From Fuerstiella marisgermanici (GTDB lineage Bacteria > Planctomycetota > Planctomycetia > Planctomycetales > Planctomycetaceae), in contig NZ_CP017641.1 of the NCBI RefSeq assembly GCF_001983935.1, forward strand, positions 6,047,001-6,111,000: 64,000 bases of DNA, given 5' to 3'. The position numbers were made by a program, and so were the translations under genes. Shown piece by piece: positions 1 through 64,000 of this stretch (its first letter is position 1; each line of letters opens with the position of its first letter). The notes beneath the pieces were generated by a model, which made no database searches, had not been told where the DNA came from, and worked only from the letters and a program-made list of their open reading frames with translations.

Positions 1-15
1 ATTCAGGGAAGTTCG

Positions 16-763
16 TTAAAACAAATTGGGACATCCGTCGGGCCGGGCAAAGTTCTGTTCCTGATCGACCCACTGTTTGATCGTGGCGGCAGGAATCAGC
101 TGCACATGACCATCGCAGAACAGATAGTTCGCATAGCCCATTGTTCGTCGCTCGGGAGGTGTGCCGATCGGAGCTCCGCTGAAACGGTCCGGCTGGATAT
201 CCGCCAGAATCCGCCAGAATCCGCTGCCACGTGGCACTCTGCGGTGGTCTGAACCAGCTCCGGGAATGCGTGTGGTCCTCCGTGATTGCCGTTCCCTTCG
301 CATTAGACGCCGTAAAGACAATGATGGTCCGGGACGTCGCCTGCAGATGATCCAGCTTCAGCGCCGCTTCGTCTCCGGGCACACACAGGTATTCGTTCAT
401 TACATAGCTCGTTCCTTTGTTTTGCATGCGTTCCTGCCCTCTGGGGTCTTCCGGACAGATGCGAATCGCATCCACGTCTTCCATGTACGGACCGAGCGTG
501 TAAATCCAGGTGTTTTCGAAGTCATAAGTGCCGTGAGTCGAAATCGGAAACTTGCCATTGTGGACTTCGCAGAACTGATGAATGGCCAGCCCAATTTGCC
601 TCAGGTTGTTAGCGCACTGCGTACGCCGAGCGGCTTCGCGCGCTTTTTGAACAGCAGGCAATATGAGTGATACCAACACACCGGTGATGGCAATCACGAT
701 CAGCAATTCGATGATCGTAAAACCGCATCTCAACGACGGCTTTGAGCCGCCTGAACGTTTCAT
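16..763 (-). pseudogene. DUF1559 prepilin-like protein, frameshifted
   Basis: Planctomycete DUF1559 proteins carry a type IV pilin-like N-terminal methylation/TM segment and a secreted C-terminal domain; their function is unknown. Reading from ATG 763, a [20 protein letters not shown] segment is followed by the family signature [14 protein letters not shown]. The frame then runs into a stop after about 200 codons, while the true C-terminus ([15 protein letters not shown], the family's H-x-DG type end) lies in another frame down to the TAG at 16. The 10-mer ccgccagaat occurs twice in tandem at 201-210 and 211-220. Deleting one copy restores one frame of 245 residues through [15 protein letters not shown]. 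The gene therefore looks intact apart from this +10 slip. A sequencing or assembly error cannot be excluded from one sequence. Confidence 0.85.
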
Positions 764-1239
764 AAAGAGGAGTCCTCTATCGTTCTGTGACCAACTGGCA
801 GATTCAGGTTTTTGAACTAAGAGCACACGGACGCCTTTCCGAACATCGACTGGCCGCGCCAAAAGTCCAGATCACGGCTCCGCTTCTGCCCGCCAACCAA
901 CACTCGAAGTCGCCACGAACGAAGTCGTCGCGCAATCACCACAGAGCCCCTTACAGGGCCGCTACACGAGCGCAGGAACAGGACTGGTCGGACCATCATC
1001 CACACACCCGCGCAGCAGCTTTCCCTGACAGAACTCGGTGATGTAACCAAGCCAAGCATGCAGTGCCCCGATTTGCCGGAGCTTCATTTGGTGCAGCGAC
1101 CAACGTCGCCAACCGGCCGCATCAGATGGCGGCGGTTCGCAAAGCGAAAGCAGGGACGAGCCACCGCATTCGTGATCCGAAGTGGCGTGACTTGCCGGAA
1201 CTTTCCGTTTCGCACACTGCAAAAAGGGGATGTCGCACT
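764..1239. other. Non-coding stretch, 476 bases
   Basis: No open frame here has recognisable domain content, and the frames on both strands are low-complexity shadows. It separates the Cys/His-rich gene upstream from the broken DUF1559 gene, both on the minus strand. A purine-rich stretch just before 763 (AGAGGA on the minus strand, 11 bases upstream) can serve as ribosome binding site for the DUF1559 start. No terminator is obvious. Confidence 0.5.
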
Positions 1240-1653
1240 CTAAGCGAGAGGCGGACCACGGGATTGAGCATCGCGGACGTAGCCAGCAACGGCGGATTCC
1301 TGAAGCGGAACCCACACCTCAGGCCGACAGCCACCGCCAGCAAGGCTGACTGGCAATGTAAGCCGATCGCTTGCAACAGCCAGAATCTGGCAGATCGAAC
1401 AGGAATCAGGATCGTGCTCCGGAGTCGGGGCATCGCCCGCAGGCGCTTGATGATCGCCCGTCGCCGCAGATGCCGTGACGGGAGTCAGCGAATGGCTATG
1501 CCCATGACAGCAACCGGAAGTACAAGCCGAAACCGAGCCAGCATCAACAGCACAGGACGCGCACTGAACCCGATGCACCATTTCCCCAAACAGCGAAATG
1601 CTGAGGTATATGATGAGAGCGGACCAGGTAAGAAGTCTTTGCGCGGGGCGCAT
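1240..1653 (-). CDS. Cys/His-rich membrane-anchored protein (DUF2946-like), paralogue A
   Basis: Small 137-residue protein of unknown function. The N-terminus has a hydrophobic segment (about residues 8-25) that could be a signal anchor. It is followed by a cluster of Cys and His (VQCASCAVDAG, then TSGCCHGHSHS), a second cluster HDPDSCSICQILA, and a C-terminus ending SRGPPLA. This layout resembles DUF2946-type proteins, which end in an R-x-PP motif and have a central C-x-x-C/His pair; that assignment is tentative. A clear paralogue sits at 5935-6357 with the same order (HDEHQCSVCSILA, ending PRGPPAGV). Metal binding is an inference from the Cys/His pattern only. Confidence 0.65.
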   Translation of the reverse strand: MRPAQRLLTWSALIIYLSISLFGEMVHRVQCASCAVDAGSVSACTSGCCHGHSHSLTPVTASAATGDHQAPAGDAPTPEHDPDSCSICQILAVASDRLTLPVSLAGGGCRPEVWVPLQESAVAGYVRDAQSRGPPLA

Positions 1654-1937
1654 AGTGGCGTCTACAAGCAGTATTAGCGAGACGACCAGTCCTGAGCTAT
1701 GGAGAGTAGCCGTACTACGATACCCGGAGTCAATCTGTTGGTTGGAATTCGTCGAGAATTCCTAAGTTGGGGTGTGGTCGCTAAACACCGCTTGGTTTTC
1801 GAGAGTGCGGTTCAACTATGCGAAGCTTGCTATGCCCGGGAAATTAAGAGCCAAAGGAAAGCGCCGACGAATCGAAGCCCCCGTTCTCTCCTGACCGGCG
1901 TCGTGCAACTCGCGAACAAACGCCCCCAAAGTTGTCG

Positions 1938-4376
1938 CTAACTGGTATGACTCAAATCTTGAGTCTGTTGCTGGTGCAGCGTTCGCAACCTTCGGTAACT
2001 CAGAAATGCCGCCAGGCAATCCAGTGCCTTGTGGTCAGACAAGTTCAACGTGCCGTCGCCAAACATTGCGTGATCCGCGATGTCAGCGACTCGCGCAAGT
2101 TCTCGACGAACGGGTAAAAACTTTTTTCGCCGAGTCCAGCGTTTCAGTGTGGTGCCGGAATCCCTCGAAAGCCGCGCCAGCTTCAGCCGGCGTTCAATAA
2201 GCGTTGCCAACTGAAGCGCTCGCTTATCAGGCGCATGTGATCCAGCCATCCTCCATCGCACCGTCAGAACGCCGTCGACTACGAAACGTCGATTCACGAT
2301 TAGCAGCGTCAACACAACAAGGGTAAGCAGCAAGGGCAGGGCGTTATCGGCGGCCAATAAACCAACAGCGGCGAGGGCATTCCAGATTCGGTCGAGAAAG
2401 CCGGGTGGCGGTTGAGCGATTTCGTAACCCGGCGATGCTTCGATGGTGATCCAGGTGTTCATGCCGATTCCGACTTCGCACCAAAAGTGAGCGTTGTGAG
2501 CGAACACGGCGGTGTGTTGTTTTCGGGTATCGTAATTTTTGGGATCCGCATAAAAGCCGCTCACCATTCGAGCAGGGTAGTCCAGCGATCTCAGTAAACA
2601 CGCGGCCGACGCAGCAAACAGATACTCCGGGCCTCGCCGTGTGTTCAGCAGAAAATCAGCAACGGGCGATTCACTGCTGGAAGACGCTTTGACTTCGCGA
2701 TCCAATACGCAGTGTTCGCGCAGACGCGATTCAATCGCCGCGATTTGCTGCCAACCCCGAGGCAGGCCCACCGTCCATTGTTCAGCCAGCTTACGCACAG
2801 CGGCGCGGTTATTGGTGATTGGCAGAGCGCGCGTGATATTTGAGGTGGGCGAGGCAAGCCCCACGATCGAACAGTTCGCCAGGAGGCTCCGGCTCACGTA
2901 TTCCGAGATTACATTGATGGGCGTCATTTCCGGGATCGACTTGCGTTGCAATCCGGCAATCCCGTGGCGCGAAACAGTGTACATATCTTCGCGATCGACC
3001 TGCGCAATGCTGACTCCCACAAGTTGCGGCGGAGATGGAATCGCGTTGCCGTCGAGGTTGGCAATTTTCACGCTGTGGGTGACTGAGCCTTCATCAATTT
3101 CAAAAGCGCGGCAACTGGACGGAATTTCCAGCCAATGGCGCCCCTCCACCTGTCGCATCTTCTTGCGGGCAGACAGCTCGGACAATTCCGGACGTTCACC
3201 GTCCAGCGGGTACCACGTGACGCCATCGAAGTGTTCGTAAACTTCCATCCGAAACCGCGCGGGAACTCGACCGGCCACATAGAACGCGGCGGGCGAATCG
3301 AGATCGCGAATCTTTCGCCGATCGGCCGTGCGTTCATCGCGAATCAGCGAAAACTCGCGGCCCGCCTGCTTGGCTTCGGCCATCTTCTGATGCACGTGCT
3401 TCATTAGATCCGCCGGCAATGCCACGGCTCGCTGTTGATCTTTGATCCTCTTCGGAGGCTCGTCGAACTGATCGTTGAAAACGTCGTACAGACTGGGTTT
3501 ATCGCTGTCCAGAAACGGAGCGTCATCCAGCGGCGCGAAGCTCTTGATGTTCTCGTTGCCGGCAACCAGTGCGTCGCCATCATTCACGCCACCGCGAGAA
3601 AACGGATCGAAGGAACCGCTTCCGCCGGAACTCGGCATAAAGCCCTTCAGCGCCGTTGTCAGTGTGTTATTGCCAAACCCCAGCGACGGCAGCAACAGCA
3701 TCAGCAATATCCCGGCGCAGCCGGTCATCCACAGCACGGGTCGCCGTCGAGGTTTGTGATCGACAAGGCGACAGTCAACGGTTTCCCACCATGACAGCAC
3801 CAGCCATGTTACACACGTGAGGCTGAAGAACAGCGTCAACGGAATCAGACCGTTCGCATTGGAAATCGTGCAACTGAAGATCGTGAGAAATACGGCGATC
3901 ATCATCGCCAGACGCTGGAAGCGAACTCGAAAACCACAGACGGTCAAAGCCAGCATCAGGTTGCTTTGGCTGTGCATCACCAGAATTTCGAACGCGTGGC
4001 CGTGCCCGAGAATCAGCCGCTGGATCGGTTCGCACAGCAGGCTAAGCATCACCACCATCGCCAGCAGAGGCATGATCACGGACGAATCGTGCAGCAGCCG
4101 CAGGCGAGTTCGAAAGAAGGCCGTGCCCACGATCACCAGCAGAATCTGCATTGCAATTTCGAACGCACACCAAAACGTGTGCTGGTGGTCGTCATGCTCA
4201 GTCAACGTAAAGATGATGGCGGCCGTTAAGGCCGCCACGATACAGGCCGACTGCAGTCTCAGCGTGGACAATCGCGGATTCGAACCGTCATCGTCAGATG
4301 GCTTCACCGACTTCCGGTTCAGCGTCGATTGATCGTTTGAAGATGTGGAAAGCAGGCGTGATTTGAGTGCCAGCAT
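1938..4376 (-). CDS. TgpA-like transglutaminase-domain membrane protein, catalytic Cys absent
   Basis: An 812-residue inner-membrane protein in the TgpA/DUF3488-transglutaminase layout. The N-terminus holds several hydrophobic segments (first 240 residues), then comes a periplasmic transglutaminase-like domain (about residues 540-660), another TM helix (LPLLLTLVVLTLLIVNRRF) and a cytoplasmic tail. The fold motifs are visible: RRGPEYLFAASAACLLR, YPARMVSGFY and AHFWCEVG. The nucleophile motif G-x-C-E-x-F-A reads G-P-E-Y-L-F-A, so the usual Cys is missing. The Asp motif is IEASPGYE, so the Asp is also not obvious. ATG 4376 overlaps the stop of the DUF58 gene as TGATG and has AAGGAA upstream; a GTG at 4394 in the same frame is the alternative. 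Such genes usually follow MoxR and DUF58 genes; no MoxR gene is present here. Confidence 0.85.
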   Translation of the reverse strand: MLALKSRLLSTSSNDQSTLNRKSVKPSDDDGSNPRLSTLRLQSACIVAALTAAIIFTLTEHDDHQHTFWCAFEIAMQILLVIVGTAFFRTRLRLLHDSSVIMPLLAMVVMLSLLCEPIQRLILGHGHAFEILVMHSQSNLMLALTVCGFRVRFQRLAMMIAVFLTIFSCTISNANGLIPLTLFFSLTCVTWLVLSWWETVDCRLVDHKPRRRPVLWMTGCAGILLMLLLPSLGFGNNTLTTALKGFMPSSGGSGSFDPFSRGGVNDGDALVAGNENIKSFAPLDDAPFLDSDKPSLYDVFNDQFDEPPKRIKDQQRAVALPADLMKHVHQKMAEAKQAGREFSLIRDERTADRRKIRDLDSPAAFYVAGRVPARFRMEVYEHFDGVTWYPLDGERPELSELSARKKMRQVEGRHWLEIPSSCRAFEIDEGSVTHSVKIANLDGNAIPSPPQLVGVSIAQVDREDMYTVSRHGIAGLQRKSIPEMTPINVISEYVSRSLLANCSIVGLASPTSNITRALPITNNRAAVRKLAEQWTVGLPRGWQQIAAIESRLREHCVLDREVKASSSSESPVADFLLNTRRGPEYLFAASAACLLRSLDYPARMVSGFYADPKNYDTRKQHTAVFAHNAHFWCEVGIGMNTWITIEASPGYEIAQPPPGFLDRIWNALAAVGLLAADNALPLLLTLVVLTLLIVNRRFVVDGVLTVRWRMAGSHAPDKRALQLATLIERRLKLARLSRDSGTTLKRWTRRKKFLPVRRELARVADIADHAMFGDGTLNLSDHKALDCLAAFLSYRRLRTLHQQQTQDLSHTS

Positions 4377-5596
4377 CAGACTCGTTCCTTCCACAAACGC
4401 TTCAGTTCACTCAATTCCGCCGCAGTCGAAAGTGTCAGCCATGCCGTTGGAACGGCGGGCTCAGCACCATCGTCGGAAGTGATCACAATATGTGGCCCTT
4501 TCATCGCATGTATTCCGGGGGGCGTAGTGATCGTGACACAAAACCCGCCGGCTTCCCGAACCGATGCCGATAAACCATCGGGCCCGTCTGGAGTGCCTGT
4601 AGCACTGGAAGCCTCTGGTATGTTGGCCGTGGCCAGTGCATCCATGATGCGATCGAGTGCCCCCGACTGCTGGCCGCCGACTATCAGTTGGTCTCCGATT
4701 TTCAGTTCAACGCGACAGTGTTGTTGATGCAACGAGTAACAGACCGATGCCGCCACGCGGACGCACTGTTCGAGAGATTGATATCGCCTGTCCAGCGGAT
4801 GACTGGCAGAAGAAAGATCCAGCACAACGCGAGCCACCGTCGTCACCGGAGCCTGTCGTTCTGTCACAATCAGGCTTTGCTGCCGAGCTGTCTGAGCCCA
4901 GTGGACTCGCCTGAGACTGTCGCCCTGGCGAAACAAACGCGTTCCCAACATGTCGCCGAACTCTCCTGCTCGACGATCTGAAAAATGATCGTCGACCGAT
5001 TCACATTCCACCGAATCCGGCAGTCCGTCCAGTTGCACGGTTTCGGGCCAGACAATCAAACGCCCAACAACGGCCGCCGACTTTTGAGCTCGATACAGGC
5101 CAAACGGGAATGAAGTTTCGACCATGACGGAATCATTCACCGGGTATTGTCCACGAACGGTGGCAACAAAGGGCCATGTATATTCCACCGTTGCACGGCC
5201 ACGAATTCGGCCAAACGCAAGACCGTCATCACTGTCGGTAGCGGCCGTTGCTTTGCTAACACGTGTGAAGCCGTCGATGCACGAAAGCCCCAGGACGGGC
5301 AGCCACGAACGGTTACGAATTCGCAAACGCACGAGTGCGGGTTCACCAAAACGAACGCGTTTCACATCGAACATGACATCGCACGAGATCCCACGAATCG
5401 CCAGCCACGGCAACCCCACGCCGACCAATGTCACGGCTACCAGCATTGCCGTGAGCGCAAAGATCATCGGATTCAACAAAGCACCGCACAGCGCAGAGCC
5501 GCCGGTTGCCAGCACAAGAATCCAGAACGGATTTTTGAGCCAGTAGACCCAGCGATTCGCCGACGGACAAAAATCCCTCGACAGCGCAGCAGCCAT
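4376..5596 (-). CDS. DUF58 domain-containing protein
   Basis: A 406-residue protein with two hydrophobic segments near the N-terminus (FWILVLATGGSALCGALL and a second at about residues 45-65) and a C-terminal DUF58 domain. The DUF58 signature is RLFRQGDSLRRVHWAQTAR followed by SLIVTERQ, matching the family's R-x-Y-x-x-GD-x-x-R-x-I-x-W pattern. DUF58 proteins are normally partners of MoxR AAA ATPases and transglutaminase membrane proteins. This gene is translationally coupled to the transglutaminase-like gene (TGATG), so the two probably act together. ATG 5596 gives the family-like start MAAALSRDFCPSANRWVYWL; the frame stays open upstream to TTG 5647 and GTG 5632, so the start is not certain. 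Confidence 0.85.
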   Translation of the reverse strand: MAAALSRDFCPSANRWVYWLKNPFWILVLATGGSALCGALLNPMIFALTAMLVAVTLVGVGLPWLAIRGISCDVMFDVKRVRFGEPALVRLRIRNRSWLPVLGLSCIDGFTRVSKATAATDSDDGLAFGRIRGRATVEYTWPFVATVRGQYPVNDSVMVETSFPFGLYRAQKSAAVVGRLIVWPETVQLDGLPDSVECESVDDHFSDRRAGEFGDMLGTRLFRQGDSLRRVHWAQTARQQSLIVTERQAPVTTVARVVLDLSSASHPLDRRYQSLEQCVRVAASVCYSLHQQHCRVELKIGDQLIVGGQQSGALDRIMDALATANIPEASSATGTPDGPDGLSASVREAGGFCVTITTPPGIHAMKGPHIVITSDDGAEPAVPTAWLTLSTAAELSELKRLWKERV

Positions 5597-5934
5597 CCGA
5601 TGAACGGTTGATTGGAAACAAAATGCGGACACGAGCGCCCTTCTCAAAGATCAACACGGGATCGCGCGAACGGCAGCGGGACAAGTTAGCGCAATTTACG
5701 TTTTGTTGTGGACGGCTTTGGCTCGTGGGAACCGGCCCTCGCAGGACCAAAACCGATTTCCGCAGCCACAAGCCAGCGTGAAACGCTGTCGCCGAAGCCG
5801 ACCGATACGACACCGCAGCACGGAGTGAAAACGGATCAATCAGAGAAGAACCCGCACTCACAACAGATGCACTCTGCGCAATGCAGTCTGGCACCAAGCG
5901 ATCCACCAGAACGGCAAGAGGCTGATTTGACGAA
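5597..5934. other. Short intergenic region before the DUF58 gene
   Basis: About 340 bases between the DUF58 start and the stop of Cys/His-rich paralogue B, all on the minus strand. The first 50 bases remain open in the DUF58 frame, so part may be coding. No MoxR gene, RNA gene or clear hairpin was seen. Confidence 0.4.
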
Positions 5935-6357
5935 TCAGACGCCCGCGGGTGGTCCACGAGGTCGAGCCTTGAAAGTGGCTCCTGGAATCGCCGTTGCGCT
6001 CGTGAACTCCACCAGACCAACGACAAGCGGACACTCGTCCGGCAGACCCAAAACCGCCGGGCCGGACGTCACGTAAGCAAGGATACTGCACACAGAACAT
6101 TGATGTTCATCATGCTCCTTGCGCGGTGAATCCTGTCCGTCGCTGCCGGACTTTGCATCGCGGCAATCGTCGTGATGCGTGCAACCAAACGGGCAGGGCG
6201 CATTAAGTTCGGCCTTGTGACTTGTCGCAGCACAAGCCAGACCGGCACAGCAACCGTCGCATTCCTGCCCGAGATGCACCAGCTTCCCGGACAACATCAC
6301 CAACAGGGCCGTGATCGCTAACCAGCGACCGGCCTGTTGATTGACTGAAAAACGCAT
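5935..6357 (-). CDS. Cys/His-rich membrane-anchored protein (DUF2946-like), paralogue B
   Basis: A 140-residue protein starting at ATG 6357, with CGGAAG placed about 7 bases upstream. It has a hydrophobic anchor (WLAITALLVMLSGKLVHLG), a first Cys cluster (ECDGCCAGLACAA, then PCPFGCTHHDDC), a charged linker, a second cluster HDEHQCSVCSILA, a hydrophobic stretch and a C-terminal PRGPPAGV. The order of motifs equals that of the protein at 1240-1653, so the two are paralogues 4.3 kb apart. Each lies near a DUF1559 gene. The Cys/His pattern suggests metal or thiol chemistry at the membrane, but no function is established. Confidence 0.65.
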   Translation of the reverse strand: MRFSVNQQAGRWLAITALLVMLSGKLVHLGQECDGCCAGLACAATSHKAELNAPCPFGCTHHDDCRDAKSGSDGQDSPRKEHDEHQCSVCSILAYVTSGPAVLGLPDECPLVVGLVEFTSATAIPGATFKARPRGPPAGV

Positions 6358-6670
6358 GAAGAACTTCCGACGGCGAAGCGAACATTAGAACTGCGGCACC
6401 GCTGTTCAGGCAATAGGCATTGCGCAATTTCACGAAAGATTTACCTTCGCCCACGACGATTTCACAAGTTACTACGCGAATGAACCATCAAACGTTGACA
6501 GCCTCCGAGTGAAAATCGTTTTTTCAGTATCCCGGGATGATCGAAATTTTGTTGGCATATCCTTCCTCCGCCGAGCTAGACTCTCCCAGGGGCAGTTACT
6601 CTCTTCACTGAAGGATGTCGCCGCTCTCTATATCCACCTCGTATCATTTTATGCCAGGGAAGAGTTCCCG
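6358..6670. promoter_or_regulatory. Divergent intergenic region
   Basis: These 313 bases separate the divergently read Cys/His-rich gene (minus) and DUF1559 gene (plus), so promoters for both must lie here or the plus-strand leader is long. The plus-strand frame is open back to about 6509 but is not DUF1559-like before residue MQAYPQ. GGGAAGAG sits about 7 bases before ATG 6671. No single promoter hexamer pair stands out by eye. Confidence 0.4.
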
Positions 6671-7687
6671 ATGCAAGCTTACCCGCAACGCCCCTCCTCC
6701 AGTGTCACGCGAAGTGGATTTACGCTTATCGAATTGCTGGTCGTCATTGCAATTATCGGGATCCTCATCAGCCTGCTGATGCCAGCCGTACAGCAGGCAA
6801 GGTCAGCGGCGCGGCGGATGCAGTGCTCCAATAATTTGAAGCAGCTAGCTCTGGCCGCTCATTCGTTTCACGATACGTATCAGGCGTTTCCGCCGGCTCG
6901 GTTGATTCTGGACACTCCAAGAACACAGAACGACACGGCAACACGCATTGCCATGGATGAACCATCGTGGCTGGTTCGGCTTCTGCCTTTTTTGGAGCAA
7001 TCAGCGCTGCACAATAGCTGGGATGAGTACGCCGTTTACGGAACTCATCCGGCGTCCGTGCGTAATCAAACGCTTTCTGTTTTCCTCTGCCCGGAACGCC
7101 ACAGTCCTGATGCGGCAGTTGCACCAGACAAGACCATCCGAATCACAACAGCGTGTGGTTGCCCTGCCGGAGTACAGTTCTCTCCCGGCGGTGCTATTGT
7201 GGACTACGTGGCCAACCACGGCGATCTCTCACCAGGCGCTTTGGGACTGTCGACAGATTTTTACTGGGGTGGCAACGGCACCGGTGTGATTATTTCCAGT
7301 CGTCCCGTCGGCGATGAAACAGCAATCCGGCGCGACTGGCTCGACAAGGTCGCGATGTCTGACGTGAGCGACGGAACGAGCAACACGATCCTGATCGGAG
7401 AACCGCACGTCCCTTTCGACGAAGATCTGACAACACCATTCAACGGTCCTGCTTACTACGGTCGGCATCTCACTAACTTTTCGCGCATCGGTGGACCAGG
7501 CGTTCCCATCGCCCACGATCGGAATGACCAACGAGCAGGCGTGTACTCCTTCGGAAGTTCCCACAGCGGCATTGTGCATTTCGCTTTGACTGACGGAAGC
7601 CTACGGGCTGTCTCAACTTCGCTCAGCACTCGCGTCCTCGGCCACCTGACGAACCGCAGTGACGGCGAGGTTGTGGGCGAGTATTAA
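6671..7687 (+). CDS. DUF1559 prepilin-like protein
   Basis: A 338-residue DUF1559 protein. The N-terminus has the type IV pilin-like segment SGFTLIELLVVIAIIGILIS followed by MPAVQQARSAARRMQCSNNL. The central SNTILIGEPH and the C-terminal HFALTDGSLRAVS are the usual family landmarks. The Gly before Phe in SGFTLIE is the expected prepilin peptidase position. The start at ATG 6671 is preferred because GGGAAGAG precedes it and the family begins a few residues before the GFTLIE motif. A lipoprotein gene follows after 10 bases, the standard arrangement in planctomycetes. Function of the family is unknown. Confidence 0.93.
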   Translation: MQAYPQRPSSSVTRSGFTLIELLVVIAIIGILISLLMPAVQQARSAARRMQCSNNLKQLALAAHSFHDTYQAFPPARLILDTPRTQNDTATRIAMDEPSWLVRLLPFLEQSALHNSWDEYAVYGTHPASVRNQTLSVFLCPERHSPDAAVAPDKTIRITTACGCPAGVQFSPGGAIVDYVANHGDLSPGALGLSTDFYWGGNGTGVIISSRPVGDETAIRRDWLDKVAMSDVSDGTSNTILIGEPHVPFDEDLTTPFNGPAYYGRHLTNFSRIGGPGVPIAHDRNDQRAGVYSFGSSHSGIVHFALTDGSLRAVSTSLSTRVLGHLTNRSDGEVVGEY

Positions 7688-7697
7688 GGGCAAGCGA

Positions 7698-8120
7698 ATG
7701 CGGCAAACTCTATATCTGATTTTAACCGCCCTGGCCGTTGGCTGCGGATCTGACCGAGTACCAACTTACCCTGTCAGCGGGCGCGTCGTCTTCGCAAATG
7801 GCAACCCCGTTCGCCACGGCACCGTGGAACTGATGTCGGTTGAACACAACACGGCAGCAACAGGAAAAATTGATCACGACGGCGGCTTCGTATTAGGCAC
7901 CTACACACCCAACGACGGAGCGACCCCCGGTGCACACGATGCAATCGTCGTGCAAATGGTTATCGACGACGGCTCGTTTGAACACACAGTCGATCACGGA
8001 GACAAGGTGCCTACCAAACACGCTGCCTACGAAACATCAGGCCTCACAGTTGCAGTGGAGCACGATCAAGAAAACGTCATCACAATCACGATTGACGCTC
8101 AAATGCCCCACGGGCGCTGA
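7698..8120 (+). CDS. Small lipoprotein, carboxypeptidase-regulatory-like fold
   Basis: A 140-residue exported lipoprotein. The N-terminal signal sequence ends in a lipobox (LTALAVGC, Cys at about residue 18), so it is predicted to be lipid-anchored. The mature part starts YPVSGRVVFANGNPVRHGTVEL, the typical beginning of a transthyretin/carboxypeptidase-regulatory-like beta-sandwich found beside DUF1559 genes (shown here only in part: VSGRVVFANGNPVRHG). It starts 10 bases after the DUF1559 stop, so the two are likely co-transcribed. The stop lies 26 bases upstream of the left end of the IS3-family element, so the gene is intact but its downstream sequence was interrupted. Confidence 0.82.
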   Translation: MRQTLYLILTALAVGCGSDRVPTYPVSGRVVFANGNPVRHGTVELMSVEHNTAATGKIDHDGGFVLGTYTPNDGATPGAHDAIVVQMVIDDGSFEHTVDHGDKVPTKHAAYETSGLTVAVEHDQENVITITIDAQMPHGR

Positions 8121-8217
8121 CTCGACAAAAGTTGCGACGGCTCACCTGGCATGCTCCCCTTGAACAGGTCCATCATTATGAGAGTCTACTGACGAATTTA
8201 TTCTCAGGAGACTCAGG

Positions 8218-8502
8218 ATGTCGGAGAAACGTAAACGTCACACTCCGGAACAGATTGTTCGGAAGCTTCGTGATGCGGATGCGATGCTGACGAGCGGCAA
8301 GTCGCTCGGTGAGGTTGTTCAATCGCTGGCTGTCAGTGAAGCGACGTATCATCGCTGGCGTCAGCAGTACGGCGGGATGAAGGCCGAGGAAGCAAAGCGT
8401 CTGAAGGAACTGGAAGTTGAGAACGCTCGGCTTAAGAAGCTGCTTGCGGAAGCGGAACTCGACAAGGCAATGCTGAAGGAGATCGCGGAGGGAAACTTCT
8501 GA
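8218..8502 (+). CDS. IS3-family transposase OrfA
   Basis: A 94-residue OrfA. It has a helix-turn-helix DNA-binding part (EQIVRKLRDADAML, VSEATYHRWRQQYGG) and a C-terminal leucine-zipper-like coiled coil (LKELEVENARLKKLLAEAEL) used for multimerisation in IS3-family transposases. AGGAGACTCAGG precedes the ATG. The frame ends GAG GGA AAC TTC TGA, which places a GGGAAAC heptamer in the right phase for a -1 ribosomal frameshift into orfB. It is identical at protein level to the copy at 12516-12800. Confidence 0.93.
   Translation: MSEKRKRHTPEQIVRKLRDADAMLTSGKSLGEVVQSLAVSEATYHRWRQQYGGMKAEEAKRLKELEVENARLKKLLAEAELDKAMLKEIAEGNF
8490..8496 (+). promoter_or_regulatory. Candidate -1 frameshift heptamer in IS3 copy 1
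   Basis: The heptamer GGGAAAC is in the X-XXY-YYZ phase relative to orfA (G GGA AAC) and lies two codons before the orfA stop. The orfB frame is -1 relative to orfA and is open through this point without a stop. A slip would give a fused OrfAB protein, the usual active transposase of IS3 elements. The same site is at 12522-12528 in copy 2. No downstream stem-loop was worked out. Confidence 0.55.
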
Positions 8503-8534
8503 CGGTCTCCCGGAAACGCGAGGCCGTCAAACAT

Positions 8535-9386
8535 GTGCAGGAGAAGTTCGACGTTTCGGAACGTCACGCGTGCCGAACGGTTGGTCAGCATCGTTCGGTT
8601 CATCGTCGTGAACCCGTTGTTCGCGATGATGAGGCGGCGTTGGTGAAGCGAATGCTGGAGCTGGTTCGTGAGCATCCGCGATTTGGTTATCGGCGTATCT
8701 GTCGTCTTCTTCGTCGCGAAGAATTCGTGGTGAACAGGAAGCGAATGTATCGCCTTTGGCGTCGTGAAGGCCTGAAGGTCTGTCGACGAACGAAGAAGCG
8801 GCGTGGCACTGGCGGCAGTAAAAACGCTTGTCATGTTCACCGATCGCGGGGAAAAAACGACGTATGGGCGTGGGATTTTGTGTTTGACTACACAACGAAT
8901 GGAACTCAGTTGAAGTGGCTGACCGTTGTTGACGAATTCACTCGGGAGTGCGTTGCGTTGAAAGTTTCTCGCAGTATCAAAGCCGACGACGTGATCGACA
9001 CGTTGTGTGAATTGATCGCTGCTCGCGGTGTTCCGAACCACATTCGCAGCGACAACGGCCCAGAGTTTATCGCGAAGGCGATTGGCAAGTGGCTGAAACA
9101 AACAGGCGTCTCGGCGCTGTACGTCGAGCCGGGATCGCCGTGGCAGAACGGGTATTCCGAGAGTTTCAATTCGAAGCTTCGCGATGAATTTCTGAACGTG
9201 GAAGAGTTTGAAAGTGTTCGCGATGCCGTACAGATGACGAAGGAATTTCAACGTCAGTACAACGAAGTTCGTCCGCACAGCGCGTTGGACTACCAGACAC
9301 CGAATGAGTTCGCGGCGATGCAGCCTTCGGTTCGAGCTCGACAGACGGGAGCCGCCCCGACCACCTTCGCCATCACCTCGACCTGA
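8535..9386 (+). CDS. IS3-family transposase OrfB (DDE integrase core)
   Basis: Catalytic subunit with the retroviral-integrase (rve) fold. An HTH_21-like region (VREHPRFGYRRICRLLRREE) precedes the core. The DDE residues are visible in WDFVFDYTTNG with TVVDEFTRE, in RSDNGPEF, and in WQNGYSESFNSKLRDEF. The first possible initiation codon in frame is GTG 8535, but the frame is open upstream to the orfA overlap, so the natural product is probably the OrfAB frameshift fusion. The 283 residues are identical to those of 11632-12483. Confidence 0.93.
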   Translation: MQEKFDVSERHACRTVGQHRSVHRREPVVRDDEAALVKRMLELVREHPRFGYRRICRLLRREEFVVNRKRMYRLWRREGLKVCRRTKKRRGTGGSKNACHVHRSRGKNDVWAWDFVFDYTTNGTQLKWLTVVDEFTRECVALKVSRSIKADDVIDTLCELIAARGVPNHIRSDNGPEFIAKAIGKWLKQTGVSALYVEPGSPWQNGYSESFNSKLRDEFLNVEEFESVRDAVQMTKEFQRQYNEVRPHSALDYQTPNEFAAMQPSVRARQTGAAPTTFAITST

Positions 9387-9517
9387 GCTCCGCGTTGAAG
9401 GCCGAGGCGACAGCGAAGGCGGACGGGGCTCAGCACAACTTGTTTGGAAGATTATTCAATACCAATGTCAGCCCACAACTCTCATAACAACCGGACCTAA
9501 TCTCGGGGGCAGCCCAC

Positions 9518-9871
9518 ACCTTGACAGGCCAATCATTTACGATCCGGGAACGAAAACGTTCGAGGTCCAATCGAACAACGAGAACTGTTCCAATTTCAGA
9601 CAGTCTTGGAGTCATTATCGAGGATTGGCTATCAGTGAAGCGAGCATGCCGATTCACCTTTCCCGAAGATCACCGAAGCGTGCGGATGCAAAAACCGGAC
9701 GGAGAGAAAACAGAGATAAAGCCATTCGAAGCGTCCAATTTCCTCAACAGCGTTTTATCGGGTTCCGAATGGGAACCCGTCCGGGGCTGGCACGTCTTCC
9801 GCCACAGCTTTATCAGCAATTGTGCGTCTCAGGGAGTTGACCAGCGATTCATTGATGAATGGGTTGGCACC
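9518..9871 (+). pseudogene. Tyrosine recombinase, middle/C-terminal fragment
   Basis: About 118 codons of a phage-type integrase catalytic domain, read on the plus strand directly after IS3 copy 1. It begins LTGQSFTIRERKRSR, continues RTVPISDSLGVIIEDWL, and contains the box II motif GWHVFRHSFISNCASQGV with catalytic H-x-x-R. It ends at the ISAs1 element in FIDEWVG; the last 12 bases here lack one G compared with the duplicate at the other end of that element. The N-terminal part is on the opposite strand at 12872-13685 and the last 30 codons are at 11163-11252. Confidence 0.85.
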
Positions 9872-11162
9872 CAGGGCCAGCGCGCACTTTGGGCAATTTA
9901 GGCTGGCGCGACAAGTGAGTATTGGTTAGTCTTTTCGTGTCGTAACATCGGACTTCACGAGGAGAGGACAAGAGATGTCGACAGTTGAACTGGCGGTCAC
10001 CCAGGAGCTGACAGGAAACATTGTTCATTACTTTGATCAATTGAAAGACCCGCGTTCCAACATCAATCGTCTGCATCTGCTTGGTGATGTGATTGTGATC
10101 GCCATTTGCGGAGTGCTGGCCAACGCCGACGGCCCCAGTGCGATTGCGGAATGGGCGCGACTGAATGCCGATGGCCTGCAGAAACACCTGGCACTTCCGC
10201 ATGGCATTCCGAAAAAAGATACGTACCGGCGCGTCCTTTCTCTCCTGAAGCCGAACGACTTTCAAGCGTGCTTCGTGCAATGGATTGAATCGCTGGAAGG
10301 ACTTTCCGACGAACAGAAAGAAGGCTACAGAAAACAGATTGCGATTGATGGCAAAGCACTCCGTCGATCACATGACAAAAAGAATGGGCTGGGTGCGTTG
10401 TTCATCGTGAGTGCGTGGGCTTCTGATCAGGGGATTTCTCTGGGACAGGTGGCGACGGAAGAGAAGTCGAACGAGATCACCGCGATCCCGAAATTACTGA
10501 ACGAAATCAATATCGATGAGGCGATCATTACGATTGACGCAGCGGGTTGTCAAAAAAACATTGCGCAGCAGATCGTGTCTGGCAATGCAGACTATGTGTT
10601 AGCCCTGAAAGGCAACCAACCGAAACTCTATGAGGTCGTGCAGAAGTTTTTTCTCGATCACCTGGAGGATGACTTCGCTCGCTGTCCCGTCAGTCGCTAT
10701 GAAGAAACAGAGAAGGGACACGGTCGGCAGGAACAGAGAATCTACTATCAGGCGACCGTGCCTGTCGATTTTGACGTGGGCCACAAATGGGCCGGACTCA
10801 AGACCATCGGAACGGCGATCCGAATGTACGAGCAGGACGGCATTCATCATTCTGACGTTCGCTACTACATCAGCAGTCTGCGTCGCAAAGGCGAGCTGTT
10901 CGCAACAACGGTTCGTGGTCACTGGGCCATAGAAAACACGCTGCACTGGAGTCTCGACATGACCTACCGCGAGGATGAGAGTCGAGTCCGAAACCGAATC
11001 TTCGCGAACAATTTGTCATGGCTCAGACGACTCACACTCAGCCTCATCAAGAAACATCCTGGCAAACAAAGCAACGTCATGAAAAGAAGAATGGCCGGAT
11101 GGAACATTGACTATTTGATGCAAATCCTTACCGGCAAAACAACTTAGTATGCGCTGGCCCTG
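9872..11162 (+). mobile_element. ISAs1-family insertion sequence
   Basis: A 1,291-bp element with 12-bp perfect inverted ends, CAGGGCCAGCGC at 9872 and its complement ending at 11162. It carries one DDE transposase gene. The flanks are gttggcacc (9863-9871) and gttgggcacc (11163-11172): a 9-10-bp target duplication that differs by one G. ISAs1-family elements typically make 8-10-bp duplications. The element interrupts an integrase gene within the conserved W-V-G-H motif. Confidence 0.9.
9975..11147 (+). CDS. ISAs1-family transposase
   Basis: A 390-residue transposase of full family length. The N-terminal part (YFDQLKDPRSNINRLHLLGD) matches the DDE_Tnp_1-associated domain. The DDE catalytic residues fit IAIDGKALRRSHD, TIDAAGCQKNIA and GHWAIENTLHWSLD. 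GAGGAGAGGAC lies just upstream of ATG 9975. The stop is 15 bases inside the right end of the element. The gene looks intact, so the element may still be mobile. Confidence 0.95.
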   Translation: MSTVELAVTQELTGNIVHYFDQLKDPRSNINRLHLLGDVIVIAICGVLANADGPSAIAEWARLNADGLQKHLALPHGIPKKDTYRRVLSLLKPNDFQACFVQWIESLEGLSDEQKEGYRKQIAIDGKALRRSHDKKNGLGALFIVSAWASDQGISLGQVATEEKSNEITAIPKLLNEINIDEAIITIDAAGCQKNIAQQIVSGNADYVLALKGNQPKLYEVVQKFFLDHLEDDFARCPVSRYEETEKGHGRQEQRIYYQATVPVDFDVGHKWAGLKTIGTAIRMYEQDGIHHSDVRYYISSLRRKGELFATTVRGHWAIENTLHWSLDMTYREDESRVRNRIFANNLSWLRRLTLSLIKKHPGKQSNVMKRRMAGWNIDYLMQILTGKTT

Positions 11163-11252
11163 GTTGGGCACCAGACCGACGAGCAGCGTCGGCGTTATCG
11201 GCATCTCTTTCCGGACTCACAGATTCAAGCCATCAATGGTGTCTTCAAGTGA
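11163..11252 (+). pseudogene. Tyrosine recombinase, extreme C-terminal fragment
   Basis: Thirty codons (including the stop) directly after the ISAs1 element read VGHQTDEQRRRYRHLFPDSQ and end in NGVFK. This supplies the third catalytic His (VGH) and the nucleophilic Tyr (RRRY) of a tyrosine recombinase. It continues in phase from the fragment ending at 9871 once the ISAs1 insertion and its target duplication are removed. The following 249 bases up to the second IS3-family copy hold no recognisable gene. Confidence 0.85.
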
Positions 11253-11631
11253 TCCTGTTTGGCAAAGCCTAGCTTACAGACAATTGCTGCCAAGCAAGCT
11301 TGAGCGGAATCGCAAGAACGCAGAAATTGTGGCTTCTCATCAATTAGCCAATCTGGCCCCGTATTACCGCGCCGTACTCAAAGAAGATTCTCCTATTCTG
11401 ATTCTTCACCAAAACTCTAACTTCAAACAAGAGTCTAAAGACATCAAGACGCAGTCAATCAATAATAATATTCCACGGCGGCGTTGTCTTCTGCACGCGT
11501 CTGGGCAGCCCCCGAGATTAGGTCCGGTTGTTATGAGAGTTGTGGGCTGACATTGGTATTGAATAATCTTCCAAACAAGTTGTGCTGAGCCCCGTCCGCC
11601 TTCGCTGTCGCCTCGGCCTTCAACGCGGAGC

Positions 11632-12483
11632 TCAGGTCGAGGTGATGGCGAAGGTGGTCGGGGCGGCTCCCGTCTGTCGAGCTCGAACCGAAGGCTGCAT
11701 CGCCGCGAACTCATTCGGTGTCTGGTAGTCCAACGCGCTGTGCGGACGAACTTCGTTGTACTGACGTTGAAATTCCTTCGTCATCTGTACGGCATCGCGA
11801 ACACTTTCAAACTCTTCCACGTTCAGAAATTCATCGCGAAGCTTCGAATTGAAACTCTCGGAATACCCGTTCTGCCACGGCGATCCCGGCTCGACGTACA
11901 GCGCCGAGACGCCTGTTTGTTTCAGCCACTTGCCAATCGCCTTCGCGATAAACTCTGGGCCGTTGTCGCTGCGAATGTGGTTCGGAACACCGCGAGCAGC
12001 GATCAATTCACACAACGTGTCGATCACGTCGTCGGCTTTGATACTGCGAGAAACTTTCAACGCAACGCACTCCCGAGTGAATTCGTCAACAACGGTCAGC
12101 CACTTCAACTGAGTTCCATTCGTTGTGTAGTCAAACACAAAATCCCACGCCCATACGTCGTTTTTTCCCCGCGATCGGTGAACATGACAAGCGTTTTTAC
12201 TGCCGCCAGTGCCACGCCGCTTCTTCGTTCGTCGACAGACCTTCAGGCCTTCACGACGCCAAAGGCGATACATTCGCTTCCTGTTCACCACGAATTCTTC
12301 GCGACGAAGAAGACGACAGATACGCCGATAACCAAATCGCGGATGCTCACGAACCAGCTCCAGCATTCGCTTCACCAACGCCGCCTCATCATCGCGAACA
12401 ACGGGTTCACGACGATGAACCGAACGATGCTGACCAACCGTTCGGCACGCGTGACGTTCCGAAACGTCGAACTTCTCCTGCAC
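11632..12483 (-). CDS. IS3-family transposase OrfB, copy 2
   Basis: 283 residues identical to the OrfB at 8535-9386, with the same DDE motifs (RSDNGPEF; WQNGYSESFNSK). It is read in the -1 frame relative to its orfA (12516-12800). Identity across the whole element means the copies separated recently or are kept alike by gene conversion. Confidence 0.93.
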   Translation of the reverse strand: MQEKFDVSERHACRTVGQHRSVHRREPVVRDDEAALVKRMLELVREHPRFGYRRICRLLRREEFVVNRKRMYRLWRREGLKVCRRTKKRRGTGGSKNACHVHRSRGKNDVWAWDFVFDYTTNGTQLKWLTVVDEFTRECVALKVSRSIKADDVIDTLCELIAARGVPNHIRSDNGPEFIAKAIGKWLKQTGVSALYVEPGSPWQNGYSESFNSKLRDEFLNVEEFESVRDAVQMTKEFQRQYNEVRPHSALDYQTPNEFAAMQPSVRARQTGAAPTTFAITST

Positions 12484-12515
12484 ATGTTTGACGGCCTCGC
12501 GTTTCCGGGAGACCG

Positions 12516-12800
12516 TCAGAAGTTTCCCTCCGCGATCTCCTTCAGCATTGCCTTGTCGAGTTCCGCTTCCGCAAGCAGCTTCTTAAGCCGAGCGTTCTCA
12601 ACTTCCAGTTCCTTCAGACGCTTTGCTTCCTCGGCCTTCATCCCGCCGTACTGCTGACGCCAGCGATGATACGTCGCTTCACTGACAGCCAGCGATTGAA
12701 CAACCTCACCGAGCGACTTGCCGCTCGTCAGCATCGCATCCGCATCACGAAGCTTCCGAACAATCTGTTCCGGAGTGTGACGTTTACGTTTCTCCGACAT
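12516..12800 (-). CDS. IS3-family transposase OrfA, copy 2
   Basis: 94 residues identical to the OrfA at 8218-8502: helix-turn-helix followed by a leucine-zipper-like coiled coil. The GGGAAAC heptamer before its stop lies at 12522-12528 on the minus strand. Confidence 0.93.
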   Translation of the reverse strand: MSEKRKRHTPEQIVRKLRDADAMLTSGKSLGEVVQSLAVSEATYHRWRQQYGGMKAEEAKRLKELEVENARLKKLLAEAELDKAMLKEIAEGNF

Positions 12801-12871
12801 CCTGAGTCTCCTGAGAATAAATTCGTCAGTAGACTCTCATAATGATGGACCTGTTCAAGGGGAGCATGCCA

Positions 12872-13685
12872 GGTCTACGTCCGATGTATGGGACCGGCAC
12901 AACTCACTTCGGCGAGCGCCGGTGAAAGCCGCCAAAACGGTCATCGGATAAAGGCATGCATGCCGGGAATTTTCTTTGATGAACTGAAGCAGCGCTCGAA
13001 GCCTCTGGGTATCGAGATAGAGGCAATCCCAGACAGGTGCCGCTTCTTTCTTGGTTAGGTGATTGTCACGAACCTGCCGAGTAATCTGCTCCCACGTTTG
13101 AAAGGGTGGTTTGTCATCTTGTTTTGGGAACAGCAGGCCCTTTCGCGGAAATTCAAAGTCGACAAACCCCTCGGAAGCTGCCCAATTCCACAGTGAGCCG
13201 AACGTCGCGATTTCCTTCCGGATTGTGGCTGCACTGATGTATCCGCGTCGACCGGGCTCTTTTGACCGGGCAGTGACGTATTCCTGAAGGGCAGACTTGG
13301 TGACCAGGTTCAGAAGCGTTCGACCGCCGATCTGCCTTTCAATGTGGCGCATGTGCACGCCAAAAGTATTGATGGTCGTCTGTTCCAGCGTGTCTCGTGG
13401 GATTGATCGCAGGTACTTCTTGAGCAGCTCTCCAACTCGCAATACCGGGGTGAGCGTAATTTGCTCCTGCAGCTTGCCGTCCGACAGCAGAAATGTCGGA
13501 ACGTCAGCCGACGTCGGAAGCGTCATCCGCCCTTCAGAGATGAGGCGGATATTCTCTTCGACGTGGCTGGCGGCTGCTTCCGCCTTCCGTCGTAACTTCG
13601 TCCGGAGCGACCGACGATACTGCCGACCTCCCAGACGAAACTTGACGTGATAGTTGCCGCTGGGATCGGTCTGTAACGATGCCAT
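12872..13685 (-). pseudogene. Tyrosine recombinase, N-terminal fragment
   Basis: About 271 codons from ATG 13685. The N-terminal arm-binding-like part (GNYHVKFRLGGRQYRRSLRT) is followed by a SAM-like core-binding region (about residues 85-180), then the start of the catalytic domain with box I: FTGARRSELCRSHTSDVD, catalytic Arg about 258. It is cut after GTA GAC C by IS3 copy 2; five foreign residues and a stop come from the element. Joined to the plus-strand fragments it would give a recombinase of roughly 415-420 residues. It lies 250 bases from the 3' end of tRNA-Gln and is read away from it, the usual layout of an element integrated at a tRNA gene. Confidence 0.88.
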
Positions 13686-13823
13686 TTCGAATCTCCCTTT
13701 GCTTACCTAGAAGCATAAAAGTGATCCGGAACGCTTGTTAGCAACGCCTGTCAACGAGGCTCCAACGCAGATCCCACTTCGCGTGTGAAAAACCAATCTC
13801 AATGCACTGCCATCACAACAGGT

Positions 13824-13845
13824 GTGACGGATTTGTGACGGATTT
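13824..13845. repeat. Tandem 11-bp direct repeat
   Basis: GTGACGGATTT occurs twice in perfect tandem at 13824-13834 and 13835-13845, upstream of the recombinase start and downstream of tRNA-Gln. Short direct repeats in this position can be recombinase arm-type or excisionase sites, but two units are too few to decide. Confidence 0.4.
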
Positions 13846-13855
13846 CATTTTTCAC

Positions 13856-13892
13856 AAAAAAAGACCTGAAGCAATGATTGCTCCAAGTCTTT
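13856..13892 (-). terminator. Rho-independent terminator after tRNA-Gln
   Basis: On the minus strand a hairpin with outer stem AAAGAC/GTCTTT and inner stem AGCAAT/ATTGCT is followed by a run of seven T. It lies 44 bases past the tRNA 3' end in the direction of tRNA transcription. Confidence 0.8.
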
Positions 13893-13935
13893 GTGGTTGT
13901 TTGATTTACGTTCGAAATATCTCATTCGAACGGAT

Positions 13936-14007
13936 CAACCCGACCAGGACTTGAACCTGGAATAACAGAATCAAAATCTGTTGTGTTACCTATTACACTA
14001 TCGGGTT
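13936..14007 (-). tRNA. tRNA-Gln(TTG)
   Basis: A 72-nt cloverleaf on the minus strand. The acceptor stem AACCCGA pairs with TCGGGTT. The anticodon arm ACAGA-TTTTGAT-TCTGT gives anticodon TTG (Gln, CAA codons), and the T arm is CCAGG-TTCAAGT-CCTGG. The discriminator base is G, as expected for Gln; CCA is not encoded. A terminator follows downstream. It lies next to a split tyrosine recombinase, which suggests its 3' end served as the attachment site. Confidence 0.93.
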
Positions 14008-14130
14008 ACGCTGTGCGGCGGATTTTAGGGACCAACGATCGACGCGGCAACCCTTGCTTGTGCGAGGTGTGGAACAAACTTCCTGGCTTCGCAGAAGGCT
14101 GCCGGTGGGATCGATGGGAGCTGCGTTGCA

Positions 14131-15435
14131 TCAGTCGTTGCGGAGTTTGATACCCATTTCTCCGAGCTTTAAGCGGATCTCGTTCAGCGATGTCACGCCG
14201 AAGTTGCGACTGGCCAGCAGTTCGTCTGGTGTGCGTGACGTGAGCTGTCCAATTGTTTGGATCGCGAGACGATTCATGCACTTGCGAGAACGAACCGACA
14301 GGCTGAGATCGCTGATTGGACGATTCAGAATCGCCTGCTCTTCCGGTGTCAGGCTCTGATCCACAAACGTGTCCCGAGCATGCACTTTGTGCAGATTCAG
14401 GCCGATACGAAGACTGTGAGCGGCCAACAGTTCGCGAATTTCCAGAAGGCTGGTTTCGCCGAAGTTTTTGCCGGCCAGCAATTCCTGTTCACTGATCTCA
14501 GTCAAATCGCCCAGCGTCTGGATGTCCATCGCCGTCAGGCAGTTGCGGCTGCGCACGGACAGTTCGAAGTCGGTCACAGGACGTCCCAGAAGCTGCTTCA
14601 TGCGAGCTTCCTGTCGAGCCTGATCCTCATCGTAGTACATGTCCTGAGTGGCTTCGATGTCCTTCAGGTACAGAATCGCTTGTTCGTGATTGGGATCGTA
14701 GTCCAGAATCCGTTTGAAGCAGAATGCGGCCGCTTGGTAGCTTTCGCGGTCTTCGTACAACAACCCGAGGTTCAGCAGGGCACCGATAAAGTATGGTGGC
14801 TTGGACAAACTTCGTTCGTAATAACGAATTGCTTCTTCGTCGTTGCCGCGAAGTGAGTTCTCGGCGGCCAGCCAAAACAGAGCGCGAGAATGGTGCGGGT
14901 CCATGTCGACCGCACGCTCAAAATATTCCACGGCCGTCAGAGCGTCGCCGCGATCAGCCCAGATGCAGCCCATCTGAAAGGAATACTCGGCTCGACTGGC
15001 TGCGGATGCTGCGACACTGCGAAGCATCTGCTCTGCTTCATCAACACTGCCGGACGCTCGAATTGCCCCTGCCTGACGCAAAGTCGCGTCGATCTGGTCA
15101 TATCCGTTTTTGCCAGCCTGCTCAAACTTCTGAGCGGCATCGGCATGTCGATCCAGCGACGTCAGTACCTGTGCGTGAAAATAGCTGGCAACGCCGTCTT
15201 TTGTCACTTGCTCAAGAAACCCGTCGGCTTCGACGTGTTTCGACAGCAGGTAGGCTGTAATGCCTGCTCGGGCCAATGCAGATTCCGGCGCATCGCCGCC
15301 AGCAATCTTCTGCTTAAGTTCGACAAACCCTTGACGCACTTCACTCGCCTGGTGACCGACCAGCGCCGCTCGCAGCGATTCCACCTGATCCAATGTCAGC
15401 GGGCTGTTTAGATTAAGAAGTTCTGGAATGTTCAT
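14131..15435 (-). CDS. TPR protein with two RNA polymerase alpha-CTD-like domains
   Basis: A 434-residue protein. Residues about 20-270 form tetratricopeptide-type helical repeats (AEYSFQMGCIWADRGDALTA, YFERAVDMDPHHSRALFWLA). Two C-terminal domains follow, at about 282-345 (LLGRPVTDFELSVRSRNCL, ELLAGKNFGETSLLEIRELL) and 369-434 (ILNRPISDLSLSVRSRKCM, ELLASRNFGVTSLNEIRLKL). Both match the helix-hairpin-helix domain of RNA polymerase alpha (RPVDDLELTVRS...NLGKKSLTEIK in E. coli). In alpha this domain binds UP-element DNA and activators. Here it may contact DNA or transcription factors; a role in transcription is inference. ATG 15435 was chosen at MNIPELLNLNSPLTL; the frame is open to 15513. Confidence 0.88.
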   Translation of the reverse strand: MNIPELLNLNSPLTLDQVESLRAALVGHQASEVRQGFVELKQKIAGGDAPESALARAGITAYLLSKHVEADGFLEQVTKDGVASYFHAQVLTSLDRHADAAQKFEQAGKNGYDQIDATLRQAGAIRASGSVDEAEQMLRSVAASAASRAEYSFQMGCIWADRGDALTAVEYFERAVDMDPHHSRALFWLAAENSLRGNDEEAIRYYERSLSKPPYFIGALLNLGLLYEDRESYQAAAFCFKRILDYDPNHEQAILYLKDIEATQDMYYDEDQARQEARMKQLLGRPVTDFELSVRSRNCLTAMDIQTLGDLTEISEQELLAGKNFGETSLLEIRELLAAHSLRIGLNLHKVHARDTFVDQSLTPEEQAILNRPISDLSLSVRSRKCMNRLAIQTIGQLTSRTPDELLASRNFGVTSLNEIRLKLGEMGIKLRND

Positions 15436-16162
15436 GACGTTAGCTACTGTCACGGATGAATGATCCTTCCGGGAGAATTGACACAACAGACCACCACAAA
15501 CGACAGCACGCAACTGGGGCGCGGTCGATGCGGAAGGACAGATTTGCCTCTGCCCGATTTTCTGAAACCCAGCAGTTTATCGAGGCTGCACGCTTGACAC
15601 AAATGAACTACTGCGTTTCCAGAGAAATGGGAATCGATCGCAGCGAAACTCAGCGCCCGAGAATGCCTCAGAACAACGAAACCCCATTACAGCCATACGT
15701 TTACGACAAATCGCAGCCCCGTCCATGAGGCCCCGAATACAGCCCGATACGCAAGAAGCACCGGGCGACTCGAAGGGAGAGAGTCGCTCGATGCTTCAGA
15801 CGGAGAAGACGAAGCGAACTTCGTCAAACGGAATGTTTTCATACGATGTGTGGCTGCAGAAAGCGTGTACACGTTGCACTACCGTGCGCGGTGAACCCAA
15901 TTTTTCATGTTGCGTAATGCGGCCGTTTGACCAACGGGAAATGGATCAGAATCGTCCCGTCAGCAACTCCACGCAACGTGAAGGGCAGGGGAACGATCGA
16001 TCATTTGCGGCTTCAGTGACGAAGGGCAAAATGACGTCCGCGCATTGTTGCCAGCCGTGGCCCGACTTGTTCGATTCTCACAGCCTGATTGACACAGCGC
16101 TCACCGATTTGTCTGGCGGGGCAGCATGTGCCGTTTCCAAACGTCAGGCGTGTGACAATTTC
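15436..16162. other. Intergenic region, 727 bases
   Basis: Plus-strand frames exist but show no domain, signal peptide or plausible start, so I regard them as chance. The region holds a strong stem-loop at 15755-15796. The 120 bases before 15435 should contain the promoter of the TPR-alphaCTD gene. Confidence 0.45.
15755..15796. repeat. Stem-loop
   Basis: GAAGCA and GCGACTC pair with GAGTCGC and TGCTTC around a short purine-rich loop, interrupted by a 3-base internal mismatch. Neither strand shows a convincing T-run, so it is not a clear terminator. It could be an RNA structure or a bidirectional transcription stop between the flanking minus-strand genes. Confidence 0.55.
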
Positions 16163-16435
16163 TTAGTAAGTTGACAGCGGCTGCATAGCCACAGTCGGTG
16201 GGCCAGGTGCGAATGCCATCTGACCGGCAGGTGCGAACGCAGTCGCTCCGTTGGGCGCGTAAGCCTGAGGATAGGCTCCGCAGCTTCCACAGCCGCCGCC
16301 ACCGCCACCGCTGGGATAGGCAGCGCCATAGCCACAGTTACCGCCACCGTAACCACCACCATAACCAAGAAGACAGCAGCCAGTCATTGAACCCATCAAC
16401 AGCAGGCCAGCACAAAATGTCGCAATACGTTTCAT
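16163..16435 (-). CDS. Small Gly/Cys-rich lipoprotein
   Basis: A 90-residue protein with signal peptide MKRIATFCAGLLLMGSMTGC and a lipobox Cys at about residue 20. The mature part is low-complexity: GYGGGYGGGNCGYG, then SGGGGGGCGSCGAYPQAYAP, then Ala/Pro-rich sequence. Such short Gly-rich lipoproteins are common hypothetical genes in planctomycetes; no function is known. The run of GGC/GGT codons makes the coding assignment less certain than usual, but the signal peptide is convincing. Confidence 0.75.
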   Translation of the reverse strand: MKRIATFCAGLLLMGSMTGCCLLGYGGGYGGGNCGYGAAYPSGGGGGGCGSCGAYPQAYAPNGATAFAPAGQMAFAPGPPTVAMQPLSTY

Positions 16436-16814
16436 GAGAATAACTCCAAAGTGCTGCCGAGGCAGAAGCCGGATTTGTGGCAGTGAGGGAGGCGAGAGGG
16501 CGAACTAACCAACACAGCTTCGTAACCTGCCGTTGTTTGAGGAACACGACGTGGGATTAGGAAGGGTGTCGACGATATTCGTGAGAGGAGAGACAGAAAG
16601 GAGTTGCCGCCGTTGGCGACGAGCCGGAAAGTATGAGAACCGGCGAATTGCGTCAAGACGACTTTCGCTGCCGCCGAAAGTAGCGGTAACCCTGCAAAAA
16701 GGTTGACCGAGTGGCGTGAAGTCGAACCAACTTCAGAATTCGACTCAAGTTCGCCGCAAACTTTTTGGAAATTTTTCGAGGCCCACCAAACAGACTCACT
16801 GCCGCTGAAATCCG
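16436..16814. other. Intergenic region, 379 bases
   Basis: Lies between the SGNH esterase-like gene stop and the small lipoprotein start, both minus strand. No gene was recognised. The part nearest 16435 should hold the lipoprotein promoter. Confidence 0.4.
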
Positions 16815-17627
16815 CTATGGCCGGTCTGCCGTCAAAATGCTTTGGTACGCCGCGAAGTAGCGGTGTCCGAGTTCTCGATAGGACGCCGAATCAAAGTGAA
16901 CTTTGTCGCCTTTGTGTGTCAGGCCATCCGATTTGGCGAAGGCCGTTCGCCGCACCTTGCCGGGCAAACTTTGATGAACTGCGTCGACTCGCTTCTTCAA
17001 CTCACTCCATGGACGGTCTTCAAAGTGCCCCATCTGGCCAGCGACAAACGGCACGTCAGCGGCATTCAACTCGGTGCGAAATCGCTTAATCAGCGAATGC
17101 AACTTTTCTTCGTAGACAGCAGCCGTCGCCTCTTTGCCTGCGTCTGATTCTCCCTGATGCCACAGAATGCCCTTCAACACGCCGGACTTCATTGCTTCGC
17201 GAATTCGAGGCAGCATGTCGTCATAGGGATGAGTCTTCGTAGCTTTGTCCAACGCGCCTGGCTCCCACGAAGAAATCGGCGAACCACCGACCGCGCAGGG
17301 AACCAACCCGACTGTCACACCGGGATGCTGTTTCGCGTAATCCAAGGCAAAGGTTTTGCCAAGCCCCACGCCCACGATCGTCGGCTTGTCAAAGTGCAAA
17401 GGATCGACTGCCGGCGTCCACGTTAGTGACTTGTCGAGCGAAAGGATTCGCGGATGAGCCTCCCGATCGTGCTCCTCGACTTTCCCGCGGCCCGCCATGT
17501 TGGACTGACCGACCAGCAGGAAAAGATGAAAATCTTCCGGCTTGTCAGGGATTGCTACGTCAGCGGCAGACATACAAGAAGCCTGCAAAAACATCAGCGA
17601 CGCGATCGAGCACAGCATGGTCTTCAT
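16815..17627 (-). CDS. Secreted SGNH sialate O-acetylesterase-like (SASA) protein
   Basis: A 270-residue protein with a signal peptide (MKTMLCSIASLMFLQASCMS). The SGNH block I reads FLLVGQSNMAGRG, with the nucleophilic Ser about residue 42. Further blocks are VPCAVGGSPISSW and ILWHQGESDA, and the catalytic Asp/His end is KVHFDSASYRELGHRYF. This is the SASA/carbohydrate esterase 6 type, which removes acetyl groups from sugars. The full length and all blocks are present, so it should be active. The real substrate is not shown by the sequence; in this setting a polysaccharide ester is likely. Confidence 0.88.
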   Translation of the reverse strand: MKTMLCSIASLMFLQASCMSAADVAIPDKPEDFHLFLLVGQSNMAGRGKVEEHDREAHPRILSLDKSLTWTPAVDPLHFDKPTIVGVGLGKTFALDYAKQHPGVTVGLVPCAVGGSPISSWEPGALDKATKTHPYDDMLPRIREAMKSGVLKGILWHQGESDAGKEATAAVYEEKLHSLIKRFRTELNAADVPFVAGQMGHFEDRPWSELKKRVDAVHQSLPGKVRRTAFAKSDGLTHKGDKVHFDSASYRELGHRYFAAYQSILTADRP

Positions 17628-18039
17628 GAGATTAGTACTTTCTGTGTAGAGTCACCCGTATTGTTGAAAACACTCGCCCCACTCCATTCCGTACAGGCGA
17701 GTTCCTGGTTGGGTTCGCCCCCAGAGATGGATGCGTTGCATGCGACGGAGTAGCCTTTTAAAAGCGAATTGGTGAAACTGATTATTGGCCAAGGACGAGC
17801 GGTTGCAGGCAAACCACGATCACCGACGCGGCTGCCTGCAAGAAGGCTTAGCCCTAACTTCGCTGTAAAGCAGTCGCGTCCGGAATCATTGCAACGCGAA
17901 CATCCTATTCGGTGAAAAGGGTTGAACCAAGGCTGCAGCCCGCAGCTTGAGTGAAAGGCTCAGTGGAGAATTCGCCTTCGTCGCGCGGAGTGTACAACGT
18001 CAGACAACTGGTCCTGTCATTGGCAACAGAAGTCCGCTT
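17628..18039. other. Divergent intergenic region, 412 bases
   Basis: Lies between the esterase-like gene (minus) and the YiiX-like gene (plus), so it must supply promoters for both. The plus-strand frame is open from TTG 17947, but that extension lacks family features. No repeat or RNA was recognised. Confidence 0.4.
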
Positions 18040-19410
18040 ATGTCTTATGAAGAACTTCAACACGGTGCAGCAACCGTTCGTGACATCGCCGAACATTTCG
18101 GTCGTTTGAAAGAGCGTGCTCGGGAGCTGATCGATAGCAGCGAAGCGTCGCAACGTGGCTTCTTTACGCCGACCGAAGACGAACAAACGCGGCATTTGCT
18201 GGTATCTTACTGGCAGTCGCGGAACGCGTTGTTCGAACTGGTGACGTCATTCTACAAAGTGGATCGGTTCGAACCGGAAGAGCAGCAGATCGCTGTGACA
18301 ATCGCGTACGCCGGGGCTTTAGTACTGGTCGACGTGGCTCGTTTTTTGCGAGAAAACTGCCATCACCGGAAAGTGGTGCGAATGAAACTGAACGAGCCGG
18401 AACCGTACTTTGGTATTCCAGTGGGCACGTATGACTTTGTTCAGAAGTCGCTCACTAACCCGGTGCATGCGTGGCATCTGTATCACGCCTCGACCTTTGT
18501 GGCGCAGCGGCGGGAACAGCTTACTGAGCTGGCCGCATCGAACGCTGATGTCGAATCATTGCTTGCGATAATAGATCGGCTGCAGGATCGCCTGGGCGTC
18601 ACCGCAGACCGGTTTGTGCTGGCGAGAACTCGCGTAAGAGCACGTTCGGTTCGGACGCGGATCACTCGGGATTTGCTCGGGCGAGCTCTGTACGGGCTTC
18701 AGAAGTGTGTTTCGTCGTTGATGGCCGATCGCTATGTAAAGTCCGGGCATCTGCCGCGCCTTCCGCCGCATGTTGAGACAGAGATTGAGGCACTGCTGCA
18801 GCCGGGTGATGTCATTGTTGTGCGGAAAGAGCACGCTGTCACCAACTACTTCCTGCCGGGCTATTGGCCTCACGCGGCGCTGTACATTGGGTCTGTCGAT
18901 GAGCTTCGCGCAGCGCGACTGCATGAACATGCGAATATCCAAAAACGCTGGGTGGCGCTCGAAGGTGTTGATGCAAACCGTCCGCATCGCGTGCTGGAAG
19001 CGATGAAAGACGGTGTGCGAGTTCGGTCGGTGTCGTGTCCATTCAGCAGCGACGCGATTGTGATTCTGAGGCCTCAGTTAGAGCGTAACCAAATTGCGGA
19101 AGCGATCGGTCGAGGCTTCTTTCATGCCGACAAGCCATACGACTTCGACTTTGACTTCGCGCGTTCAGACCGCCTGGTCTGCACGGAAGTTGTGTACCGA
19201 TCGTATGAAGGAATCGGCGGCATTCAGTTTAACCTGACTCGCCGAGCCGGCCGCCTCACTTTGTCTGCCGAGGACCTGCTACAAAAGGCCATCAAAGCCG
19301 ATGGCTTTTTGGCTCACGCAGTGTTTTGTCCTGCAAAGTCGCCCGACATCTGCTTTGAAGCGAAGGCCGTTGAAGCGCTGAAGGCGACGGTTGGTCGGAA
19401 GAGCGTTTAA
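18040..19410 (+). CDS. YiiX/YebB-like permuted NlpC/P60 cysteine hydrolase
   Basis: A 456-residue protein. The first 245 residues are mainly helical with no recognised domain. The C-terminal part has the YiiX-type circularly permuted papain-like layout: LLQPGDVIVVRKE, then YWPHAALYIG (His about 278), then RLVCTEVVYRSYEG (Cys about 381). In this family the His precedes the Cys, opposite to normal NlpC/P60. Members are thought to cleave amide or acyl bonds in cell-wall peptides or lipids; the substrate here is unknown. ATG 18040 (MSYEELQHG) was preferred to TTG 17947. No signal peptide is visible, so it is probably cytoplasmic. Confidence 0.8.
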   Translation: MSYEELQHGAATVRDIAEHFGRLKERARELIDSSEASQRGFFTPTEDEQTRHLLVSYWQSRNALFELVTSFYKVDRFEPEEQQIAVTIAYAGALVLVDVARFLRENCHHRKVVRMKLNEPEPYFGIPVGTYDFVQKSLTNPVHAWHLYHASTFVAQRREQLTELAASNADVESLLAIIDRLQDRLGVTADRFVLARTRVRARSVRTRITRDLLGRALYGLQKCVSSLMADRYVKSGHLPRLPPHVETEIEALLQPGDVIVVRKEHAVTNYFLPGYWPHAALYIGSVDELRAARLHEHANIQKRWVALEGVDANRPHRVLEAMKDGVRVRSVSCPFSSDAIVILRPQLERNQIAEAIGRGFFHADKPYDFDFDFARSDRLVCTEVVYRSYEGIGGIQFNLTRRAGRLTLSAEDLLQKAIKADGFLAHAVFCPAKSPDICFEAKAVEALKATVGRKSV

Positions 19411-19481
19411 GTACACGTCGCCCACTGACTGCGCACACAATCAAACCAGATCGGACGGTCACGTTTCGGTAGCGGTGTAAG

Positions 19482-22400
19482 CTACGGGGTGGCGGGCAGC
19501 TTCAGCATTCGAATGTTGCGAATTGCCGCGGCAGGCATTGGTGTGCCAAGATTGGCGGCAATGCCTATCCTGCCCGGCGTCAGCTTTTCGATCGTGGCCT
19601 GAGAAACGGGCATGCCGTTAAGTCGCACCACAACGTTGGTGCCGTCAACTACAACTTCTGCCAAGCTGGCTCGATCTGTGTGAAGCCGCGTAGTGGAGGG
19701 TTCAGCCATGGTGGCTCGATTGCGAATATCAATGATTCGCCCGGGCGCAGTTGCGTCCAGAATTACCGCGAAGGCGTGAAAGTCGGCCTGCCCGGTTCCG
19801 GTTGCCCCGAATACAAACTGAGCTGAGTTTGTTGAGGGGAGGAGCTCCATGCGGACCACGTATCGATCGCTTCCACCGGTCGGCTGTAGAAAGCCAATGG
19901 CCGCCTGTTGAGTGGTGCCGTCCAGTTCGATGAGGTTGGGTTTGATTTTCCAGAACTCACGGCCATTCAGCGGGCTCGTTCCTGTGCGAGCCACCGTAAA
20001 AAAGTTCAAACCCTGTCCACTTTGGAAGATCGAATCGAACTGCCAGCGGGCAAGCAGCCGCTTTAATTCCTGCAACTTGATAGCGTCGACGGTACCTTCG
20101 CCAGCTTTCGACAATTCGGCGGTGAGCCTGCCGGCCGCAGCAACATCCGACGACAACATCGCAGCAGCCCCCTGCGCAGAACTGTTGCGGAGCAGATTCG
20201 CAACCATACTCAGCAAACTATCAGTGAGTTCAAGGTTGTCCTGCCGAACTGTGAGCTGGGCGAGCCGCAAGCCATGTTCGATCGCTCGGTCCTGCTGATC
20301 TGCACTCATAACCGATCGTCGAAACCGGCTGACAATATTTTCCGTGACAGACGTCTCCGGAACGCCGTACCGAGTGGCTCGAATGTGAGCCACATCGAAC
20401 TGCACATCAACCGCGCGAGCTCGCGAAGCAAGGTCTTCATCGATGACCTGCAACAAGGCCGCATCGCCTGGACCGGCCGTTGCTTCCCACGACAATTCCA
20501 GCAGTTCACGAGCCAGAGCCGTTCGCTGGGCCATCGTGCGAGCCGTCGCCAGACGTGATTTGTACGTCGTGCGAACTTCCTCCAACGCCGCGGCGATCGC
20601 AGCGTCGTCCGGCATCGAGTTCAATGGTTTCGACGGCGTGGCAGGCGTGACTTCCACGGTCAACACGGCAGTGCCTTCCAGTTCGCGAGTACCCAAATCG
20701 CCAGGAGTCCGCCAGCTGGCTTTCAGCGGAATTTCGAAGGTTCCGGTCGTGTCCGAAGGAATATCCCAGACGAGTTCACGACCGTCGGATGACACGGTCA
20801 CACCTTCCGGCGCACCGTCTGCTGGCGAAATCACGCGACGCGTTTGCATCCGCGGACGAGGCGTTAATGACATCTGCGGAAATGCATAACGAAACTCTGC
20901 ACCGGCCGCGGCCGTTTGCGGCGGCAGAGTAGGCAGCACGTGCTCGATACTCTTCGGCAACACCAGCAGAGTTAGCGTCTGTTGATCAAGCGGCTCAGAA
21001 CTGTCAGCCGCCGCCACCGCGATGATTACTTCATGCTTTCCAGTATCCTGCAAACGCGGTCGCCATTCGACGGTGCCGTTTTCCGGGTTGAGCGTCAAGC
21101 CTTGCGGCATGGTCCCATCGACGCTGTAGGTCAATGCATGCTGCGATGCCATTGACGGCGGCACGCCAACAGACGTGATAAACGGGGCCCCCACGTCCAG
21201 TTCAAAGCTGCGATCTTCCGCCATTTTGATCGGCGATGCGCCGGCCATCACAGTCACGGTCAGTTCTTTTTGCGCCAGAGTTGTTTCCTGATCGCCATCG
21301 GCGTGAACCAGCGACATGATCAGGTGGTACGCTCCGGGCGCCTGTTGTGCCGGAACATCCCACGCAAGCTGGCCAGTGGCGCTGTCGATGGACAGTCCGT
21401 CCAGGCCGGATTCGTCCAGACGAAACTGAACAGCAGCGGCGGCCGGATCAATCTGGGTGTCTGGCGTAAACGACCACTGTTCGCCGGGATTCGCGGGCGG
21501 TGGGCTGAGGTTCAAAAAGCGGCCGGTGGGCGATGCTGTAGGCGGAATATGGTTGACACGATTTGTAGCGAGCGACGGTCCCCCGTCATCTTTCGTCAGA
21601 ATAAATGCGCCCGCTAAGGCGATCACCAAAATCGACACGATCATTGCGGCGAGGCCCGCCTTTTTGCCGCGCTTTTGCTTCGGGCGTACTCGACGTGTCG
21701 CGAGTGACTCGGCTTCGACGTTCAGGTCCATCGCAGGCAACGTGGCCGAATTCACATCGATGTTGGCGTCGGTCGTCAGCATCAGATCGACCGAACTTCC
21801 GTTTTCCACTTCAGCCAGAAACTGCCGGTACGAAACGTCGCCTTCGTCCACATCTTCATCACTGCGAGGTTCGCTGATGTCGGCGTTGGGATCGTTGGTC
21901 GCGGCCTGAGCGGCTTTTTGGAAAGAACTGCGCAGCAACGGCTCACTGACGCCTTCTAAAGCTGCCGCGACTTCGGCCGGCGTTTGATAGCGTTCGTCCG
22001 GATTGCGCATCGTCATTTTCTGCACAATGTCGGCGACGGCTTGAGGAACGTCGTCACAGACCGTCAGCACAGACGGAGCGTCTCGCTGCAGACGCTGACT
22101 AAGCACCTGCAGCGGATTCGAACCGGTGAAGGGAATCTTTCCCGTCAGAAGTCGAAACAGCGTGCAGCCGAGACTGTAAATGTCGCTGCGAATGTCGACC
22201 TTTGTTGTGTCCCAGCCCTGTTCGGGCGACATAAAGTCGGGCGTCCCCATCACCTGACCGGCGCGAGTGACAGACTGTTCCTGGTCCTCGTCTGCCATCA
22301 TCAGCACCAGGCCCATATCCATCAGCTTGGTCGTGCCGCGGCCAGCGTCGTCCCAATGCACCATGATGTTGGCAGGCTTGATATCGCGGTGCACCATCTT

Positions 22401-22964
22401 GTGTCGGTGAGCGTGTTGCAGCCCTTCGGCCACGTCTCGCACAATACCGCACGCCAGCCCCACTGGAACTCGGCCAATTCGATTGGCGATCCGGTCAAGT
22501 TGATCGCCGTTAACGTACTCCATCACCATGAAGTCGACCTTGCCGACTCGCCCGGCATCCAGCGTCCTGACGACGTACGGACTGTCCAGCTTCGAAGACG
22601 CTCGAATTTCGCGACGGAACCGCGACACCAGTGTCTGGTTACTGGTCAGCTTTCGAGCCATCACCTTCACGGCGACGACGTTGTTGGTCTTCACATCCAG
22701 TCCACGGAACACATGCCCCATACCGCCGCGACCGATGGGGTTCAGCAGGCGATAATGATTCAGCACGAACCCGGCCTGGCCTTTCAGCAGCTGACGGGCC
22801 TGCCATTCGGTCAGATGTTCCTGCCGCACCAGAATCTGAGCCAGGGATTCGGCGGTAAGCGGCTTGCTGCCGAGTTGCGTCTTCAGCCGCTCCAACTGCG
22901 CATTCGTCAGCAGCCGACTGGTGCCGAGAAGTTCAAGGAAATTTGGAATGCTGGGTTCCGGCAT
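19482..22964 (-). CDS. Transmembrane Ser/Thr protein kinase with Ig-like extracellular domains
   Basis: A 1,160-residue receptor-like kinase. A short N-terminal region (residues 1-65) precedes the kinase domain, which has the glycine loop IGRGGMGHVF, VAVKVM (Lys100), HRDIKPANI (Asp194, Asn199), LMDMGL and GTPDFMSPEQ. The metal-binding motif is DMG instead of DFG (Asp216 kept). A long acidic linker leads to one TM helix (AAMIVSILVIALAGAFILT, about 436-457). The extracellular part has two or three putative Ig/cadherin-like units (LSIDSATGQLAWDVP, LTLNPENGTVEWRP) and a C-terminal beta-sandwich (about the last 170 residues) like those binding sugars. ATG 22964 was chosen; GTG 23000 is an alternative. 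Confidence 0.92.
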   Translation of the reverse strand: MPEPSIPNFLELLGTSRLLTNAQLERLKTQLGSKPLTAESLAQILVRQEHLTEWQARQLLKGQAGFVLNHYRLLNPIGRGGMGHVFRGLDVKTNNVVAVKVMARKLTSNQTLVSRFRREIRASSKLDSPYVVRTLDAGRVGKVDFMVMEYVNGDQLDRIANRIGRVPVGLACGIVRDVAEGLQHAHRHKMVHRDIKPANIMVHWDDAGRGTTKLMDMGLVLMMADEDQEQSVTRAGQVMGTPDFMSPEQGWDTTKVDIRSDIYSLGCTLFRLLTGKIPFTGSNPLQVLSQRLQRDAPSVLTVCDDVPQAVADIVQKMTMRNPDERYQTPAEVAAALEGVSEPLLRSSFQKAAQAATNDPNADISEPRSDEDVDEGDVSYRQFLAEVENGSSVDLMLTTDANIDVNSATLPAMDLNVEAESLATRRVRPKQKRGKKAGLAAMIVSILVIALAGAFILTKDDGGPSLATNRVNHIPPTASPTGRFLNLSPPPANPGEQWSFTPDTQIDPAAAAVQFRLDESGLDGLSIDSATGQLAWDVPAQQAPGAYHLIMSLVHADGDQETTLAQKELTVTVMAGASPIKMAEDRSFELDVGAPFITSVGVPPSMASQHALTYSVDGTMPQGLTLNPENGTVEWRPRLQDTGKHEVIIAVAAADSSEPLDQQTLTLLVLPKSIEHVLPTLPPQTAAAGAEFRYAFPQMSLTPRPRMQTRRVISPADGAPEGVTVSSDGRELVWDIPSDTTGTFEIPLKASWRTPGDLGTRELEGTAVLTVEVTPATPSKPLNSMPDDAAIAAALEEVRTTYKSRLATARTMAQRTALARELLELSWEATAGPGDAALLQVIDEDLASRARAVDVQFDVAHIRATRYGVPETSVTENIVSRFRRSVMSADQQDRAIEHGLRLAQLTVRQDNLELTDSLLSMVANLLRNSSAQGAAAMLSSDVAAAGRLTAELSKAGEGTVDAIKLQELKRLLARWQFDSIFQSGQGLNFFTVARTGTSPLNGREFWKIKPNLIELDGTTQQAAIGFLQPTGGSDRYVVRMELLPSTNSAQFVFGATGTGQADFHAFAVILDATAPGRIIDIRNRATMAEPSTTRLHTDRASLAEVVVDGTNVVVRLNGMPVSQATIEKLTPGRIGIAANLGTPMPAAAIRNIRMLKLPATP

Positions 22965-23339
22965 ACTGACCCGAGTGTTCAGGTGTCCACAATGGCCCAC
23001 GAAGTCCCGGTTTCAGTCGGCCGCGCGGGTGCGTATTTTCAACATTCGCCTCTGGCAGTGAAGTCGTCAGTCGCCGCCGATTATTGAGCAAATTCCCAAG
23101 TATGACGCACGCCTTCGCCACTCCCCACGAGTGAATTGTACGGAATGCCACTAGATCGTGGAAATCTCACGCCGCCCGCCAATACCTACGCAGGCCACGG
23201 CGGTTTTGTGAGATGTTCGCCCCAACCGAGCACCAGAATGCGCAAAGCGCCTTCGGAACAGGGCCGCAGGGCACGACTGCGATCGGTCGCAAGACGGCAT
23301 TGCCAACCTGCGTCTACTCTGTCGTTTGCCGCCGGCGTT
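22965..23339. other. Intergenic region, 375 bases
   Basis: Lies between the beta-helix gene stop and the kinase start, both minus strand. No domain-bearing frame, RNA gene or strong hairpin was seen. Confidence 0.4.
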
Positions 23340-24671
23340 TCACTCGTCGCGTTTGTCGTCGATCGCCGTTTTTGCCGTGATCTGATTCTTCTTCAGCGTC
23401 ACTCGGCCCGCCTGTTTGTCGATCAGAATGCCGGTTGTTTGAGTCTGTGATTCTGCAGAACGGGTGTCCCGAATCTGGTTGTTCTCGAAGATCAACCCGT
23501 CCGTCTCACCACGTACGCGGATCCCGGCACCAGAACCCTTGGTGCCATTGTCTTCGATGACGTTGTCCTTCAAGCGGTTGCGATGCGCCGCCATTCCGAA
23601 CGTTTCGTTGCGGAAGTGAATGCCGTCCTCACCGTTGAGCCGAACGTGGTTTGCTTCCAGCAGATTGTCCGTGTCTTTGTGCCCGATTGAAATTCCGTAT
23701 CGACCGTTGCCTTCCAGTTCATTGTTCGCGAATACCCCGTGACGCACTCGCCAACACAGGAACAAGCCGTCGGTCCCGTTGTTACGAGCCACGTTGGCCG
23801 TCACCTGCGGCCGCTGTGATCCACTGCCCGGATGAAAACCCAGCTGAGTGTTGCCTTCACTCACACAATGTTGAACGGTGACGTCATTCGACTGCTGAAA
23901 ACTAATTCCGTCGCCGTTGTAATTCCGCACGGTGCAATTGCTGATCGTGGTCCCGAACCCGCGATACAGAAAGATGCCCGCACCTCGACAGCCGTTCAAC
24001 GCGATGTTCTGATCCTTGTTCCCTTCGATGGTGAGGTTCTCAATGCGCACTCCCTGCACATCGTATCCGCTGACGACCGGAAACACGGTGGCCGCGCGAG
24101 CGTTGCCACGGACCATGCAATCGGCCATCAGCGGTTTGTCAATCGAAAAGGTGTTGCCGGTCCGCCCGGTAATGCGAGCAACAGTCGTGTGAAAACCTCC
24201 TGAGCGATCGTCGCGGATCGCCACGCCGTGTCCGACTTCAAAACCTTCGGCGTTCTTCACGGTCAGCTGCTGTTCTCCGAAGTCGCCGTCCAGGGCAAGT
24301 GGCGATCGCACGCCTTTCGCCTTGCGAAGAATCGTTTCTCCCTCGGTTCCACGCACAGTCACATTCGACCGCAGGTGCAGCGAATCGTGCATCAAAAATT
24401 CGCCGGGCCCGATCTCAACCGTGCCGCCACCCAGAGCCGCAACGTAATCCACCGCCGCCTGCAACACCCGATTGTCGCTTCCCACCAGCACAGCGTCTTT
24501 GTTGCCGACGGTGATGGACGGACGTTGCTCCATCCTGGAATGCATCTCCAGCGGCAACTGACGTTCATCCACAGGCGGAGCCACACGAGCATCCGATTCG
24601 TCGGCCGCCAGTTACCCGGCCGCAAATTGAAACACAACGCAGCAGGTAAGAATGGTCGAGAAGACTCGCAT
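23340..24671 (-). pseudogene. Right-handed beta-helix repeat protein, in-frame stop after signal peptide
   Basis: From ATG 24671 the frame encodes a signal peptide, MRVFSTILTCCVVFQFAAG. It then meets TAA at 24614-24612 (codon 20) and continues in the same frame with LAADESDARVAPPVDERQ and the full mature protein. The mature part (about 420 residues) is a pectate-lyase-like beta-helix with repeated N-x-I/V units (NNELEGNGRYGISIGHK, NRLKDNVIEDNGTKGSGAG). Such proteins bind or cleave acidic polysaccharides. The next in-frame initiation codon, GTG 24584, would make a product without a signal peptide. The gene is otherwise open to its stop, so one nonsense change is the only visible defect; it could also be a sequencing error. 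Confidence 0.8.
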
Positions 24672-24960
24672 GGCTATTCGTTCCAGGGCAGACAGGAAAT
24701 GGCGGTTGGCAGACGCTCGCTCCAACGCCCATTTCTAGACAATGAACAAAGAGTATCGGTCCCGTCGCCCACGAAATCAACGAACCTGGCAGAGTGATGG
24801 TGCGGCCATTGCAGAACGCCAGTCCGTGGCATGCTCCCCTCCAAGCCCGATACAATGAACGATAATGCCGGTACCTGACTGGCGAGAATTCCGTCAAATT
24901 CTTCGTGATTCGGTGTCAAATCGAGCCGTCCGTTGCGTGTAACTGTTCAGGAGAGTGATT

Positions 24961-25566
24961 TTGCACGGGATTCCTGACACGCAGGCGAGTTTGTTGATTC
25001 GGGTGAAAGATCCGCTCGACCGCGATGCGTGGCTGGAATTTTCGGACATCTATCGCCCCGTCATTTACAGGATGGCTCGACGCCGCGGGCTGCAGGATGC
25101 GGATGCTCAGGATCTGGCTCAGACAATCCTGGCGTCGGTCGCGGCGAAAGTCGGCGATTGGCAACACGATCCCAAACGCGGTCGGTTTCGATCGTGGCTC
25201 GCACGGGTGACTCGCAACGCAATCGTCGACCATCTGAGACGAGTCCGGCCGGATCGAGCCACCGGTGGCAGCAGTTTGATTCAACGGCTGTTGCAGCATC
25301 CGGAATCGGAAGTCACAACTCAGGCAGAGATCCGGCGTGAGCAACGCCGGCAGTTGTTCCGTCGAGTGGCGGAAGAAATACGTCCCGAATTTGAAGAAGC
25401 GACATGGGCCGCGTTCTGGATGACGTCTGTCGATTTGTCAGCCGTCGTCGATGTGGCGGAGAAACTGGATCGCACCGTTGGATCAGTATATGCAGCTCGA
25501 TCACGAATCATGCGACGACTTCGCGAACGAGTGGCAGAACGGGAGGCCGACTTCGATGACTGTTGA
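24961..25566 (+). CDS. ECF-type RNA polymerase sigma factor
   Basis: A 201-residue sigma-70 family protein. Region 2 is visible in FSDIYRPVIYRMARRRGLQD, ADAQDLAQTILASVAAK and FRSWLARVTRNAIVDHLRR; region 4 in EKLDRTVGSVYAARSRIMRR. The TTG at 24961 is preferred as start because AGGAG (24949-24953) is 7 bases upstream; GTG 24955 lies too close to that site. The gene overlaps the next (anti-sigma/kinase) by 11 bases, so both are co-translated. ECF factors next to Ser/Thr kinases are a recognised theme in planctomycetes. Its target promoters are unknown. Confidence 0.92.
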   Translation: MHGIPDTQASLLIRVKDPLDRDAWLEFSDIYRPVIYRMARRRGLQDADAQDLAQTILASVAAKVGDWQHDPKRGRFRSWLARVTRNAIVDHLRRVRPDRATGGSSLIQRLLQHPESEVTTQAEIRREQRRQLFRRVAEEIRPEFEEATWAAFWMTSVDLSAVVDVAEKLDRTVGSVYAARSRIMRRLRERVAEREADFDDC

Positions 25567-27073
25567 AACTGTACATTTTCATCCAGAGCTGTTGCAGCGA
25601 TTTCTGAACGCGGACCTTTCGGACGAAGAGCAGACCGCGTGTGAGCGACATCTTGAATTGTGCGACACGTGTCGCGAGCAGCTTCAGGCTTCGGCGGCGG
25701 ACGACACATGGTGGGAAGACGCCAGCGACTTTCTGCAGGACGATGAATTCGAAATCAACAGAACAACGGATGATTCTTCCCTGCCAACGGCGATTGTCGA
25801 CAGGGTTGACGGGACGGAAGAAAGCACATCCGCTGACGGCATTCCCGCTAACGTTCGCCAGATTATTGCGTGGCTCAATCCGACTGACGATCCCGCGATG
25901 CTGGGACGCCTTGGCGGATACGAAATCGCAGGCGTCGTTGGTGTGGGCGGCATGGGAGTTGTTCTGAAGGGGTTTGATCGGTCGCTTAACCGGTACGTAG
26001 CCATCAAAATTCTGGCACCGCATCTTGCGACCAGCGGTGCGGCTCGACAACAATTCGCGAGGGAAGCTCAGGCTGCGGCGGCTGTCGTTCACAGTAATGT
26101 CGTCGCTATTCATGGAGTCGACGAATCGAATTCGCTGCCCTATTTGGTGATGCCGTATCTGCGAGGCACGTCGTTACAACGTCGGATCGACGAACACGGC
26201 GCGTTGAGTGTCTCGGAGATGCTGCGTTTGGGAATGCAGACGGCTCGCGGATTGGCGGCGGCTCATGATCAGGGACTGGTACACCGCGACGTGAAGCCCG
26301 CCAACATCCTGCTGGACGGCACAACGGAACGAGTCCTTCTGACAGACTTCGGACTGGCTCGCGCGGCCGACGATGCCAGCCTGACTCAGAGTGGAGTCAT
26401 CGCCGGAACGCCGCACTTTATGTCGCCCGAGCAGGCGGAGGGTGCGGCGATCGATCATCGCAGTGATCTGTTCAGTTTGGGAAGCGTGCTGTACGCCATG
26501 TGTACGGGCCGCCCACCGTTTCGAGCGGACACGAGTTGGGGCATTCTGCGAAAAGTCACGGACGCTCAACCGCATGCCATTCGCGATCTGAATCCGGACG
26601 TTCCCAACTGGTTGTGCCAGATCATTGAACGACTGCTTGAGAAAGATTCCTCGCGACGATTTCAATCAGCAGATGAAGTCGCGGAACTGCTGGAACAGTG
26701 CCTCGCCCACGTGCAGCAACCCAATGACTGTAAGCTGCCGGAAAGTCTGACGACGCAGGTCGACCGCACGGCCATCCAGAGATTCTCGCGGACGCGCTAC
26801 CGCGTGATCGGTATGTTGGCGCTGGTTGTCGCGGTCGTGGTGGCGAGTCAAACGCTCTTCCCTCAGTTGCCGCCGTCGGACAACACAGCCACAAAGCAGG
26901 CGGACGACGCGGCTCCTATGTCTATGGCGGAAGAACCGCTCGAAATCGTTGATGAAAGCCTGCTGGATTGGGATGACGCCGACTTTGGCGAGCTTTCTTC
27001 AATACGAAACGCCATTGAAAAACTGGATGAGGAGTCGCTGCAGCTTATCCCCGTCCCGAGGCCGAATGAATAA
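25556..27073 (+). CDS. Anti-sigma zinc finger fused to Ser/Thr kinase, membrane-anchored
   Basis: A 505-residue protein. Residues about 8-45 form a ZAS-type anti-sigma zinc finger with C29-x2-H32-x3-C36-x2-C39 (ACERHLELCDTC). The kinase domain spans about 120-390: VGVGGMGVV, VAIKIL (Lys151), HRDVKPANILLD (Asp245), LTDFGLARA (Asp264) and GTPHFMSPEQA, so all catalytic residues are kept. A TM helix (VIGMLALVVAVVVASQTLF, about 427-446) is followed by an acidic periplasmic tail. The start ATG 25556 overlaps the sigma gene. The likely role, by inference, is to hold the adjacent ECF sigma and release it on an external signal or through phosphorylation. Confidence 0.9.
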   Translation: MTVETVHFHPELLQRFLNADLSDEEQTACERHLELCDTCREQLQASAADDTWWEDASDFLQDDEFEINRTTDDSSLPTAIVDRVDGTEESTSADGIPANVRQIIAWLNPTDDPAMLGRLGGYEIAGVVGVGGMGVVLKGFDRSLNRYVAIKILAPHLATSGAARQQFAREAQAAAAVVHSNVVAIHGVDESNSLPYLVMPYLRGTSLQRRIDEHGALSVSEMLRLGMQTARGLAAAHDQGLVHRDVKPANILLDGTTERVLLTDFGLARAADDASLTQSGVIAGTPHFMSPEQAEGAAIDHRSDLFSLGSVLYAMCTGRPPFRADTSWGILRKVTDAQPHAIRDLNPDVPNWLCQIIERLLEKDSSRRFQSADEVAELLEQCLAHVQQPNDCKLPESLTTQVDRTAIQRFSRTRYRVIGMLALVVAVVVASQTLFPQLPPSDNTATKQADDAAPMSMAEEPLEIVDESLLDWDDADFGELSSIRNAIEKLDEESLQLIPVPRPNE

Positions 27074-27154
27074 TCTGGACACAACGTCCGCAGCGAAAGG
27101 CGTAAAGACGTCGCATAGCGACCATCAGTTACCGGTGGAAGGTGATGCCGCTGA

Positions 27155-27239
27155 ATCGTTTAACCCGTAGCCGGAGGCGCAGGCGTCTTTGCGGGCCGTC
27201 ACACCGCAGGCCTGCGCCTCCGGCTACGGGTTAAACGAT
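27155..27239. repeat. Perfect 30-bp inverted repeat (long palindrome)
   Basis: The left arm 27155-27184 is exactly complementary to the right arm 27210-27239, with a 25-base loop. The core reads CGTAGCCGGAGGCGCAGGC. It lies between the kinase stop and the secretin-like gene start. There is no T-run. It looks like a member of a dispersed repeat family rather than a simple terminator, but it would block or stabilise transcripts in either direction. Confidence 0.9.
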
Positions 27240-27273
27240 CATTCAAACACAACCTGTTCAAGAAGGAAAAACC

Positions 27274-28998
27274 ATGTTCATAAAATTCATGTCCGTAGCC
27301 TTCGTTGGCTGCCTGACAGTGTTGGCACAGGAAACCAGTTCGCAAACGGAGTCATTTAAGAGGCCCGATAACAAGGCTGCATTGACTCCGATTCGGCCGA
27401 TGGTTGCCCCTCTGCTCGAAGCTGACGAGAACTCACAGGAGGGTGATTCGAAAGTCAAACGCGAGCTTCATGTGGCGGTAGCACTGGTGCAGAAAGACTG
27501 GACGGAAGCGATCAACAACAACGCACCGGTCCTCGAAGAATTGAAGCAGCTCTACGAAGGGGTTGACATGTCGGCGCTTGGCGGCGAGCTTCCGGACGTT
27601 GCGCCAGAGTTGATTCTCCCTGAATCTCGCGTAGCTGTTTTCAGCTATGCCGACTATGCAAAACTTATTGTACGACTGAGAGACCTGAAGTTGATCGAAT
27701 CGGTGAAAACGGAGCCGGTGGAAGATTCTGAGCAGGAAGAGTTTGGGCCTTATTCGTTTGAGCGAGTCGAGGTTTCAGGATTGAAAGTGGTGCCTGAGGG
27801 GAAAGTTGTTCCCAAAAGTTCCTTGAGGCCATTCACAAGGGAAGCCGGTTCATGGTCGATCGGCGTCGGGACCGACATTCGAAATCAAAACTCGGTGATC
27901 TGCGATCCAAAGTACATTCGGTTCATTGAAACCGATTGGCCCACAAGCTCGGAACTCGTTGATCGGCAGCCCCTTTGGTCCAACCATTTCGGTAGCCGAT
28001 TTGATTTGCTACCAGGCAAAGTGGCCGTATTGCGTTGGTCTTCCGAAGGGCAGATGCGGGCTGGCGCGGGAGGGACTGGACGCGGTGGCTTTCGTGCATC
28101 CAACGGCGACGGCGCGAAGGATGACACCACGTTCCCGATCATCGTCATTTTGAATGGCGATGAGTTGCCTGCCCCAAACATTGCTCATGTGGGCTGGTCA
28201 AAGCCGTTGAAGACGATCGCGCCGAGCCGGTTCGACTACAATGCGACTAGCACGTCGATTCGCCGAGAGGAATCGAAGAATAGGACATTTCCCAAGCTGT
28301 CGAGTGCGTCAGCAGGAAGTGTATTCCAAAACAACGAAAATGATTCGACGCCCCCGGAGCGGCTGACCAAAGTCTTTCGCCTGCAACAAATTGACGTTTC
28401 CGAGGCGGCTAAGCTGCTCGAACAGTTGTTTGCCAACGGCAGCGGTGTCCGCTTGGCTCCGGACATCCGAACCAATTCGCTGTTGATGTCAGGTCCAGAC
28501 GAAGCGCTGAATGAGATGGAAGAAGTGCTGAATACGGTGGATGTCCCGCCAACCGGTACAAAGAAGGCGGCCGACGCCAAAGGAAAGTCTGTGCAGATGG
28601 AGATGGGGCCGGGAGGAACCATGATCCTGAGTGGAAGCAAAGACAACGTCGAAGCCGCCGAACAAATGTTGAGCCAAATGTCATCTAAGCAGTTAGCCGA
28701 CCGCAGCAGGGAACTGGAGGACAAAGCCTCAGCGCTTACTCGAGATTATGCGGTTGGCGGCGAATCAAACAAAAAGGACGTGGAAAAACTGAAGCGAACG
28801 GTGACCGAAGACTTCGAGGTGCGTCAACGGCTGCAGCTTGCTGAAATCGAATTCCTGAAAGCTCGGCTTGATGACCTCGAACGGCGCGTTCGGCAAAAGC
28901 AAAAATTGAAGTCGCTCATCATTGATCGACGGATCGAAGCGCTGTTGTCGAAACCCGACAAACAGAACACCGATCAAAAGCCTCGCCTGCGTCGCTAA
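27274..28998 (+). CDS. Exported protein with secretin N-domain-like region
   Basis: A 574-residue protein with an N-terminal hydrophobic signal (FIKFMSVAFVGCLTVLA). The first 330 residues have no recognised domain. About residues 365-425 read TKVFRLQQIDVSEAAKLLEQ, then VRLAPDIRTNSLLMSGP and EMEEVLNTVDVPP, which is the pattern of secretin/GspD N-domains. A C-terminal coiled coil (about 480-555, EFLKARLDDLERRVRQKQK) follows. There is no secretin pore domain, so it is not a secretin. AAGAAGGAA precedes ATG 27274. It follows the sigma/anti-sigma-kinase pair in the same direction, separated by a long palindrome, and may be a partner or target of it. Confidence 0.75.
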   Translation: MFIKFMSVAFVGCLTVLAQETSSQTESFKRPDNKAALTPIRPMVAPLLEADENSQEGDSKVKRELHVAVALVQKDWTEAINNNAPVLEELKQLYEGVDMSALGGELPDVAPELILPESRVAVFSYADYAKLIVRLRDLKLIESVKTEPVEDSEQEEFGPYSFERVEVSGLKVVPEGKVVPKSSLRPFTREAGSWSIGVGTDIRNQNSVICDPKYIRFIETDWPTSSELVDRQPLWSNHFGSRFDLLPGKVAVLRWSSEGQMRAGAGGTGRGGFRASNGDGAKDDTTFPIIVILNGDELPAPNIAHVGWSKPLKTIAPSRFDYNATSTSIRREESKNRTFPKLSSASAGSVFQNNENDSTPPERLTKVFRLQQIDVSEAAKLLEQLFANGSGVRLAPDIRTNSLLMSGPDEALNEMEEVLNTVDVPPTGTKKAADAKGKSVQMEMGPGGTMILSGSKDNVEAAEQMLSQMSSKQLADRSRELEDKASALTRDYAVGGESNKKDVEKLKRTVTEDFEVRQRLQLAEIEFLKARLDDLERRVRQKQKLKSLIIDRRIEALLSKPDKQNTDQKPRLRR

Positions 28999-29085
28999 CA
29001 ATCCTCTCCACTATGGTGTGAAACCCAAAAAAATGTCCGCAACCCGCGTCGGCCGCATGCGCATCCGGTTTGGCACTAGAAACGC

Positions 29086-32000
29086 CTACATTGCCGACGT
29101 ATTGCTCGATGACACGATCAGTTCATACGCATGGTGAGTCCAGTCGAAACCCAGTGGATCGTTGTTGGCGGCGTGCATAGCCTGGACGACGCTGAATGGG
29201 TCGTGACGGAAGGCCGCTCCGACGCTGATCGGTTCGTTCATGTACATCGGCGAATGGATGGCCGGGTGGAAGAAACGTCGTAGATTAAAGCCTGCGAAGT
29301 TGGTGGAATTCTGGACCGCCAGCGTCTGGTCGACTCGCATTTCGTGCGGCTGTTCATACAGCACGACGGTTGGGAACTGCATCAGCCAGTTGCCCGCACT
29401 GTCGGCCACCACCGTTTGTTCGCCCACCAGGCGTCCGCTCTGGTCGTAGATTTTTCCGGACAGCGTTGTGCCCGGGTCGACGATGCCCGTGTAGACGGTG
29501 TCGATCGGCAGTGGCTTCAGCCGATGAGCGAACTCGTCGCCGTGCGGCAGGTGCACGTCGCGTCGGTTGTACTCATCCATATCCTTACCGTAGCCGCTGG
29601 GATCCTGGAAGGAATCGAAGACGAAGACCTGCAGCGGCGTGGTGTCTTCCGCCACGTTATTTTCGGGCGTCGGGTCGGTGCCGTTGCTGCGGTCGTCGGT
29701 GATGGAAACCGTGTTGACCAGTTCTTCGCGATTCGGATCGATCACGTCGTCTGCGATAACAGCGAATTCAATCGCACCGCCGTCACCCGTGTTCAGACTG
29801 CCGACGTGAAAGGTGAAGGTACCGTCCCGATTGCCGATCCAGCCAGACGTGCTGGCGGAGGCATCAAACGTGGAGCCATCGGGAAGATTTTCGGTGATGG
29901 TGACTCCAGTGGAATCCTGATTGCCGAAGTTGTTGTAAGTAATCGTGTAGACCACAGTGTCGCCCGGTTCAGCGTAGTCGAGGTCGCCGTCGGTTTTGGT
30001 GACCGTAAGATCCGGTTGAGCCTGTAAAGTTGTGGTGTCTTCATCGGCATTGTTGGTCGGAGTCGGGTCCGGACCGTTGGCCAGATCGTCGGTGACCGAT
30101 GCGTTGTTGACCAGGACCTCCACTCCCGTCGCAACAGAAGCACGAACGTCGGCGGTAACTGTCAGCAGCACAGATTCGCCGCCTCCGGCGAGATCGCCAA
30201 CGTTCCACGTGATTGTGCCATTGACAGCGTCAACGGTGCCACCAACCGCGTTCACGTTGGTCAGCAGATCGACGGGGAACCGGTCAGTAACAACAACACC
30301 CGTACCGTTTTGGTCGCCGATGTTCTCAATGAAGATCGAATAGCTAATGGACTGGCCGGGTTCGACAAATGCCGGACTGCCGTTCATTGTTTTCGTCAGC
30401 CGATAGTCCGGCGCGGCGACCAGTGGATCCGTATCGGACACCGTGTTGTTGGTGAGATTCGGATCGGCTCCGTTTCGACCGTCGTCATGCACGTCAGCAT
30501 GGTTGACCACATCCGTTTTTGCCGCGTTGGCTGTGTCGACAACGTCGAAAGTGACGTTAAAGAACACCGTGTCGCCGACGTCCAGGTCACCCACATTCCA
30601 CGTGATGGTTCCCGCGTTCGTGTCGACCGTTCCACCATCAGCGTCAACGACTTGCAGAGTATCCAGCGGAAAACGATCGGTAACGATAACTCCGGTCCCG
30701 TCCTGCTTGCCGTTGTTGGTCACGCTAATGGTGTAGGTCATCTGATCGCCAGGTCGCAGGTTGACGGTGCCGCCGTTGGATTTGGTGATGGCGTATTCCG
30801 GCACGGTGTCCAACGTGGCCTTGTACGACGAAGTGTTGTTAGACGTGTCGGGATCGTCGCCGTTGTAATGGTCGTCGTCGACGCTGACCGAATTCGTGAA
30901 GGTGTCAATTCCAGCAGGAATCGGATCTTTCACAGTGGCCGTCACAGTTAAGACGACTTGTTCGCCAGGCTGCATCGCGGCCAGATTCCATTCGATCGTG
31001 CCCGCCGAATTATCAACGGCTCCACCGGACGCATTGGTGATCGTCAGCACGTCTTGCGGAAAGTCGTCCGCGATCGTAATGTTGCGTCCGTCGAGCTCAC
31101 CCACGTTCTTTACGGTGATCGTGTACTGGACGATGTCGCCAGCTGACGCGATGCTGTAGTTGCCCGTTTTGACGATGTCGTAATCCGGCACGGCGTGAAA
31201 CCCAAAGCCGGTCCCCGTCACCGATTCGCCGATGCCGACCGTGTAGTCGGCAGAATGCGGAGTCGCCAGGCCATCGTTGTCGACGGTGGGATTGTTCGCC
31301 AGCCCGGCGGCCATGTCTGTTCCGTCGGTCGTGAGCGTGTAGGTGCCGGGCAGCAGGTTAGCAAACTGAAAATTGCCGTTGCTGTCCGTGGGCAGAGTCG
31401 TCGTGTAGTCGGCTGTGCCGTTGCCGTCGATATCGATCGACAAAGTCACGTCAACATTCGCGAGGCCTCGATCGTTAGTCGCCGTGTCGTCGACGCCATC
31501 GTTGTCGATGTCAAAGAACACGGTGTCGGACAAGCTGCTGGTCCCTGTGTAGCCGAAGTCCTGAACGCCATTGTGCTGAGTGGGCAGCAAACTGAACGAC
31601 GAACCATGAGCAGTCAAAATTCCGTCAGCATCATAGGTTTGGCTGGTCCCTGCGGGCGGCACAACTCGAACAGTGAATTCCCCAGCCTTCAGGTTTGTGA
31701 ATTGGTAGTCGCCCTGAGCATCGGTGAAGGTGTGAATCGTTTCGTCCACGATGCCGTCTTCGTCGTAGTCGGCATCAAGAGCCACAGCGATTCCTGCCAG
31801 CCCCGGTTCAGAAGAAGACGTGGCCGTGGCGGCGTTCTGTGATGTGTCGGCATTGGCGTCGTAGAAAACGGTTCCCGACATCGACGCAGGCTGAATTTCG
31901 CCGAAGTTGTTTCCGGTGCCGTGAGTTTCCACGCCCGTTGGAAGCTCGATATTCGTAAACTGATCGTTCACGCTGCTGTCGCCACCGGGCGTGCCGATGG

Positions 32001-35000
32001 CGTCTTTGCCGTCGAGTAATCCAGCTGGAATTGTATTGCCGTTCGGATCTTCAACGATGCGGTACGTGCCCGGTCGCAGGCCCGTAAACGAGTACGCTCC
32101 TCCGGCACCTGTCAGCAGCGTCACATCCACGCCGTTGCCAAGGTGGTCAACACCGACCAATTGAATGGCAACTCCGGTCAGTCCGTTTTCGCTGCCGTCA
32201 AAGATGCCATCGTTATTAAGATCATCCCACACAAAGCCGCTTAACGAATTGCTGCGAATCCGTACGGTGTCGGTATCTGTGTGACTGTTATCGCCGTCCG
32301 CGTCAGGCGTATTTCGTTCGCCGGAAACCGTGCCTGACAGCGTGGTGGCGTCGGTGATGGTCGCCGTATTGACGTCGGTCGCATCTGGCAACACCGTGTT
32401 CAGCAACTTGACGCTGAAGGTGAAGGTCTGCGTGGCACCGGTTGCAATCGTGCCGCCGCTGTATAGCAACCGACCGCTGATCGTGTCGATGGACGGTGTG
32501 AAATCATTGGGATAGGCCGTCCCCGCGCCTCCGAAATCGACCGTGCTGATGTCGTAGAAGGCCGGGTCGAGAACATCTTCGATGACAACGTCGTACGCGG
32601 CCGATGTGCCGGTCGTATTGTCGACAGTTAGCACAACCGAAACGGTATCGCCTGCGTCGGCAAGGTCGGTATCGACGGTCGGCCCGAATTCTTTGGTGAT
32701 GGACAGGCTGGGTTCAACGACTGTCACGTTAACCAAACCCGTCGACTGAGGCGGTAGCGAATCGGTGCTGAAATCGATCGTGGCACGGTTCGACAAAACC
32801 GTCTGGTGGCCCGCGTAGCCGACGTTGCTGGATTGATCGACAACAATCGCGTCGATCAGCAGCAGGAACGAATTGTCGCTGCCGTCGTTGTTGGTCCCGA
32901 CGGTGATTTGATCGAACGTGAACATGACATCATCGCCGCTCGCCGCGCCCCCCGACACCGTCGGAATGCCGCCTGCGATTGTTCCGTTAAAATCGTTCGC
33001 CAGAAGGCCGCCTGAAGACGCCGCACTGGTCACAATTTGCGAACTCACGTACTTCAGACCGTCAGGTAGCTGATCGATGACCGTCGCGTCGGGCGAAATG
33101 CCTTCCGGCAACTGAACTCGCAAAGCATACGTGACCGTTTCGCCGATCGTGACGTTCGTGCCCGTGGTTTCGCTGCGATCGGTGTCGACGAAGTGCTTCG
33201 AGAACGCAGGCTGAGTCACCGTGAACACGGCGTTGCCTGAGGATTCGTAGTTGTTCAGGTTGCCGGCGCCAGCTCCATCAATTCCCGTGCGTTCTGTATC
33301 ATCAGCGGTGTAGGGCGATGGCCCAATAAACGTGCCGTTCTGCGACGTCCACGTGGCGGTGGCCACATTGTTGATCGCCTGATTAGGAGCCACGGCATGC
33401 CCAATGCTGCCGGTAATTGTCAGCGTGATGACTCGCGGATTGCCACTGCTGTCAACCTGGCTGCCGAGCATATCGATATCGCGGCCCGCCACCATGCGAA
33501 CCGTCCAGCCCGTATCATTGTCTCCGACCAGTTCGAAGTCGCTTGCTGAAACGCTTCCAGTCGTCGCGTTGTCGGTCACAGTAAGCACGGGGTTCAGAAT
33601 GGCGGAGAGGCCTCCGCCGGCCAGCGGCATGTCGTCACTGAAATCCATGTCGAAGGCATCGACTCCCCGGCGGTTGGTCAACGTAATCGTGTACTGAATC
33701 CCGTCGCCCGCATCGCCCGTGGTTCCGTCGTCGTAATTGGAATCCTGATCGGTATCCAGAGCGACGGATTTCGTGACGACGATTTCAGGTTCGATAATCG
33801 CAACGTCCGCGCTGGCGGCGACGACTTCACGCGGGTTCGGCGCGGTGGTCGGATTGTCGTCCCACTGGAACGTGGCCGTGTTGCGGCGCAGAACACCATC
33901 GACGTTGGCCGCTGCGTTGGTCACAACCGCTTCATAGGTGATGGTAATGCGGCCATCGGTGTCGGGCGTGCCGTGAGCCGCGTCGACAATTGTTTGCAGA
34001 TCCCAAACAACCGTTCGACCGTTGTTCGAAACCGTGGGGTCTGTTAAGTCGACGGCAGCATCCAGAGTGACTCCGTTTACTGTCGTGCCGGTGACGCCGA
34101 TGAACGCCAGCCCCTGCTGCAGATTGTCAGTCAGCGTCGCGTTCGGAATGGTGGCTTCGTTGAAATTCAGCGTCACGGTATACGTCGCCACTTCGCCGAT
34201 GACGGCCTGCGACCTCACGTTGTTCGCGGTGGTTGCACTGTCGTCGATGCTGGTACGGTCGAGTGTTTTCGTGATTGATGTGCCATCAATAGTGACGACG
34301 GCGGTGCTGGTGGCGTGGTAGTCATTGGGTTGAGTGTTATCGCTGGCAGTGGCTGGATCGTTCTGCCCGCTGCCATCGCGTTCGCCCTGAGTTTCCCCCG
34401 ACTTCGTGTTGTATTCGGGATTCGCACTGCCACCAGTGTTCACGTCATCCAGCGATGCAAGATCGCTACCAGTGGCGTTGCCGCCTGTTCCGTTGGCCGT
34501 TCCGAAGTCGCCGGGAAGGCTGGTCCAAGTGACGTTGGCTCGATTGACAACCTGCTCCGTCGGATTGACGCTGATATCAATCACCGCGTCGAAGGTGATC
34601 GTGACATCCGCCCCCATGGCGAGCCGGTCAAACGTCAAATCGAATGTGCTGCCTGACGAGTTGTCCGTGTAATCCGTTCCTGCCGTCTGCAGTGCACCAT
34701 CGACTCGCACCTGCATGCTGGCTGTGTTCAGCAGCATTTCTGTCGGCACGGTGTCAGTCAGATTCACGTCGAAGGCGTCGGTCCGCGCGCTGCCTGTGGC
34801 GACGTTAAAGGAAATGGTGTACGAAACCGGATCGCCCGCGTCGCCGCTGCTGAAGTCGACAGTCTTGGCGAAGTGTTGAATCAGCGGCTCCACAATTTGA
34901 ACGCGAGGTCGCTGGCCGTTTGGCAGATCGTAGATCTCTTCTCTGGATTCAATCGTGCCGTTGGCGTTGCTGTCGATCAGAACTTCCAGGTCGTTGTACA

Positions 35001-38000
35001 GACTCTCATTCACATCGTTGCGAGGACTGCTGTTGTTGTCGACCAGAACGTTAAATTCGATGACGACATATTCCTTATCGGCATCGCTGTCGCTGTTGAC
35101 GACTGTCCCCAGCTTGAAGTACACGTCGTTGCCTGTCGACCACGTATCGTTTTCGATTCCGGGATCGTCGCTTTCGGACGTCGCGACATCCGGCAGCACA
35201 AATGTCGGTTCAATGTCGGCCAGCGTGCCAGTGTCGACGATATTTAAACCTGCACCGCTAAGCGCACTGGACGTCATGTTGCCGCCGTCCGACACAAACA
35301 CAACTTTGGCGGTGCCATCGTCGATGAAGGTCAAACCGGATGGCAGTTTGTCTCGCAAGGTCAGCAGCGGAGACGTGCCTTCAGGGACTTCCATTTCGAT
35401 GCGGTAACGCACGACTTCGCCAATCGCGACACGTTCGACTCCGCCAACAAACGTTGTATGAGCTTCAGACGTCCCGTCGAGCGACTTGGTGGCCGCCACG
35501 TTGATGACGGCGACTCCGGCACTGGCTTCCGGCGGCGTAACCACGTGATTCTGGCCGCCCTCCTGCCCGGCGTATCCAACAAGTGCGGCCGTATTATTCA
35601 GCTCCTGCAGCGGCTGAGCCGAACCATCAATCGTGACATCGTAAATCATCACCGCAACGTTCGAACCGTTGGTGGCGTCGAATTCTGCCAGTACGCCCGA
35701 CGTGGCGGTGGGATCGTCGAGGGTGATTCCACCTGCAAACAGATCGGCGTCGCTGCCGCTGTAAGTCAGCAGGTTTCCGTTGCCGTCGTAGACTCGCAGA
35801 CTGCCCGCCACGTAGCTAAGCCCCGCGTCCAGCGTGTCGGTGATGGTGACGTCAAACGCACCGTGACGACTGCTGCCCGTGTTTTCCACGACGACGGCAA
35901 AGCGAGCTCGATCGCCCGCATCCAGGTCGGTGATCAGCGTGTCGAACGTGTTGTCGTCCAGCCAATCGCTGTTGAGTGTTCCGCCGGTGAAGCCTGCCGT
36001 CGCAGTTGTTTCGCTGAAGATCAAACCGCCCGCGGCGAATGCTGTCGTTTTCTCTGAATCGACGATGCCCTTGCTGATGCCATCAATAACCGGTTCCGTC
36101 AGTCGCACCTGGATAAGATCCACCTGACTCACAGGCGTGCCGTTTGTCGAACCTTCGGCCGCTATCGCCTGGTTGGTCAAAAGCAGTCCGTCCGCAAACG
36201 GATCATTTTGCACGGTCACGGTCAGCAGCAAATCCACCTGACTGGCCTGGAAGCCGGTGTCGTCAAATCGCCCGAAGTCGATTGTCACACTGTTCGCGTT
36301 CGTATCGATACTCAACGAAGGAGCCACGCTGTCATCCAGCAGGCCATTGTCGGACATGTCCCAGATGTCGTAGAACGTGTCGCCGGCGGCACCGTTGACG
36401 GCCAGCAGTTCGACGACGCCTGGCAACATCTGATTGCTGCTTTGGTCAGCATCGAACGTCCAGTTTGCAGCGGGCAAGCCATCGGCGTCTGCGTCAGCCA
36501 CTCGGAAGATTGGCAGTGGAAAATAGTCGGTGATGGTCAGGTCTTCGAAGTCGGACGTCGGCAGTTGATAGGTGAGCCGATAAGTAATGCGATCGCCGGG
36601 CGCGACGTCTACGGTGCCACTAAACGATGTCGAACCGTTGACGGCGTAGATCGACTTCGCAAGCGATCCCTGCTGAACCCGGATACTGGTTCTGCTGCTG
36701 TCCGATTCGTTGTGCAGAGTTTCGAACAGAACACCATTGGTGTCGTCTTCCTGGTTCTCACGAACGGCCCCCGCGATCGCAACGCCATTCGTCAGAACGT
36801 CGCCCTGGTCCACGCTGCGGTCGCCTGAAGGAAACGCGTCGGCGAATTCATCCTGCACCTGAGTATAAAACGTAATTGTGCCTGTCGCGGCTCCCAGGTT
36901 GGCAGCCCCGTTGCTCAGGCCACCTTGAAGGATCCCATCATCGCCCAGTTGCTGCAGTCGCTCGGAAAGCTGGATCGTGATGTGAGTGGTTCCGTCCGTG
37001 GCTGAGTTCTCTGCTGCGTCATCGCCGCGATCAATGCGAGACTGATCGACGATGAAATTATCTGTCGCCGCTTCTGATGTCGCACCCGTCTGCGGTCCGA
37101 CATGCAGGTTAAAACTGCTGTTGGCGTAGCTGGCATTGAAGTCAGAAACACTGAACGACGGTCCAAGGCCGGTGTAGAACAGCTGCCCGTCACTGAACGT
37201 GTCCGTCAGCACCAGATCACCGTACGTGTAGTAGTCAGAAATCTGAAATGACAGCGTGTACTTCAACAGCGAACCCGGCACGACCGAATCCTGCCCCGTC
37301 GGATTACCCGCCGCGTCGACAACGGTGACGCTCTTCTGAACCGCGATCGATTTGTCATCAATTGTGTGTTCGATACCGGCCGGGTCGGCCGCCGCATTGT
37401 CGATTCCGCCCGCATCACGGATGTCTACCGGCGTCCAGTCGCCCAATGCTTGAGCGTTGTTGTGGCTGCGGGAATCAGGTGCCGATGTTGTGTCGTCTTC
37501 GCCGTTAATCGGGATCAGCCGGTCGCCGTTTGCGTCGAATTCTTCCACGTAGAAGCTGAACGTGATTGACACGTCTCGGTCTGACGTCGTGCCGGTGATG
37601 GAATCCGCCGTCACCACCAGCGACTCACCATTCTGCACGCCGTTGATGTTTAGCGGCGTGTGCGAATTCGCCCCGGTGAACGCCGTGTTGTTCGTCGCAC
37701 TTCCCAGCACATTGGTGCCGCCGGGCACATTGGATGTGAAGACCGTCCCGCCGTCGGCGCTGGTGATCGAATCCAGCGACAGGAACACGATGTTGTTGGG
37801 CAGATCGTCAAAGATGTCCAGATCAGTGATCGTCTGACCGTCGGGAATGTCGACGTTCACCGTCCACTGCCGCACGTAATTCGGCCCGGTGGCTGTTTCG
37901 TGCTCCGGAGCGGTACTAGTTTTCGAAATTGTCAGCAGCGTGGGAGTCACGCTGTCATGTTCGACCCAGTTGTTCGCATTCGTCTGCACATCACTAAACA

Positions 38001-39666
38001 GCGTGCTGTCCGCATTGGGGTTGTTTAACGCATCGCTGCCGTAGCGAAACCCGCCGCGTGAACGCACGGTCAACGGCGAGTTCAGGTCGGCATGGTCGCT
38101 CATCGTCGCTTTGATGTTGATCACAGCGGCCGGCTGTTCCGGCGTGAACGATCCAAACGGCAGTTCAACGACCACTAACTTGTCGCCCGCGTGGCCGTAC
38201 ACCTTTGTGGCCTGAGCCGACGAATCGCCGTCGACGAACGCCAGCACTTCGGCCGTGCCGCCACCGGAAAGCAGCGAACTGTCCGTGGTGATTGTCGCTC
38301 GGTTGCTGGCCGCCATGCTGCCCACAAACTGCAGCTCCAACACTTCACCAGACGCCAGCGAACCACTGACCGCAATGTTGCCCGCTCCGATACTGCTAAG
38401 CGACGCCAACGCCGCCTGCACCGTGGCCGCATCGGCATCCCATGCGATGTCACTTGTCGTTTGGCCGCCGAACGACAGCGTGAAGGCTCCGCCGTCGACG
38501 GTCCCGGCAAGCCCAAGAAGTTGCGTTTCATTCTGAATGGTTTGGCCATACGGATGAGTGACCGTGCCGATGCTCAACCCACCCGCACCGTCCGCGTCCT
38601 GCAGAGTCAGCACCTCATAGTTGACGGGCAGACCGAGGTAGGTCACCGCTCCGCTGACCGCGGCATCCAAACCGTCGGCGGTGTCGGTGTACAATCCGCC
38701 GTCGAATACGCCGTCTTCGCCCAGGTGAGGAATCAGCACATCGACAAAGGGACCGTAGCCGACTTGTCCCGACGGAGCCGTGTTGCGAAACGTGACCGTA
38801 AAGTCCACGTCTTCGCCCAGCGGAACCTGCGACGGCACATTCAATGATGCGTCAGCGGCCGGAGCTAGCAACCCGTGCCATTTGCTTTGAATGGCGTCGC
38901 TGAATGCGATTTTTGTTTCGGTGGAACCGATCAAAAATTCCAGATCCCAGTCGCCACCACGCAGGGCATACCCGGTTCCGTCGACGCTCGCCGCGACATC
39001 CGTGCCGGTCAGCGTGCTGATCGACTGCAGCAACTGACGCCCGTCTGCCGTCGATGCCACATCACAACCCAGCAGCAGCAGGTCACCGTTTTCCGTGAAG
39101 GCGTTTCCCCACTGAGCGATCTCGGCAGCGTACCCGCCGAAATTGCTCTGCGTCAGCCACACGTCGCCAAATCGGATGCCCGTTTCGTCTCCATGCGATA
39201 CGACATGCACTGCATCCAGGTCGCTGTACTTCGCCAGGATGCCGCTAACCTGCGAAATCCCGTCGGTCCCGCCGTCAATCAGGGCGATTTCGAATTCGCG
39301 ACCGGCCTCCGCGTTCATCAGCAGATCATTAGCAAGCTGCTGATAGTTTTCGACGGACGCATCAACGATCACTAGTTCGCGACGCACGTCGGCCACATGA
39401 GACGTTTCGTCCTGCGAAGTCAGGGACGAGTCTGCCACCATCTTGACGTCTTCGGCGTACAACGACGCGTCGAAACGTTCGGCGTTAGCCTGATCGACGT
39501 TCAGAGGCTCCTCTGCATCGGCCACCAGCGACGCATCCGGAACCGCGTCGAACAGCACGCGATCTTCCAGGCGTTCGTACAACATGCTGCGCGACTTCGC
39601 CTTCTTCAGAGATGAAGACTTCGGCGCAGCGGCATCATGGCGTGGCGAAGAGTGAAACTTTTTCAT
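29086..39666 (-). CDS. Giant surface protein: DUF4347, isopeptide/DUF11 and SdrD-B-like repeats
   Basis: A 3,526-residue protein. The N-terminus holds LYERLEDRVLFDAVP, an LEPR-XLL-like planctomycete export motif. A DUF4347 domain (about 96-265) has VHVVSHGDE (His158) and LLLLGCDVAS (Cys201), a His/Cys pair placed as in caspase-like folds. Then follow many beta-sandwich units of the DUF11/isopeptide type, for example VGDTVFFNVTFDVVD and TDRFPLDTLQVVDADGG, with Cys-poor, Asp/Thr-rich sequence. SdrD-B-like Ca-binding units appear at SGFVWDDLNNDGIFDGSE, SGTVFYDANADTSQN and DTVFFDIDNDGVDD, and four closely similar DUF11 repeats sit near the C-terminus. ATG 39666 has AAGG upstream; ATG 39687 lacks one. 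Role inferred: cell-surface adhesion or structure. Confidence 0.9.
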   Translation of the reverse strand: MKKFHSSPRHDAAAPKSSSLKKAKSRSMLYERLEDRVLFDAVPDASLVADAEEPLNVDQANAERFDASLYAEDVKMVADSSLTSQDETSHVADVRRELVIVDASVENYQQLANDLLMNAEAGREFEIALIDGGTDGISQVSGILAKYSDLDAVHVVSHGDETGIRFGDVWLTQSNFGGYAAEIAQWGNAFTENGDLLLLGCDVASTADGRQLLQSISTLTGTDVAASVDGTGYALRGGDWDLEFLIGSTETKIAFSDAIQSKWHGLLAPAADASLNVPSQVPLGEDVDFTVTFRNTAPSGQVGYGPFVDVLIPHLGEDGVFDGGLYTDTADGLDAAVSGAVTYLGLPVNYEVLTLQDADGAGGLSIGTVTHPYGQTIQNETQLLGLAGTVDGGAFTLSFGGQTTSDIAWDADAATVQAALASLSSIGAGNIAVSGSLASGEVLELQFVGSMAASNRATITTDSSLLSGGGTAEVLAFVDGDSSAQATKVYGHAGDKLVVVELPFGSFTPEQPAAVINIKATMSDHADLNSPLTVRSRGGFRYGSDALNNPNADSTLFSDVQTNANNWVEHDSVTPTLLTISKTSTAPEHETATGPNYVRQWTVNVDIPDGQTITDLDIFDDLPNNIVFLSLDSITSADGGTVFTSNVPGGTNVLGSATNNTAFTGANSHTPLNINGVQNGESLVVTADSITGTTSDRDVSITFSFYVEEFDANGDRLIPINGEDDTTSAPDSRSHNNAQALGDWTPVDIRDAGGIDNAAADPAGIEHTIDDKSIAVQKSVTVVDAAGNPTGQDSVVPGSLLKYTLSFQISDYYTYGDLVLTDTFSDGQLFYTGLGPSFSVSDFNASYANSSFNLHVGPQTGATSEAATDNFIVDQSRIDRGDDAAENSATDGTTHITIQLSERLQQLGDDGILQGGLSNGAANLGAATGTITFYTQVQDEFADAFPSGDRSVDQGDVLTNGVAIAGAVRENQEDDTNGVLFETLHNESDSSRTSIRVQQGSLAKSIYAVNGSTSFSGTVDVAPGDRITYRLTYQLPTSDFEDLTITDYFPLPIFRVADADADGLPAANWTFDADQSSNQMLPGVVELLAVNGAAGDTFYDIWDMSDNGLLDDSVAPSLSIDTNANSVTIDFGRFDDTGFQASQVDLLLTVTVQNDPFADGLLLTNQAIAAEGSTNGTPVSQVDLIQVRLTEPVIDGISKGIVDSEKTTAFAAGGLIFSETTATAGFTGGTLNSDWLDDNTFDTLITDLDAGDRARFAVVVENTGSSRHGAFDVTITDTLDAGLSYVAGSLRVYDGNGNLLTYSGSDADLFAGGITLDDPTATSGVLAEFDATNGSNVAVMIYDVTIDGSAQPLQELNNTAALVGYAGQEGGQNHVVTPPEASAGVAVINVAATKSLDGTSEAHTTFVGGVERVAIGEVVRYRIEMEVPEGTSPLLTLRDKLPSGLTFIDDGTAKVVFVSDGGNMTSSALSGAGLNIVDTGTLADIEPTFVLPDVATSESDDPGIENDTWSTGNDVYFKLGTVVNSDSDADKEYVVIEFNVLVDNNSSPRNDVNESLYNDLEVLIDSNANGTIESREEIYDLPNGQRPRVQIVEPLIQHFAKTVDFSSGDAGDPVSYTISFNVATGSARTDAFDVNLTDTVPTEMLLNTASMQVRVDGALQTAGTDYTDNSSGSTFDLTFDRLAMGADVTITFDAVIDISVNPTEQVVNRANVTWTSLPGDFGTANGTGGNATGSDLASLDDVNTGGSANPEYNTKSGETQGERDGSGQNDPATASDNTQPNDYHATSTAVVTIDGTSITKTLDRTSIDDSATTANNVRSQAVIGEVATYTVTLNFNEATIPNATLTDNLQQGLAFIGVTGTTVNGVTLDAAVDLTDPTVSNNGRTVVWDLQTIVDAAHGTPDTDGRITITYEAVVTNAAANVDGVLRRNTATFQWDDNPTTAPNPREVVAASADVAIIEPEIVVTKSVALDTDQDSNYDDGTTGDAGDGIQYTITLTNRRGVDAFDMDFSDDMPLAGGGLSAILNPVLTVTDNATTGSVSASDFELVGDNDTGWTVRMVAGRDIDMLGSQVDSSGNPRVITLTITGSIGHAVAPNQAINNVATATWTSQNGTFIGPSPYTADDTERTGIDGAGAGNLNNYESSGNAVFTVTQPAFSKHFVDTDRSETTGTNVTIGETVTYALRVQLPEGISPDATVIDQLPDGLKYVSSQIVTSAASSGGLLANDFNGTIAGGIPTVSGGAASGDDVMFTFDQITVGTNNDGSDNSFLLLIDAIVVDQSSNVGYAGHQTVLSNRATIDFSTDSLPPQSTGLVNVTVVEPSLSITKEFGPTVDTDLADAGDTVSVVLTVDNTTGTSAAYDVVIEDVLDPAFYDISTVDFGGAGTAYPNDFTPSIDTISGRLLYSGGTIATGATQTFTFSVKLLNTVLPDATDVNTATITDATTLSGTVSGERNTPDADGDNSHTDTDTVRIRSNSLSGFVWDDLNNDGIFDGSENGLTGVAIQLVGVDHLGNGVDVTLLTGAGGAYSFTGLRPGTYRIVEDPNGNTIPAGLLDGKDAIGTPGGDSSVNDQFTNIELPTGVETHGTGNNFGEIQPASMSGTVFYDANADTSQNAATATSSSEPGLAGIAVALDADYDEDGIVDETIHTFTDAQGDYQFTNLKAGEFTVRVVPPAGTSQTYDADGILTAHGSSFSLLPTQHNGVQDFGYTGTSSLSDTVFFDIDNDGVDDTATNDRGLANVDVTLSIDIDGNGTADYTTTLPTDSNGNFQFANLLPGTYTLTTDGTDMAAGLANNPTVDNDGLATPHSADYTVGIGESVTGTGFGFHAVPDYDIVKTGNYSIASAGDIVQYTITVKNVGELDGRNITIADDFPQDVLTITNASGGAVDNSAGTIEWNLAAMQPGEQVVLTVTATVKDPIPAGIDTFTNSVSVDDDHYNGDDPDTSNNTSSYKATLDTVPEYAITKSNGGTVNLRPGDQMTYTISVTNNGKQDGTGVIVTDRFPLDTLQVVDADGGTVDTNAGTITWNVGDLDVGDTVFFNVTFDVVDTANAAKTDVVNHADVHDDGRNGADPNLTNNTVSDTDPLVAAPDYRLTKTMNGSPAFVEPGQSISYSIFIENIGDQNGTGVVVTDRFPVDLLTNVNAVGGTVDAVNGTITWNVGDLAGGGESVLLTVTADVRASVATGVEVLVNNASVTDDLANGPDPTPTNNADEDTTTLQAQPDLTVTKTDGDLDYAEPGDTVVYTITYNNFGNQDSTGVTITENLPDGSTFDASASTSGWIGNRDGTFTFHVGSLNTGDGGAIEFAVIADDVIDPNREELVNTVSITDDRSNGTDPTPENNVAEDTTPLQVFVFDSFQDPSGYGKDMDEYNRRDVHLPHGDEFAHRLKPLPIDTVYTGIVDPGTTLSGKIYDQSGRLVGEQTVVADSAGNWLMQFPTVVLYEQPHEMRVDQTLAVQNSTNFAGFNLRRFFHPAIHSPMYMNEPISVGAAFRHDPFSVVQAMHAANNDPLGFDWTHHAYELIVSSSNTSAM

Positions 39667-40020
39667 GAGGAACAGCCTTGATTCCATAATGAAATCGAAA
39701 ACCGTCCGCTCTGATCGATTGACGAGTCAGCCAACGCTGGAAGCAGACTTCCAACAGGCGAACCGTCAACATAACAACATCAACAACCGGCAACTGGAGT
39801 TTTTGTGTCAGAAGGAACCTAACATACAGAAACGCCCCCACCCGAAAACCCGCCGCACATTATCGTTTTACCCCAATCGCCAAGCTCGACGGTAGCGGTT
39901 GTAGCAGTGATGGCAACTGTAGCCCGACTGTCCAGTGTCGAACCGCGACGGTGGACGTCTGGAAGGCGAATGAGTATCTTCGAAGCTTCCCCATCCACAC
40001 CCACCTGCCGGTTTGATTCG
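39667..40020. promoter_or_regulatory. Divergent intergenic region, 354 bases
   Basis: It separates the giant surface protein gene (minus) from the PQQ-propeller gene (plus) and must carry both promoters. The plus-strand frame is open from 39907, but the signal peptide begins at 40021, which argues that the upstream part is not translated. An AT-richer stretch is visible at about 39770-39870. No hexamer pair is clear enough to name. Confidence 0.4.
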
Positions 40021-42834
40021 ATGACACTTCGCCTTCTGCTGTTTTGCTGTCTTGTTTCTTCCCGTGGTGCTGTGGCGCAGGACTGGCCGATGTGGCGGGG
40101 TGACGCCGGACGCACTGGCGTGACGCAAACGCCGCTGCCGGAAGACCTGGTGCTAAGCTGGTCGCGGCAGCTTCCCGCTCTAACTCCCGCCTACCACAAC
40201 AGCCGTCTGCAGTTTGATGCCGGGTACGAACCCATTATTGCGGAAGGCAAACTTCTGCTGGCATCGTCGCTGCACGATTGCGTCACGGCTTACGATGCAA
40301 AAACCGGCGAAGAGGCGTGGAGATACGTCACCAACGGTCCTGTTCGGTTCGCCCCAGCCGTGTGGCAAGATTCCGTCTGCTTGGGTTCTGACGACGGGCA
40401 TCTGTACTGCGTTGACCTGAATTCCGGAACGTTAAAGTGGAAGCATCGCGCAGTCCCGAGTGAACGACTGGTGCTGGGCAACCGTCGACTGATTTCTGTG
40501 TGGCCGGTTCGTGGCGGCCCGGTGGTGATGGACGGAAAGGTCTACTTTGCCGCCGGAGTCTGGCCGTTCGAAGGTGTGTTCGTGTATGCGATGGACGTTG
40601 CTTCCGGCGACGTGATCTGGCGAAACGATCGGCTTGGCTATCTGTTCGGCCAGCAGCCTCACAACACGGAAGCCATCGGTGGCCTGGCTCCTCAGGGATA
40701 TCTGGTGGCGAAGGGCAACGACTTGATTGTGCCGTGTTCGACTGCCTATCCGGCGTTGCTGAATCGTGAAACCGGTGAACTGAAAGAGTTCGAGCTCCCG
40801 GCTCCACCTCGCTACCCTGGCGGCTGGTTCGCAGCGATCGATGAAGTATCAGCTCGCGCAGTCAGACGCGGGAAGCTCACTTTCGATGACGTCGTCAATC
40901 GCCAGCAGCATGAAGATAAAGAATACAAAGGGCAGGGCATCTCCGGCATCAGCCGCATGATAATGGCGGGAAAGACTAAGTTGATATTTGATGACGGGTA
41001 TACGGGTGTGGACGGAACCGTGCATTCGATGGCTGCGGCGGACGATCGGTTGTTTGTGACGACTCGTGAAGGCGGGGTTTACTGCTTCGCGAAAGCAACA
41101 CCAGACGCGAAGGATACCGGACGAACGCTTGATGATCTTTCGGGAACTGGCGACGTTGCTGAAACACCTTCGACCACAACACCGGTCGTCGAAACTTCGG
41201 CCTTCCACGGTTACGCATTCGTGATCGGGCTGAAAGACGGCGCCACGGTGAAAGCGATCCTGCAAACATCTGAATACCAAATCGTTGCAGTCGATAACAA
41301 CGCCGAAAGGGTTGCTAATTTGAGAACAGAGCTGCGGGCGGAGGGCCAATACGGAAAGCGAGTCGCGGTGATGGAAGCGGATCTGGCGACGATCGAACTG
41401 CCGCCGTACGCTGCCACCCTAGTAACGACCGAACGGCCGAATGCCCTCAAGAAGTCGGCGGCGAAATTTCTGCAGAGTCTCCGCCCGTTCGGTGGAAGCG
41501 CCGTTCTTCCCGGGGCTGCAGACTTTTCTCCTGAGACTCACGCCGCCATCCGAACGCTGGAGGCAGAAGGCTTCACAACGGAGGCCGGTAAGGGTCTGTT
41601 GGTTGTTCGTCGCGATGGCCCTCTTCCCGGCTCAACCAACTACAACGGCGACTGGTCGGCCAGCGCTGACGATCTGGTTCGGTACCCACTGGGAGTGCTC
41701 TGGTTCGACGACACGCTCGCTCACTTCAAGCGGTCGCCGCAACCAAAATTCATCGACGGCGTCATGATTTCGCGGCCCAAGAACTGGCATGCGGAACGTA
41801 TGAGGGGCGATTACAAAACTGACTACCCGCTGCTGCCGGCGGTGCTGTCCGACATGTACACCGGCCGCGTCTTCGATGAAACAGAACAGGCTGAACTGCA
41901 AGCGTCTCTTGAGCCCACCGATCCAAAGAAAGCGGAACCCAGCCAGTACCGGCCGCCTCGCCAGAAAGATGCATGGAAGCCGGAACAACCGGTTGCTGGC
42001 GAACGTACGAATCCCCTGACGGGTGAAAAAGAAGTCCGCACCTTTCCCAAAACCTACGGCTGCGATGGCGGCGTCGACTATGGTTCATTCTACACGCTGC
42101 GAGCAGGCACTCCGGCCTTCTACGACAAGACGGCCGAAAGCGGCACGGTGTTTTTAAGTGGCCCGCGCAGTGGATGCACCAACAGCATTATTCCCGCCGG
42201 TGGTCTGCTGAACGTGCCGTACTTCTACGAGGGCTGCACATGCAGTTATCCACTTCCGACCGCGATGTCATTGGTCGCGATGCCGGAACGTCACGAACAA
42301 TGGTCGTCGTGGGGCGAAACGGAGGTGAAGCCGGATTCCATTCAACGCATCGGGTTGAACTTCGGCGCTCCTGGTGACCGCGTCACGCGAGCCGGCACCT
42401 TGTGGCTGGACGTCCCATCGGTTGGTGGTCCTTCGCCGAAGGTGCGAGTTGGCATGATTCCCGAAACGCCCACCTACCACTACCGGCACAGCGTCTGGAT
42501 GCAGGGCGACGATGCCTGGCCGTGGGTTGCGGCATCCAGTGCGGAAGGATTGCAGCAGGTAACGGTGCGGGACCTGAAACCGGGCCAATACACGGTGCGA
42601 CTGTACTTCGCAGAAATGGCCGACGCCGCGGCGGGAGAACGAGTGCTCGACGTTTCAGTGAATGCCAAATCGGCACTGCAGGACTTTGACATCGTGGCCG
42701 AAGCCGGTGCGGCGATGACCGGGATTGTGCGCGAATTCGATGACGTGGAAGTCGGCGGCACGTTGACGGTCGATCTATCGGCTTCGAAGGGCAAGACGCT
42801 GCTTAGCGGACTTGAATTGGTGCGACTGCCCTAA
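40021..42834 (+). CDS. Exported PQQ-like beta-propeller protein with methyltransferase-like insert and malectin-like end
   Basis: A 937-residue protein with signal peptide MTLRLLLFCCLVSSRGAVAQ. The propeller repeats are typical of PQQ/BamB-type blades (AYDAKTGEEAWRYVTNGPV, LYCVDLNSGTLKWKHRAV, VYAMDVASGDVIWRNDRLG). About residues 395-510 are not propeller: YQIVAVDNNAERVANLRTEL and VAVMEADLATIELPPYAAT resemble a Rossmann-type SAM-methyltransferase core. The last 130 residues (YTVRLYFAEMADAAAGERVL, DVSVNAK, LSGLELVRL) are malectin-like, a carbohydrate-binding fold. Family members are common in planctomycetes and mostly uncharacterised. It probably acts in the periplasm or at the surface. Whether the methyltransferase-like part is active is unknown. 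Confidence 0.82.
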   Translation: MTLRLLLFCCLVSSRGAVAQDWPMWRGDAGRTGVTQTPLPEDLVLSWSRQLPALTPAYHNSRLQFDAGYEPIIAEGKLLLASSLHDCVTAYDAKTGEEAWRYVTNGPVRFAPAVWQDSVCLGSDDGHLYCVDLNSGTLKWKHRAVPSERLVLGNRRLISVWPVRGGPVVMDGKVYFAAGVWPFEGVFVYAMDVASGDVIWRNDRLGYLFGQQPHNTEAIGGLAPQGYLVAKGNDLIVPCSTAYPALLNRETGELKEFELPAPPRYPGGWFAAIDEVSARAVRRGKLTFDDVVNRQQHEDKEYKGQGISGISRMIMAGKTKLIFDDGYTGVDGTVHSMAAADDRLFVTTREGGVYCFAKATPDAKDTGRTLDDLSGTGDVAETPSTTTPVVETSAFHGYAFVIGLKDGATVKAILQTSEYQIVAVDNNAERVANLRTELRAEGQYGKRVAVMEADLATIELPPYAATLVTTERPNALKKSAAKFLQSLRPFGGSAVLPGAADFSPETHAAIRTLEAEGFTTEAGKGLLVVRRDGPLPGSTNYNGDWSASADDLVRYPLGVLWFDDTLAHFKRSPQPKFIDGVMISRPKNWHAERMRGDYKTDYPLLPAVLSDMYTGRVFDETEQAELQASLEPTDPKKAEPSQYRPPRQKDAWKPEQPVAGERTNPLTGEKEVRTFPKTYGCDGGVDYGSFYTLRAGTPAFYDKTAESGTVFLSGPRSGCTNSIIPAGGLLNVPYFYEGCTCSYPLPTAMSLVAMPERHEQWSSWGETEVKPDSIQRIGLNFGAPGDRVTRAGTLWLDVPSVGGPSPKVRVGMIPETPTYHYRHSVWMQGDDAWPWVAASSAEGLQQVTVRDLKPGQYTVRLYFAEMADAAAGERVLDVSVNAKSALQDFDIVAEAGAAMTGIVREFDDVEVGGTLTVDLSASKGKTLLSGLELVRLP

Positions 42835-42939
42835 GCCTGCAGCGCAAAAGTAGAGTATCCGTATCGGCGACACCCTGTCGCCACACTGCGGCAGGATGCC
42901 GCAGAAACGTCGGGAGGTTATTTCCCAGCCAGTGCCTAA

Positions 42940-43068
42940 CTGGACAGCGCCACCTTTGGTCAATGGGCCGTGTTTGGTGTAACCCGATGCGTAAGCGAGG
43001 GATTCGTCGCAACTCAACCCCTCGCTTACGCATCGGGTTACCATTCGCACCAACATGGCGCTGTCCAG
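42940..43068. repeat. Nested inverted repeat (23-bp core plus 13-bp outer arms)
   Basis: The inner arms 42979-43001 and 43019-43041 are perfectly complementary over 23 bp around a 17-base loop; the core is CCCGATGCGTAAGCGAGGG. The outer arms CTGGACAGCGCCA (42940-42952) and its complement (43056-43068) are also perfect. Translating it gives peptides such as TRCVSEG and PLAYASGY, which are familiar as false N-termini in planctomycete annotations. It lies between the PQQ and sulfatase genes. Confidence 0.9.
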
Positions 43069-43095
43069 CTAAGTCTGGAGCGAGAGACCAAGAAC

Positions 43096-45267
43096 ATGAG
43101 ACCATCGATGAAACAAAGTATCTACTACTTATTCACGGCCTTGATCATTTCTGCTACAACCGCTGACGATGCGAGCAAGCCGCCACTCAAACCACATCCG
43201 GACGCCGTCGGCAACACTCATTCGCCGGGCGAAGTCGATAACCCGGCGCTGGTTCCGTTTGTTGTGCGAGACAAGCACAAACTTCCGGGTATCGTTGTCG
43301 ATGAAACGGAAGCCAGGCTGGTCGGAACGTGGCAGTACTCAACTCATACGCCGCCCTACGTTGGTTTGGGCTACCTACACGATCAGAAGTCGGGCAAAGG
43401 CGAACGCAGCGTCACGTTCACTCCGGACCTGCCCGCTGCCGGCATGTACGAAGTCCGTATGTCGCACTGCTACAACGTGCGCCGTTCGACAAACACGCCG
43501 GTGACGATCCACCATGCTGATGGTGAGAAAACCATTCGCATCAATCAACAGGACATACCTGAACACAACAAACTGTTTCGCACGCTGGGCACGTTTCGGT
43601 TCGAAGCCGGAAAAGCCGGATGGGTTCGGATTGCCAACGACGGCACGGACGGAAAGTATGTGATTGCAGACGCCGTCCAGTTTTTGCCGGTCAAAGATTC
43701 AGCCACGGCCGCAAAAAGGAATGCGATAAACGGGGCCGACAAATCGCGTGCCGTTGAGCCGATTCCCACGAAACTCAACCAAAAGCAACGCCACCCCAAC
43801 ATTATCTACATTCTGGCCGACGATCTGGGCTACGGGGATGTCAGTTGCTACAACCCCGAATCCAAAATCAACACACCGCACGTCGATCGACTGGCGGCCG
43901 AAGGCATGCGATTCACGGACGCTCATACGCCATCCGCAGTATGCACACCGACTCGTTATGGCATTCTGACGGGCCGCTACTGCTGGCGAACTCGCCTGAA
44001 GTACCGAGTTCTCGACGGGCTGGATCCTCCGTTAATCGAACCCGATCGCATGACGGTTCCCAGGCTGTTGCAGCAGCACGGCTACGCGACCGGCTGCGTC
44101 GGCAAGTGGCATCTGGGAATGCAGTGGACCGACAAAAATGGTCAGCCTGTTCCCGCCGTGCCCGTCGATCGCAAGTCACGCCCGCGCGCTGGAGCAAATG
44201 TGGATTACGCAGTGCCTTTTACCGGAGGCCCCACAGCCGTCGGCTTTGACTGGTACTTCGGCATTTCGGCGTCGTTGAATATGTCACCGTTCTGCTATCT
44301 ACAGAACGATCACCCGGTTCGTTTTCCGGTGTTTCACCAACAGCGAATAGCGACTGAGTTCGTCAGCGTTGACGAAGGAGTGCGGTCGCCCGATTTCACC
44401 ATCGCTGGTGTTATGCCGCGGCTTGCCGGTGAGGCGGTCGGCTACATCGAACGCCAGGCGGCCGACCCCAATCAACCATTCTTTCTGTACGCTCCGTTAA
44501 CGTCACCGCACTTGCCGCTGGCACCGAACGAAGAATATCGTGGCACGAGCAAAGCTGGCCACTATGGCGACTTCGTGGTGGAAACAGACGCCTACGTAGG
44601 AGCCATCCTGGAAGCTCTGGACCGCACCGATCAGGCGGACAACACGATCGTCGTCTTCACATCAGACAACGGCGGTCTGTACCACTATTGGGAGCCGCAG
44701 GAAGCCGACGATGTGAAGAATTACAAACTGCGCTCGCGCGGCGCTTATGTGAAGCAGTTTGGACATCAGGGCAACGCTCACCTGCGCGGCACGAAGGCCG
44801 ACATCTGGGAAGGCGGGCATCGAGTTCCCTTTGTCGTCCGCTGGCCCGGCAAAACTCCTTCAGGCACTGTCAGCGACGAATTAATCGAACTCACAGACCT
44901 TCTGGCCACATGTGCGGCACTTGTCGACACCGACCTTCCCGCCGGTGCCGGCCCTGACAGCCGAAATGCACTCACAGCATTGCTGGCCGCAAAGCCGAAA
45001 GAACGAGTGCGCGACTACGCTGTGCACCATTCGCTGTGGGGCAAGTTTGCGATTCGCAAGGGCGATTGGAAACTAATCCCGGAACGAGGTTCCGGCGGCT
45101 TCACATTCCCCAAAGACATCGATGTCACCAAAGCCGGCGGGCCCAACGGGCAACTCTACAACCTTGCCCACGACCCGTCGGAGACGAAGAACGTCTGGGA
45201 AGACAATCCCGATGTGGTGGCGGAACTGAGTGACTTACTGACACAGATACAAAAAGCAGGCTGGTAG
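43096..45267 (+). CDS. Exported sulfatase with golvesin/CBM-like N-terminal domain
   Basis: A 723-residue protein. A signal peptide (YYLFTALIISATTADD) precedes a golvesin-like beta-sandwich at about 60-200 (VGTWQYSTHTPPYVGLGYLH, GMYEVRMSHCYNVRRSTNTP). The sulfatase domain starts NIIYILADDLGYGD (metal-binding Asp242/243). It has the formylglycine signature CTPTR (Cys283) followed by YGILTGRY, then GKWHLG and VVFTSDNGG. The Cys must be converted to formylglycine by a sulfatase-modifying enzyme encoded elsewhere. The likely role is desulfation of a sulfated polysaccharide. ATG 43096 was taken, with ATG 43108 possible; the frame is open back to 42970 only because of the palindrome. Confidence 0.92.
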   Translation: MRPSMKQSIYYLFTALIISATTADDASKPPLKPHPDAVGNTHSPGEVDNPALVPFVVRDKHKLPGIVVDETEARLVGTWQYSTHTPPYVGLGYLHDQKSGKGERSVTFTPDLPAAGMYEVRMSHCYNVRRSTNTPVTIHHADGEKTIRINQQDIPEHNKLFRTLGTFRFEAGKAGWVRIANDGTDGKYVIADAVQFLPVKDSATAAKRNAINGADKSRAVEPIPTKLNQKQRHPNIIYILADDLGYGDVSCYNPESKINTPHVDRLAAEGMRFTDAHTPSAVCTPTRYGILTGRYCWRTRLKYRVLDGLDPPLIEPDRMTVPRLLQQHGYATGCVGKWHLGMQWTDKNGQPVPAVPVDRKSRPRAGANVDYAVPFTGGPTAVGFDWYFGISASLNMSPFCYLQNDHPVRFPVFHQQRIATEFVSVDEGVRSPDFTIAGVMPRLAGEAVGYIERQAADPNQPFFLYAPLTSPHLPLAPNEEYRGTSKAGHYGDFVVETDAYVGAILEALDRTDQADNTIVVFTSDNGGLYHYWEPQEADDVKNYKLRSRGAYVKQFGHQGNAHLRGTKADIWEGGHRVPFVVRWPGKTPSGTVSDELIELTDLLATCAALVDTDLPAGAGPDSRNALTALLAAKPKERVRDYAVHHSLWGKFAIRKGDWKLIPERGSGGFTFPKDIDVTKAGGPNGQLYNLAHDPSETKNVWEDNPDVVAELSDLLTQIQKAGW

Positions 45268-45344
45268 GGTGAGCCAGAAATTAGCCGCGCAGCCGCGGTC
45301 GACACAGACTCATCAGACTACAGAACTTCTTGGGGGAGGGCCAA

Positions 45345-46760
45345 ATGTCAAGCTATGCAAGCCGAATCGTATGGCGGACCTTTCTGCCCATTTTAGCGGC
45401 AATTCTGTGCACGAATCCGAAATGGGCAGTCGCCCAATCATTGGAAGCGGATCAGCGGAGAAACCGCCTCTCAATTTACTGCGACGCGATGCAAAGCTGG
45501 CTGACCGACGTCGCCGGTCTTTCAGATGAGCAGGAAAACCTCATTCAGCAACACTTGCGGGCGCGAGTTGAAGAATCTCAACGTGTCTGGCAACCAAAGC
45601 CCCGAAACCGACCGCTCAGCGATGCGGGCCCAATCAGGTTCACCATGAGCAAAGGGGCTGCGAAAGATGTCAAATTGAAGGTCGACGACAAGGAACTTCG
45701 GTCGATCTTATCCACAGCGCAACTGGACAAGCTTTCGAAAGAGCTTCGGGCACGAAAAGTGGCCCATGCGAACGCGACGATCGGGCATGCGGTCAATGTG
45801 CTGGATGACGAGTTGTTCCTCACGAATGAACAGCGACGTGCAGTGGCTGAGTACTACCGCAAATCAACTGATTCCGAGTTTGCGGCGTACTCGCTCTTCC
45901 CGAGCGACCGCTACTACAAACAATTGTCGCCGATCGAGTTACTGGCAAAACCCGATTGGCCAAACATACTCTCAACGGCTCAACAACAGCGAGCAACCGA
46001 CTTTGTTGAAGCGACGAAAAAGAGCTTGTCCATCAACACAGAAATGCAAATGTCATTCGAACCGGCAGCGAGTGTTGCTGACTGGCTTGAGAACCTCAAT
46101 AAATACGGCAAAGAGCAACACCGTCGAGTGCAACGAGCACTTAAAGTTCGCGCAGAATACTGGAGTCATGAATGGCATCTCCCCGACGACAGCGCGAAGA
46201 AGTTACTTGTGGCGAGCAAAGGCGTCGCTGATCAGCTCGTAGCGACGTGGAAGACAAAAGCACGAGCACACCTCGAACAATTGGAACTGGAACCGGAACG
46301 CGTCATTGCAACAAGCATGTCAATGCCGGTGGTTAACCTCAGAACCGTTGATGACGTTGAACTCTGGAAGCACACGCTGAAATCAGTCAAGCCCAAGGGG
46401 GAAACGTTTGAGTACGACAGGATTGCAGAGATCCGCCGCACGACGTCCGAGTACCTCACCATTTGCTTTGACCGTGAACTTTGGTTGACGTCCACACAAA
46501 GAAACAGGCTGCAGCAGAAAATTGAAAAACTGCTTCCGCCGTACCAGGTCCATGCGCCGCAGAATGTCGCGTTGGATGAGCTGGCACTGCTTGTGATTCC
46601 GCTGTTCCGCTTAACGCAACAGGACCTTGAGCTCTTGACAGAGAATCAACAGAAAGCCTTCGATCTACTGAAATCGCAGTTCCGCGTGACAAACGGCGTG
46701 CCGTACATTCACTTAAAGAACGACCATACCCGACGGTTCTATCTCCACACAACTCCGTGA
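45345..46760 (+). CDS. Exported helical protein of unknown function
   Basis: I do not recognise this 471-residue protein. It has a signal peptide (WRTFLPILAAILCTNPKWAVAQ, Ala-x-Ala-Gln end). The mature part is charged and predicted helical, with recurring motifs such as LSTAQLDKLSKELRARK, LSTAQQQRATDFVEATKK and LTSTQRNRLQQKIEKLLPP. These repeated L-T/S-x-x-Q-x-x-R/K units resemble the helix pairs of Spy/CpxP-like or 'DUF' helical repeat proteins from planctomycetes; this is a visual impression. GGGGGAGG lies about 8 bases before ATG 45345. It starts 77 bases after the sulfatase on the same strand. Confidence 0.78.
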   Translation: MSSYASRIVWRTFLPILAAILCTNPKWAVAQSLEADQRRNRLSIYCDAMQSWLTDVAGLSDEQENLIQQHLRARVEESQRVWQPKPRNRPLSDAGPIRFTMSKGAAKDVKLKVDDKELRSILSTAQLDKLSKELRARKVAHANATIGHAVNVLDDELFLTNEQRRAVAEYYRKSTDSEFAAYSLFPSDRYYKQLSPIELLAKPDWPNILSTAQQQRATDFVEATKKSLSINTEMQMSFEPAASVADWLENLNKYGKEQHRRVQRALKVRAEYWSHEWHLPDDSAKKLLVASKGVADQLVATWKTKARAHLEQLELEPERVIATSMSMPVVNLRTVDDVELWKHTLKSVKPKGETFEYDRIAEIRRTTSEYLTICFDRELWLTSTQRNRLQQKIEKLLPPYQVHAPQNVALDELALLVIPLFRLTQQDLELLTENQQKAFDLLKSQFRVTNGVPYIHLKNDHTRRFYLHTTP

Positions 46761-47192
46761 CCGGAAAATGCGGCACTGGTCACATTGGTTGCACTGCCAG
46801 AGTCCTCCTAGTCGCCTGCATTTGAAGCCGCCGATCGGATCGCAAGCCAGATCGAAATGAACAATACGCTGTGACAGCAGTGCAGCGTCGTCCGTCGGTC
46901 GTGTCAGATGCGTAGATTCAAATCTATCGGCAACACGGCTGTCAGGTGGTGCATAACGCACTACTTGCCTCTTTGAATCTGCCCGGCAATTCCGATCGCG
47001 CCCTCGTGTGAGAACTTCAATCCCTGATTTGCCGATTTCACCAGCGTTGACGCATCTCCAGAGAACCATGAGAGTAGCAAGGCCGAACCGCAACGCGAAC
47101 GAGATGTACGGTTTGCGCCAGACGCAGAGTGGACCAGCGGCGCGTGAAATTCACACAACGTTGATGCTTTGCGCAGCAAGCAGGCCGCGAAC
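46761..47192. other. Convergent intergenic region, 432 bases
   Basis: Lies between the stop of the unknown exported protein (plus) and the transporter stop (minus). The frames here are short and without features. A hairpin marks the right edge. Confidence 0.45.
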
Positions 47193-47214
47193 GATCGACC
47201 TGCAAAGGTCGATC
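47193..47214 (-). terminator. Hairpin at the transporter stop codon
   Basis: GATCGACCT (47193-47201) and AGGTCGATC (47206-47214) form a perfect 9-bp stem with a 4-base loop. It starts at the first base of the TAG stop of the transporter gene on the minus strand. No T-run follows, so it may mark transcript end or protect the 3' end rather than act as a classic terminator. Confidence 0.5.
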
Positions 47215-48803
47215 TACGACATCTGCGAAATCAGCAGCGGGACCAGAATTGTGATCAGGATCAGTGCCAGCGGGTATACGGTCGCATAGCTGGTTGCCGG
47301 AAGGTTTGATTCGGTGGTGGAAGTGACCGCGCCGAGTCCAGGCGTAGACGTCATCGCGCCGCAGATGCCGCCGAATGATTCCAGAAGGCCCAATCCCATT
47401 GCCACGCGAGCCACCATAAATCCGACAAACAGCGGTGCTGCGACGATGGCGATCGATGCGCCGCAAAGCAGCAGGCCGTGCTGCTGAATCACTTCGACAA
47501 ACTGTCCGCCCGCCTGCGATCCCGCTTGAGCCAGAAACAAACCTAAACCGGCTTCGGCCAGCAGTAATCGAGCGGCTCGTGGCATGCGCGCAACCACAGG
47601 ACCGATCTTTCCGAAGTGCCCGAGGATCAATCCGGCCATCAATGGGCCGCCCGCCATGCCCAGTGAAATCGAACGTGATCCAAGCTTCAGTTCGATGCTG
47701 CCCGCGATAACTCCCAAAGCCAAACCGGCTGCCAGCGAAATCAGGTCGGTCTCATCAACCGTGCGTTCGCGATGCCCGGCACACTGAACGAATTTGTCGA
47801 GCCCGGCAGGTTCGCCGACGGCGGTTAACGCGTCGCCAAACTGAATACGTTCGCGCGGGCTGGGGACGAGTTCCAGTTCCTGCCGTGAGATCCGCGAAAC
47901 CGTCACGCCGAATCGAGACAGTAGGTGTAATTCTTTTAGCGACTTCCCAATCAGTTCTTTGGACGTCACAACCACACGCCGGCGCTGACGTTCCAGGTCC
48001 AGCGTGTAGTTGACGTCTTCGCATTCTTCGCCCAGCACGTCGACAACCTCCGCCAGCCGATTTTTTGCGCCGACCACCAGCACTCGTTGATCGAGTTCCA
48101 ATTCGAAGCCGGATGGAATTGGCAGCAGGCGTTCGCCATTCAGCAGACGCGAAACCTGGCAGTTGGCCGCCGACAGCACAGCCACATCGCGCAGGCGTTT
48201 GCCACGTACAGCCGGGTTGATGACGTGGACCAAAGTTCGACTGATCGGGCCGTCATCGGGCACGTCCGAATTGCCTGCCGCATCGTCGGCGGCGGAGCTC
48301 TTCAGGAATCGCGGTACCAACTGCACAAACAGAATCACGCCGATCACACCGAAGGGGTACGCGATCCCAAAACCAACGGCCACATGAGAATCCGCCGGCA
48401 ACCGTTCGGCAGCAACGGCCAGTGCGGGGGTACTGGTGAGTGCTCCGGCAAACAGACCGCTGGCCAGGTCCGCGTTCAGGTTCAGCGCGACGGCGGCCAG
48501 CCACGCGACCAATCCAGCCGACACAATCATTGCCAGCGCCGTAATGCCCAACGCCTTTCCGCGGCGAAAGAACATTCGAACAAAACCCGGGCCCGCTCCC
48601 AGGCCCAGACAATAGGCGAACAAAATGATGCCCGCGACGCCAGCCGCTTTCGGCACCTGAAAGCCAAAGTGTCCAGCGACAAGCGCGACAAACACAACAC
48701 CGGATGTGCCGAGGGAGATTCCTCGCCAGGAAAGTTTACCAAAGGCCAGTCCCAGCCCGATCACTGCAAACAAAGCCAGCAGTTCTTCCGTGGAAGCGTT
48801 CAT
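47214..48803 (-). CDS. AspT/YidE-type putative transporter with two RCK_C domains
   Basis: A 529-residue membrane protein. Five to six TM helices (ELLALFAVIGLGLAFGKLSW, AGVAGIILFAYCLGLGAGPG) are followed by two RCK_C/TrkA-C domains in the middle (about 200-365: PAVRGKRLRDVAVLSAANC, then GKSLKELHLLSRFGVTVSRI and GDALTAVGEP), then another helical half (SLAAGLALGVIAGSIELKLG, GICGAMTSTPGLGAVTS). The duplicated GALTSTPALA / GAMTSTPGLG motifs match the AspT-YidE-YbjL duplication family. AspT is an aspartate:alanine exchanger; the substrate here is unknown. ATG 48803 (MNASTEELL) was chosen because the 95 codons upstream are not membrane-like. Confidence 0.88.
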   Translation of the reverse strand: MNASTEELLALFAVIGLGLAFGKLSWRGISLGTSGVVFVALVAGHFGFQVPKAAGVAGIILFAYCLGLGAGPGFVRMFFRRGKALGITALAMIVSAGLVAWLAAVALNLNADLASGLFAGALTSTPALAVAAERLPADSHVAVGFGIAYPFGVIGVILFVQLVPRFLKSSAADDAAGNSDVPDDGPISRTLVHVINPAVRGKRLRDVAVLSAANCQVSRLLNGERLLPIPSGFELELDQRVLVVGAKNRLAEVVDVLGEECEDVNYTLDLERQRRRVVVTSKELIGKSLKELHLLSRFGVTVSRISRQELELVPSPRERIQFGDALTAVGEPAGLDKFVQCAGHRERTVDETDLISLAAGLALGVIAGSIELKLGSRSISLGMAGGPLMAGLILGHFGKIGPVVARMPRAARLLLAEAGLGLFLAQAGSQAGGQFVEVIQQHGLLLCGASIAIVAAPLFVGFMVARVAMGLGLLESFGGICGAMTSTPGLGAVTSTTESNLPATSYATVYPLALILITILVPLLISQMS

Positions 48804-49361
48804 TTTAGATTCAGAGTTATTGGTAAAAACAGGTGTCAGTACGTTTCCAGCACTTGTCCGCACACGCCGTGCCGAAGTTCGCGCACTCGTTACAGCGAAT
48901 CTCGCTGACTTGTGGCCGCGAGACAAGCGTTTCAGACGACGAAGGCTGTTTCCCACGAGCCCGAACCGTCCACAGCAAGAGGGAGACTGCTCTGGTCGCC
49001 GCTTCACATCGCTATGATCAATGTCGACGCCGCTGTATGCGGAAATCGAGCATTGCTGTGAATTCATGCCCTTCATTTGCCCGGGCACGCGACTTTCCCG
49101 TACGATGGAACCCGGTGCAGTTGCGCGTCGTCATTTGATCCCGGCATCGTAGAAGACTTTGCCCGCCCACTCGCAAAAACCTGCACCGCTGAAGACGACC
49201 TTCGCGTTTCGGGTCGGCCCGTTCTTCCTGCCGACAGAAGCTCACGAAAGCCCACCAGCACTGTGACACCGACAGTTGCCGATTCCGCACCGCCTCGATA
49301 GTGTGGTGGTGCAATTGTGTACGAGTTATCCCGCAATTCTCCCCCGTTGAAAGCCCACCCC
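48804..49361. promoter_or_regulatory. Divergent intergenic region, 558 bases
   Basis: Separates the transporter (minus) from the Tat-exported propeller gene (plus). It should hold both promoters. The minus-strand frame of the transporter stays open to 49088 but is Arg/Ser-rich without features. No RNA gene or strong palindrome was seen. Confidence 0.4.
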
Positions 49362-50945
49362 ATGCCAACCCGTCGAAACTTCCTGCAATCTGCCGCGGCT
49401 GTCACTGTCGCAGGCCTGGCATCTTCGAAACACGTCGCCTCTGCTGACGAATCAAAATCGGAAGGGCCAATCAGCATCGGCGGTCGCCGAGAACTTTTCG
49501 TTGATGACGCGCTGATCGAAACTCTTTCCGGCGGAGCCACTCAACAATTACAGCACCCGGTTCCGCGCGAAGTTGCATTGGTCCACGACGAACCGTGGGA
49601 AGGCACCGGGTGTGGCTATCACAGCGTGTTTCAGGACGGCGACCTGTACCGCATGTATTACAAAGCGTGGCATCTGGACTTCTCCACCGGCAAACTCAAC
49701 ACGGGCACTCATCCGTTGTTCTGCTGCTACGCCGAAAGTGACGACGGCGTTTCCTGGCGCAAACCGATGCTCGGCCTCCATGAATTCAAGGGTTCCAAGC
49801 AGAACAACATCACCATCACAAGCGGCAAGCTCGGGCCGCTGAACGTCGACGCAGGACATCCGGCCATCTTCAAAGATGACAATCCGAACGCGCCTGCCGA
49901 TGCGAAGTACAAAGCCATTCTACGGTCCAGCAACCCCAATGGATTGTTGCCGTTCAAGTCGGCCGACGGAGTGAACTGGTCGCCCATGACGGATGCTCCA
50001 ATTTTGCGAGGACTGGGCGCATTCGATTCGCAGAACCTGGCGTTCTGGGATCCGAACATCGGCAAGTACCGAGCTTACTGGCGGATCTTTACGGCCGGCG
50101 TCACCAACGAAAAAAACTGGAAACCCGCCGGTATTCGAGCCATCCGCACGGCCACGTCTGACGACCTGATCACCTGGAGCCCACACACAGACATCACGTA
50201 CGAAGATTCGCCGCCAGAAGAACTGTATACCAACCAGATCAAACCCTATCATCGAGCACCGCATTTGCTGCTGGGCTTTCCTGCCCGCTACGTCGATCGC
50301 GGCTGGTCAGAATCGATGAAGGCTCTGCCAGCACTTCAGCAACGTGAGATGCGATCAAAGTCCTCACCGCGATATGGCACAGCCGTCACCGATGCGCTGT
50401 TCATGGCGAGTCGCGATGGCAAAATGTTCAAGCGTTGGAACGAAGCCTTTCTGCGCCCCGGAATCGAACGAGCGGAGGCATGGCACTATGGTCACCAGTA
50501 CATCGGCTGGCATCTCGTCGAAACGCCAGGCGATCTTCCCGGAGCTCCGCCCGAATTATCACTCTACGCGACCGAAAGTTATTGGCACGGCAAAGGCAGT
50601 GCCGTACGTCGGCACACGCTGCGGCTCGATGGTTTCGTATCGGTGAACGCTCCGGCCGGGCAGGGCGGTGAGTTACTCACAAAACCACTGACCTTCACCG
50701 GCGACGAGCTTCATCTGAACTTCGCCACATCAGCGGCGGGCAGTGTGAAGGTCGAACTGCAATCCGCCGATGGCTCGGCAGTCGACGGGTTCGCTCTGGA
50801 CGACTGCGAAGAACTGTTTGGAGACACGGTCGATCGAGTTGTTCGGTGGAAGAACGGCACAAACGTGTCCTCACTTGCCGGTCAGCCAGTGCGATTGCGG
50901 GTCCAGCTCAAGGACGCCGACCTGTATTCGCTGCAATTTGCGTAG
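49362..50945 (+). CDS. Tat-exported GH32/43-like beta-propeller protein
   Basis: A 527-residue protein with a twin-arginine signal (PTRRNFLQSAAAVTVAGLAS). The mature part begins GRRELFVDDALIETLSGG and has propeller-like blades with repeated 'SDDGVSWRKP', 'SADGVNWSPMTDAPILRG' and 'TSDDLITWSPHTD' units, as in five-bladed glycosidase folds (GH32/GH43/GH130). The C-terminus (about 110 residues) is a small beta-sandwich. Related planctomycete proteins are annotated as glycosyl hydrolase-like, without demonstrated activity. I could not identify catalytic acids with confidence. It precedes the DUF1501 gene by 93 bases on the same strand. Confidence 0.8.
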   Translation: MPTRRNFLQSAAAVTVAGLASSKHVASADESKSEGPISIGGRRELFVDDALIETLSGGATQQLQHPVPREVALVHDEPWEGTGCGYHSVFQDGDLYRMYYKAWHLDFSTGKLNTGTHPLFCCYAESDDGVSWRKPMLGLHEFKGSKQNNITITSGKLGPLNVDAGHPAIFKDDNPNAPADAKYKAILRSSNPNGLLPFKSADGVNWSPMTDAPILRGLGAFDSQNLAFWDPNIGKYRAYWRIFTAGVTNEKNWKPAGIRAIRTATSDDLITWSPHTDITYEDSPPEELYTNQIKPYHRAPHLLLGFPARYVDRGWSESMKALPALQQREMRSKSSPRYGTAVTDALFMASRDGKMFKRWNEAFLRPGIERAEAWHYGHQYIGWHLVETPGDLPGAPPELSLYATESYWHGKGSAVRRHTLRLDGFVSVNAPAGQGGELLTKPLTFTGDELHLNFATSAAGSVKVELQSADGSAVDGFALDDCEELFGDTVDRVVRWKNGTNVSSLAGQPVRLRVQLKDADLYSLQFA

Positions 50946-51038
50946 CCTATATTCACGTTGCTTTTCCTGTGGTTTCGGGTAAATTGAAGATCAGCGAACA
51001 CCGCTGTTCCCGCCTTTCAGACACCGCTCGGTCCCGCC

Positions 51039-52388
51039 ATGCTGAATATCCTGAGCCCGCTCAGCAATCGTCAATCCTTCTGCGATCGCATCGGCCGACG
51101 CCGTATGCTGCAAATTGGTTCTGTCGGTATGTTCGGCCTCAACCTTCCGGGGCTGCTGAAGGCTGAACAGTCGGCGGGGCATCCAGCGGCGTCTACAAAG
51201 AAATCTGTCATCCTTGTCTGGATGCACGGTGGACCATCGCAGCTTGATACTTTCGACATGAAGCCCGAAGCTCCGAAGGAATACCGAGGAGCGTTTTCGC
51301 CGATCGCCACCAACCTGCCGGGGCTGGACATCTGCGAACTGTTGCCTGAACACGCGAAGGTGATGGACAAGTGTACGGTCATCCGCAGCTTCAGCCATGG
51401 CAACGGCGATCACTGGGCGGCTGCCCACTGGATGCTGACCGGGCACCTCGGTGCAAACGGCAGCGACCGAGCACCTCGGCAGCCATCTATGGGAGCCGTC
51501 GCGTCGCATCTGCTTGGACCGACCATGCCGGGTTCGCTGTCCAGCGTCAACATGAACGACGGTGGCTTCGGGTTTCATGGCGGAGCGTGGCTGGGCGTTG
51601 ATCACAACCCGTTCCGGTACGGCGAATTCAGCTACGGCAATGAAGCCGGACGATTGCCATCCGGCGACCACAAAAGCTTCGCGCTGGTCGACGGTTTGTC
51701 TGAGCAGCGTATGGTGAATCGAGTGGCCCTTCAAAAACAACTCGATTCAGTAAGAAAGCAGATCGACCGCAATCGCACGTTCGACGCGATGGACGCGGTC
51801 AACCAGCAGGCCTTGGACATCGTGCTGTCCGGCAACGTTCGCAAAGCGTTCGACGTGCCTCAGGAAGATCCCAAACTGCGAGCTCGCTACGGCGAAGGCT
51901 GGGGCGAACAAGCGCTGCTCGCTCGCCGACTGATTCAGGCGGGCGTCCGTTATGTGTCACTAAACACCGGCTACTTCGATGATCACGGGAACATCGAACC
52001 CGCATTAAAAAACAAGTTGCCTCGGCACGACAAAGCTGTCGGTGTGTTGATTCAGGATCTGGCCGAACGAGGCATGCTGGATGACACGCTGGTCGTCGTC
52101 GCCGGAGAATTCGGGCACACGCCGCGCATCAACGCCAACGCCGGTCGAGATCATTGGCCTCAAGCGCAAAGCATCCTGCTTGCCGGAGGCGGCTATCGTC
52201 ACGGCCAGGTGATCGGCAGCACCAACGACAAAGCCGAACACCCGACGTCTCGCAAGATCGGAGTCGAAGATTTCTGTGCAACGGTCTACCACGCGATGGG
52301 TCTGACGAAAAACGATCAGTTAATCGACCTGTCCGGCCGCCCCGTCAACCTGCTGCCCAGCGGTGAAGTTCCACACGAATTATTGTAG
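51039..52388 (+). CDS. DUF1501 domain-containing Tat-exported protein
   Basis: A 449-residue DUF1501 protein, a sulfatase/alkaline-phosphatase-superfamily relative abundant in planctomycetes. The N-terminus has a twin-arginine motif (GRRRMLQIGSVGMFGLNLPG). Family landmarks are VILVWMHGGPSQLDTFDMKP, RSFSHGNGDH, GEFGHTPRINANAGRDHWP and SILLAGGG. The C-terminus ends VNLLPSGEVPHELL. Its function is unproven; the fold suggests an exported hydrolase. Its last 38 coding bases and the following 15 bases are duplicated at 56507-56560. Confidence 0.93.
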   Translation: MLNILSPLSNRQSFCDRIGRRRMLQIGSVGMFGLNLPGLLKAEQSAGHPAASTKKSVILVWMHGGPSQLDTFDMKPEAPKEYRGAFSPIATNLPGLDICELLPEHAKVMDKCTVIRSFSHGNGDHWAAAHWMLTGHLGANGSDRAPRQPSMGAVASHLLGPTMPGSLSSVNMNDGGFGFHGGAWLGVDHNPFRYGEFSYGNEAGRLPSGDHKSFALVDGLSEQRMVNRVALQKQLDSVRKQIDRNRTFDAMDAVNQQALDIVLSGNVRKAFDVPQEDPKLRARYGEGWGEQALLARRLIQAGVRYVSLNTGYFDDHGNIEPALKNKLPRHDKAVGVLIQDLAERGMLDDTLVVVAGEFGHTPRINANAGRDHWPQAQSILLAGGGYRHGQVIGSTNDKAEHPTSRKIGVEDFCATVYHAMGLTKNDQLIDLSGRPVNLLPSGEVPHELL

Positions 52389-52397
52389 CTCATCTCT

Positions 52398-52508
52398 GCG
52401 GCGGATCAAAAAGCGACCGAACTGGCTCGCGCCGCTCACAAGCAGGGGGTGGCGATCGATGGGCTGCCCCAATTCCACTACCGCAACGATGAGTGGCATG
52501 GGTATCCC
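52398..52508 (+). pseudogene. Fragment of the exported-protein gene found intact at 56604
   Basis: Directly after the DUF1501 stop, 111 bases encode AADQKATELARAAHKQGVAI and GLPQFHYRNDEWHG, which match AADQKATELARAAHKQAAAI and GLPRFYYRVNEWHG of the gene at 56604-58043. The start codon, signal peptide and everything after the WHG motif are missing. The join to the DUF1501 downstream sequence occurs at a GCGGCG shared by both partners, which suggests a deletion of about 250 bases by microhomology. Confidence 0.88.
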
Positions 52509-52594
52509 AATACGAGTACCAGATCACCGTATTGCTGCCTTCGTTGACGAACGCGTGCCTCTGAAGCGCAGCCGTGTCATCCCAATCGCCCGAT

Positions 52595-53740
52595 TCACTG
52601 CGGCAACGATGTCTGCTTTCTTCTGGCCTTGAGCCAGAAGACTACGACCGAGATGACAATGGCCGTATTGAGGACAATCAGCCAAGGAAAAGGCGTCGAC
52701 TTCGGAGCTTGTGAAATATTAACGATTTGGTTGCCAACGAAGAGCGGTTCGCCCCCCAAACGGACATTACCTTCACCGATCGTGTATGCGACTCCCTCAA
52801 TCGCGTCCACGACCTCAGTGCCTTCCGGGAATACCACTCTCACATCAGCTTCAGTTACTGCACCCATTTCAATATTTTGAGCAGTCGTTTCGATGACGTT
52901 TACGGCACTTGGCATTGCATCGCCGAAGCTGGACGAACCGATAATCTCAGTGATTTTGGTTGGCATCCATAGTCCATCGAATTGTTGTGTTTCGTCGACA
53001 GAGAACTCTTCACTTCGCCAGCCGTTGTCGTCTTCCCATCGTGCTTCTCCGCGAACCGGCATATAACCTCTAGCCGGATCGAGCCAGACGTGTTTGTCGC
53101 CAATTGCTCTGTTTCGACTGTGTAAAGGCTTCCACGGAACGGACAGTTTAACCAAGCTGGGTTCGTTCTCGGTCGTAAGTGTCCAATCGTCTTTGTCCTT
53201 TAACAGGTATGTAAACAGAAACTCGGAGTCCGGCACATCGGCCCCCGTCAGCCAGTAGGAGTAACGATCATGAACAATGACGATATCCTGCTTCGTATCG
53301 ATTCGGGCCGTGATTTTTCCGGATGGTTGTTGGACACGGACCCGCGATACTCCCTCGTCCGCATTGAAACCTGACTGAATTAACGGCGGTTTAGATTTCG
53401 CTTCCAAATCTTCACCAAACTGCTTAGTGTCGACACGATACGACTCACCCAGCCTGTGCCGCTGAAAGTCAGTTCGTCCGCCGGGCCAGATAACCTTGCC
53501 CAACTTCCCGTTCGTCCGGTTCTGGACTCTGACGAAAACTGAGCTTTCGTAAGAGAGATTCGCAGTCTTCTGTAGCCTGTGCTCAAAGGCTGCTGCAAGA
53601 AGTTCCCGCTGATCGGCCAGTGACAATTTTCGAAATTCTGCCAAAGCCAAAGTCTGCATCTCGTCGGAGCTGGCGGAACCTCCCCACACAACAACCGAGA
53701 TCACAAGAGAAACGATGTAACTTCCAGTGTGCTTCTTCAT
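52595..53740 (-). CDS. Exported protein of unknown function with C-terminal TM helix
   Basis: A 381-residue protein with signal peptide MKKHTGSYIVSLVISVVVWG, a helix region (ALAEFRKLSLADQRELLAAA), a beta-rich domain and a C-terminal membrane anchor (FPWLIVLNTAIVISVVVFWL) with a basic tail. Segments such as KHVWLDPARGYMPVRGEARW and FDGLWMPTKITEI resemble outer-membrane-lipoprotein-sorting (LolA/LolB-like) beta folds, and a similar pattern occurs in the gene at 56604. AAGGTGA lies about 7 bases before ATG 53740. It lies in the block bracketed by the duplication, on the strand opposite to its neighbours. No function can be assigned. Confidence 0.75.
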   Translation of the reverse strand: MKKHTGSYIVSLVISVVVWGGSASSDEMQTLALAEFRKLSLADQRELLAAAFEHRLQKTANLSYESSVFVRVQNRTNGKLGKVIWPGGRTDFQRHRLGESYRVDTKQFGEDLEAKSKPPLIQSGFNADEGVSRVRVQQPSGKITARIDTKQDIVIVHDRYSYWLTGADVPDSEFLFTYLLKDKDDWTLTTENEPSLVKLSVPWKPLHSRNRAIGDKHVWLDPARGYMPVRGEARWEDDNGWRSEEFSVDETQQFDGLWMPTKITEIIGSSSFGDAMPSAVNVIETTAQNIEMGAVTEADVRVVFPEGTEVVDAIEGVAYTIGEGNVRLGGEPLFVGNQIVNISQAPKSTPFPWLIVLNTAIVISVVVFWLKARRKQTSLPQ

Positions 53741-54632
53741 TGTGCTCACCTTTCACTGACATGTTTGGAATTCGTTCTGCGTTGCTGCTCCAGCACCACG
53801 CTGCTCCGGTATTTTTACCGGGGTGGAATGCCTGGCTGATGAGTTTTTTGTCTGGTCGAGTTACCCGCACACGGTCAGGCCAGTTCGGTCAATTCGACTG
53901 CAACGATTTTGTCCAAATCCTCACGTGACGCCACTTGACCGCAGGATTGCCGCAGGGTTACCCTACAGTATTGCCTAACGAGCCCCTCTCATGCCACCGA
54001 TATTGATCGGTGTTTTCCGTTCGACCACCGGATTCGACACGATGAGTTTTGCTCAACGAATTTTCCCCGATGGCTCGTCGCCGCCCGTGACTCCCTTCGT
54101 GGGTGATGTTTTCACAACCGGGCGAATTACCCAGCATGGTGATGTTGCGAACCGTATTTGTGTCTTTGGTTTGGGCATTCGCTTCGCTCGAAAAGATTCA
54201 ATGCTATGCGAAGGACCTCAAAACTGCGTTGCTGGTGAGTGTGCGTGTTCTGCTTGCGCTGGTCGCGTTATGTTTTTTCAAACGCCGGAGACGGTGATGG
54301 AACTTTCACGCCACAATTGATCATTGGAAAGGCTGGCCAATGCGTGTGAGCATAAATAATTGCGGTCCGCTATTGGCCGCCGCGAATGTGCCAGCTTTGT
54401 TGTTTGGCCCTGGTAGCTGTACTGCAGAGGTCGTGTCGCTGACCGTCGTCATTGACGTTCTGCGAATTCGAAAATTCATTCTTAGCTGACTCGGCCATAT
54501 CTCCGCCTCAAGAACCATGGCGCGGGCACGGCGTTCTGGACACAACGTTCGGAGAAATTTAGATACAGGAACTGTCGACAGGTATCGTTAATGGTGGTGG
54601 CGTTGCCGGCTTGACCGACGAGGGAAAATGGC
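53741..54632. other. Intergenic region, 892 bases
   Basis: Between the minus-strand exported protein gene and the plus-strand DUF1559 gene. Short frames exist, one of them a 64-codon hydrophobic frame at 54103-54297 (SLVWAFASLEK, LVSVRVLLALVALCFFKRRRR) that could be a small membrane protein. It lacks a clear ribosome binding site, so I do not call it. A small hairpin CCGGTA-TTTT-TACCGG is near 53813. The region may be a decayed gene. Confidence 0.4.
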
Positions 54633-55781
54633 ATGAGACAGCAATCTCTGAGTCGCAGCAAACGCAGGGCACCAAGTGCTTCTGCAGTAATTCTTCCCGA
54701 TAGAATGGGGTGCTCGTGGTACCCCTGCCATACGCCGTGTCCTGGCGAAAATGCGAAACGCGGGCGGCGCGGATTCACAGTCATTGAATTGATGGTGGTG
54801 ATAGGCATCATTGCATTATTGATGGCGTTGATTGTTCCGGCAGTGATGAACGCTCGCGGGGCGGCCCGGCGGACTCAGTGTCAGAACAACCTGAAGAATC
54901 TGGGACTGGCGATGGTCAATGAGGCCGAATCGCAGAAGCGGCTCCCTGCTTCGGGCTACTTTGGCAAGCAGAGTGGTTTTTATCACAACTGGGTTGTTGA
55001 TCTGCTGCCGTGGATTGATCAGCAAACGCTTGCCGACCGATGGGACAAGGACCAGACATACGATCTTCCGGGACATGTGAAGCTGGCGAGTACTCAGATT
55101 CCTGTGCTTGTGTGTCCGGAGGACGTGAGCGCTACTGGAAGCGGTGATCTGAGTTACGCAGTCAACGGCGGTTTTGGCTGGACGACGGCTCGAGGCCTGG
55201 AACAGATTCGTGGCCAGTTTGATTTGAATAGTGACGGGCAGTCGAACCCGGATGTTGGTTCGCCGAGTGACCGTGACCTGATGTACAAATGCGGACTGTT
55301 TTTCAACGAAAACTGGCCGCTCGGCACAGGCAAGGCTCGGCACCACACGTTGAATACAGTTCGCGATGGCTTATCGAACACAGTGCTGATCGCGGAAAGC
55401 ATCCGTGCGGGAACAGACCCCAATGCTGAGGCATGGCAGCCCGCAAACTGGGCCTGCCCGGCGGCTTGGCGCAGCGCGTTTTATCTAAGCGGTTATGTGT
55501 GCGAAGATCTAAACTGCGGAGCAGGCCGAGTAGACTATGGCCGAGCCAACAGTCGAAGCGGGAGCTTTGCATTGGAAGCCATCAACTCGGCTCGCGAACA
55601 GGCTGAAGGGGAAGCTCCGTGGGCATCCTCGTGGCACAATGGCGGAGTGTTCACCGTCTTCGCCGATGGGCACGTTCAGTTTCTGTCTGAAGACGTGGAT
55701 GGCATGGTGTATGCCGCGATGCTAAGTCCTCAAGGCGGCCAGATCGAAGGACCGCTGGCTCAGTCGGCAACTGCTCCGTAA
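54633..55781 (+). CDS. DUF1559 prepilin-like protein
   Basis: A 382-residue DUF1559 protein. An unusually long, Arg/Ser/Cys-containing leader of about 45 residues precedes the pilin-like segment GFTVIELMVVIGIIALLMAL, followed by NARGAARRTQCQNNLKNLG. The SNTVLIAESI motif and the C-terminal FTVFADGHVQFLSEDVDG (H-x-DG type end) are present. ATG 54633 has GAGGG about 9 bases upstream; an internal ATG at codon 25 would shorten the leader. A GYF_2 protein gene follows 21 bases downstream. Confidence 0.9.
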   Translation: MRQQSLSRSKRRAPSASAVILPDRMGCSWYPCHTPCPGENAKRGRRGFTVIELMVVIGIIALLMALIVPAVMNARGAARRTQCQNNLKNLGLAMVNEAESQKRLPASGYFGKQSGFYHNWVVDLLPWIDQQTLADRWDKDQTYDLPGHVKLASTQIPVLVCPEDVSATGSGDLSYAVNGGFGWTTARGLEQIRGQFDLNSDGQSNPDVGSPSDRDLMYKCGLFFNENWPLGTGKARHHTLNTVRDGLSNTVLIAESIRAGTDPNAEAWQPANWACPAAWRSAFYLSGYVCEDLNCGAGRVDYGRANSRSGSFALEAINSAREQAEGEAPWASSWHNGGVFTVFADGHVQFLSEDVDGMVYAAMLSPQGGQIEGPLAQSATAP

Positions 55782-55802
55782 GAACCAGAGTGACACGAAA
55801 AC

Positions 55803-56372
55803 ATGAGTACTCAGTTTTACAGGCAGGCACCTGACGGCAGCGAGACCGGGCCGTTCACACATGAGGGTCTGCGTGCCGCAGTGTTGTCTGGAGACCTCAC
55901 CGAAGCCGACGAGGTGCGTTCCGAGGCAAGTACGCTGTGGGTCGGGGCGGGGCACATCAAGGGGCTGTTTCTCGGCGAGGCGGCCGAGAAACAGCCCGTG
56001 GATTCTGACGATGCCCGGCGAGCGGCCTACGACGCGCAGTTGGAAGCTCTTCGAACTGGAGCTTACGAACGCGCGGAGCAGTCGCGTCGGCAAGGGCGAT
56101 CGGCTGCATGGTGGCATGATCCTGTTGGCTGGGAAGTCTACGTTGCCATATTGCTGGTGATGGTGGGCGTGATCTATTCCGTATGGGAAACACCTGAACA
56201 TGTGCGATTTCCGCTTCCGAAGCGAATGGGCGGTCCAGTTCAGCAGGGGAACTTCTTTTTCGGAACAGGGCCGTGGTCGACTCTTGAGTATCTACTGCTG
56301 TGGCTTGATGCCGTCGTGGTGATCAGCGGTTTGGCATTTGGGCGGATGATCCTGACATCCAGACGCAAATGA
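55803..56372 (+). CDS. GYF_2 (DUF4339) domain membrane protein
   Basis: A 189-residue protein. Residues 1-60 form a GYF_2 domain (FYRQAPDGSETGPFTHEGLR, GDLTEADEVRSEASTLWV), followed by an amphipathic charged helix (AAYDAQLEALRTGAYERAEQ). Two TM helices follow (VYVAILLVMVGVIYSVWE and YLLLWLDAVVVISGLAFG). GYF_2 domains are thought to mediate protein contacts, possibly with Pro-rich peptides. It starts 21 bases after the DUF1559 gene and is likely co-transcribed with it. The role is unknown. Confidence 0.8.
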   Translation: MSTQFYRQAPDGSETGPFTHEGLRAAVLSGDLTEADEVRSEASTLWVGAGHIKGLFLGEAAEKQPVDSDDARRAAYDAQLEALRTGAYERAEQSRRQGRSAAWWHDPVGWEVYVAILLVMVGVIYSVWETPEHVRFPLPKRMGGPVQQGNFFFGTGPWSTLEYLLLWLDAVVVISGLAFGRMILTSRRK

Positions 56373-56506
56373 GCCACAGCACGCGGCTTTGAATCGCCTG
56401 TAAGAAATTCTCCAGGACTCTGCTGTTAGAAAGTCAAGGCGATGCCTTCGAACATTATTTGCCTGGCGAATCGATTTGCCTTCGCGCTTGTTGTCGCCCT
56501 ATTCCT

Positions 56507-56560
56507 CTGCTGCCCGGCGGTGAAGTTCCACACGAATTGTTGTAGCTCGTCTCTGCGGCG
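56507..56560 (+). repeat. Duplicated 3' tail of the DUF1501 gene
   Basis: These 54 bases match 52350-52403, the end of the DUF1501 gene and its downstream bases, with 3 mismatches by eye. It still reads LLPGGEVPHELL followed by TAG, and it lies 44 bases upstream of ATG 56604. It is a remnant without a promoter or upstream coding part. Confidence 0.9.
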
Positions 56561-56603
56561 TCGAGCATGGGCTTATTTCAACCAAAACTTCTGAGGATTC
56601 GCC

Positions 56604-58043
56604 ATGCCTGCAATCAAACCGCCGACACAGTCGGCCACGCGCGTTATGTCGACGCGGGAATGGCATCAGTCGGGAAGATCGAGCCACCGCCGGACCGCAC
56701 GCCTTGCGGTGGCAACTTTGCTGCTCGCGATTAGCGTGGTCACGTGTCTGTTCAGCGTTCCCCGCCCGGCTTCCGCACAAACTGCGAATGCAGAGGCAGA
56801 GGCAACGTTATCAGCGGCGGATCAAAAAGCGACCGAACTGGCTCGCGCTGCTCACAAACAGGCGGCGGCGATCAACGGGCTGCCCCGATTTTACTACCGC
56901 GTCAATGAGTGGCACGGCATGGTGGAACGAATGCGAGCTCGGCCGCAACCTACAATCAAAATCCTGGCTCTTGCTCTGAGGGGAACCGTCAAGGCGCCAG
57001 CTGAGGGAGACAGTTCAAACGTTGAGGAATCCAGCGTTGGGGCGGTCGGTGGCGGAGTTGGCTACGACGGTGCGAAAAGTTCCCTGCGCCACCGTGTGGA
57101 AGGCAAATATACGTTTGGGTGGGACGAGAATTACTTTCTGTTCCAAGGCGAGTTTGGTCGACAACCTGCCCGAGGTAAGATGGCTCAGTTTTGGACGCAC
57201 GAGGATTCATGGTGGCGCGAGGAGTATGAGGGAAGACTCCACAACATCTCGCGCGGTCCTTCAGCCTTTGCATTCTGGCAGGATGTTCGGTTTGTTTTGT
57301 TTTCATGTTACTTACGCCAGACGCCAAGAGCTTTTTGGTGGGGAAGAGCTGTTCACTCGGAACAGACGATCAGTACCTTTCCACCAGCAGAAGCCACTTG
57401 GACCATGATGGCGGCCGAAACATTTGCGGGCGAGCCCTGTTATGTCGTCGAATCTGCTCAACGACGCGAGCGCCTTTGGATTAGCAAGGCAACGGGTCGC
57501 GTCCGCGGAATCCTGAGTTACTACTACAAACAACTTCCCGATACTCCCCATTTCTTCGAAAGTGAAAACGTCGCAAAGATCGCGGGGCGGAACTTTGAAT
57601 CGAGCAATGAATATGGGCGTTGGAGTCGCCGCGAGGCGACTCCAGAACAAGTAGCGGAACTACGAGACGCCTGGGACCGGTTTATCGTCGACGGATTCCC
57701 CGAGAACGCAAAGCCTAATGAACTCATCCGTCTGGCGGACTACCGCGAAGTCAAATCCGGCGTTTGGATTCCGTTCGAAGAAGAACGTGTCAATACGCAT
57801 CCATCAGGACCAGACAAGAGCAATTACGTAAAGACCAGGATTGTCGTAGAAGCTGTTGAGTTCGACCGTTCGCTGGAAGAAGCGATTAGCAAACTAAAGC
57901 CAAAGGACGGTGACCCAATTCAGGATCGTCGTTTTGGCGGCGTAACGGTTTCCTATCGCCACGGACAACTCACCGACGCGGAAGTGAAAGCCAAAGCGGA
58001 AGCTTCGAAGGCAAAAGGCGCATTCCGCGGCGGCGTCTTTTGA
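56604..58043 (+). CDS. Exported protein of unknown function (intact member of duplicated pair)
   Basis: A 479-residue protein with a long, Arg-rich N-terminus and a hydrophobic signal (LAVATLLLAISVVTCLFSVP, ending ASAQ). Mature part: a helix AADQKATELARAAHKQAAAI, then GLPRFYYRVNEWHG, then a beta-rich region with HEDSWWREEYEGRLHNISRG, GEPCYVVESAQRRERLWISK and DYREVKSGVWIPFEEERV. The order resembles DUF1571/LolA-like or 'outer membrane lipoprotein-sorting' folds seen in planctomycete exported proteins; that is tentative. GAGG lies about 9 bases before ATG 56604. A copy of part of this gene is at 52398-52508. The likely site is the periplasm; the function is unknown. Confidence 0.82.
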   Translation: MPAIKPPTQSATRVMSTREWHQSGRSSHRRTARLAVATLLLAISVVTCLFSVPRPASAQTANAEAEATLSAADQKATELARAAHKQAAAINGLPRFYYRVNEWHGMVERMRARPQPTIKILALALRGTVKAPAEGDSSNVEESSVGAVGGGVGYDGAKSSLRHRVEGKYTFGWDENYFLFQGEFGRQPARGKMAQFWTHEDSWWREEYEGRLHNISRGPSAFAFWQDVRFVLFSCYLRQTPRAFWWGRAVHSEQTISTFPPAEATWTMMAAETFAGEPCYVVESAQRRERLWISKATGRVRGILSYYYKQLPDTPHFFESENVAKIAGRNFESSNEYGRWSRREATPEQVAELRDAWDRFIVDGFPENAKPNELIRLADYREVKSGVWIPFEEERVNTHPSGPDKSNYVKTRIVVEAVEFDRSLEEAISKLKPKDGDPIQDRRFGGVTVSYRHGQLTDAEVKAKAEASKAKGAFRGGVF

Positions 58044-58351
58044 GTGTGATCACGTCAGGGCGGGGAGCGCAGCTCTTTTTCTTCAGCGTCGAGCCGACAC
58101 AGCGACTTCTGCTTTCCAGACGCGACAGCTGAGCTCACGTGCTGAAACTCTGTGCAAACATGAAGACCTGCTGCGGAAGATATCACCGACCGAAAATCAG
58201 GTCGTGCAGCGCGGCGGTGCAGACGTTGTCAAACAGCATGCGTCTGAAATGGATCTCTGCAGTTTCAGGTTGCCCACCGTTTGCCGAAACCTGAACTGTG
58301 TTATGATCGGTATTCCGACTTCTCGATCATTCCAATTCAAAGGTTCCTTCC
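58044..58351. promoter_or_regulatory. Upstream region of the isochorismatase gene
   Basis: In 308 bases without a gene, TATGAT at 58302-58307 could be a -10 box, with a weak TTGCCG at 58281-58286 (spacer 15, shorter than ideal). An inverted repeat TTCAGGTT (58264-58271) / AACCTGAA (58288-58295) overlaps the spacer and could be an operator. AAAGG lies 9 bases before ATG 58352. All of this is by eye and weak. Confidence 0.35.
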
Positions 58352-58942
58352 ATGCCAACCATCCGCGATATCGTCGGCCTGCCGTCTGTTCCTCCCAGCC
58401 TGAGTGATTCTGCACTCGTGATGATCGACTGCCAAAACACGTACCGTGAAGGAGTCATGCAGTTAGAGGGCGTCGAAGAAGCGATGGAACGCGCGGCCGC
58501 GTTGCTGGCTCGAGCTCGCGAAGCGGGCGTGCCTGTGTTCCATATTCAGCACGATGCCGGAGTCGGTTCGCCTTATGACATTACAGCAGACAGCGGGCAG
58601 ATTGCCGACGTGGTCGCTCCCGTTGGAGACGAACCAGTCGTCGTGAAGAATTTCCCGGATTCGTTTGCCGCAACCGACCTGCAGCAGCAGTTAGATGCAA
58701 CCGGAAAGAAGAACCTCGTACTGGCGGGTTTTATGTCTCACATGTGCGTGAACAGCACGGCTCGCAGCGGCTTCGACAAAGGCTACGCCGTCAGCATCGT
58801 CGAAAACGCAACGGCCACCCGAGCTCTCCCGGACGGCAAAGGCGGGCTCTTGTCCGCCGCCGACGTGCAAAAGGCCAGCCTGTGTGGACTGGCTGACCTT
58901 GTTGCAATTATCGTCGACGATGCGAATCAGATTCCGGACTGA
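58352..58942 (+). CDS. Isochorismatase-family cysteine hydrolase
   Basis: A 196-residue cytoplasmic alpha/beta hydrolase-like protein. The catalytic triad is complete: Asp26 in ALVMIDCQNTY, Lys99 in VVVKNFPDSF and Cys132 in FMSHMCVNSTAR. The cis-peptide region GFMSHMC is as expected for isochorismatase, nicotinamidase and related amidohydrolases. Residues after Cys132 (GYAVSIVENATATRALP) fit the family's end. The family covers isochorismatase, N-carbamoylsarcosine amidase and nicotinamidase; the substrate here cannot be told from sequence. No menaquinone or siderophore genes are nearby. Confidence 0.9.
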   Translation: MPTIRDIVGLPSVPPSLSDSALVMIDCQNTYREGVMQLEGVEEAMERAAALLARAREAGVPVFHIQHDAGVGSPYDITADSGQIADVVAPVGDEPVVVKNFPDSFAATDLQQQLDATGKKNLVLAGFMSHMCVNSTARSGFDKGYAVSIVENATATRALPDGKGGLLSAADVQKASLCGLADLVAIIVDDANQIPD

Positions 58943-59004
58943 TCGACGCAGCGGCCGTTCACCAAAGCCCGCTCCGTTGGACCTGATGTAGCGCCGGGCT
59001 AAGT

Positions 59005-59739
59005 TCACACGCCAACCGCTTTGCGCCATGCAGCGGCCATCATTTCGTGCCCCTTTTGCGTCGGATGGACGCCATCGCCCGCCAGTTCGGAGGGCTTGGT
59101 TCCAGCCGCCACAGCTTCGTCGAACATCGTCTGGAACGGCACCCAAACAGCCTTCGCGTCTTTGGCCACCTGCTTAGCGTACTTACGGCGATTGTCGAAG
59201 TCCGGAAACCACTTGTCTTCGTTTTCCTTGACTGTTCCGCTCATCAACACAAACGGTTCGCAGACGACGATCTTCGTTTCCGGCAGGCCCTCTTTCGTAC
59301 GTTTCAGCAGCGCCGCGAAGCCGTCACGGTAAGTTTCCGCCGTGCCTTCGTAACGTCCGTTCAGCTTGTGCCAAATGTCGTTCACGCCGATCAGAATGCT
59401 GACGATGTCAGGCTTCAGGTCGATGCAGTCACGGTCCCATCGCTTCGCCAGATCGGGCACTTTGTGGCCTGAAATGCCGCGATTGTGAATTTGCAGATCG
59501 TGTTCGGGATATTGGGCGTGCAGTGACTTCGCGACAAACGATGGATAGCCGCGTCCCAGGCCCGCATTGGCAACTTCCTTCTTTTTGTCTCTGCCCGCGT
59601 CCGTGATGGAATCGCCCTGAAACAGGATGATGCTGCCTTTCTTCAATGATGTACTCTCCTCACCAAATGTTGAGTGGACGTTAAGGCTTGCAGCGGCGGC
59701 GACAGCCGTTGATGTGGCCAGAAATGTTCGACGTTTCAT
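59005..59739 (-). CDS. Exported SGNH/GDSL-type hydrolase
   Basis: A 244-residue protein. The N-terminus MKRRTFLATSTAVAAAASLN is a Tat-like signal. SGNH blocks: ILFQGDSITDAG (Ser44), IHNRGISGHK, VSILIGVNDIW, and the terminal DGVHPTQKGHEMM (Asp222, His225). All catalytic residues are present, so it is likely an active esterase, perhaps on acetylated sugars, as in many planctomycete GDSL proteins. The frame is open upstream to 59895, but ATG 59739 gives the proper signal peptide. It converges with the isochorismatase gene. Confidence 0.9.
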   Translation of the reverse strand: MKRRTFLATSTAVAAAASLNVHSTFGEESTSLKKGSIILFQGDSITDAGRDKKKEVANAGLGRGYPSFVAKSLHAQYPEHDLQIHNRGISGHKVPDLAKRWDRDCIDLKPDIVSILIGVNDIWHKLNGRYEGTAETYRDGFAALLKRTKEGLPETKIVVCEPFVLMSGTVKENEDKWFPDFDNRRKYAKQVAKDAKAVWVPFQTMFDEAVAAGTKPSELAGDGVHPTQKGHEMMAAAWRKAVGV

Positions 59740-60566
59740 AGGACTGCTTTCTAATATGCTCAAAGCTTCAGACCATTCGAGCGACCAGCGAAAAACGCTC
59801 CCGATCAGCCACTCCGATGCGTGACTCAACCGACAACGTGACATGTTGAATTCGGAACGACTCGCGAACCGGCCGACGAGTGGTGTGTGTTTCACCGACC
59901 GGTTTCTGATTGTAGTGAACAGCGTCCGGTTTCTGAATTCGACCGAAAAAGAAGATCAACCGGGCGTCGCAGATCCTTCGAGCCAGTCCGCCCCAACCAG
60001 AGAAGGGCACCGGCTGCGATTTTCGATTCTCCAGTGTATGTGTTCCAAGCTTAGACTGCACAACTGAACGAAGCTGCCGTGATCGCTGCGACAGGCTAAC
60101 CGGTGAAACCCCGGGGTTTCCTTCGCTTCGCTCAGTCCAACCCCGGCCACACGCGATGGTTCATCCCGGCCCGTTCTGTCAGACAGAACACACAGAAACT
60201 TTCCTGCTCCTGATGGGCATGCTTATTGCGTTTGAGTCAGCTCAGTAGTTCGCCGTTTTTAGACAGTCACTCGTTTTCCATTGGTTAGCCAGCTGGTTCA
60301 CTGCCTACGCTCAGCCTGGGACTCGGGACATTGAAAATTGGAAGCTCTGCGCTTGGCATTCGCAATTCGAACTGTGCGTTGATGCACGGTTCAGGTGCGT
60401 AGTCGCACTCGGTGTGCGGTTTCGACGACTTATGGTTGATGACGTATTCGGACCAGCCGTGTTTCGTGCGGGATCGGTGTGAGTTGGCCGGGGAACGGAA
60501 AGTCCCTGGTGGATGGCGTGCTACTTCGTATGAACATTTGAAATGTCAAAACAAAAGGAAGAGTTG
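59740..60566. promoter_or_regulatory. Long divergent intergenic region, 827 bases
   Basis: It separates the GDSL hydrolase (minus) and the aldolase (plus). No protein-coding frame is convincing. It contains a perfect 16-bp palindrome (GAAACCCCGGGGTTTC, 60105-60120) and a 17-bp near-palindrome with 8-bp arms (GTTCTGTC-A-GACAGAAC, 60173-60189) that look like operator-type sites. At 60381-60480 there are several GTGCG-like GC-rich repeats, which might be part of a structured leader or a non-coding RNA. No known riboswitch was identified. Confidence 0.4.
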
Positions 60567-61619
60567 ATGTCTGACGATCTTAGTGCATTGCTTGGTGATT
60601 CCGCAGATTCGTTGCTGCAGCACAAGTGCACAGGAATTCCGGTTGAGTCACTGCATGTGCCGGGCCCGGATTCGGTCGAACGTTTGTACATGCCCACCGA
60701 TCGCAACTGTCGTACGCTGGCCAGTCTTCAGCGGCTGCTGGGCCATGGCCGGTTAGGGGGATCGGGCTACGTGTCGATCCTGCCGGTCGATCAGGGTATC
60801 GAACATTCTGCCGGAGCTTCCTTCGCCCCGAACCCAATGTATTTTGATCCGGAAAACATCGTCAAACTGGCGATCGAAGGAGGCTGCAATGGCGTGGCTT
60901 CGACGTTCGGCGTCCTTGGTGCGGTTGCTCGTCAGTACGCTCATCGAATTCCGTTCATCGTCAAGATCAACCATAACGAACTCCTGACGTATCCCAGCAC
61001 TTTCGATCAGGTAATGTTCGGAAGCGTCGAGCGCGCCTACGACATGGGGGCCGTCGCTGTTGGAGCGACCATCTACTTTGGTTCTACCGAATCGAGTCGC
61101 CAGATCGTGGAAGTAGCGGAAGCGTTTCAGCGAGCTCACGAACTGGGCATGGCGACGATTCTTTGGTGCTACCTGCGAAATGCCGCGTTCAAAACAGACA
61201 AGGATTATCATGTGTCTGCCGACCTGACCGGCCAGGCGAACCATCTTGGTGTAACGCTGCAGGCCGATATCATTAAGCAGAAGCTGCCCGAAAACAACGG
61301 CGGATACAACGCTGTGAAATTCGGCAAGACATCGCCGATCGTGTACGACAAGCTGACCACCGATCATCCGATCGACCTGTGCCGATATCAGGTCGCCAAC
61401 TGCTACATGGGCCGCGTCGGCCTGATCAACTCTGGCGGCGCATCATCCGGAGCAGGTGACCTGGCTCAGGCCGTCCGCACAGCCGTTATCAATAAACGAG
61501 CTGGCGGAATGGGGCTGATCAGCGGTCGCAAAGCGTTTCAAAGGCCAATGGACGAAGGTGCGAAGCTGCTGCAAGCCATTCAGGACGTGTATCTGGATCC
61601 ACAGGTCACTGTCGCGTGA
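60567..61619 (+). CDS. fbaB: Class I fructose-bisphosphate aldolase (FbaB/DhnA-type)
   Basis: A 350-residue aldolase of the FbaB family, which splits fructose 1,6-bisphosphate into DHAP and glyceraldehyde 3-phosphate by a Schiff-base lysine in glycolysis and gluconeogenesis. The signature segments [54 protein letters not shown] and [15 protein letters not shown] are typical. The length is about that of E. coli FbaB. ATG 60567 ([11 protein letters not shown]) has AAGGAAGAG upstream and is preferred to ATG 60543. It is a housekeeping gene with no operon partner here. Confidence 0.92.
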
Positions 61620-61668
61620 CAAGGGCATTGGCCGTTCACGCAAATTCGAGCTACTGTTCGAAACCAAG

Positions 61669-61720
61669 AAGCCACTCTTGTAGGTCGCTCACAACAAAGA
61701 GCGACCTACAAGAGTGGCTT
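61669..61720. repeat. Perfect 22-bp inverted repeat
   Basis: The arms 61669-61690 and 61699-61720 are exactly complementary, with an 8-base loop (acaacaaa). The core is CTCTTGTAGGTCGCTC. It lies 50 bases after the aldolase stop and is strong enough to end or protect the transcript, although no T-run follows. It differs in sequence from the palindromes at 27155 and 42940. Confidence 0.9.
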
Positions 61721-61867
61721 CGGTTGTTTGGCTGCCCCGGCTGGCGCCTCGAAACCAGCCTCTGAACGACATCTTGACTATTCCCGTCCTTGCCTCAGAA
61801 TAGGGTCTGGGGACCATACGGAATCATCCGGAATGAATCCGTCGAAAACGTGTTAGCTGGAAACAGG

Positions 61868-62584
61868 ATGACTGACTTCGACTTTGCCAAGATCGAGGAA
61901 TCACTGGGCATCACTGTTCCCGCCGCTTACCGGCGCGTCATGTCCGCGTATCCTTTCCATAATGGCCGCCCGTCCGATGCGTACATCCCAGACAACGCTC
62001 CGTACATTTGCAGCTTGAATCAACAGATTCGCTCAGACGCTGTCTATCCCAATTGCTGGCGTCTCGACCTACTCGCAATAGGCACAACGTGGGATGGCGA
62101 CGCGCACGTATTGGACACGTCGCTCCCGGATTCGCCTGTCTTCAGGTTCGCTCAGGATGATCAAACAGTGACCACACTTGCTGGTACGCTCGACGAATGG
62201 GTCGGCCAGTTATGCCAGTGGTACGTTAACGCAGACAGCGACCACATCGCTGATGAATACAAGGCGATCACTTCGGCTATTCAAGCCGCGGGTTTCTTCA
62301 GTACGTCACCCGAGCTGATGGACGGCTGGCATCGAATCGCTGTTGCATCCAGCCCTGATGGTGGCGACAGCTTCTGGATTGCAGCCGTGAACGCTGGCTG
62401 GTTTGCTGGCACGTGGGCTGGCAACATCTATCAGATACCGGACAAAGTTGCCGACTTCTGTATCTCGTGCCTCACGGATGCGCCCAACAAGACTCACTCT
62501 GACTTCATCGACACGATCAAGATTCGATACCGCCTAAAATCGATAACCAATGCTGAGTTCGATGCTCTCACGCGAGCCAGGTAA
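61868..62584 (+). CDS. SUKH/SMI1-KNR4-like protein
   Basis: A 238-residue soluble protein. The N-terminus TDFDFAKIEESLGITVPAAY and RRVMSAYPFHNGRPSDAY match the SUKH (SMI1/KNR4) fold, whose members often act as immunity proteins for contact-dependent toxins but also have other roles. Later parts (LDLLAIGTTWDGDAHVLDTS, FRFAQDDQTVTTLAGTLDEW) fit the same family. GGAAACAGG precedes ATG 61868. No toxin gene is adjacent, so an immunity role is not supported here. The frame continues upstream to 61790, but without conserved sequence. Confidence 0.75.
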   Translation: MTDFDFAKIEESLGITVPAAYRRVMSAYPFHNGRPSDAYIPDNAPYICSLNQQIRSDAVYPNCWRLDLLAIGTTWDGDAHVLDTSLPDSPVFRFAQDDQTVTTLAGTLDEWVGQLCQWYVNADSDHIADEYKAITSAIQAAGFFSTSPELMDGWHRIAVASSPDGGDSFWIAAVNAGWFAGTWAGNIYQIPDKVADFCISCLTDAPNKTHSDFIDTIKIRYRLKSITNAEFDALTRAR

Positions 62585-62713
62585 ATCGGATAGCGGAAGA
62601 CTGTCGCCCGCGTGTCCTGGATGCGAGTCCGCTACCGTCTGTGCGCTGATCCTGTCATGAAACGCAATCATCGCGGAGTTCAGGTAACAGCTGATCTGCG
62701 TATCTAATTCGTA

Positions 62714-63472
62714 TTAACTGCTCTTGCCTGTTTGGCGAACCTTAGCGGCGTTGTACTCCCAGTTCATTCGGGCAATATAATCGGTCGATATTTCCTGTGG
62801 GCAAATGGCTTCGCAGGCCTCGGTGTTGGTGCAACTGCCGAATCCTTCTTTATCCATTGTGGCCACCATGTCGACAACTCGTCGCTGTGCTTCGATTTTC
62901 CCCTGTGGCAAATTCGACAAATGAGTCACCTTCGCGCCAGTGAATAGTGCGGCTGAGGCGTTCTTGCACACTGCCACACAGGCGCCGCAACCGATGCAGG
63001 TCGCCGCGTCGAATGCAGCATCTGCTGCGTCTTTTGCGATGAGAATCGAATTGGCTTCGGGCGCGGTGCCGATGTGAGTTGAAATGAAAGCGCCTGATTG
63101 AATGATTCGATCCAGGGCAGATCGGTCGACTTTCAGATCGCGAATGAGGGGAAATGATGACGCGCGGAATGGTTCGATAACGATCGTATCGCCGTCGTTA
63201 AAGGTGCGCATATGCAATTGGCAGGTCGTGGTTGCTGTGAGCGGCCCGTGTGGACGTCCGTTGATGACCATCCCGCACGTGCCACAAATGCCTTCGCGAC
63301 AATCGTTGTCGAATTCGATCACACGCTCGCCCCTCCGGACAAGTTGCTCGTTGAGCATGTCCAACATATCCAGAAACGACATGTCAGGATCAACATCGTC
63401 GAGCGGATAGTCGACCAGCTTACCAGCGGCGTCGCGGTCATCCTGCCGCCAGATTTTTAGTAACACCTTCAT
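62714..63472 (-). CDS. sdhB: Succinate dehydrogenase iron-sulfur subunit
   Basis: A 252-residue SdhB/FrdB. The 2Fe-2S ligands are Cys58, 63, 66 and 84 ([18 protein letters not shown]). The 4Fe-4S and 3Fe-4S ligands are Cys159, 162, 165, 169 ([12 protein letters not shown]) and Cys214, 220, 224 ([12 protein letters not shown]). All ten to eleven family cysteines are there, so the subunit looks functional. It carries electrons from the flavoprotein to the quinone in complex II of the TCA cycle. sdhA lies upstream with a 112-base gap in the same direction, consistent with an sdhCAB order (sdhC out of view). The type resembles the single-cytochrome-b group. Confidence 0.95.
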
Positions 63473-63584
63473 AGTTTGATAGCTTTTTGTTTGTTATCAC
63501 GTTTTCCACATTCCAGCAGCGACCAACGGGAGCGGACCACACATTTCCGAGTGTCAGCTCGAACCCGCCGCCGGTCGGCACCGG

Positions 63585-64000
63585 CTATTTGTAGCTGCGG
63601 GCGGTCAGTTTGACGTCCTGGAAGGTGAGGTGTTCTTTGTGCAGTGTCGGGGTACCGTTCGGCGTGTATTCCCATGCGGCCACGTAAGCGAAGTCGTCGT
63701 CGTTGCGAACCGCTTCGCCGTCTTCAGTCTGATGGTCCGTTCGAAAGTGAGCGCCGCACGATTCATCTCGACTTAGCGCATCGCGACACATCAGTTCGGC
63801 CAGTTCAAGGTAATCGTTGATTCGCAGCGCCTTTTCCAGTTCGTTGTTCGGTTCGTGACTACCGCCGGTGACACGGACATTGCGATGAAAGTCCTCACGC
63901 AATTCCGTGATCTGAATGATCGCTTCCTGTAAACCTTCCGGGCTACGACTTATGCCGCAACGGTCCCACAAAATCGCCCCGAGTGCTCGGTGATATTCGT
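63585..64000 (-). CDS. sdhA: Succinate dehydrogenase flavoprotein subunit, C-terminal part
   Basis: Partial gene, running off the right edge, so the start is not seen. About 137 C-terminal residues are visible: EYHRALGAILWDRCGISRSP, ELREDFHRNVRVTG, AELMCRDALSRDESCGAHFR and DDFAYVAAWEYTPNG, ending LTFQDVKLTARSYK. This is the typical C-terminal helical domain of SdhA/FrdA, which includes the R-x-E-S-C-G-A-H-x-R substrate-side motif. It precedes sdhB in transcription. Confidence 0.93.
   Translation of the reverse strand, partial: EYHRALGAILWDRCGISRSPEGLQEAIIQITELREDFHRNVRVTGGSHEPNNELEKALRINDYLELAELMCRDALSRDESCGAHFRTDHQTEDGEAVRNDDDFAYVAAWEYTPNGTPTLHKEHLTFQDVKLTARSYK

Follow-up and report, generated by a model that had tools for sequence, protein, structure and literature searches.

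In Helicobacter pylori, inserted genes have been found flanked by direct copies of their target that are longer than the footprints of transposons (Nobusato et al. 2000, as related in excerpts of PMC1643837 and PMC3154945); according to the same excerpts, these cases came to light by comparing two strains and often involve restriction-modification genes. In Pseudomonas fluorescens SBW25, an IS sits at the centre of a fresh, large duplication and, in the section of the article drawn on here, its authors suggest that the IS was inserted at a break while the duplication was still unresolved (Ngan et al. 2024, PMC11708052). Transposed genes of Arabidopsis, as described in the portion of PMC2869330 consulted, are flanked by direct repeats derived from the host, which often correspond to the orthologous site in a relative, with repeats counted from 15 or 30 bp up and recombination through circles proposed. 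A literature search on close direct repeats, short-junction duplications and microhomology insertion returned nothing matching, or metazoan work only.

Here we describe a planctomycete locus with features of each of these systems. It lies in a 64-kb stretch of DNA, referred to below as the window (contig NZ_CP017641.1, 6047001-6111000), from a single-contig genome of 8.92 Mb. As far as the excerpted Helicobacter reports allow a comparison, the locus resembles their long target duplications in having long direct repeats, each running into the flanking gene that it completes, and in carrying genes, the block-left and the GYF_2-like gene, that are absent from close relatives (0 of 7 congeners for either). 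Unlike those cases, no empty site is available for it, its cargo encodes a DUF1559, a GYF_2-like and an exported protein, and no restriction-modification family was found among its three genes. With the SBW25 case, as presented in that section, it shares inserted DNA in the centre of a duplication, but there an IS and a large duplication were seen arising, whereas here a three-gene block without a transposase lies within a duplication of 411 bp from an older event. The consulted account of Arabidopsis likewise has moved genes between direct repeats of host sequence, although in a eukaryote. Coordinates are collected in Table 1.

Table 1. Features of the locus, in window coordinates.
Feature	Position	Strand	Basis
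DUF1501 gene, intact, 449 aa	51039..52388	+	ORF; PF07394 301.1 bits (cut-off 27)
Copy 1 part A: DUF1501 tail, stop codon, start of spacer	52350..52403	+	94% identity to 56507-56560
GCGGCG, putative deletion scar in copy 1	52398..52403	+	same hexamer at 56555 and 56814, 259 apart
Copy 1 part B: truncated exported-gene remnant, codons 70-105	52395..52501	+	87% identity to 56811-56917
Block between copies, 4005 bp, read as insert	52502..56506		copy similarity ends sharply on both sides
Block-left gene, 382 aa, probably exported, family unknown	52595..53743	-	ORF
DUF1559 gene, pseudopilin-like, H-X9-DG end	54633..55781	+	PF07596 139.9 bits, PF07963, TIGR04294
GYF_2-like gene, 189 aa	55803..56372	+	PF14237 23.5 bits, under cut-off of 25.8
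Copy 2 part A: DUF1501 tail with stop codon, rest of gene missing	56507..56560	+	
Stretch in copy 2 absent from copy 1, 259 bp	56555..56813 (equivalently 56561-56819)	+	
Copy 2 part B, inside intact exported gene	56811..56917	+	
Exported-protein gene (exported gene), intact, 479 aa	56604..58043	+	ORF

Parts A and B of copy 2 belong to one 411-bp segment, in which the end of the DUF1501 gene is followed by a spacer of 58 bp and then by the exported gene up to about codon 105. With each query stretch masked from the subject, part A is identical between the copies at 51 of 54 positions (3 differences, E 8e-19) and part B at 93 of 107 (14 differences, E 6e-33), 13 of the latter differences falling in the 98 positions past the hexamer common to both parts; the next best match in the masked 64-kb window has an E value of 0.053. 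The final 39 bases of the DUF1501 gene are within copy 1, so that this gene is completed by the left copy and the exported gene by the right one, and the remnant in copy 1 has neither the start codon of the exported gene nor any extension beyond 52501. The sequence-only reading had paired 52350-52403 with 56507-56560 and about 52398-52508 with 56815-56925 as homologous repeats, and alignment of the copies proves them real; its right limit lay about 7 bases too far, as similarity runs from 52350/56507 on the left to 52501/56917 on the right. It had also correctly described a first copy with a whole DUF1501 gene and a truncated second gene, and a second copy with a whole exported gene and only the DUF1501 tail.

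A and B are the only direct repeats of at least 45 bp in the window (blastn, E 1e-5, low-complexity filter on), the sole other repeat pair being inverted (8144-9519/11499-12874). A DNA search of the organism's own genome with 52340-56940 gave, outside the locus, 18 hits at 68-74% to the region where DUF1559 starts, as well as one internal hairpin, and no further copy of the repeats or the block. Around the locus, neither Rfam nor tandem-repeat scans had a hit, and promoter and terminator scans gave 4 sites against 3.4 expected and 8 against 7.6 expected, respectively.

The offset between the copies is 4157 in part A and 4416 in part B, and the difference of 259 equals the length absent from copy 1. 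These 259 bp separate two GCGGCG hexamers in copy 2, and copy 1 is joined at the same hexamer, just as had been noted from the sequence. Within the stretch are the remaining spacer, the exported gene's start codon and its N-terminal region. Two relatives of the encoded protein have alignments that reach into the stretch, starting at window residue 30 for L085 and 23 for L091, weakly and in a membrane-spanning part. Because it includes the start codon and these two relatives align into it, the stretch is probably ancestral, and the absence of the 259 bp most likely reflects a loss in copy 1 and not a gain in copy 2.

The remnant continues in frame with the DUF1501 gene past its TAG stop and terminates at a TGA, an arrangement that is probably due to chance. 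Its 13 differences from the intact exported gene are split 4/4/5 over codon positions 1/2/3, as expected if it drifts without visible codon constraint, although such a split is a weak test. Not all change occurred in the dead copy, since at one residue the remnant has Asp, like 4 of 6 relatives (L083-L086), and the intact gene has Asn. At the DUF1501 end, base 56516 is a G, the first base of a Gly/Ala codon as in all six relatives compared; the corresponding base of the working gene, 52359, has changed, giving Ser, and the older base survives in the dead tail. Judged by this match to six relatives, copy 2 is a true DUF1501 tail. Overall, 16 of 152 positions distinguish the copies (Jukes-Cantor 0.11), against 56-62% of DUF1501 four-fold sites that differ from the six relatives, which is near saturation. 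By this dating, which the sequence-only reading had suggested, the duplication is recent and came long after the lineage separated from the relatives compared.

Orthologues of the DUF1501 gene (68-82%) are present in six of the seven congeners. The exported gene is found in 10 of 397 genomes of the class, including this one (E 1e-5), and in none of the congeners, which therefore cannot serve as an empty site. Among the nine other genomes with the gene, six relatives were examined with 18 kb of context; in none does it adjoin DUF1501, and the closest pair is about 7.5 kb apart (L087). A scan of named genomes kept 80 of 141 matching DUF1501 loci. Together with the six congener loci, which recur among the named ones, these make 86 entries for 80 distinct loci; 76 of the entries have at least 1.5 kb downstream, and named loci extend about 9 kb either side at most. 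At E 1e-4, the exported gene, the block-left gene, DUF1559 and GYF_2 are near DUF1501 in none of the 80 distinct loci. No genome was found in which DUF1501 and the exported gene meet at an uninterrupted junction, which leaves the two copies as the sole source for the target state: the proposed ancestral order, DUF1501 and then the exported gene, is suggested by these copies but finds no counterpart in the relatives examined. A contig scan with the exported protein recovered no relative, single-sequence structure prediction gave a useless model (mean pLDDT 35.5), a profile of the protein and its relatives matched nothing reliable among solved structures (best E 0.13, to an outer membrane lipoprotein-sorting protein), and it has no significant similarity to the block-left protein.

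The block-left gene occurs in 12 and GYF_2 in 9 of 170 genomes of the family, this one included in both counts; DUF1559 is a common family, whose best congener match is 50% with 12 candidates scored per genome. The block-left protein has no Pfam match above cut-off, and the relative of the GYF_2-like protein in genome G221 is also under the PF14237 cut-off (24.0 bits). DUF1559 is close to GYF_2 in three of the eight other genomes with a GYF_2 match. The two are adjacent on one strand in G221 (72% and 48-49%, respectively) and G422 (50% and 30%), and run in opposite directions on one 5.4-kb contig in G402. In the other five genomes no DUF1559 of this type was seen within about 1.5 kb of GYF_2, the GYF_2 match itself not being recovered at E 1e-3 in one of them. 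A 44% relative of the block-left protein is encoded in G221 on a contig other than that of the pair, and the C-terminal part of another (31%, E 2e-6) is near the edge of the G402 contig, where it and GYF_2 are oriented differently than in the window. Upstream of DUF1559 in G221 are genes for a PMT_2-type glycosyltransferase, for a C39 peptidase and for two proteins that match no Pfam family; by eye, G402 and G422 have similar glycosyltransferase reading frames upstream, with no PMT_2 match in the parts scanned. The block in the window lacks all of these genes, and a search for remnants of the G221 glycosyltransferase or C39 genes in the 880-bp gap 53750-54632 gave many weak matches, the best of which (E 0.011 in a small search) we take as chance.

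From these comparisons the block looks like part of a family gene neighbourhood moved to a new place. The data fit a block that is a newcomer at this site, because its block-left and GYF_2-like genes are missing from the seven congeners and DUF1559 and GYF_2 occur together in three genomes. It would have arrived as one piece, although no source for it as a single piece was found among the genomes compared. The gene at 49359-50942, adjacent to block-left relatives in L088 and L089, was considered as a tie of the block-left gene to the site and dropped, because genomes often have several relatives of it (5 matches here) and the neighbours are only 45-47% alike. Base composition of the block-left and exported genes is only mildly different from that of the nine other genes measured (GC3 of 0.55 and 0.56, against 0.59-0.68). 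PHROGs matched only the N-terminal part of DUF1559, one match being named pilin.

In our view the locus arose, with fair probability, through an insertion that duplicated 411 bp of its target; one deletion and drift would have come afterwards. In the ancestor, the exported gene would have begun 58 bp past the DUF1501 stop codon. A 4-kb piece of DNA with three genes from elsewhere would then have entered this junction, with 411 bp of target being duplicated, so that the insert came to be flanked by two direct copies of the junction and both flanking genes survived. A later deletion between the hexamers 259 bp apart would have removed what was of no use in the left copy, namely spacer, start codon and N-terminal region, and both copies would have drifted. 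A single event may have made both the duplication and the insertion, either because a break took up a piece of DNA and had its long single-stranded ends filled in, or because a duplication in progress captured DNA. The sequence-only reading had spoken of a segmental duplication, with the block inserted or duplicated at the junction. Both copies do appear to come from one junction and the block does lie there, but the duplication seen is narrowed to 411 bp, with no whole gene seen duplicated, and the history need not include the disappearance of two complete gene copies. Insertion is favoured over duplication of the block because the search of the organism's own genome gave no other copy of it and DUF1559 and GYF_2 are together in three other genomes. 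The contrary outcome named beforehand, a block ancestral in relatives beside unrelated repeats, was not seen in the relatives.

To ask how frequent such layouts are in this genome, 80 stretches of 20 kb were surveyed by blastn for pairs of at least 45 bp and at least 82% identity with at least 800 bp between copies, giving 17 direct and 2 inverted pairs. Judged by eye, eleven of the direct pairs are apparently repetitive genes (six in L249, four in L293, one in L271) and two belong to a repeated element around cas9 (L265), of which two copies flank cas9. The single direct pairs are in L259, L277, L281 and L282; by eye, that in L281 looks like a within-protein repeat and those in L277 and L282 like dispersed intergenic repeats. 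In L259 a 164-bp fragment of a TPR-CHAT-like gene has its intact parent 2 kb downstream, behind a 231-aa gene, and the layout differs. No second clear case of the present layout was recognised in the 80 sampled stretches, and 17 stretches of 16 kb around the 18 DUF1559 matches in the organism's own genome had no direct pair of at least 45 bp and 82%, 800 bp apart.

Tandem duplication is a common event in bacteria, and a larger one, taking in DUF1501, the exported gene and a neighbouring block, would leave the same two remnants if the exported gene was then largely lost from the first copy and DUF1501 from the second, and one copy of the block disappeared. The fragment near its parent in L259 shows that gene-fragment copies about 2 kb from the parent exist elsewhere in the genome. 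This history is nevertheless unlikely: it needs at least three large deletions ending just outside intact genes, against one event and one deletion; neither the ends of the block nor the 3′ end of the exported gene with its downstream flank are duplicated in the window; and, as noted, block genes are absent near DUF1501 in all of the 80 distinct loci. Nor are the copies head to tail, as a simple tandem duplication would place them, since 4005 bp of unrelated DNA separate them. Single-crossover (Campbell-type) integration of a circle carrying the block and a 411-bp copy of the junction would yield the layout in one step by ordinary homologous recombination, but we hold it to be more doubtful again, because the circle must already carry the junction, of which no other copy was found in the own genome and which none of the six exported-gene relatives examined displays; further, none of the three block genes, one of which lacks any family, was assigned to a known family for replication or transfer or to an integrase family.

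Direct repeats on either side generally point to an insertion and would suit a transposon or other dedicated mobile element. Usual target duplications are, however, far shorter than 411 bp, no transposase or integrase family was recognised in the block genes, the ends of the block form no terminal inverted repeat (305 of 500 shuffles reach an equal score) and no second copy of it was found in the genome, so we give this explanation hardly any credence. Only slightly better placed is the broader idea that the DUF1559-GYF_2 unit and neighbouring exported-protein genes move between planctomycete chromosomes by a transposase-free, repair-driven route that duplicates hundreds of target bases. If so, similar scars would be expected beside other DUF1559-GYF_2 units in the phylum; in L082, L212 and L213 the unit has no direct repeats on its flanks, two of the three being cut by a contig end beside the unit, which makes the idea less likely. 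That the similarities reflect chance or paralogy instead of one event is next to impossible, given their E values, the same order and strand, the inclusion of the stop codon and spacer, and the search of the genome, which found no other copies.

For the organism, an insertion with target duplication would mean that the exported gene is likely no longer part of the DUF1501 transcription unit and now follows DUF1559 and GYF_2 on their strand. The event is of an ordinary, known kind, and views of the genes involved are unchanged by it, but it is well preserved: target duplication, microhomology deletion and decay would all be readable at one locus. It would thus record a gene block entering a bacterial chromosome without a visible transposase, and add a planctomycete case to the pattern known from Helicobacter.

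Within the window, an inverted pair of 1,376-bp segments at 99.9% identity possibly represents two copies of an IS element, and the GYF_2-like gene contains a strong inverted repeat with 21-nt arms that are 90% complementary around a 6-nt loop. The neighbourhood of glycosyltransferase, DUF1559 and GYF_2 genes recurs at three loci from other genera of the family (L082, L212 and L213; the glycosyltransferase was called by eye in G402 and G422), with a C39 peptidase additionally present in the G221 version.

Among 80 sampled 20-kb stretches of the same genome, L259 carries two copies (85% identity) of a 164-bp piece of a TPR-CHAT-like gene, the second lying 2 kb downstream of the first with another gene between them. 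L265 (G000:C1:6480001-6500000) carries a presumed cas region in which three copies of a roughly 110-150-bp repeat surround cas9; the 217-aa ORF between cas9 and cas1 is presumably REP-associated transposase-like, a name given by eye.

Coordinates of features, counted within the stretch named
Stretch	Feature	Position
Window	Inverted pair	8144-9519 / 11499-12874
Window	Hairpin	55956-56003
Window	479-aa exported protein	56604-58043 (+)
L259	164-bp copies	14461-14624 / 16492-16655
L265	cas region	6443-12776
L265	ORF, presumably Cas9-like (by eye)	6593-9745
L265	ORF, presumably Cas1-like (by eye)	10592-11632
L265	Array, period about 66 bp	12017-12776

The domain of the 479-aa exported protein, which has no Pfam family, also occurs in its relatives at six loci, there within larger open frames. 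It is preceded by an ECF sigma factor in L083 (Pfam) and L084 (by eye), by an M56/BlaR1 peptidase in L085 (Pfam), L086 and L087 (both by eye), and by a protein kinase in L091 (Pfam). The larger frame has a thioredoxin-like end in L083 (Pfam) and L085 (Pfam thioredoxin and redoxin matches slightly under cut-offs). This domain may be an extracytoplasmic sensor domain common to planctomycete signalling proteins.
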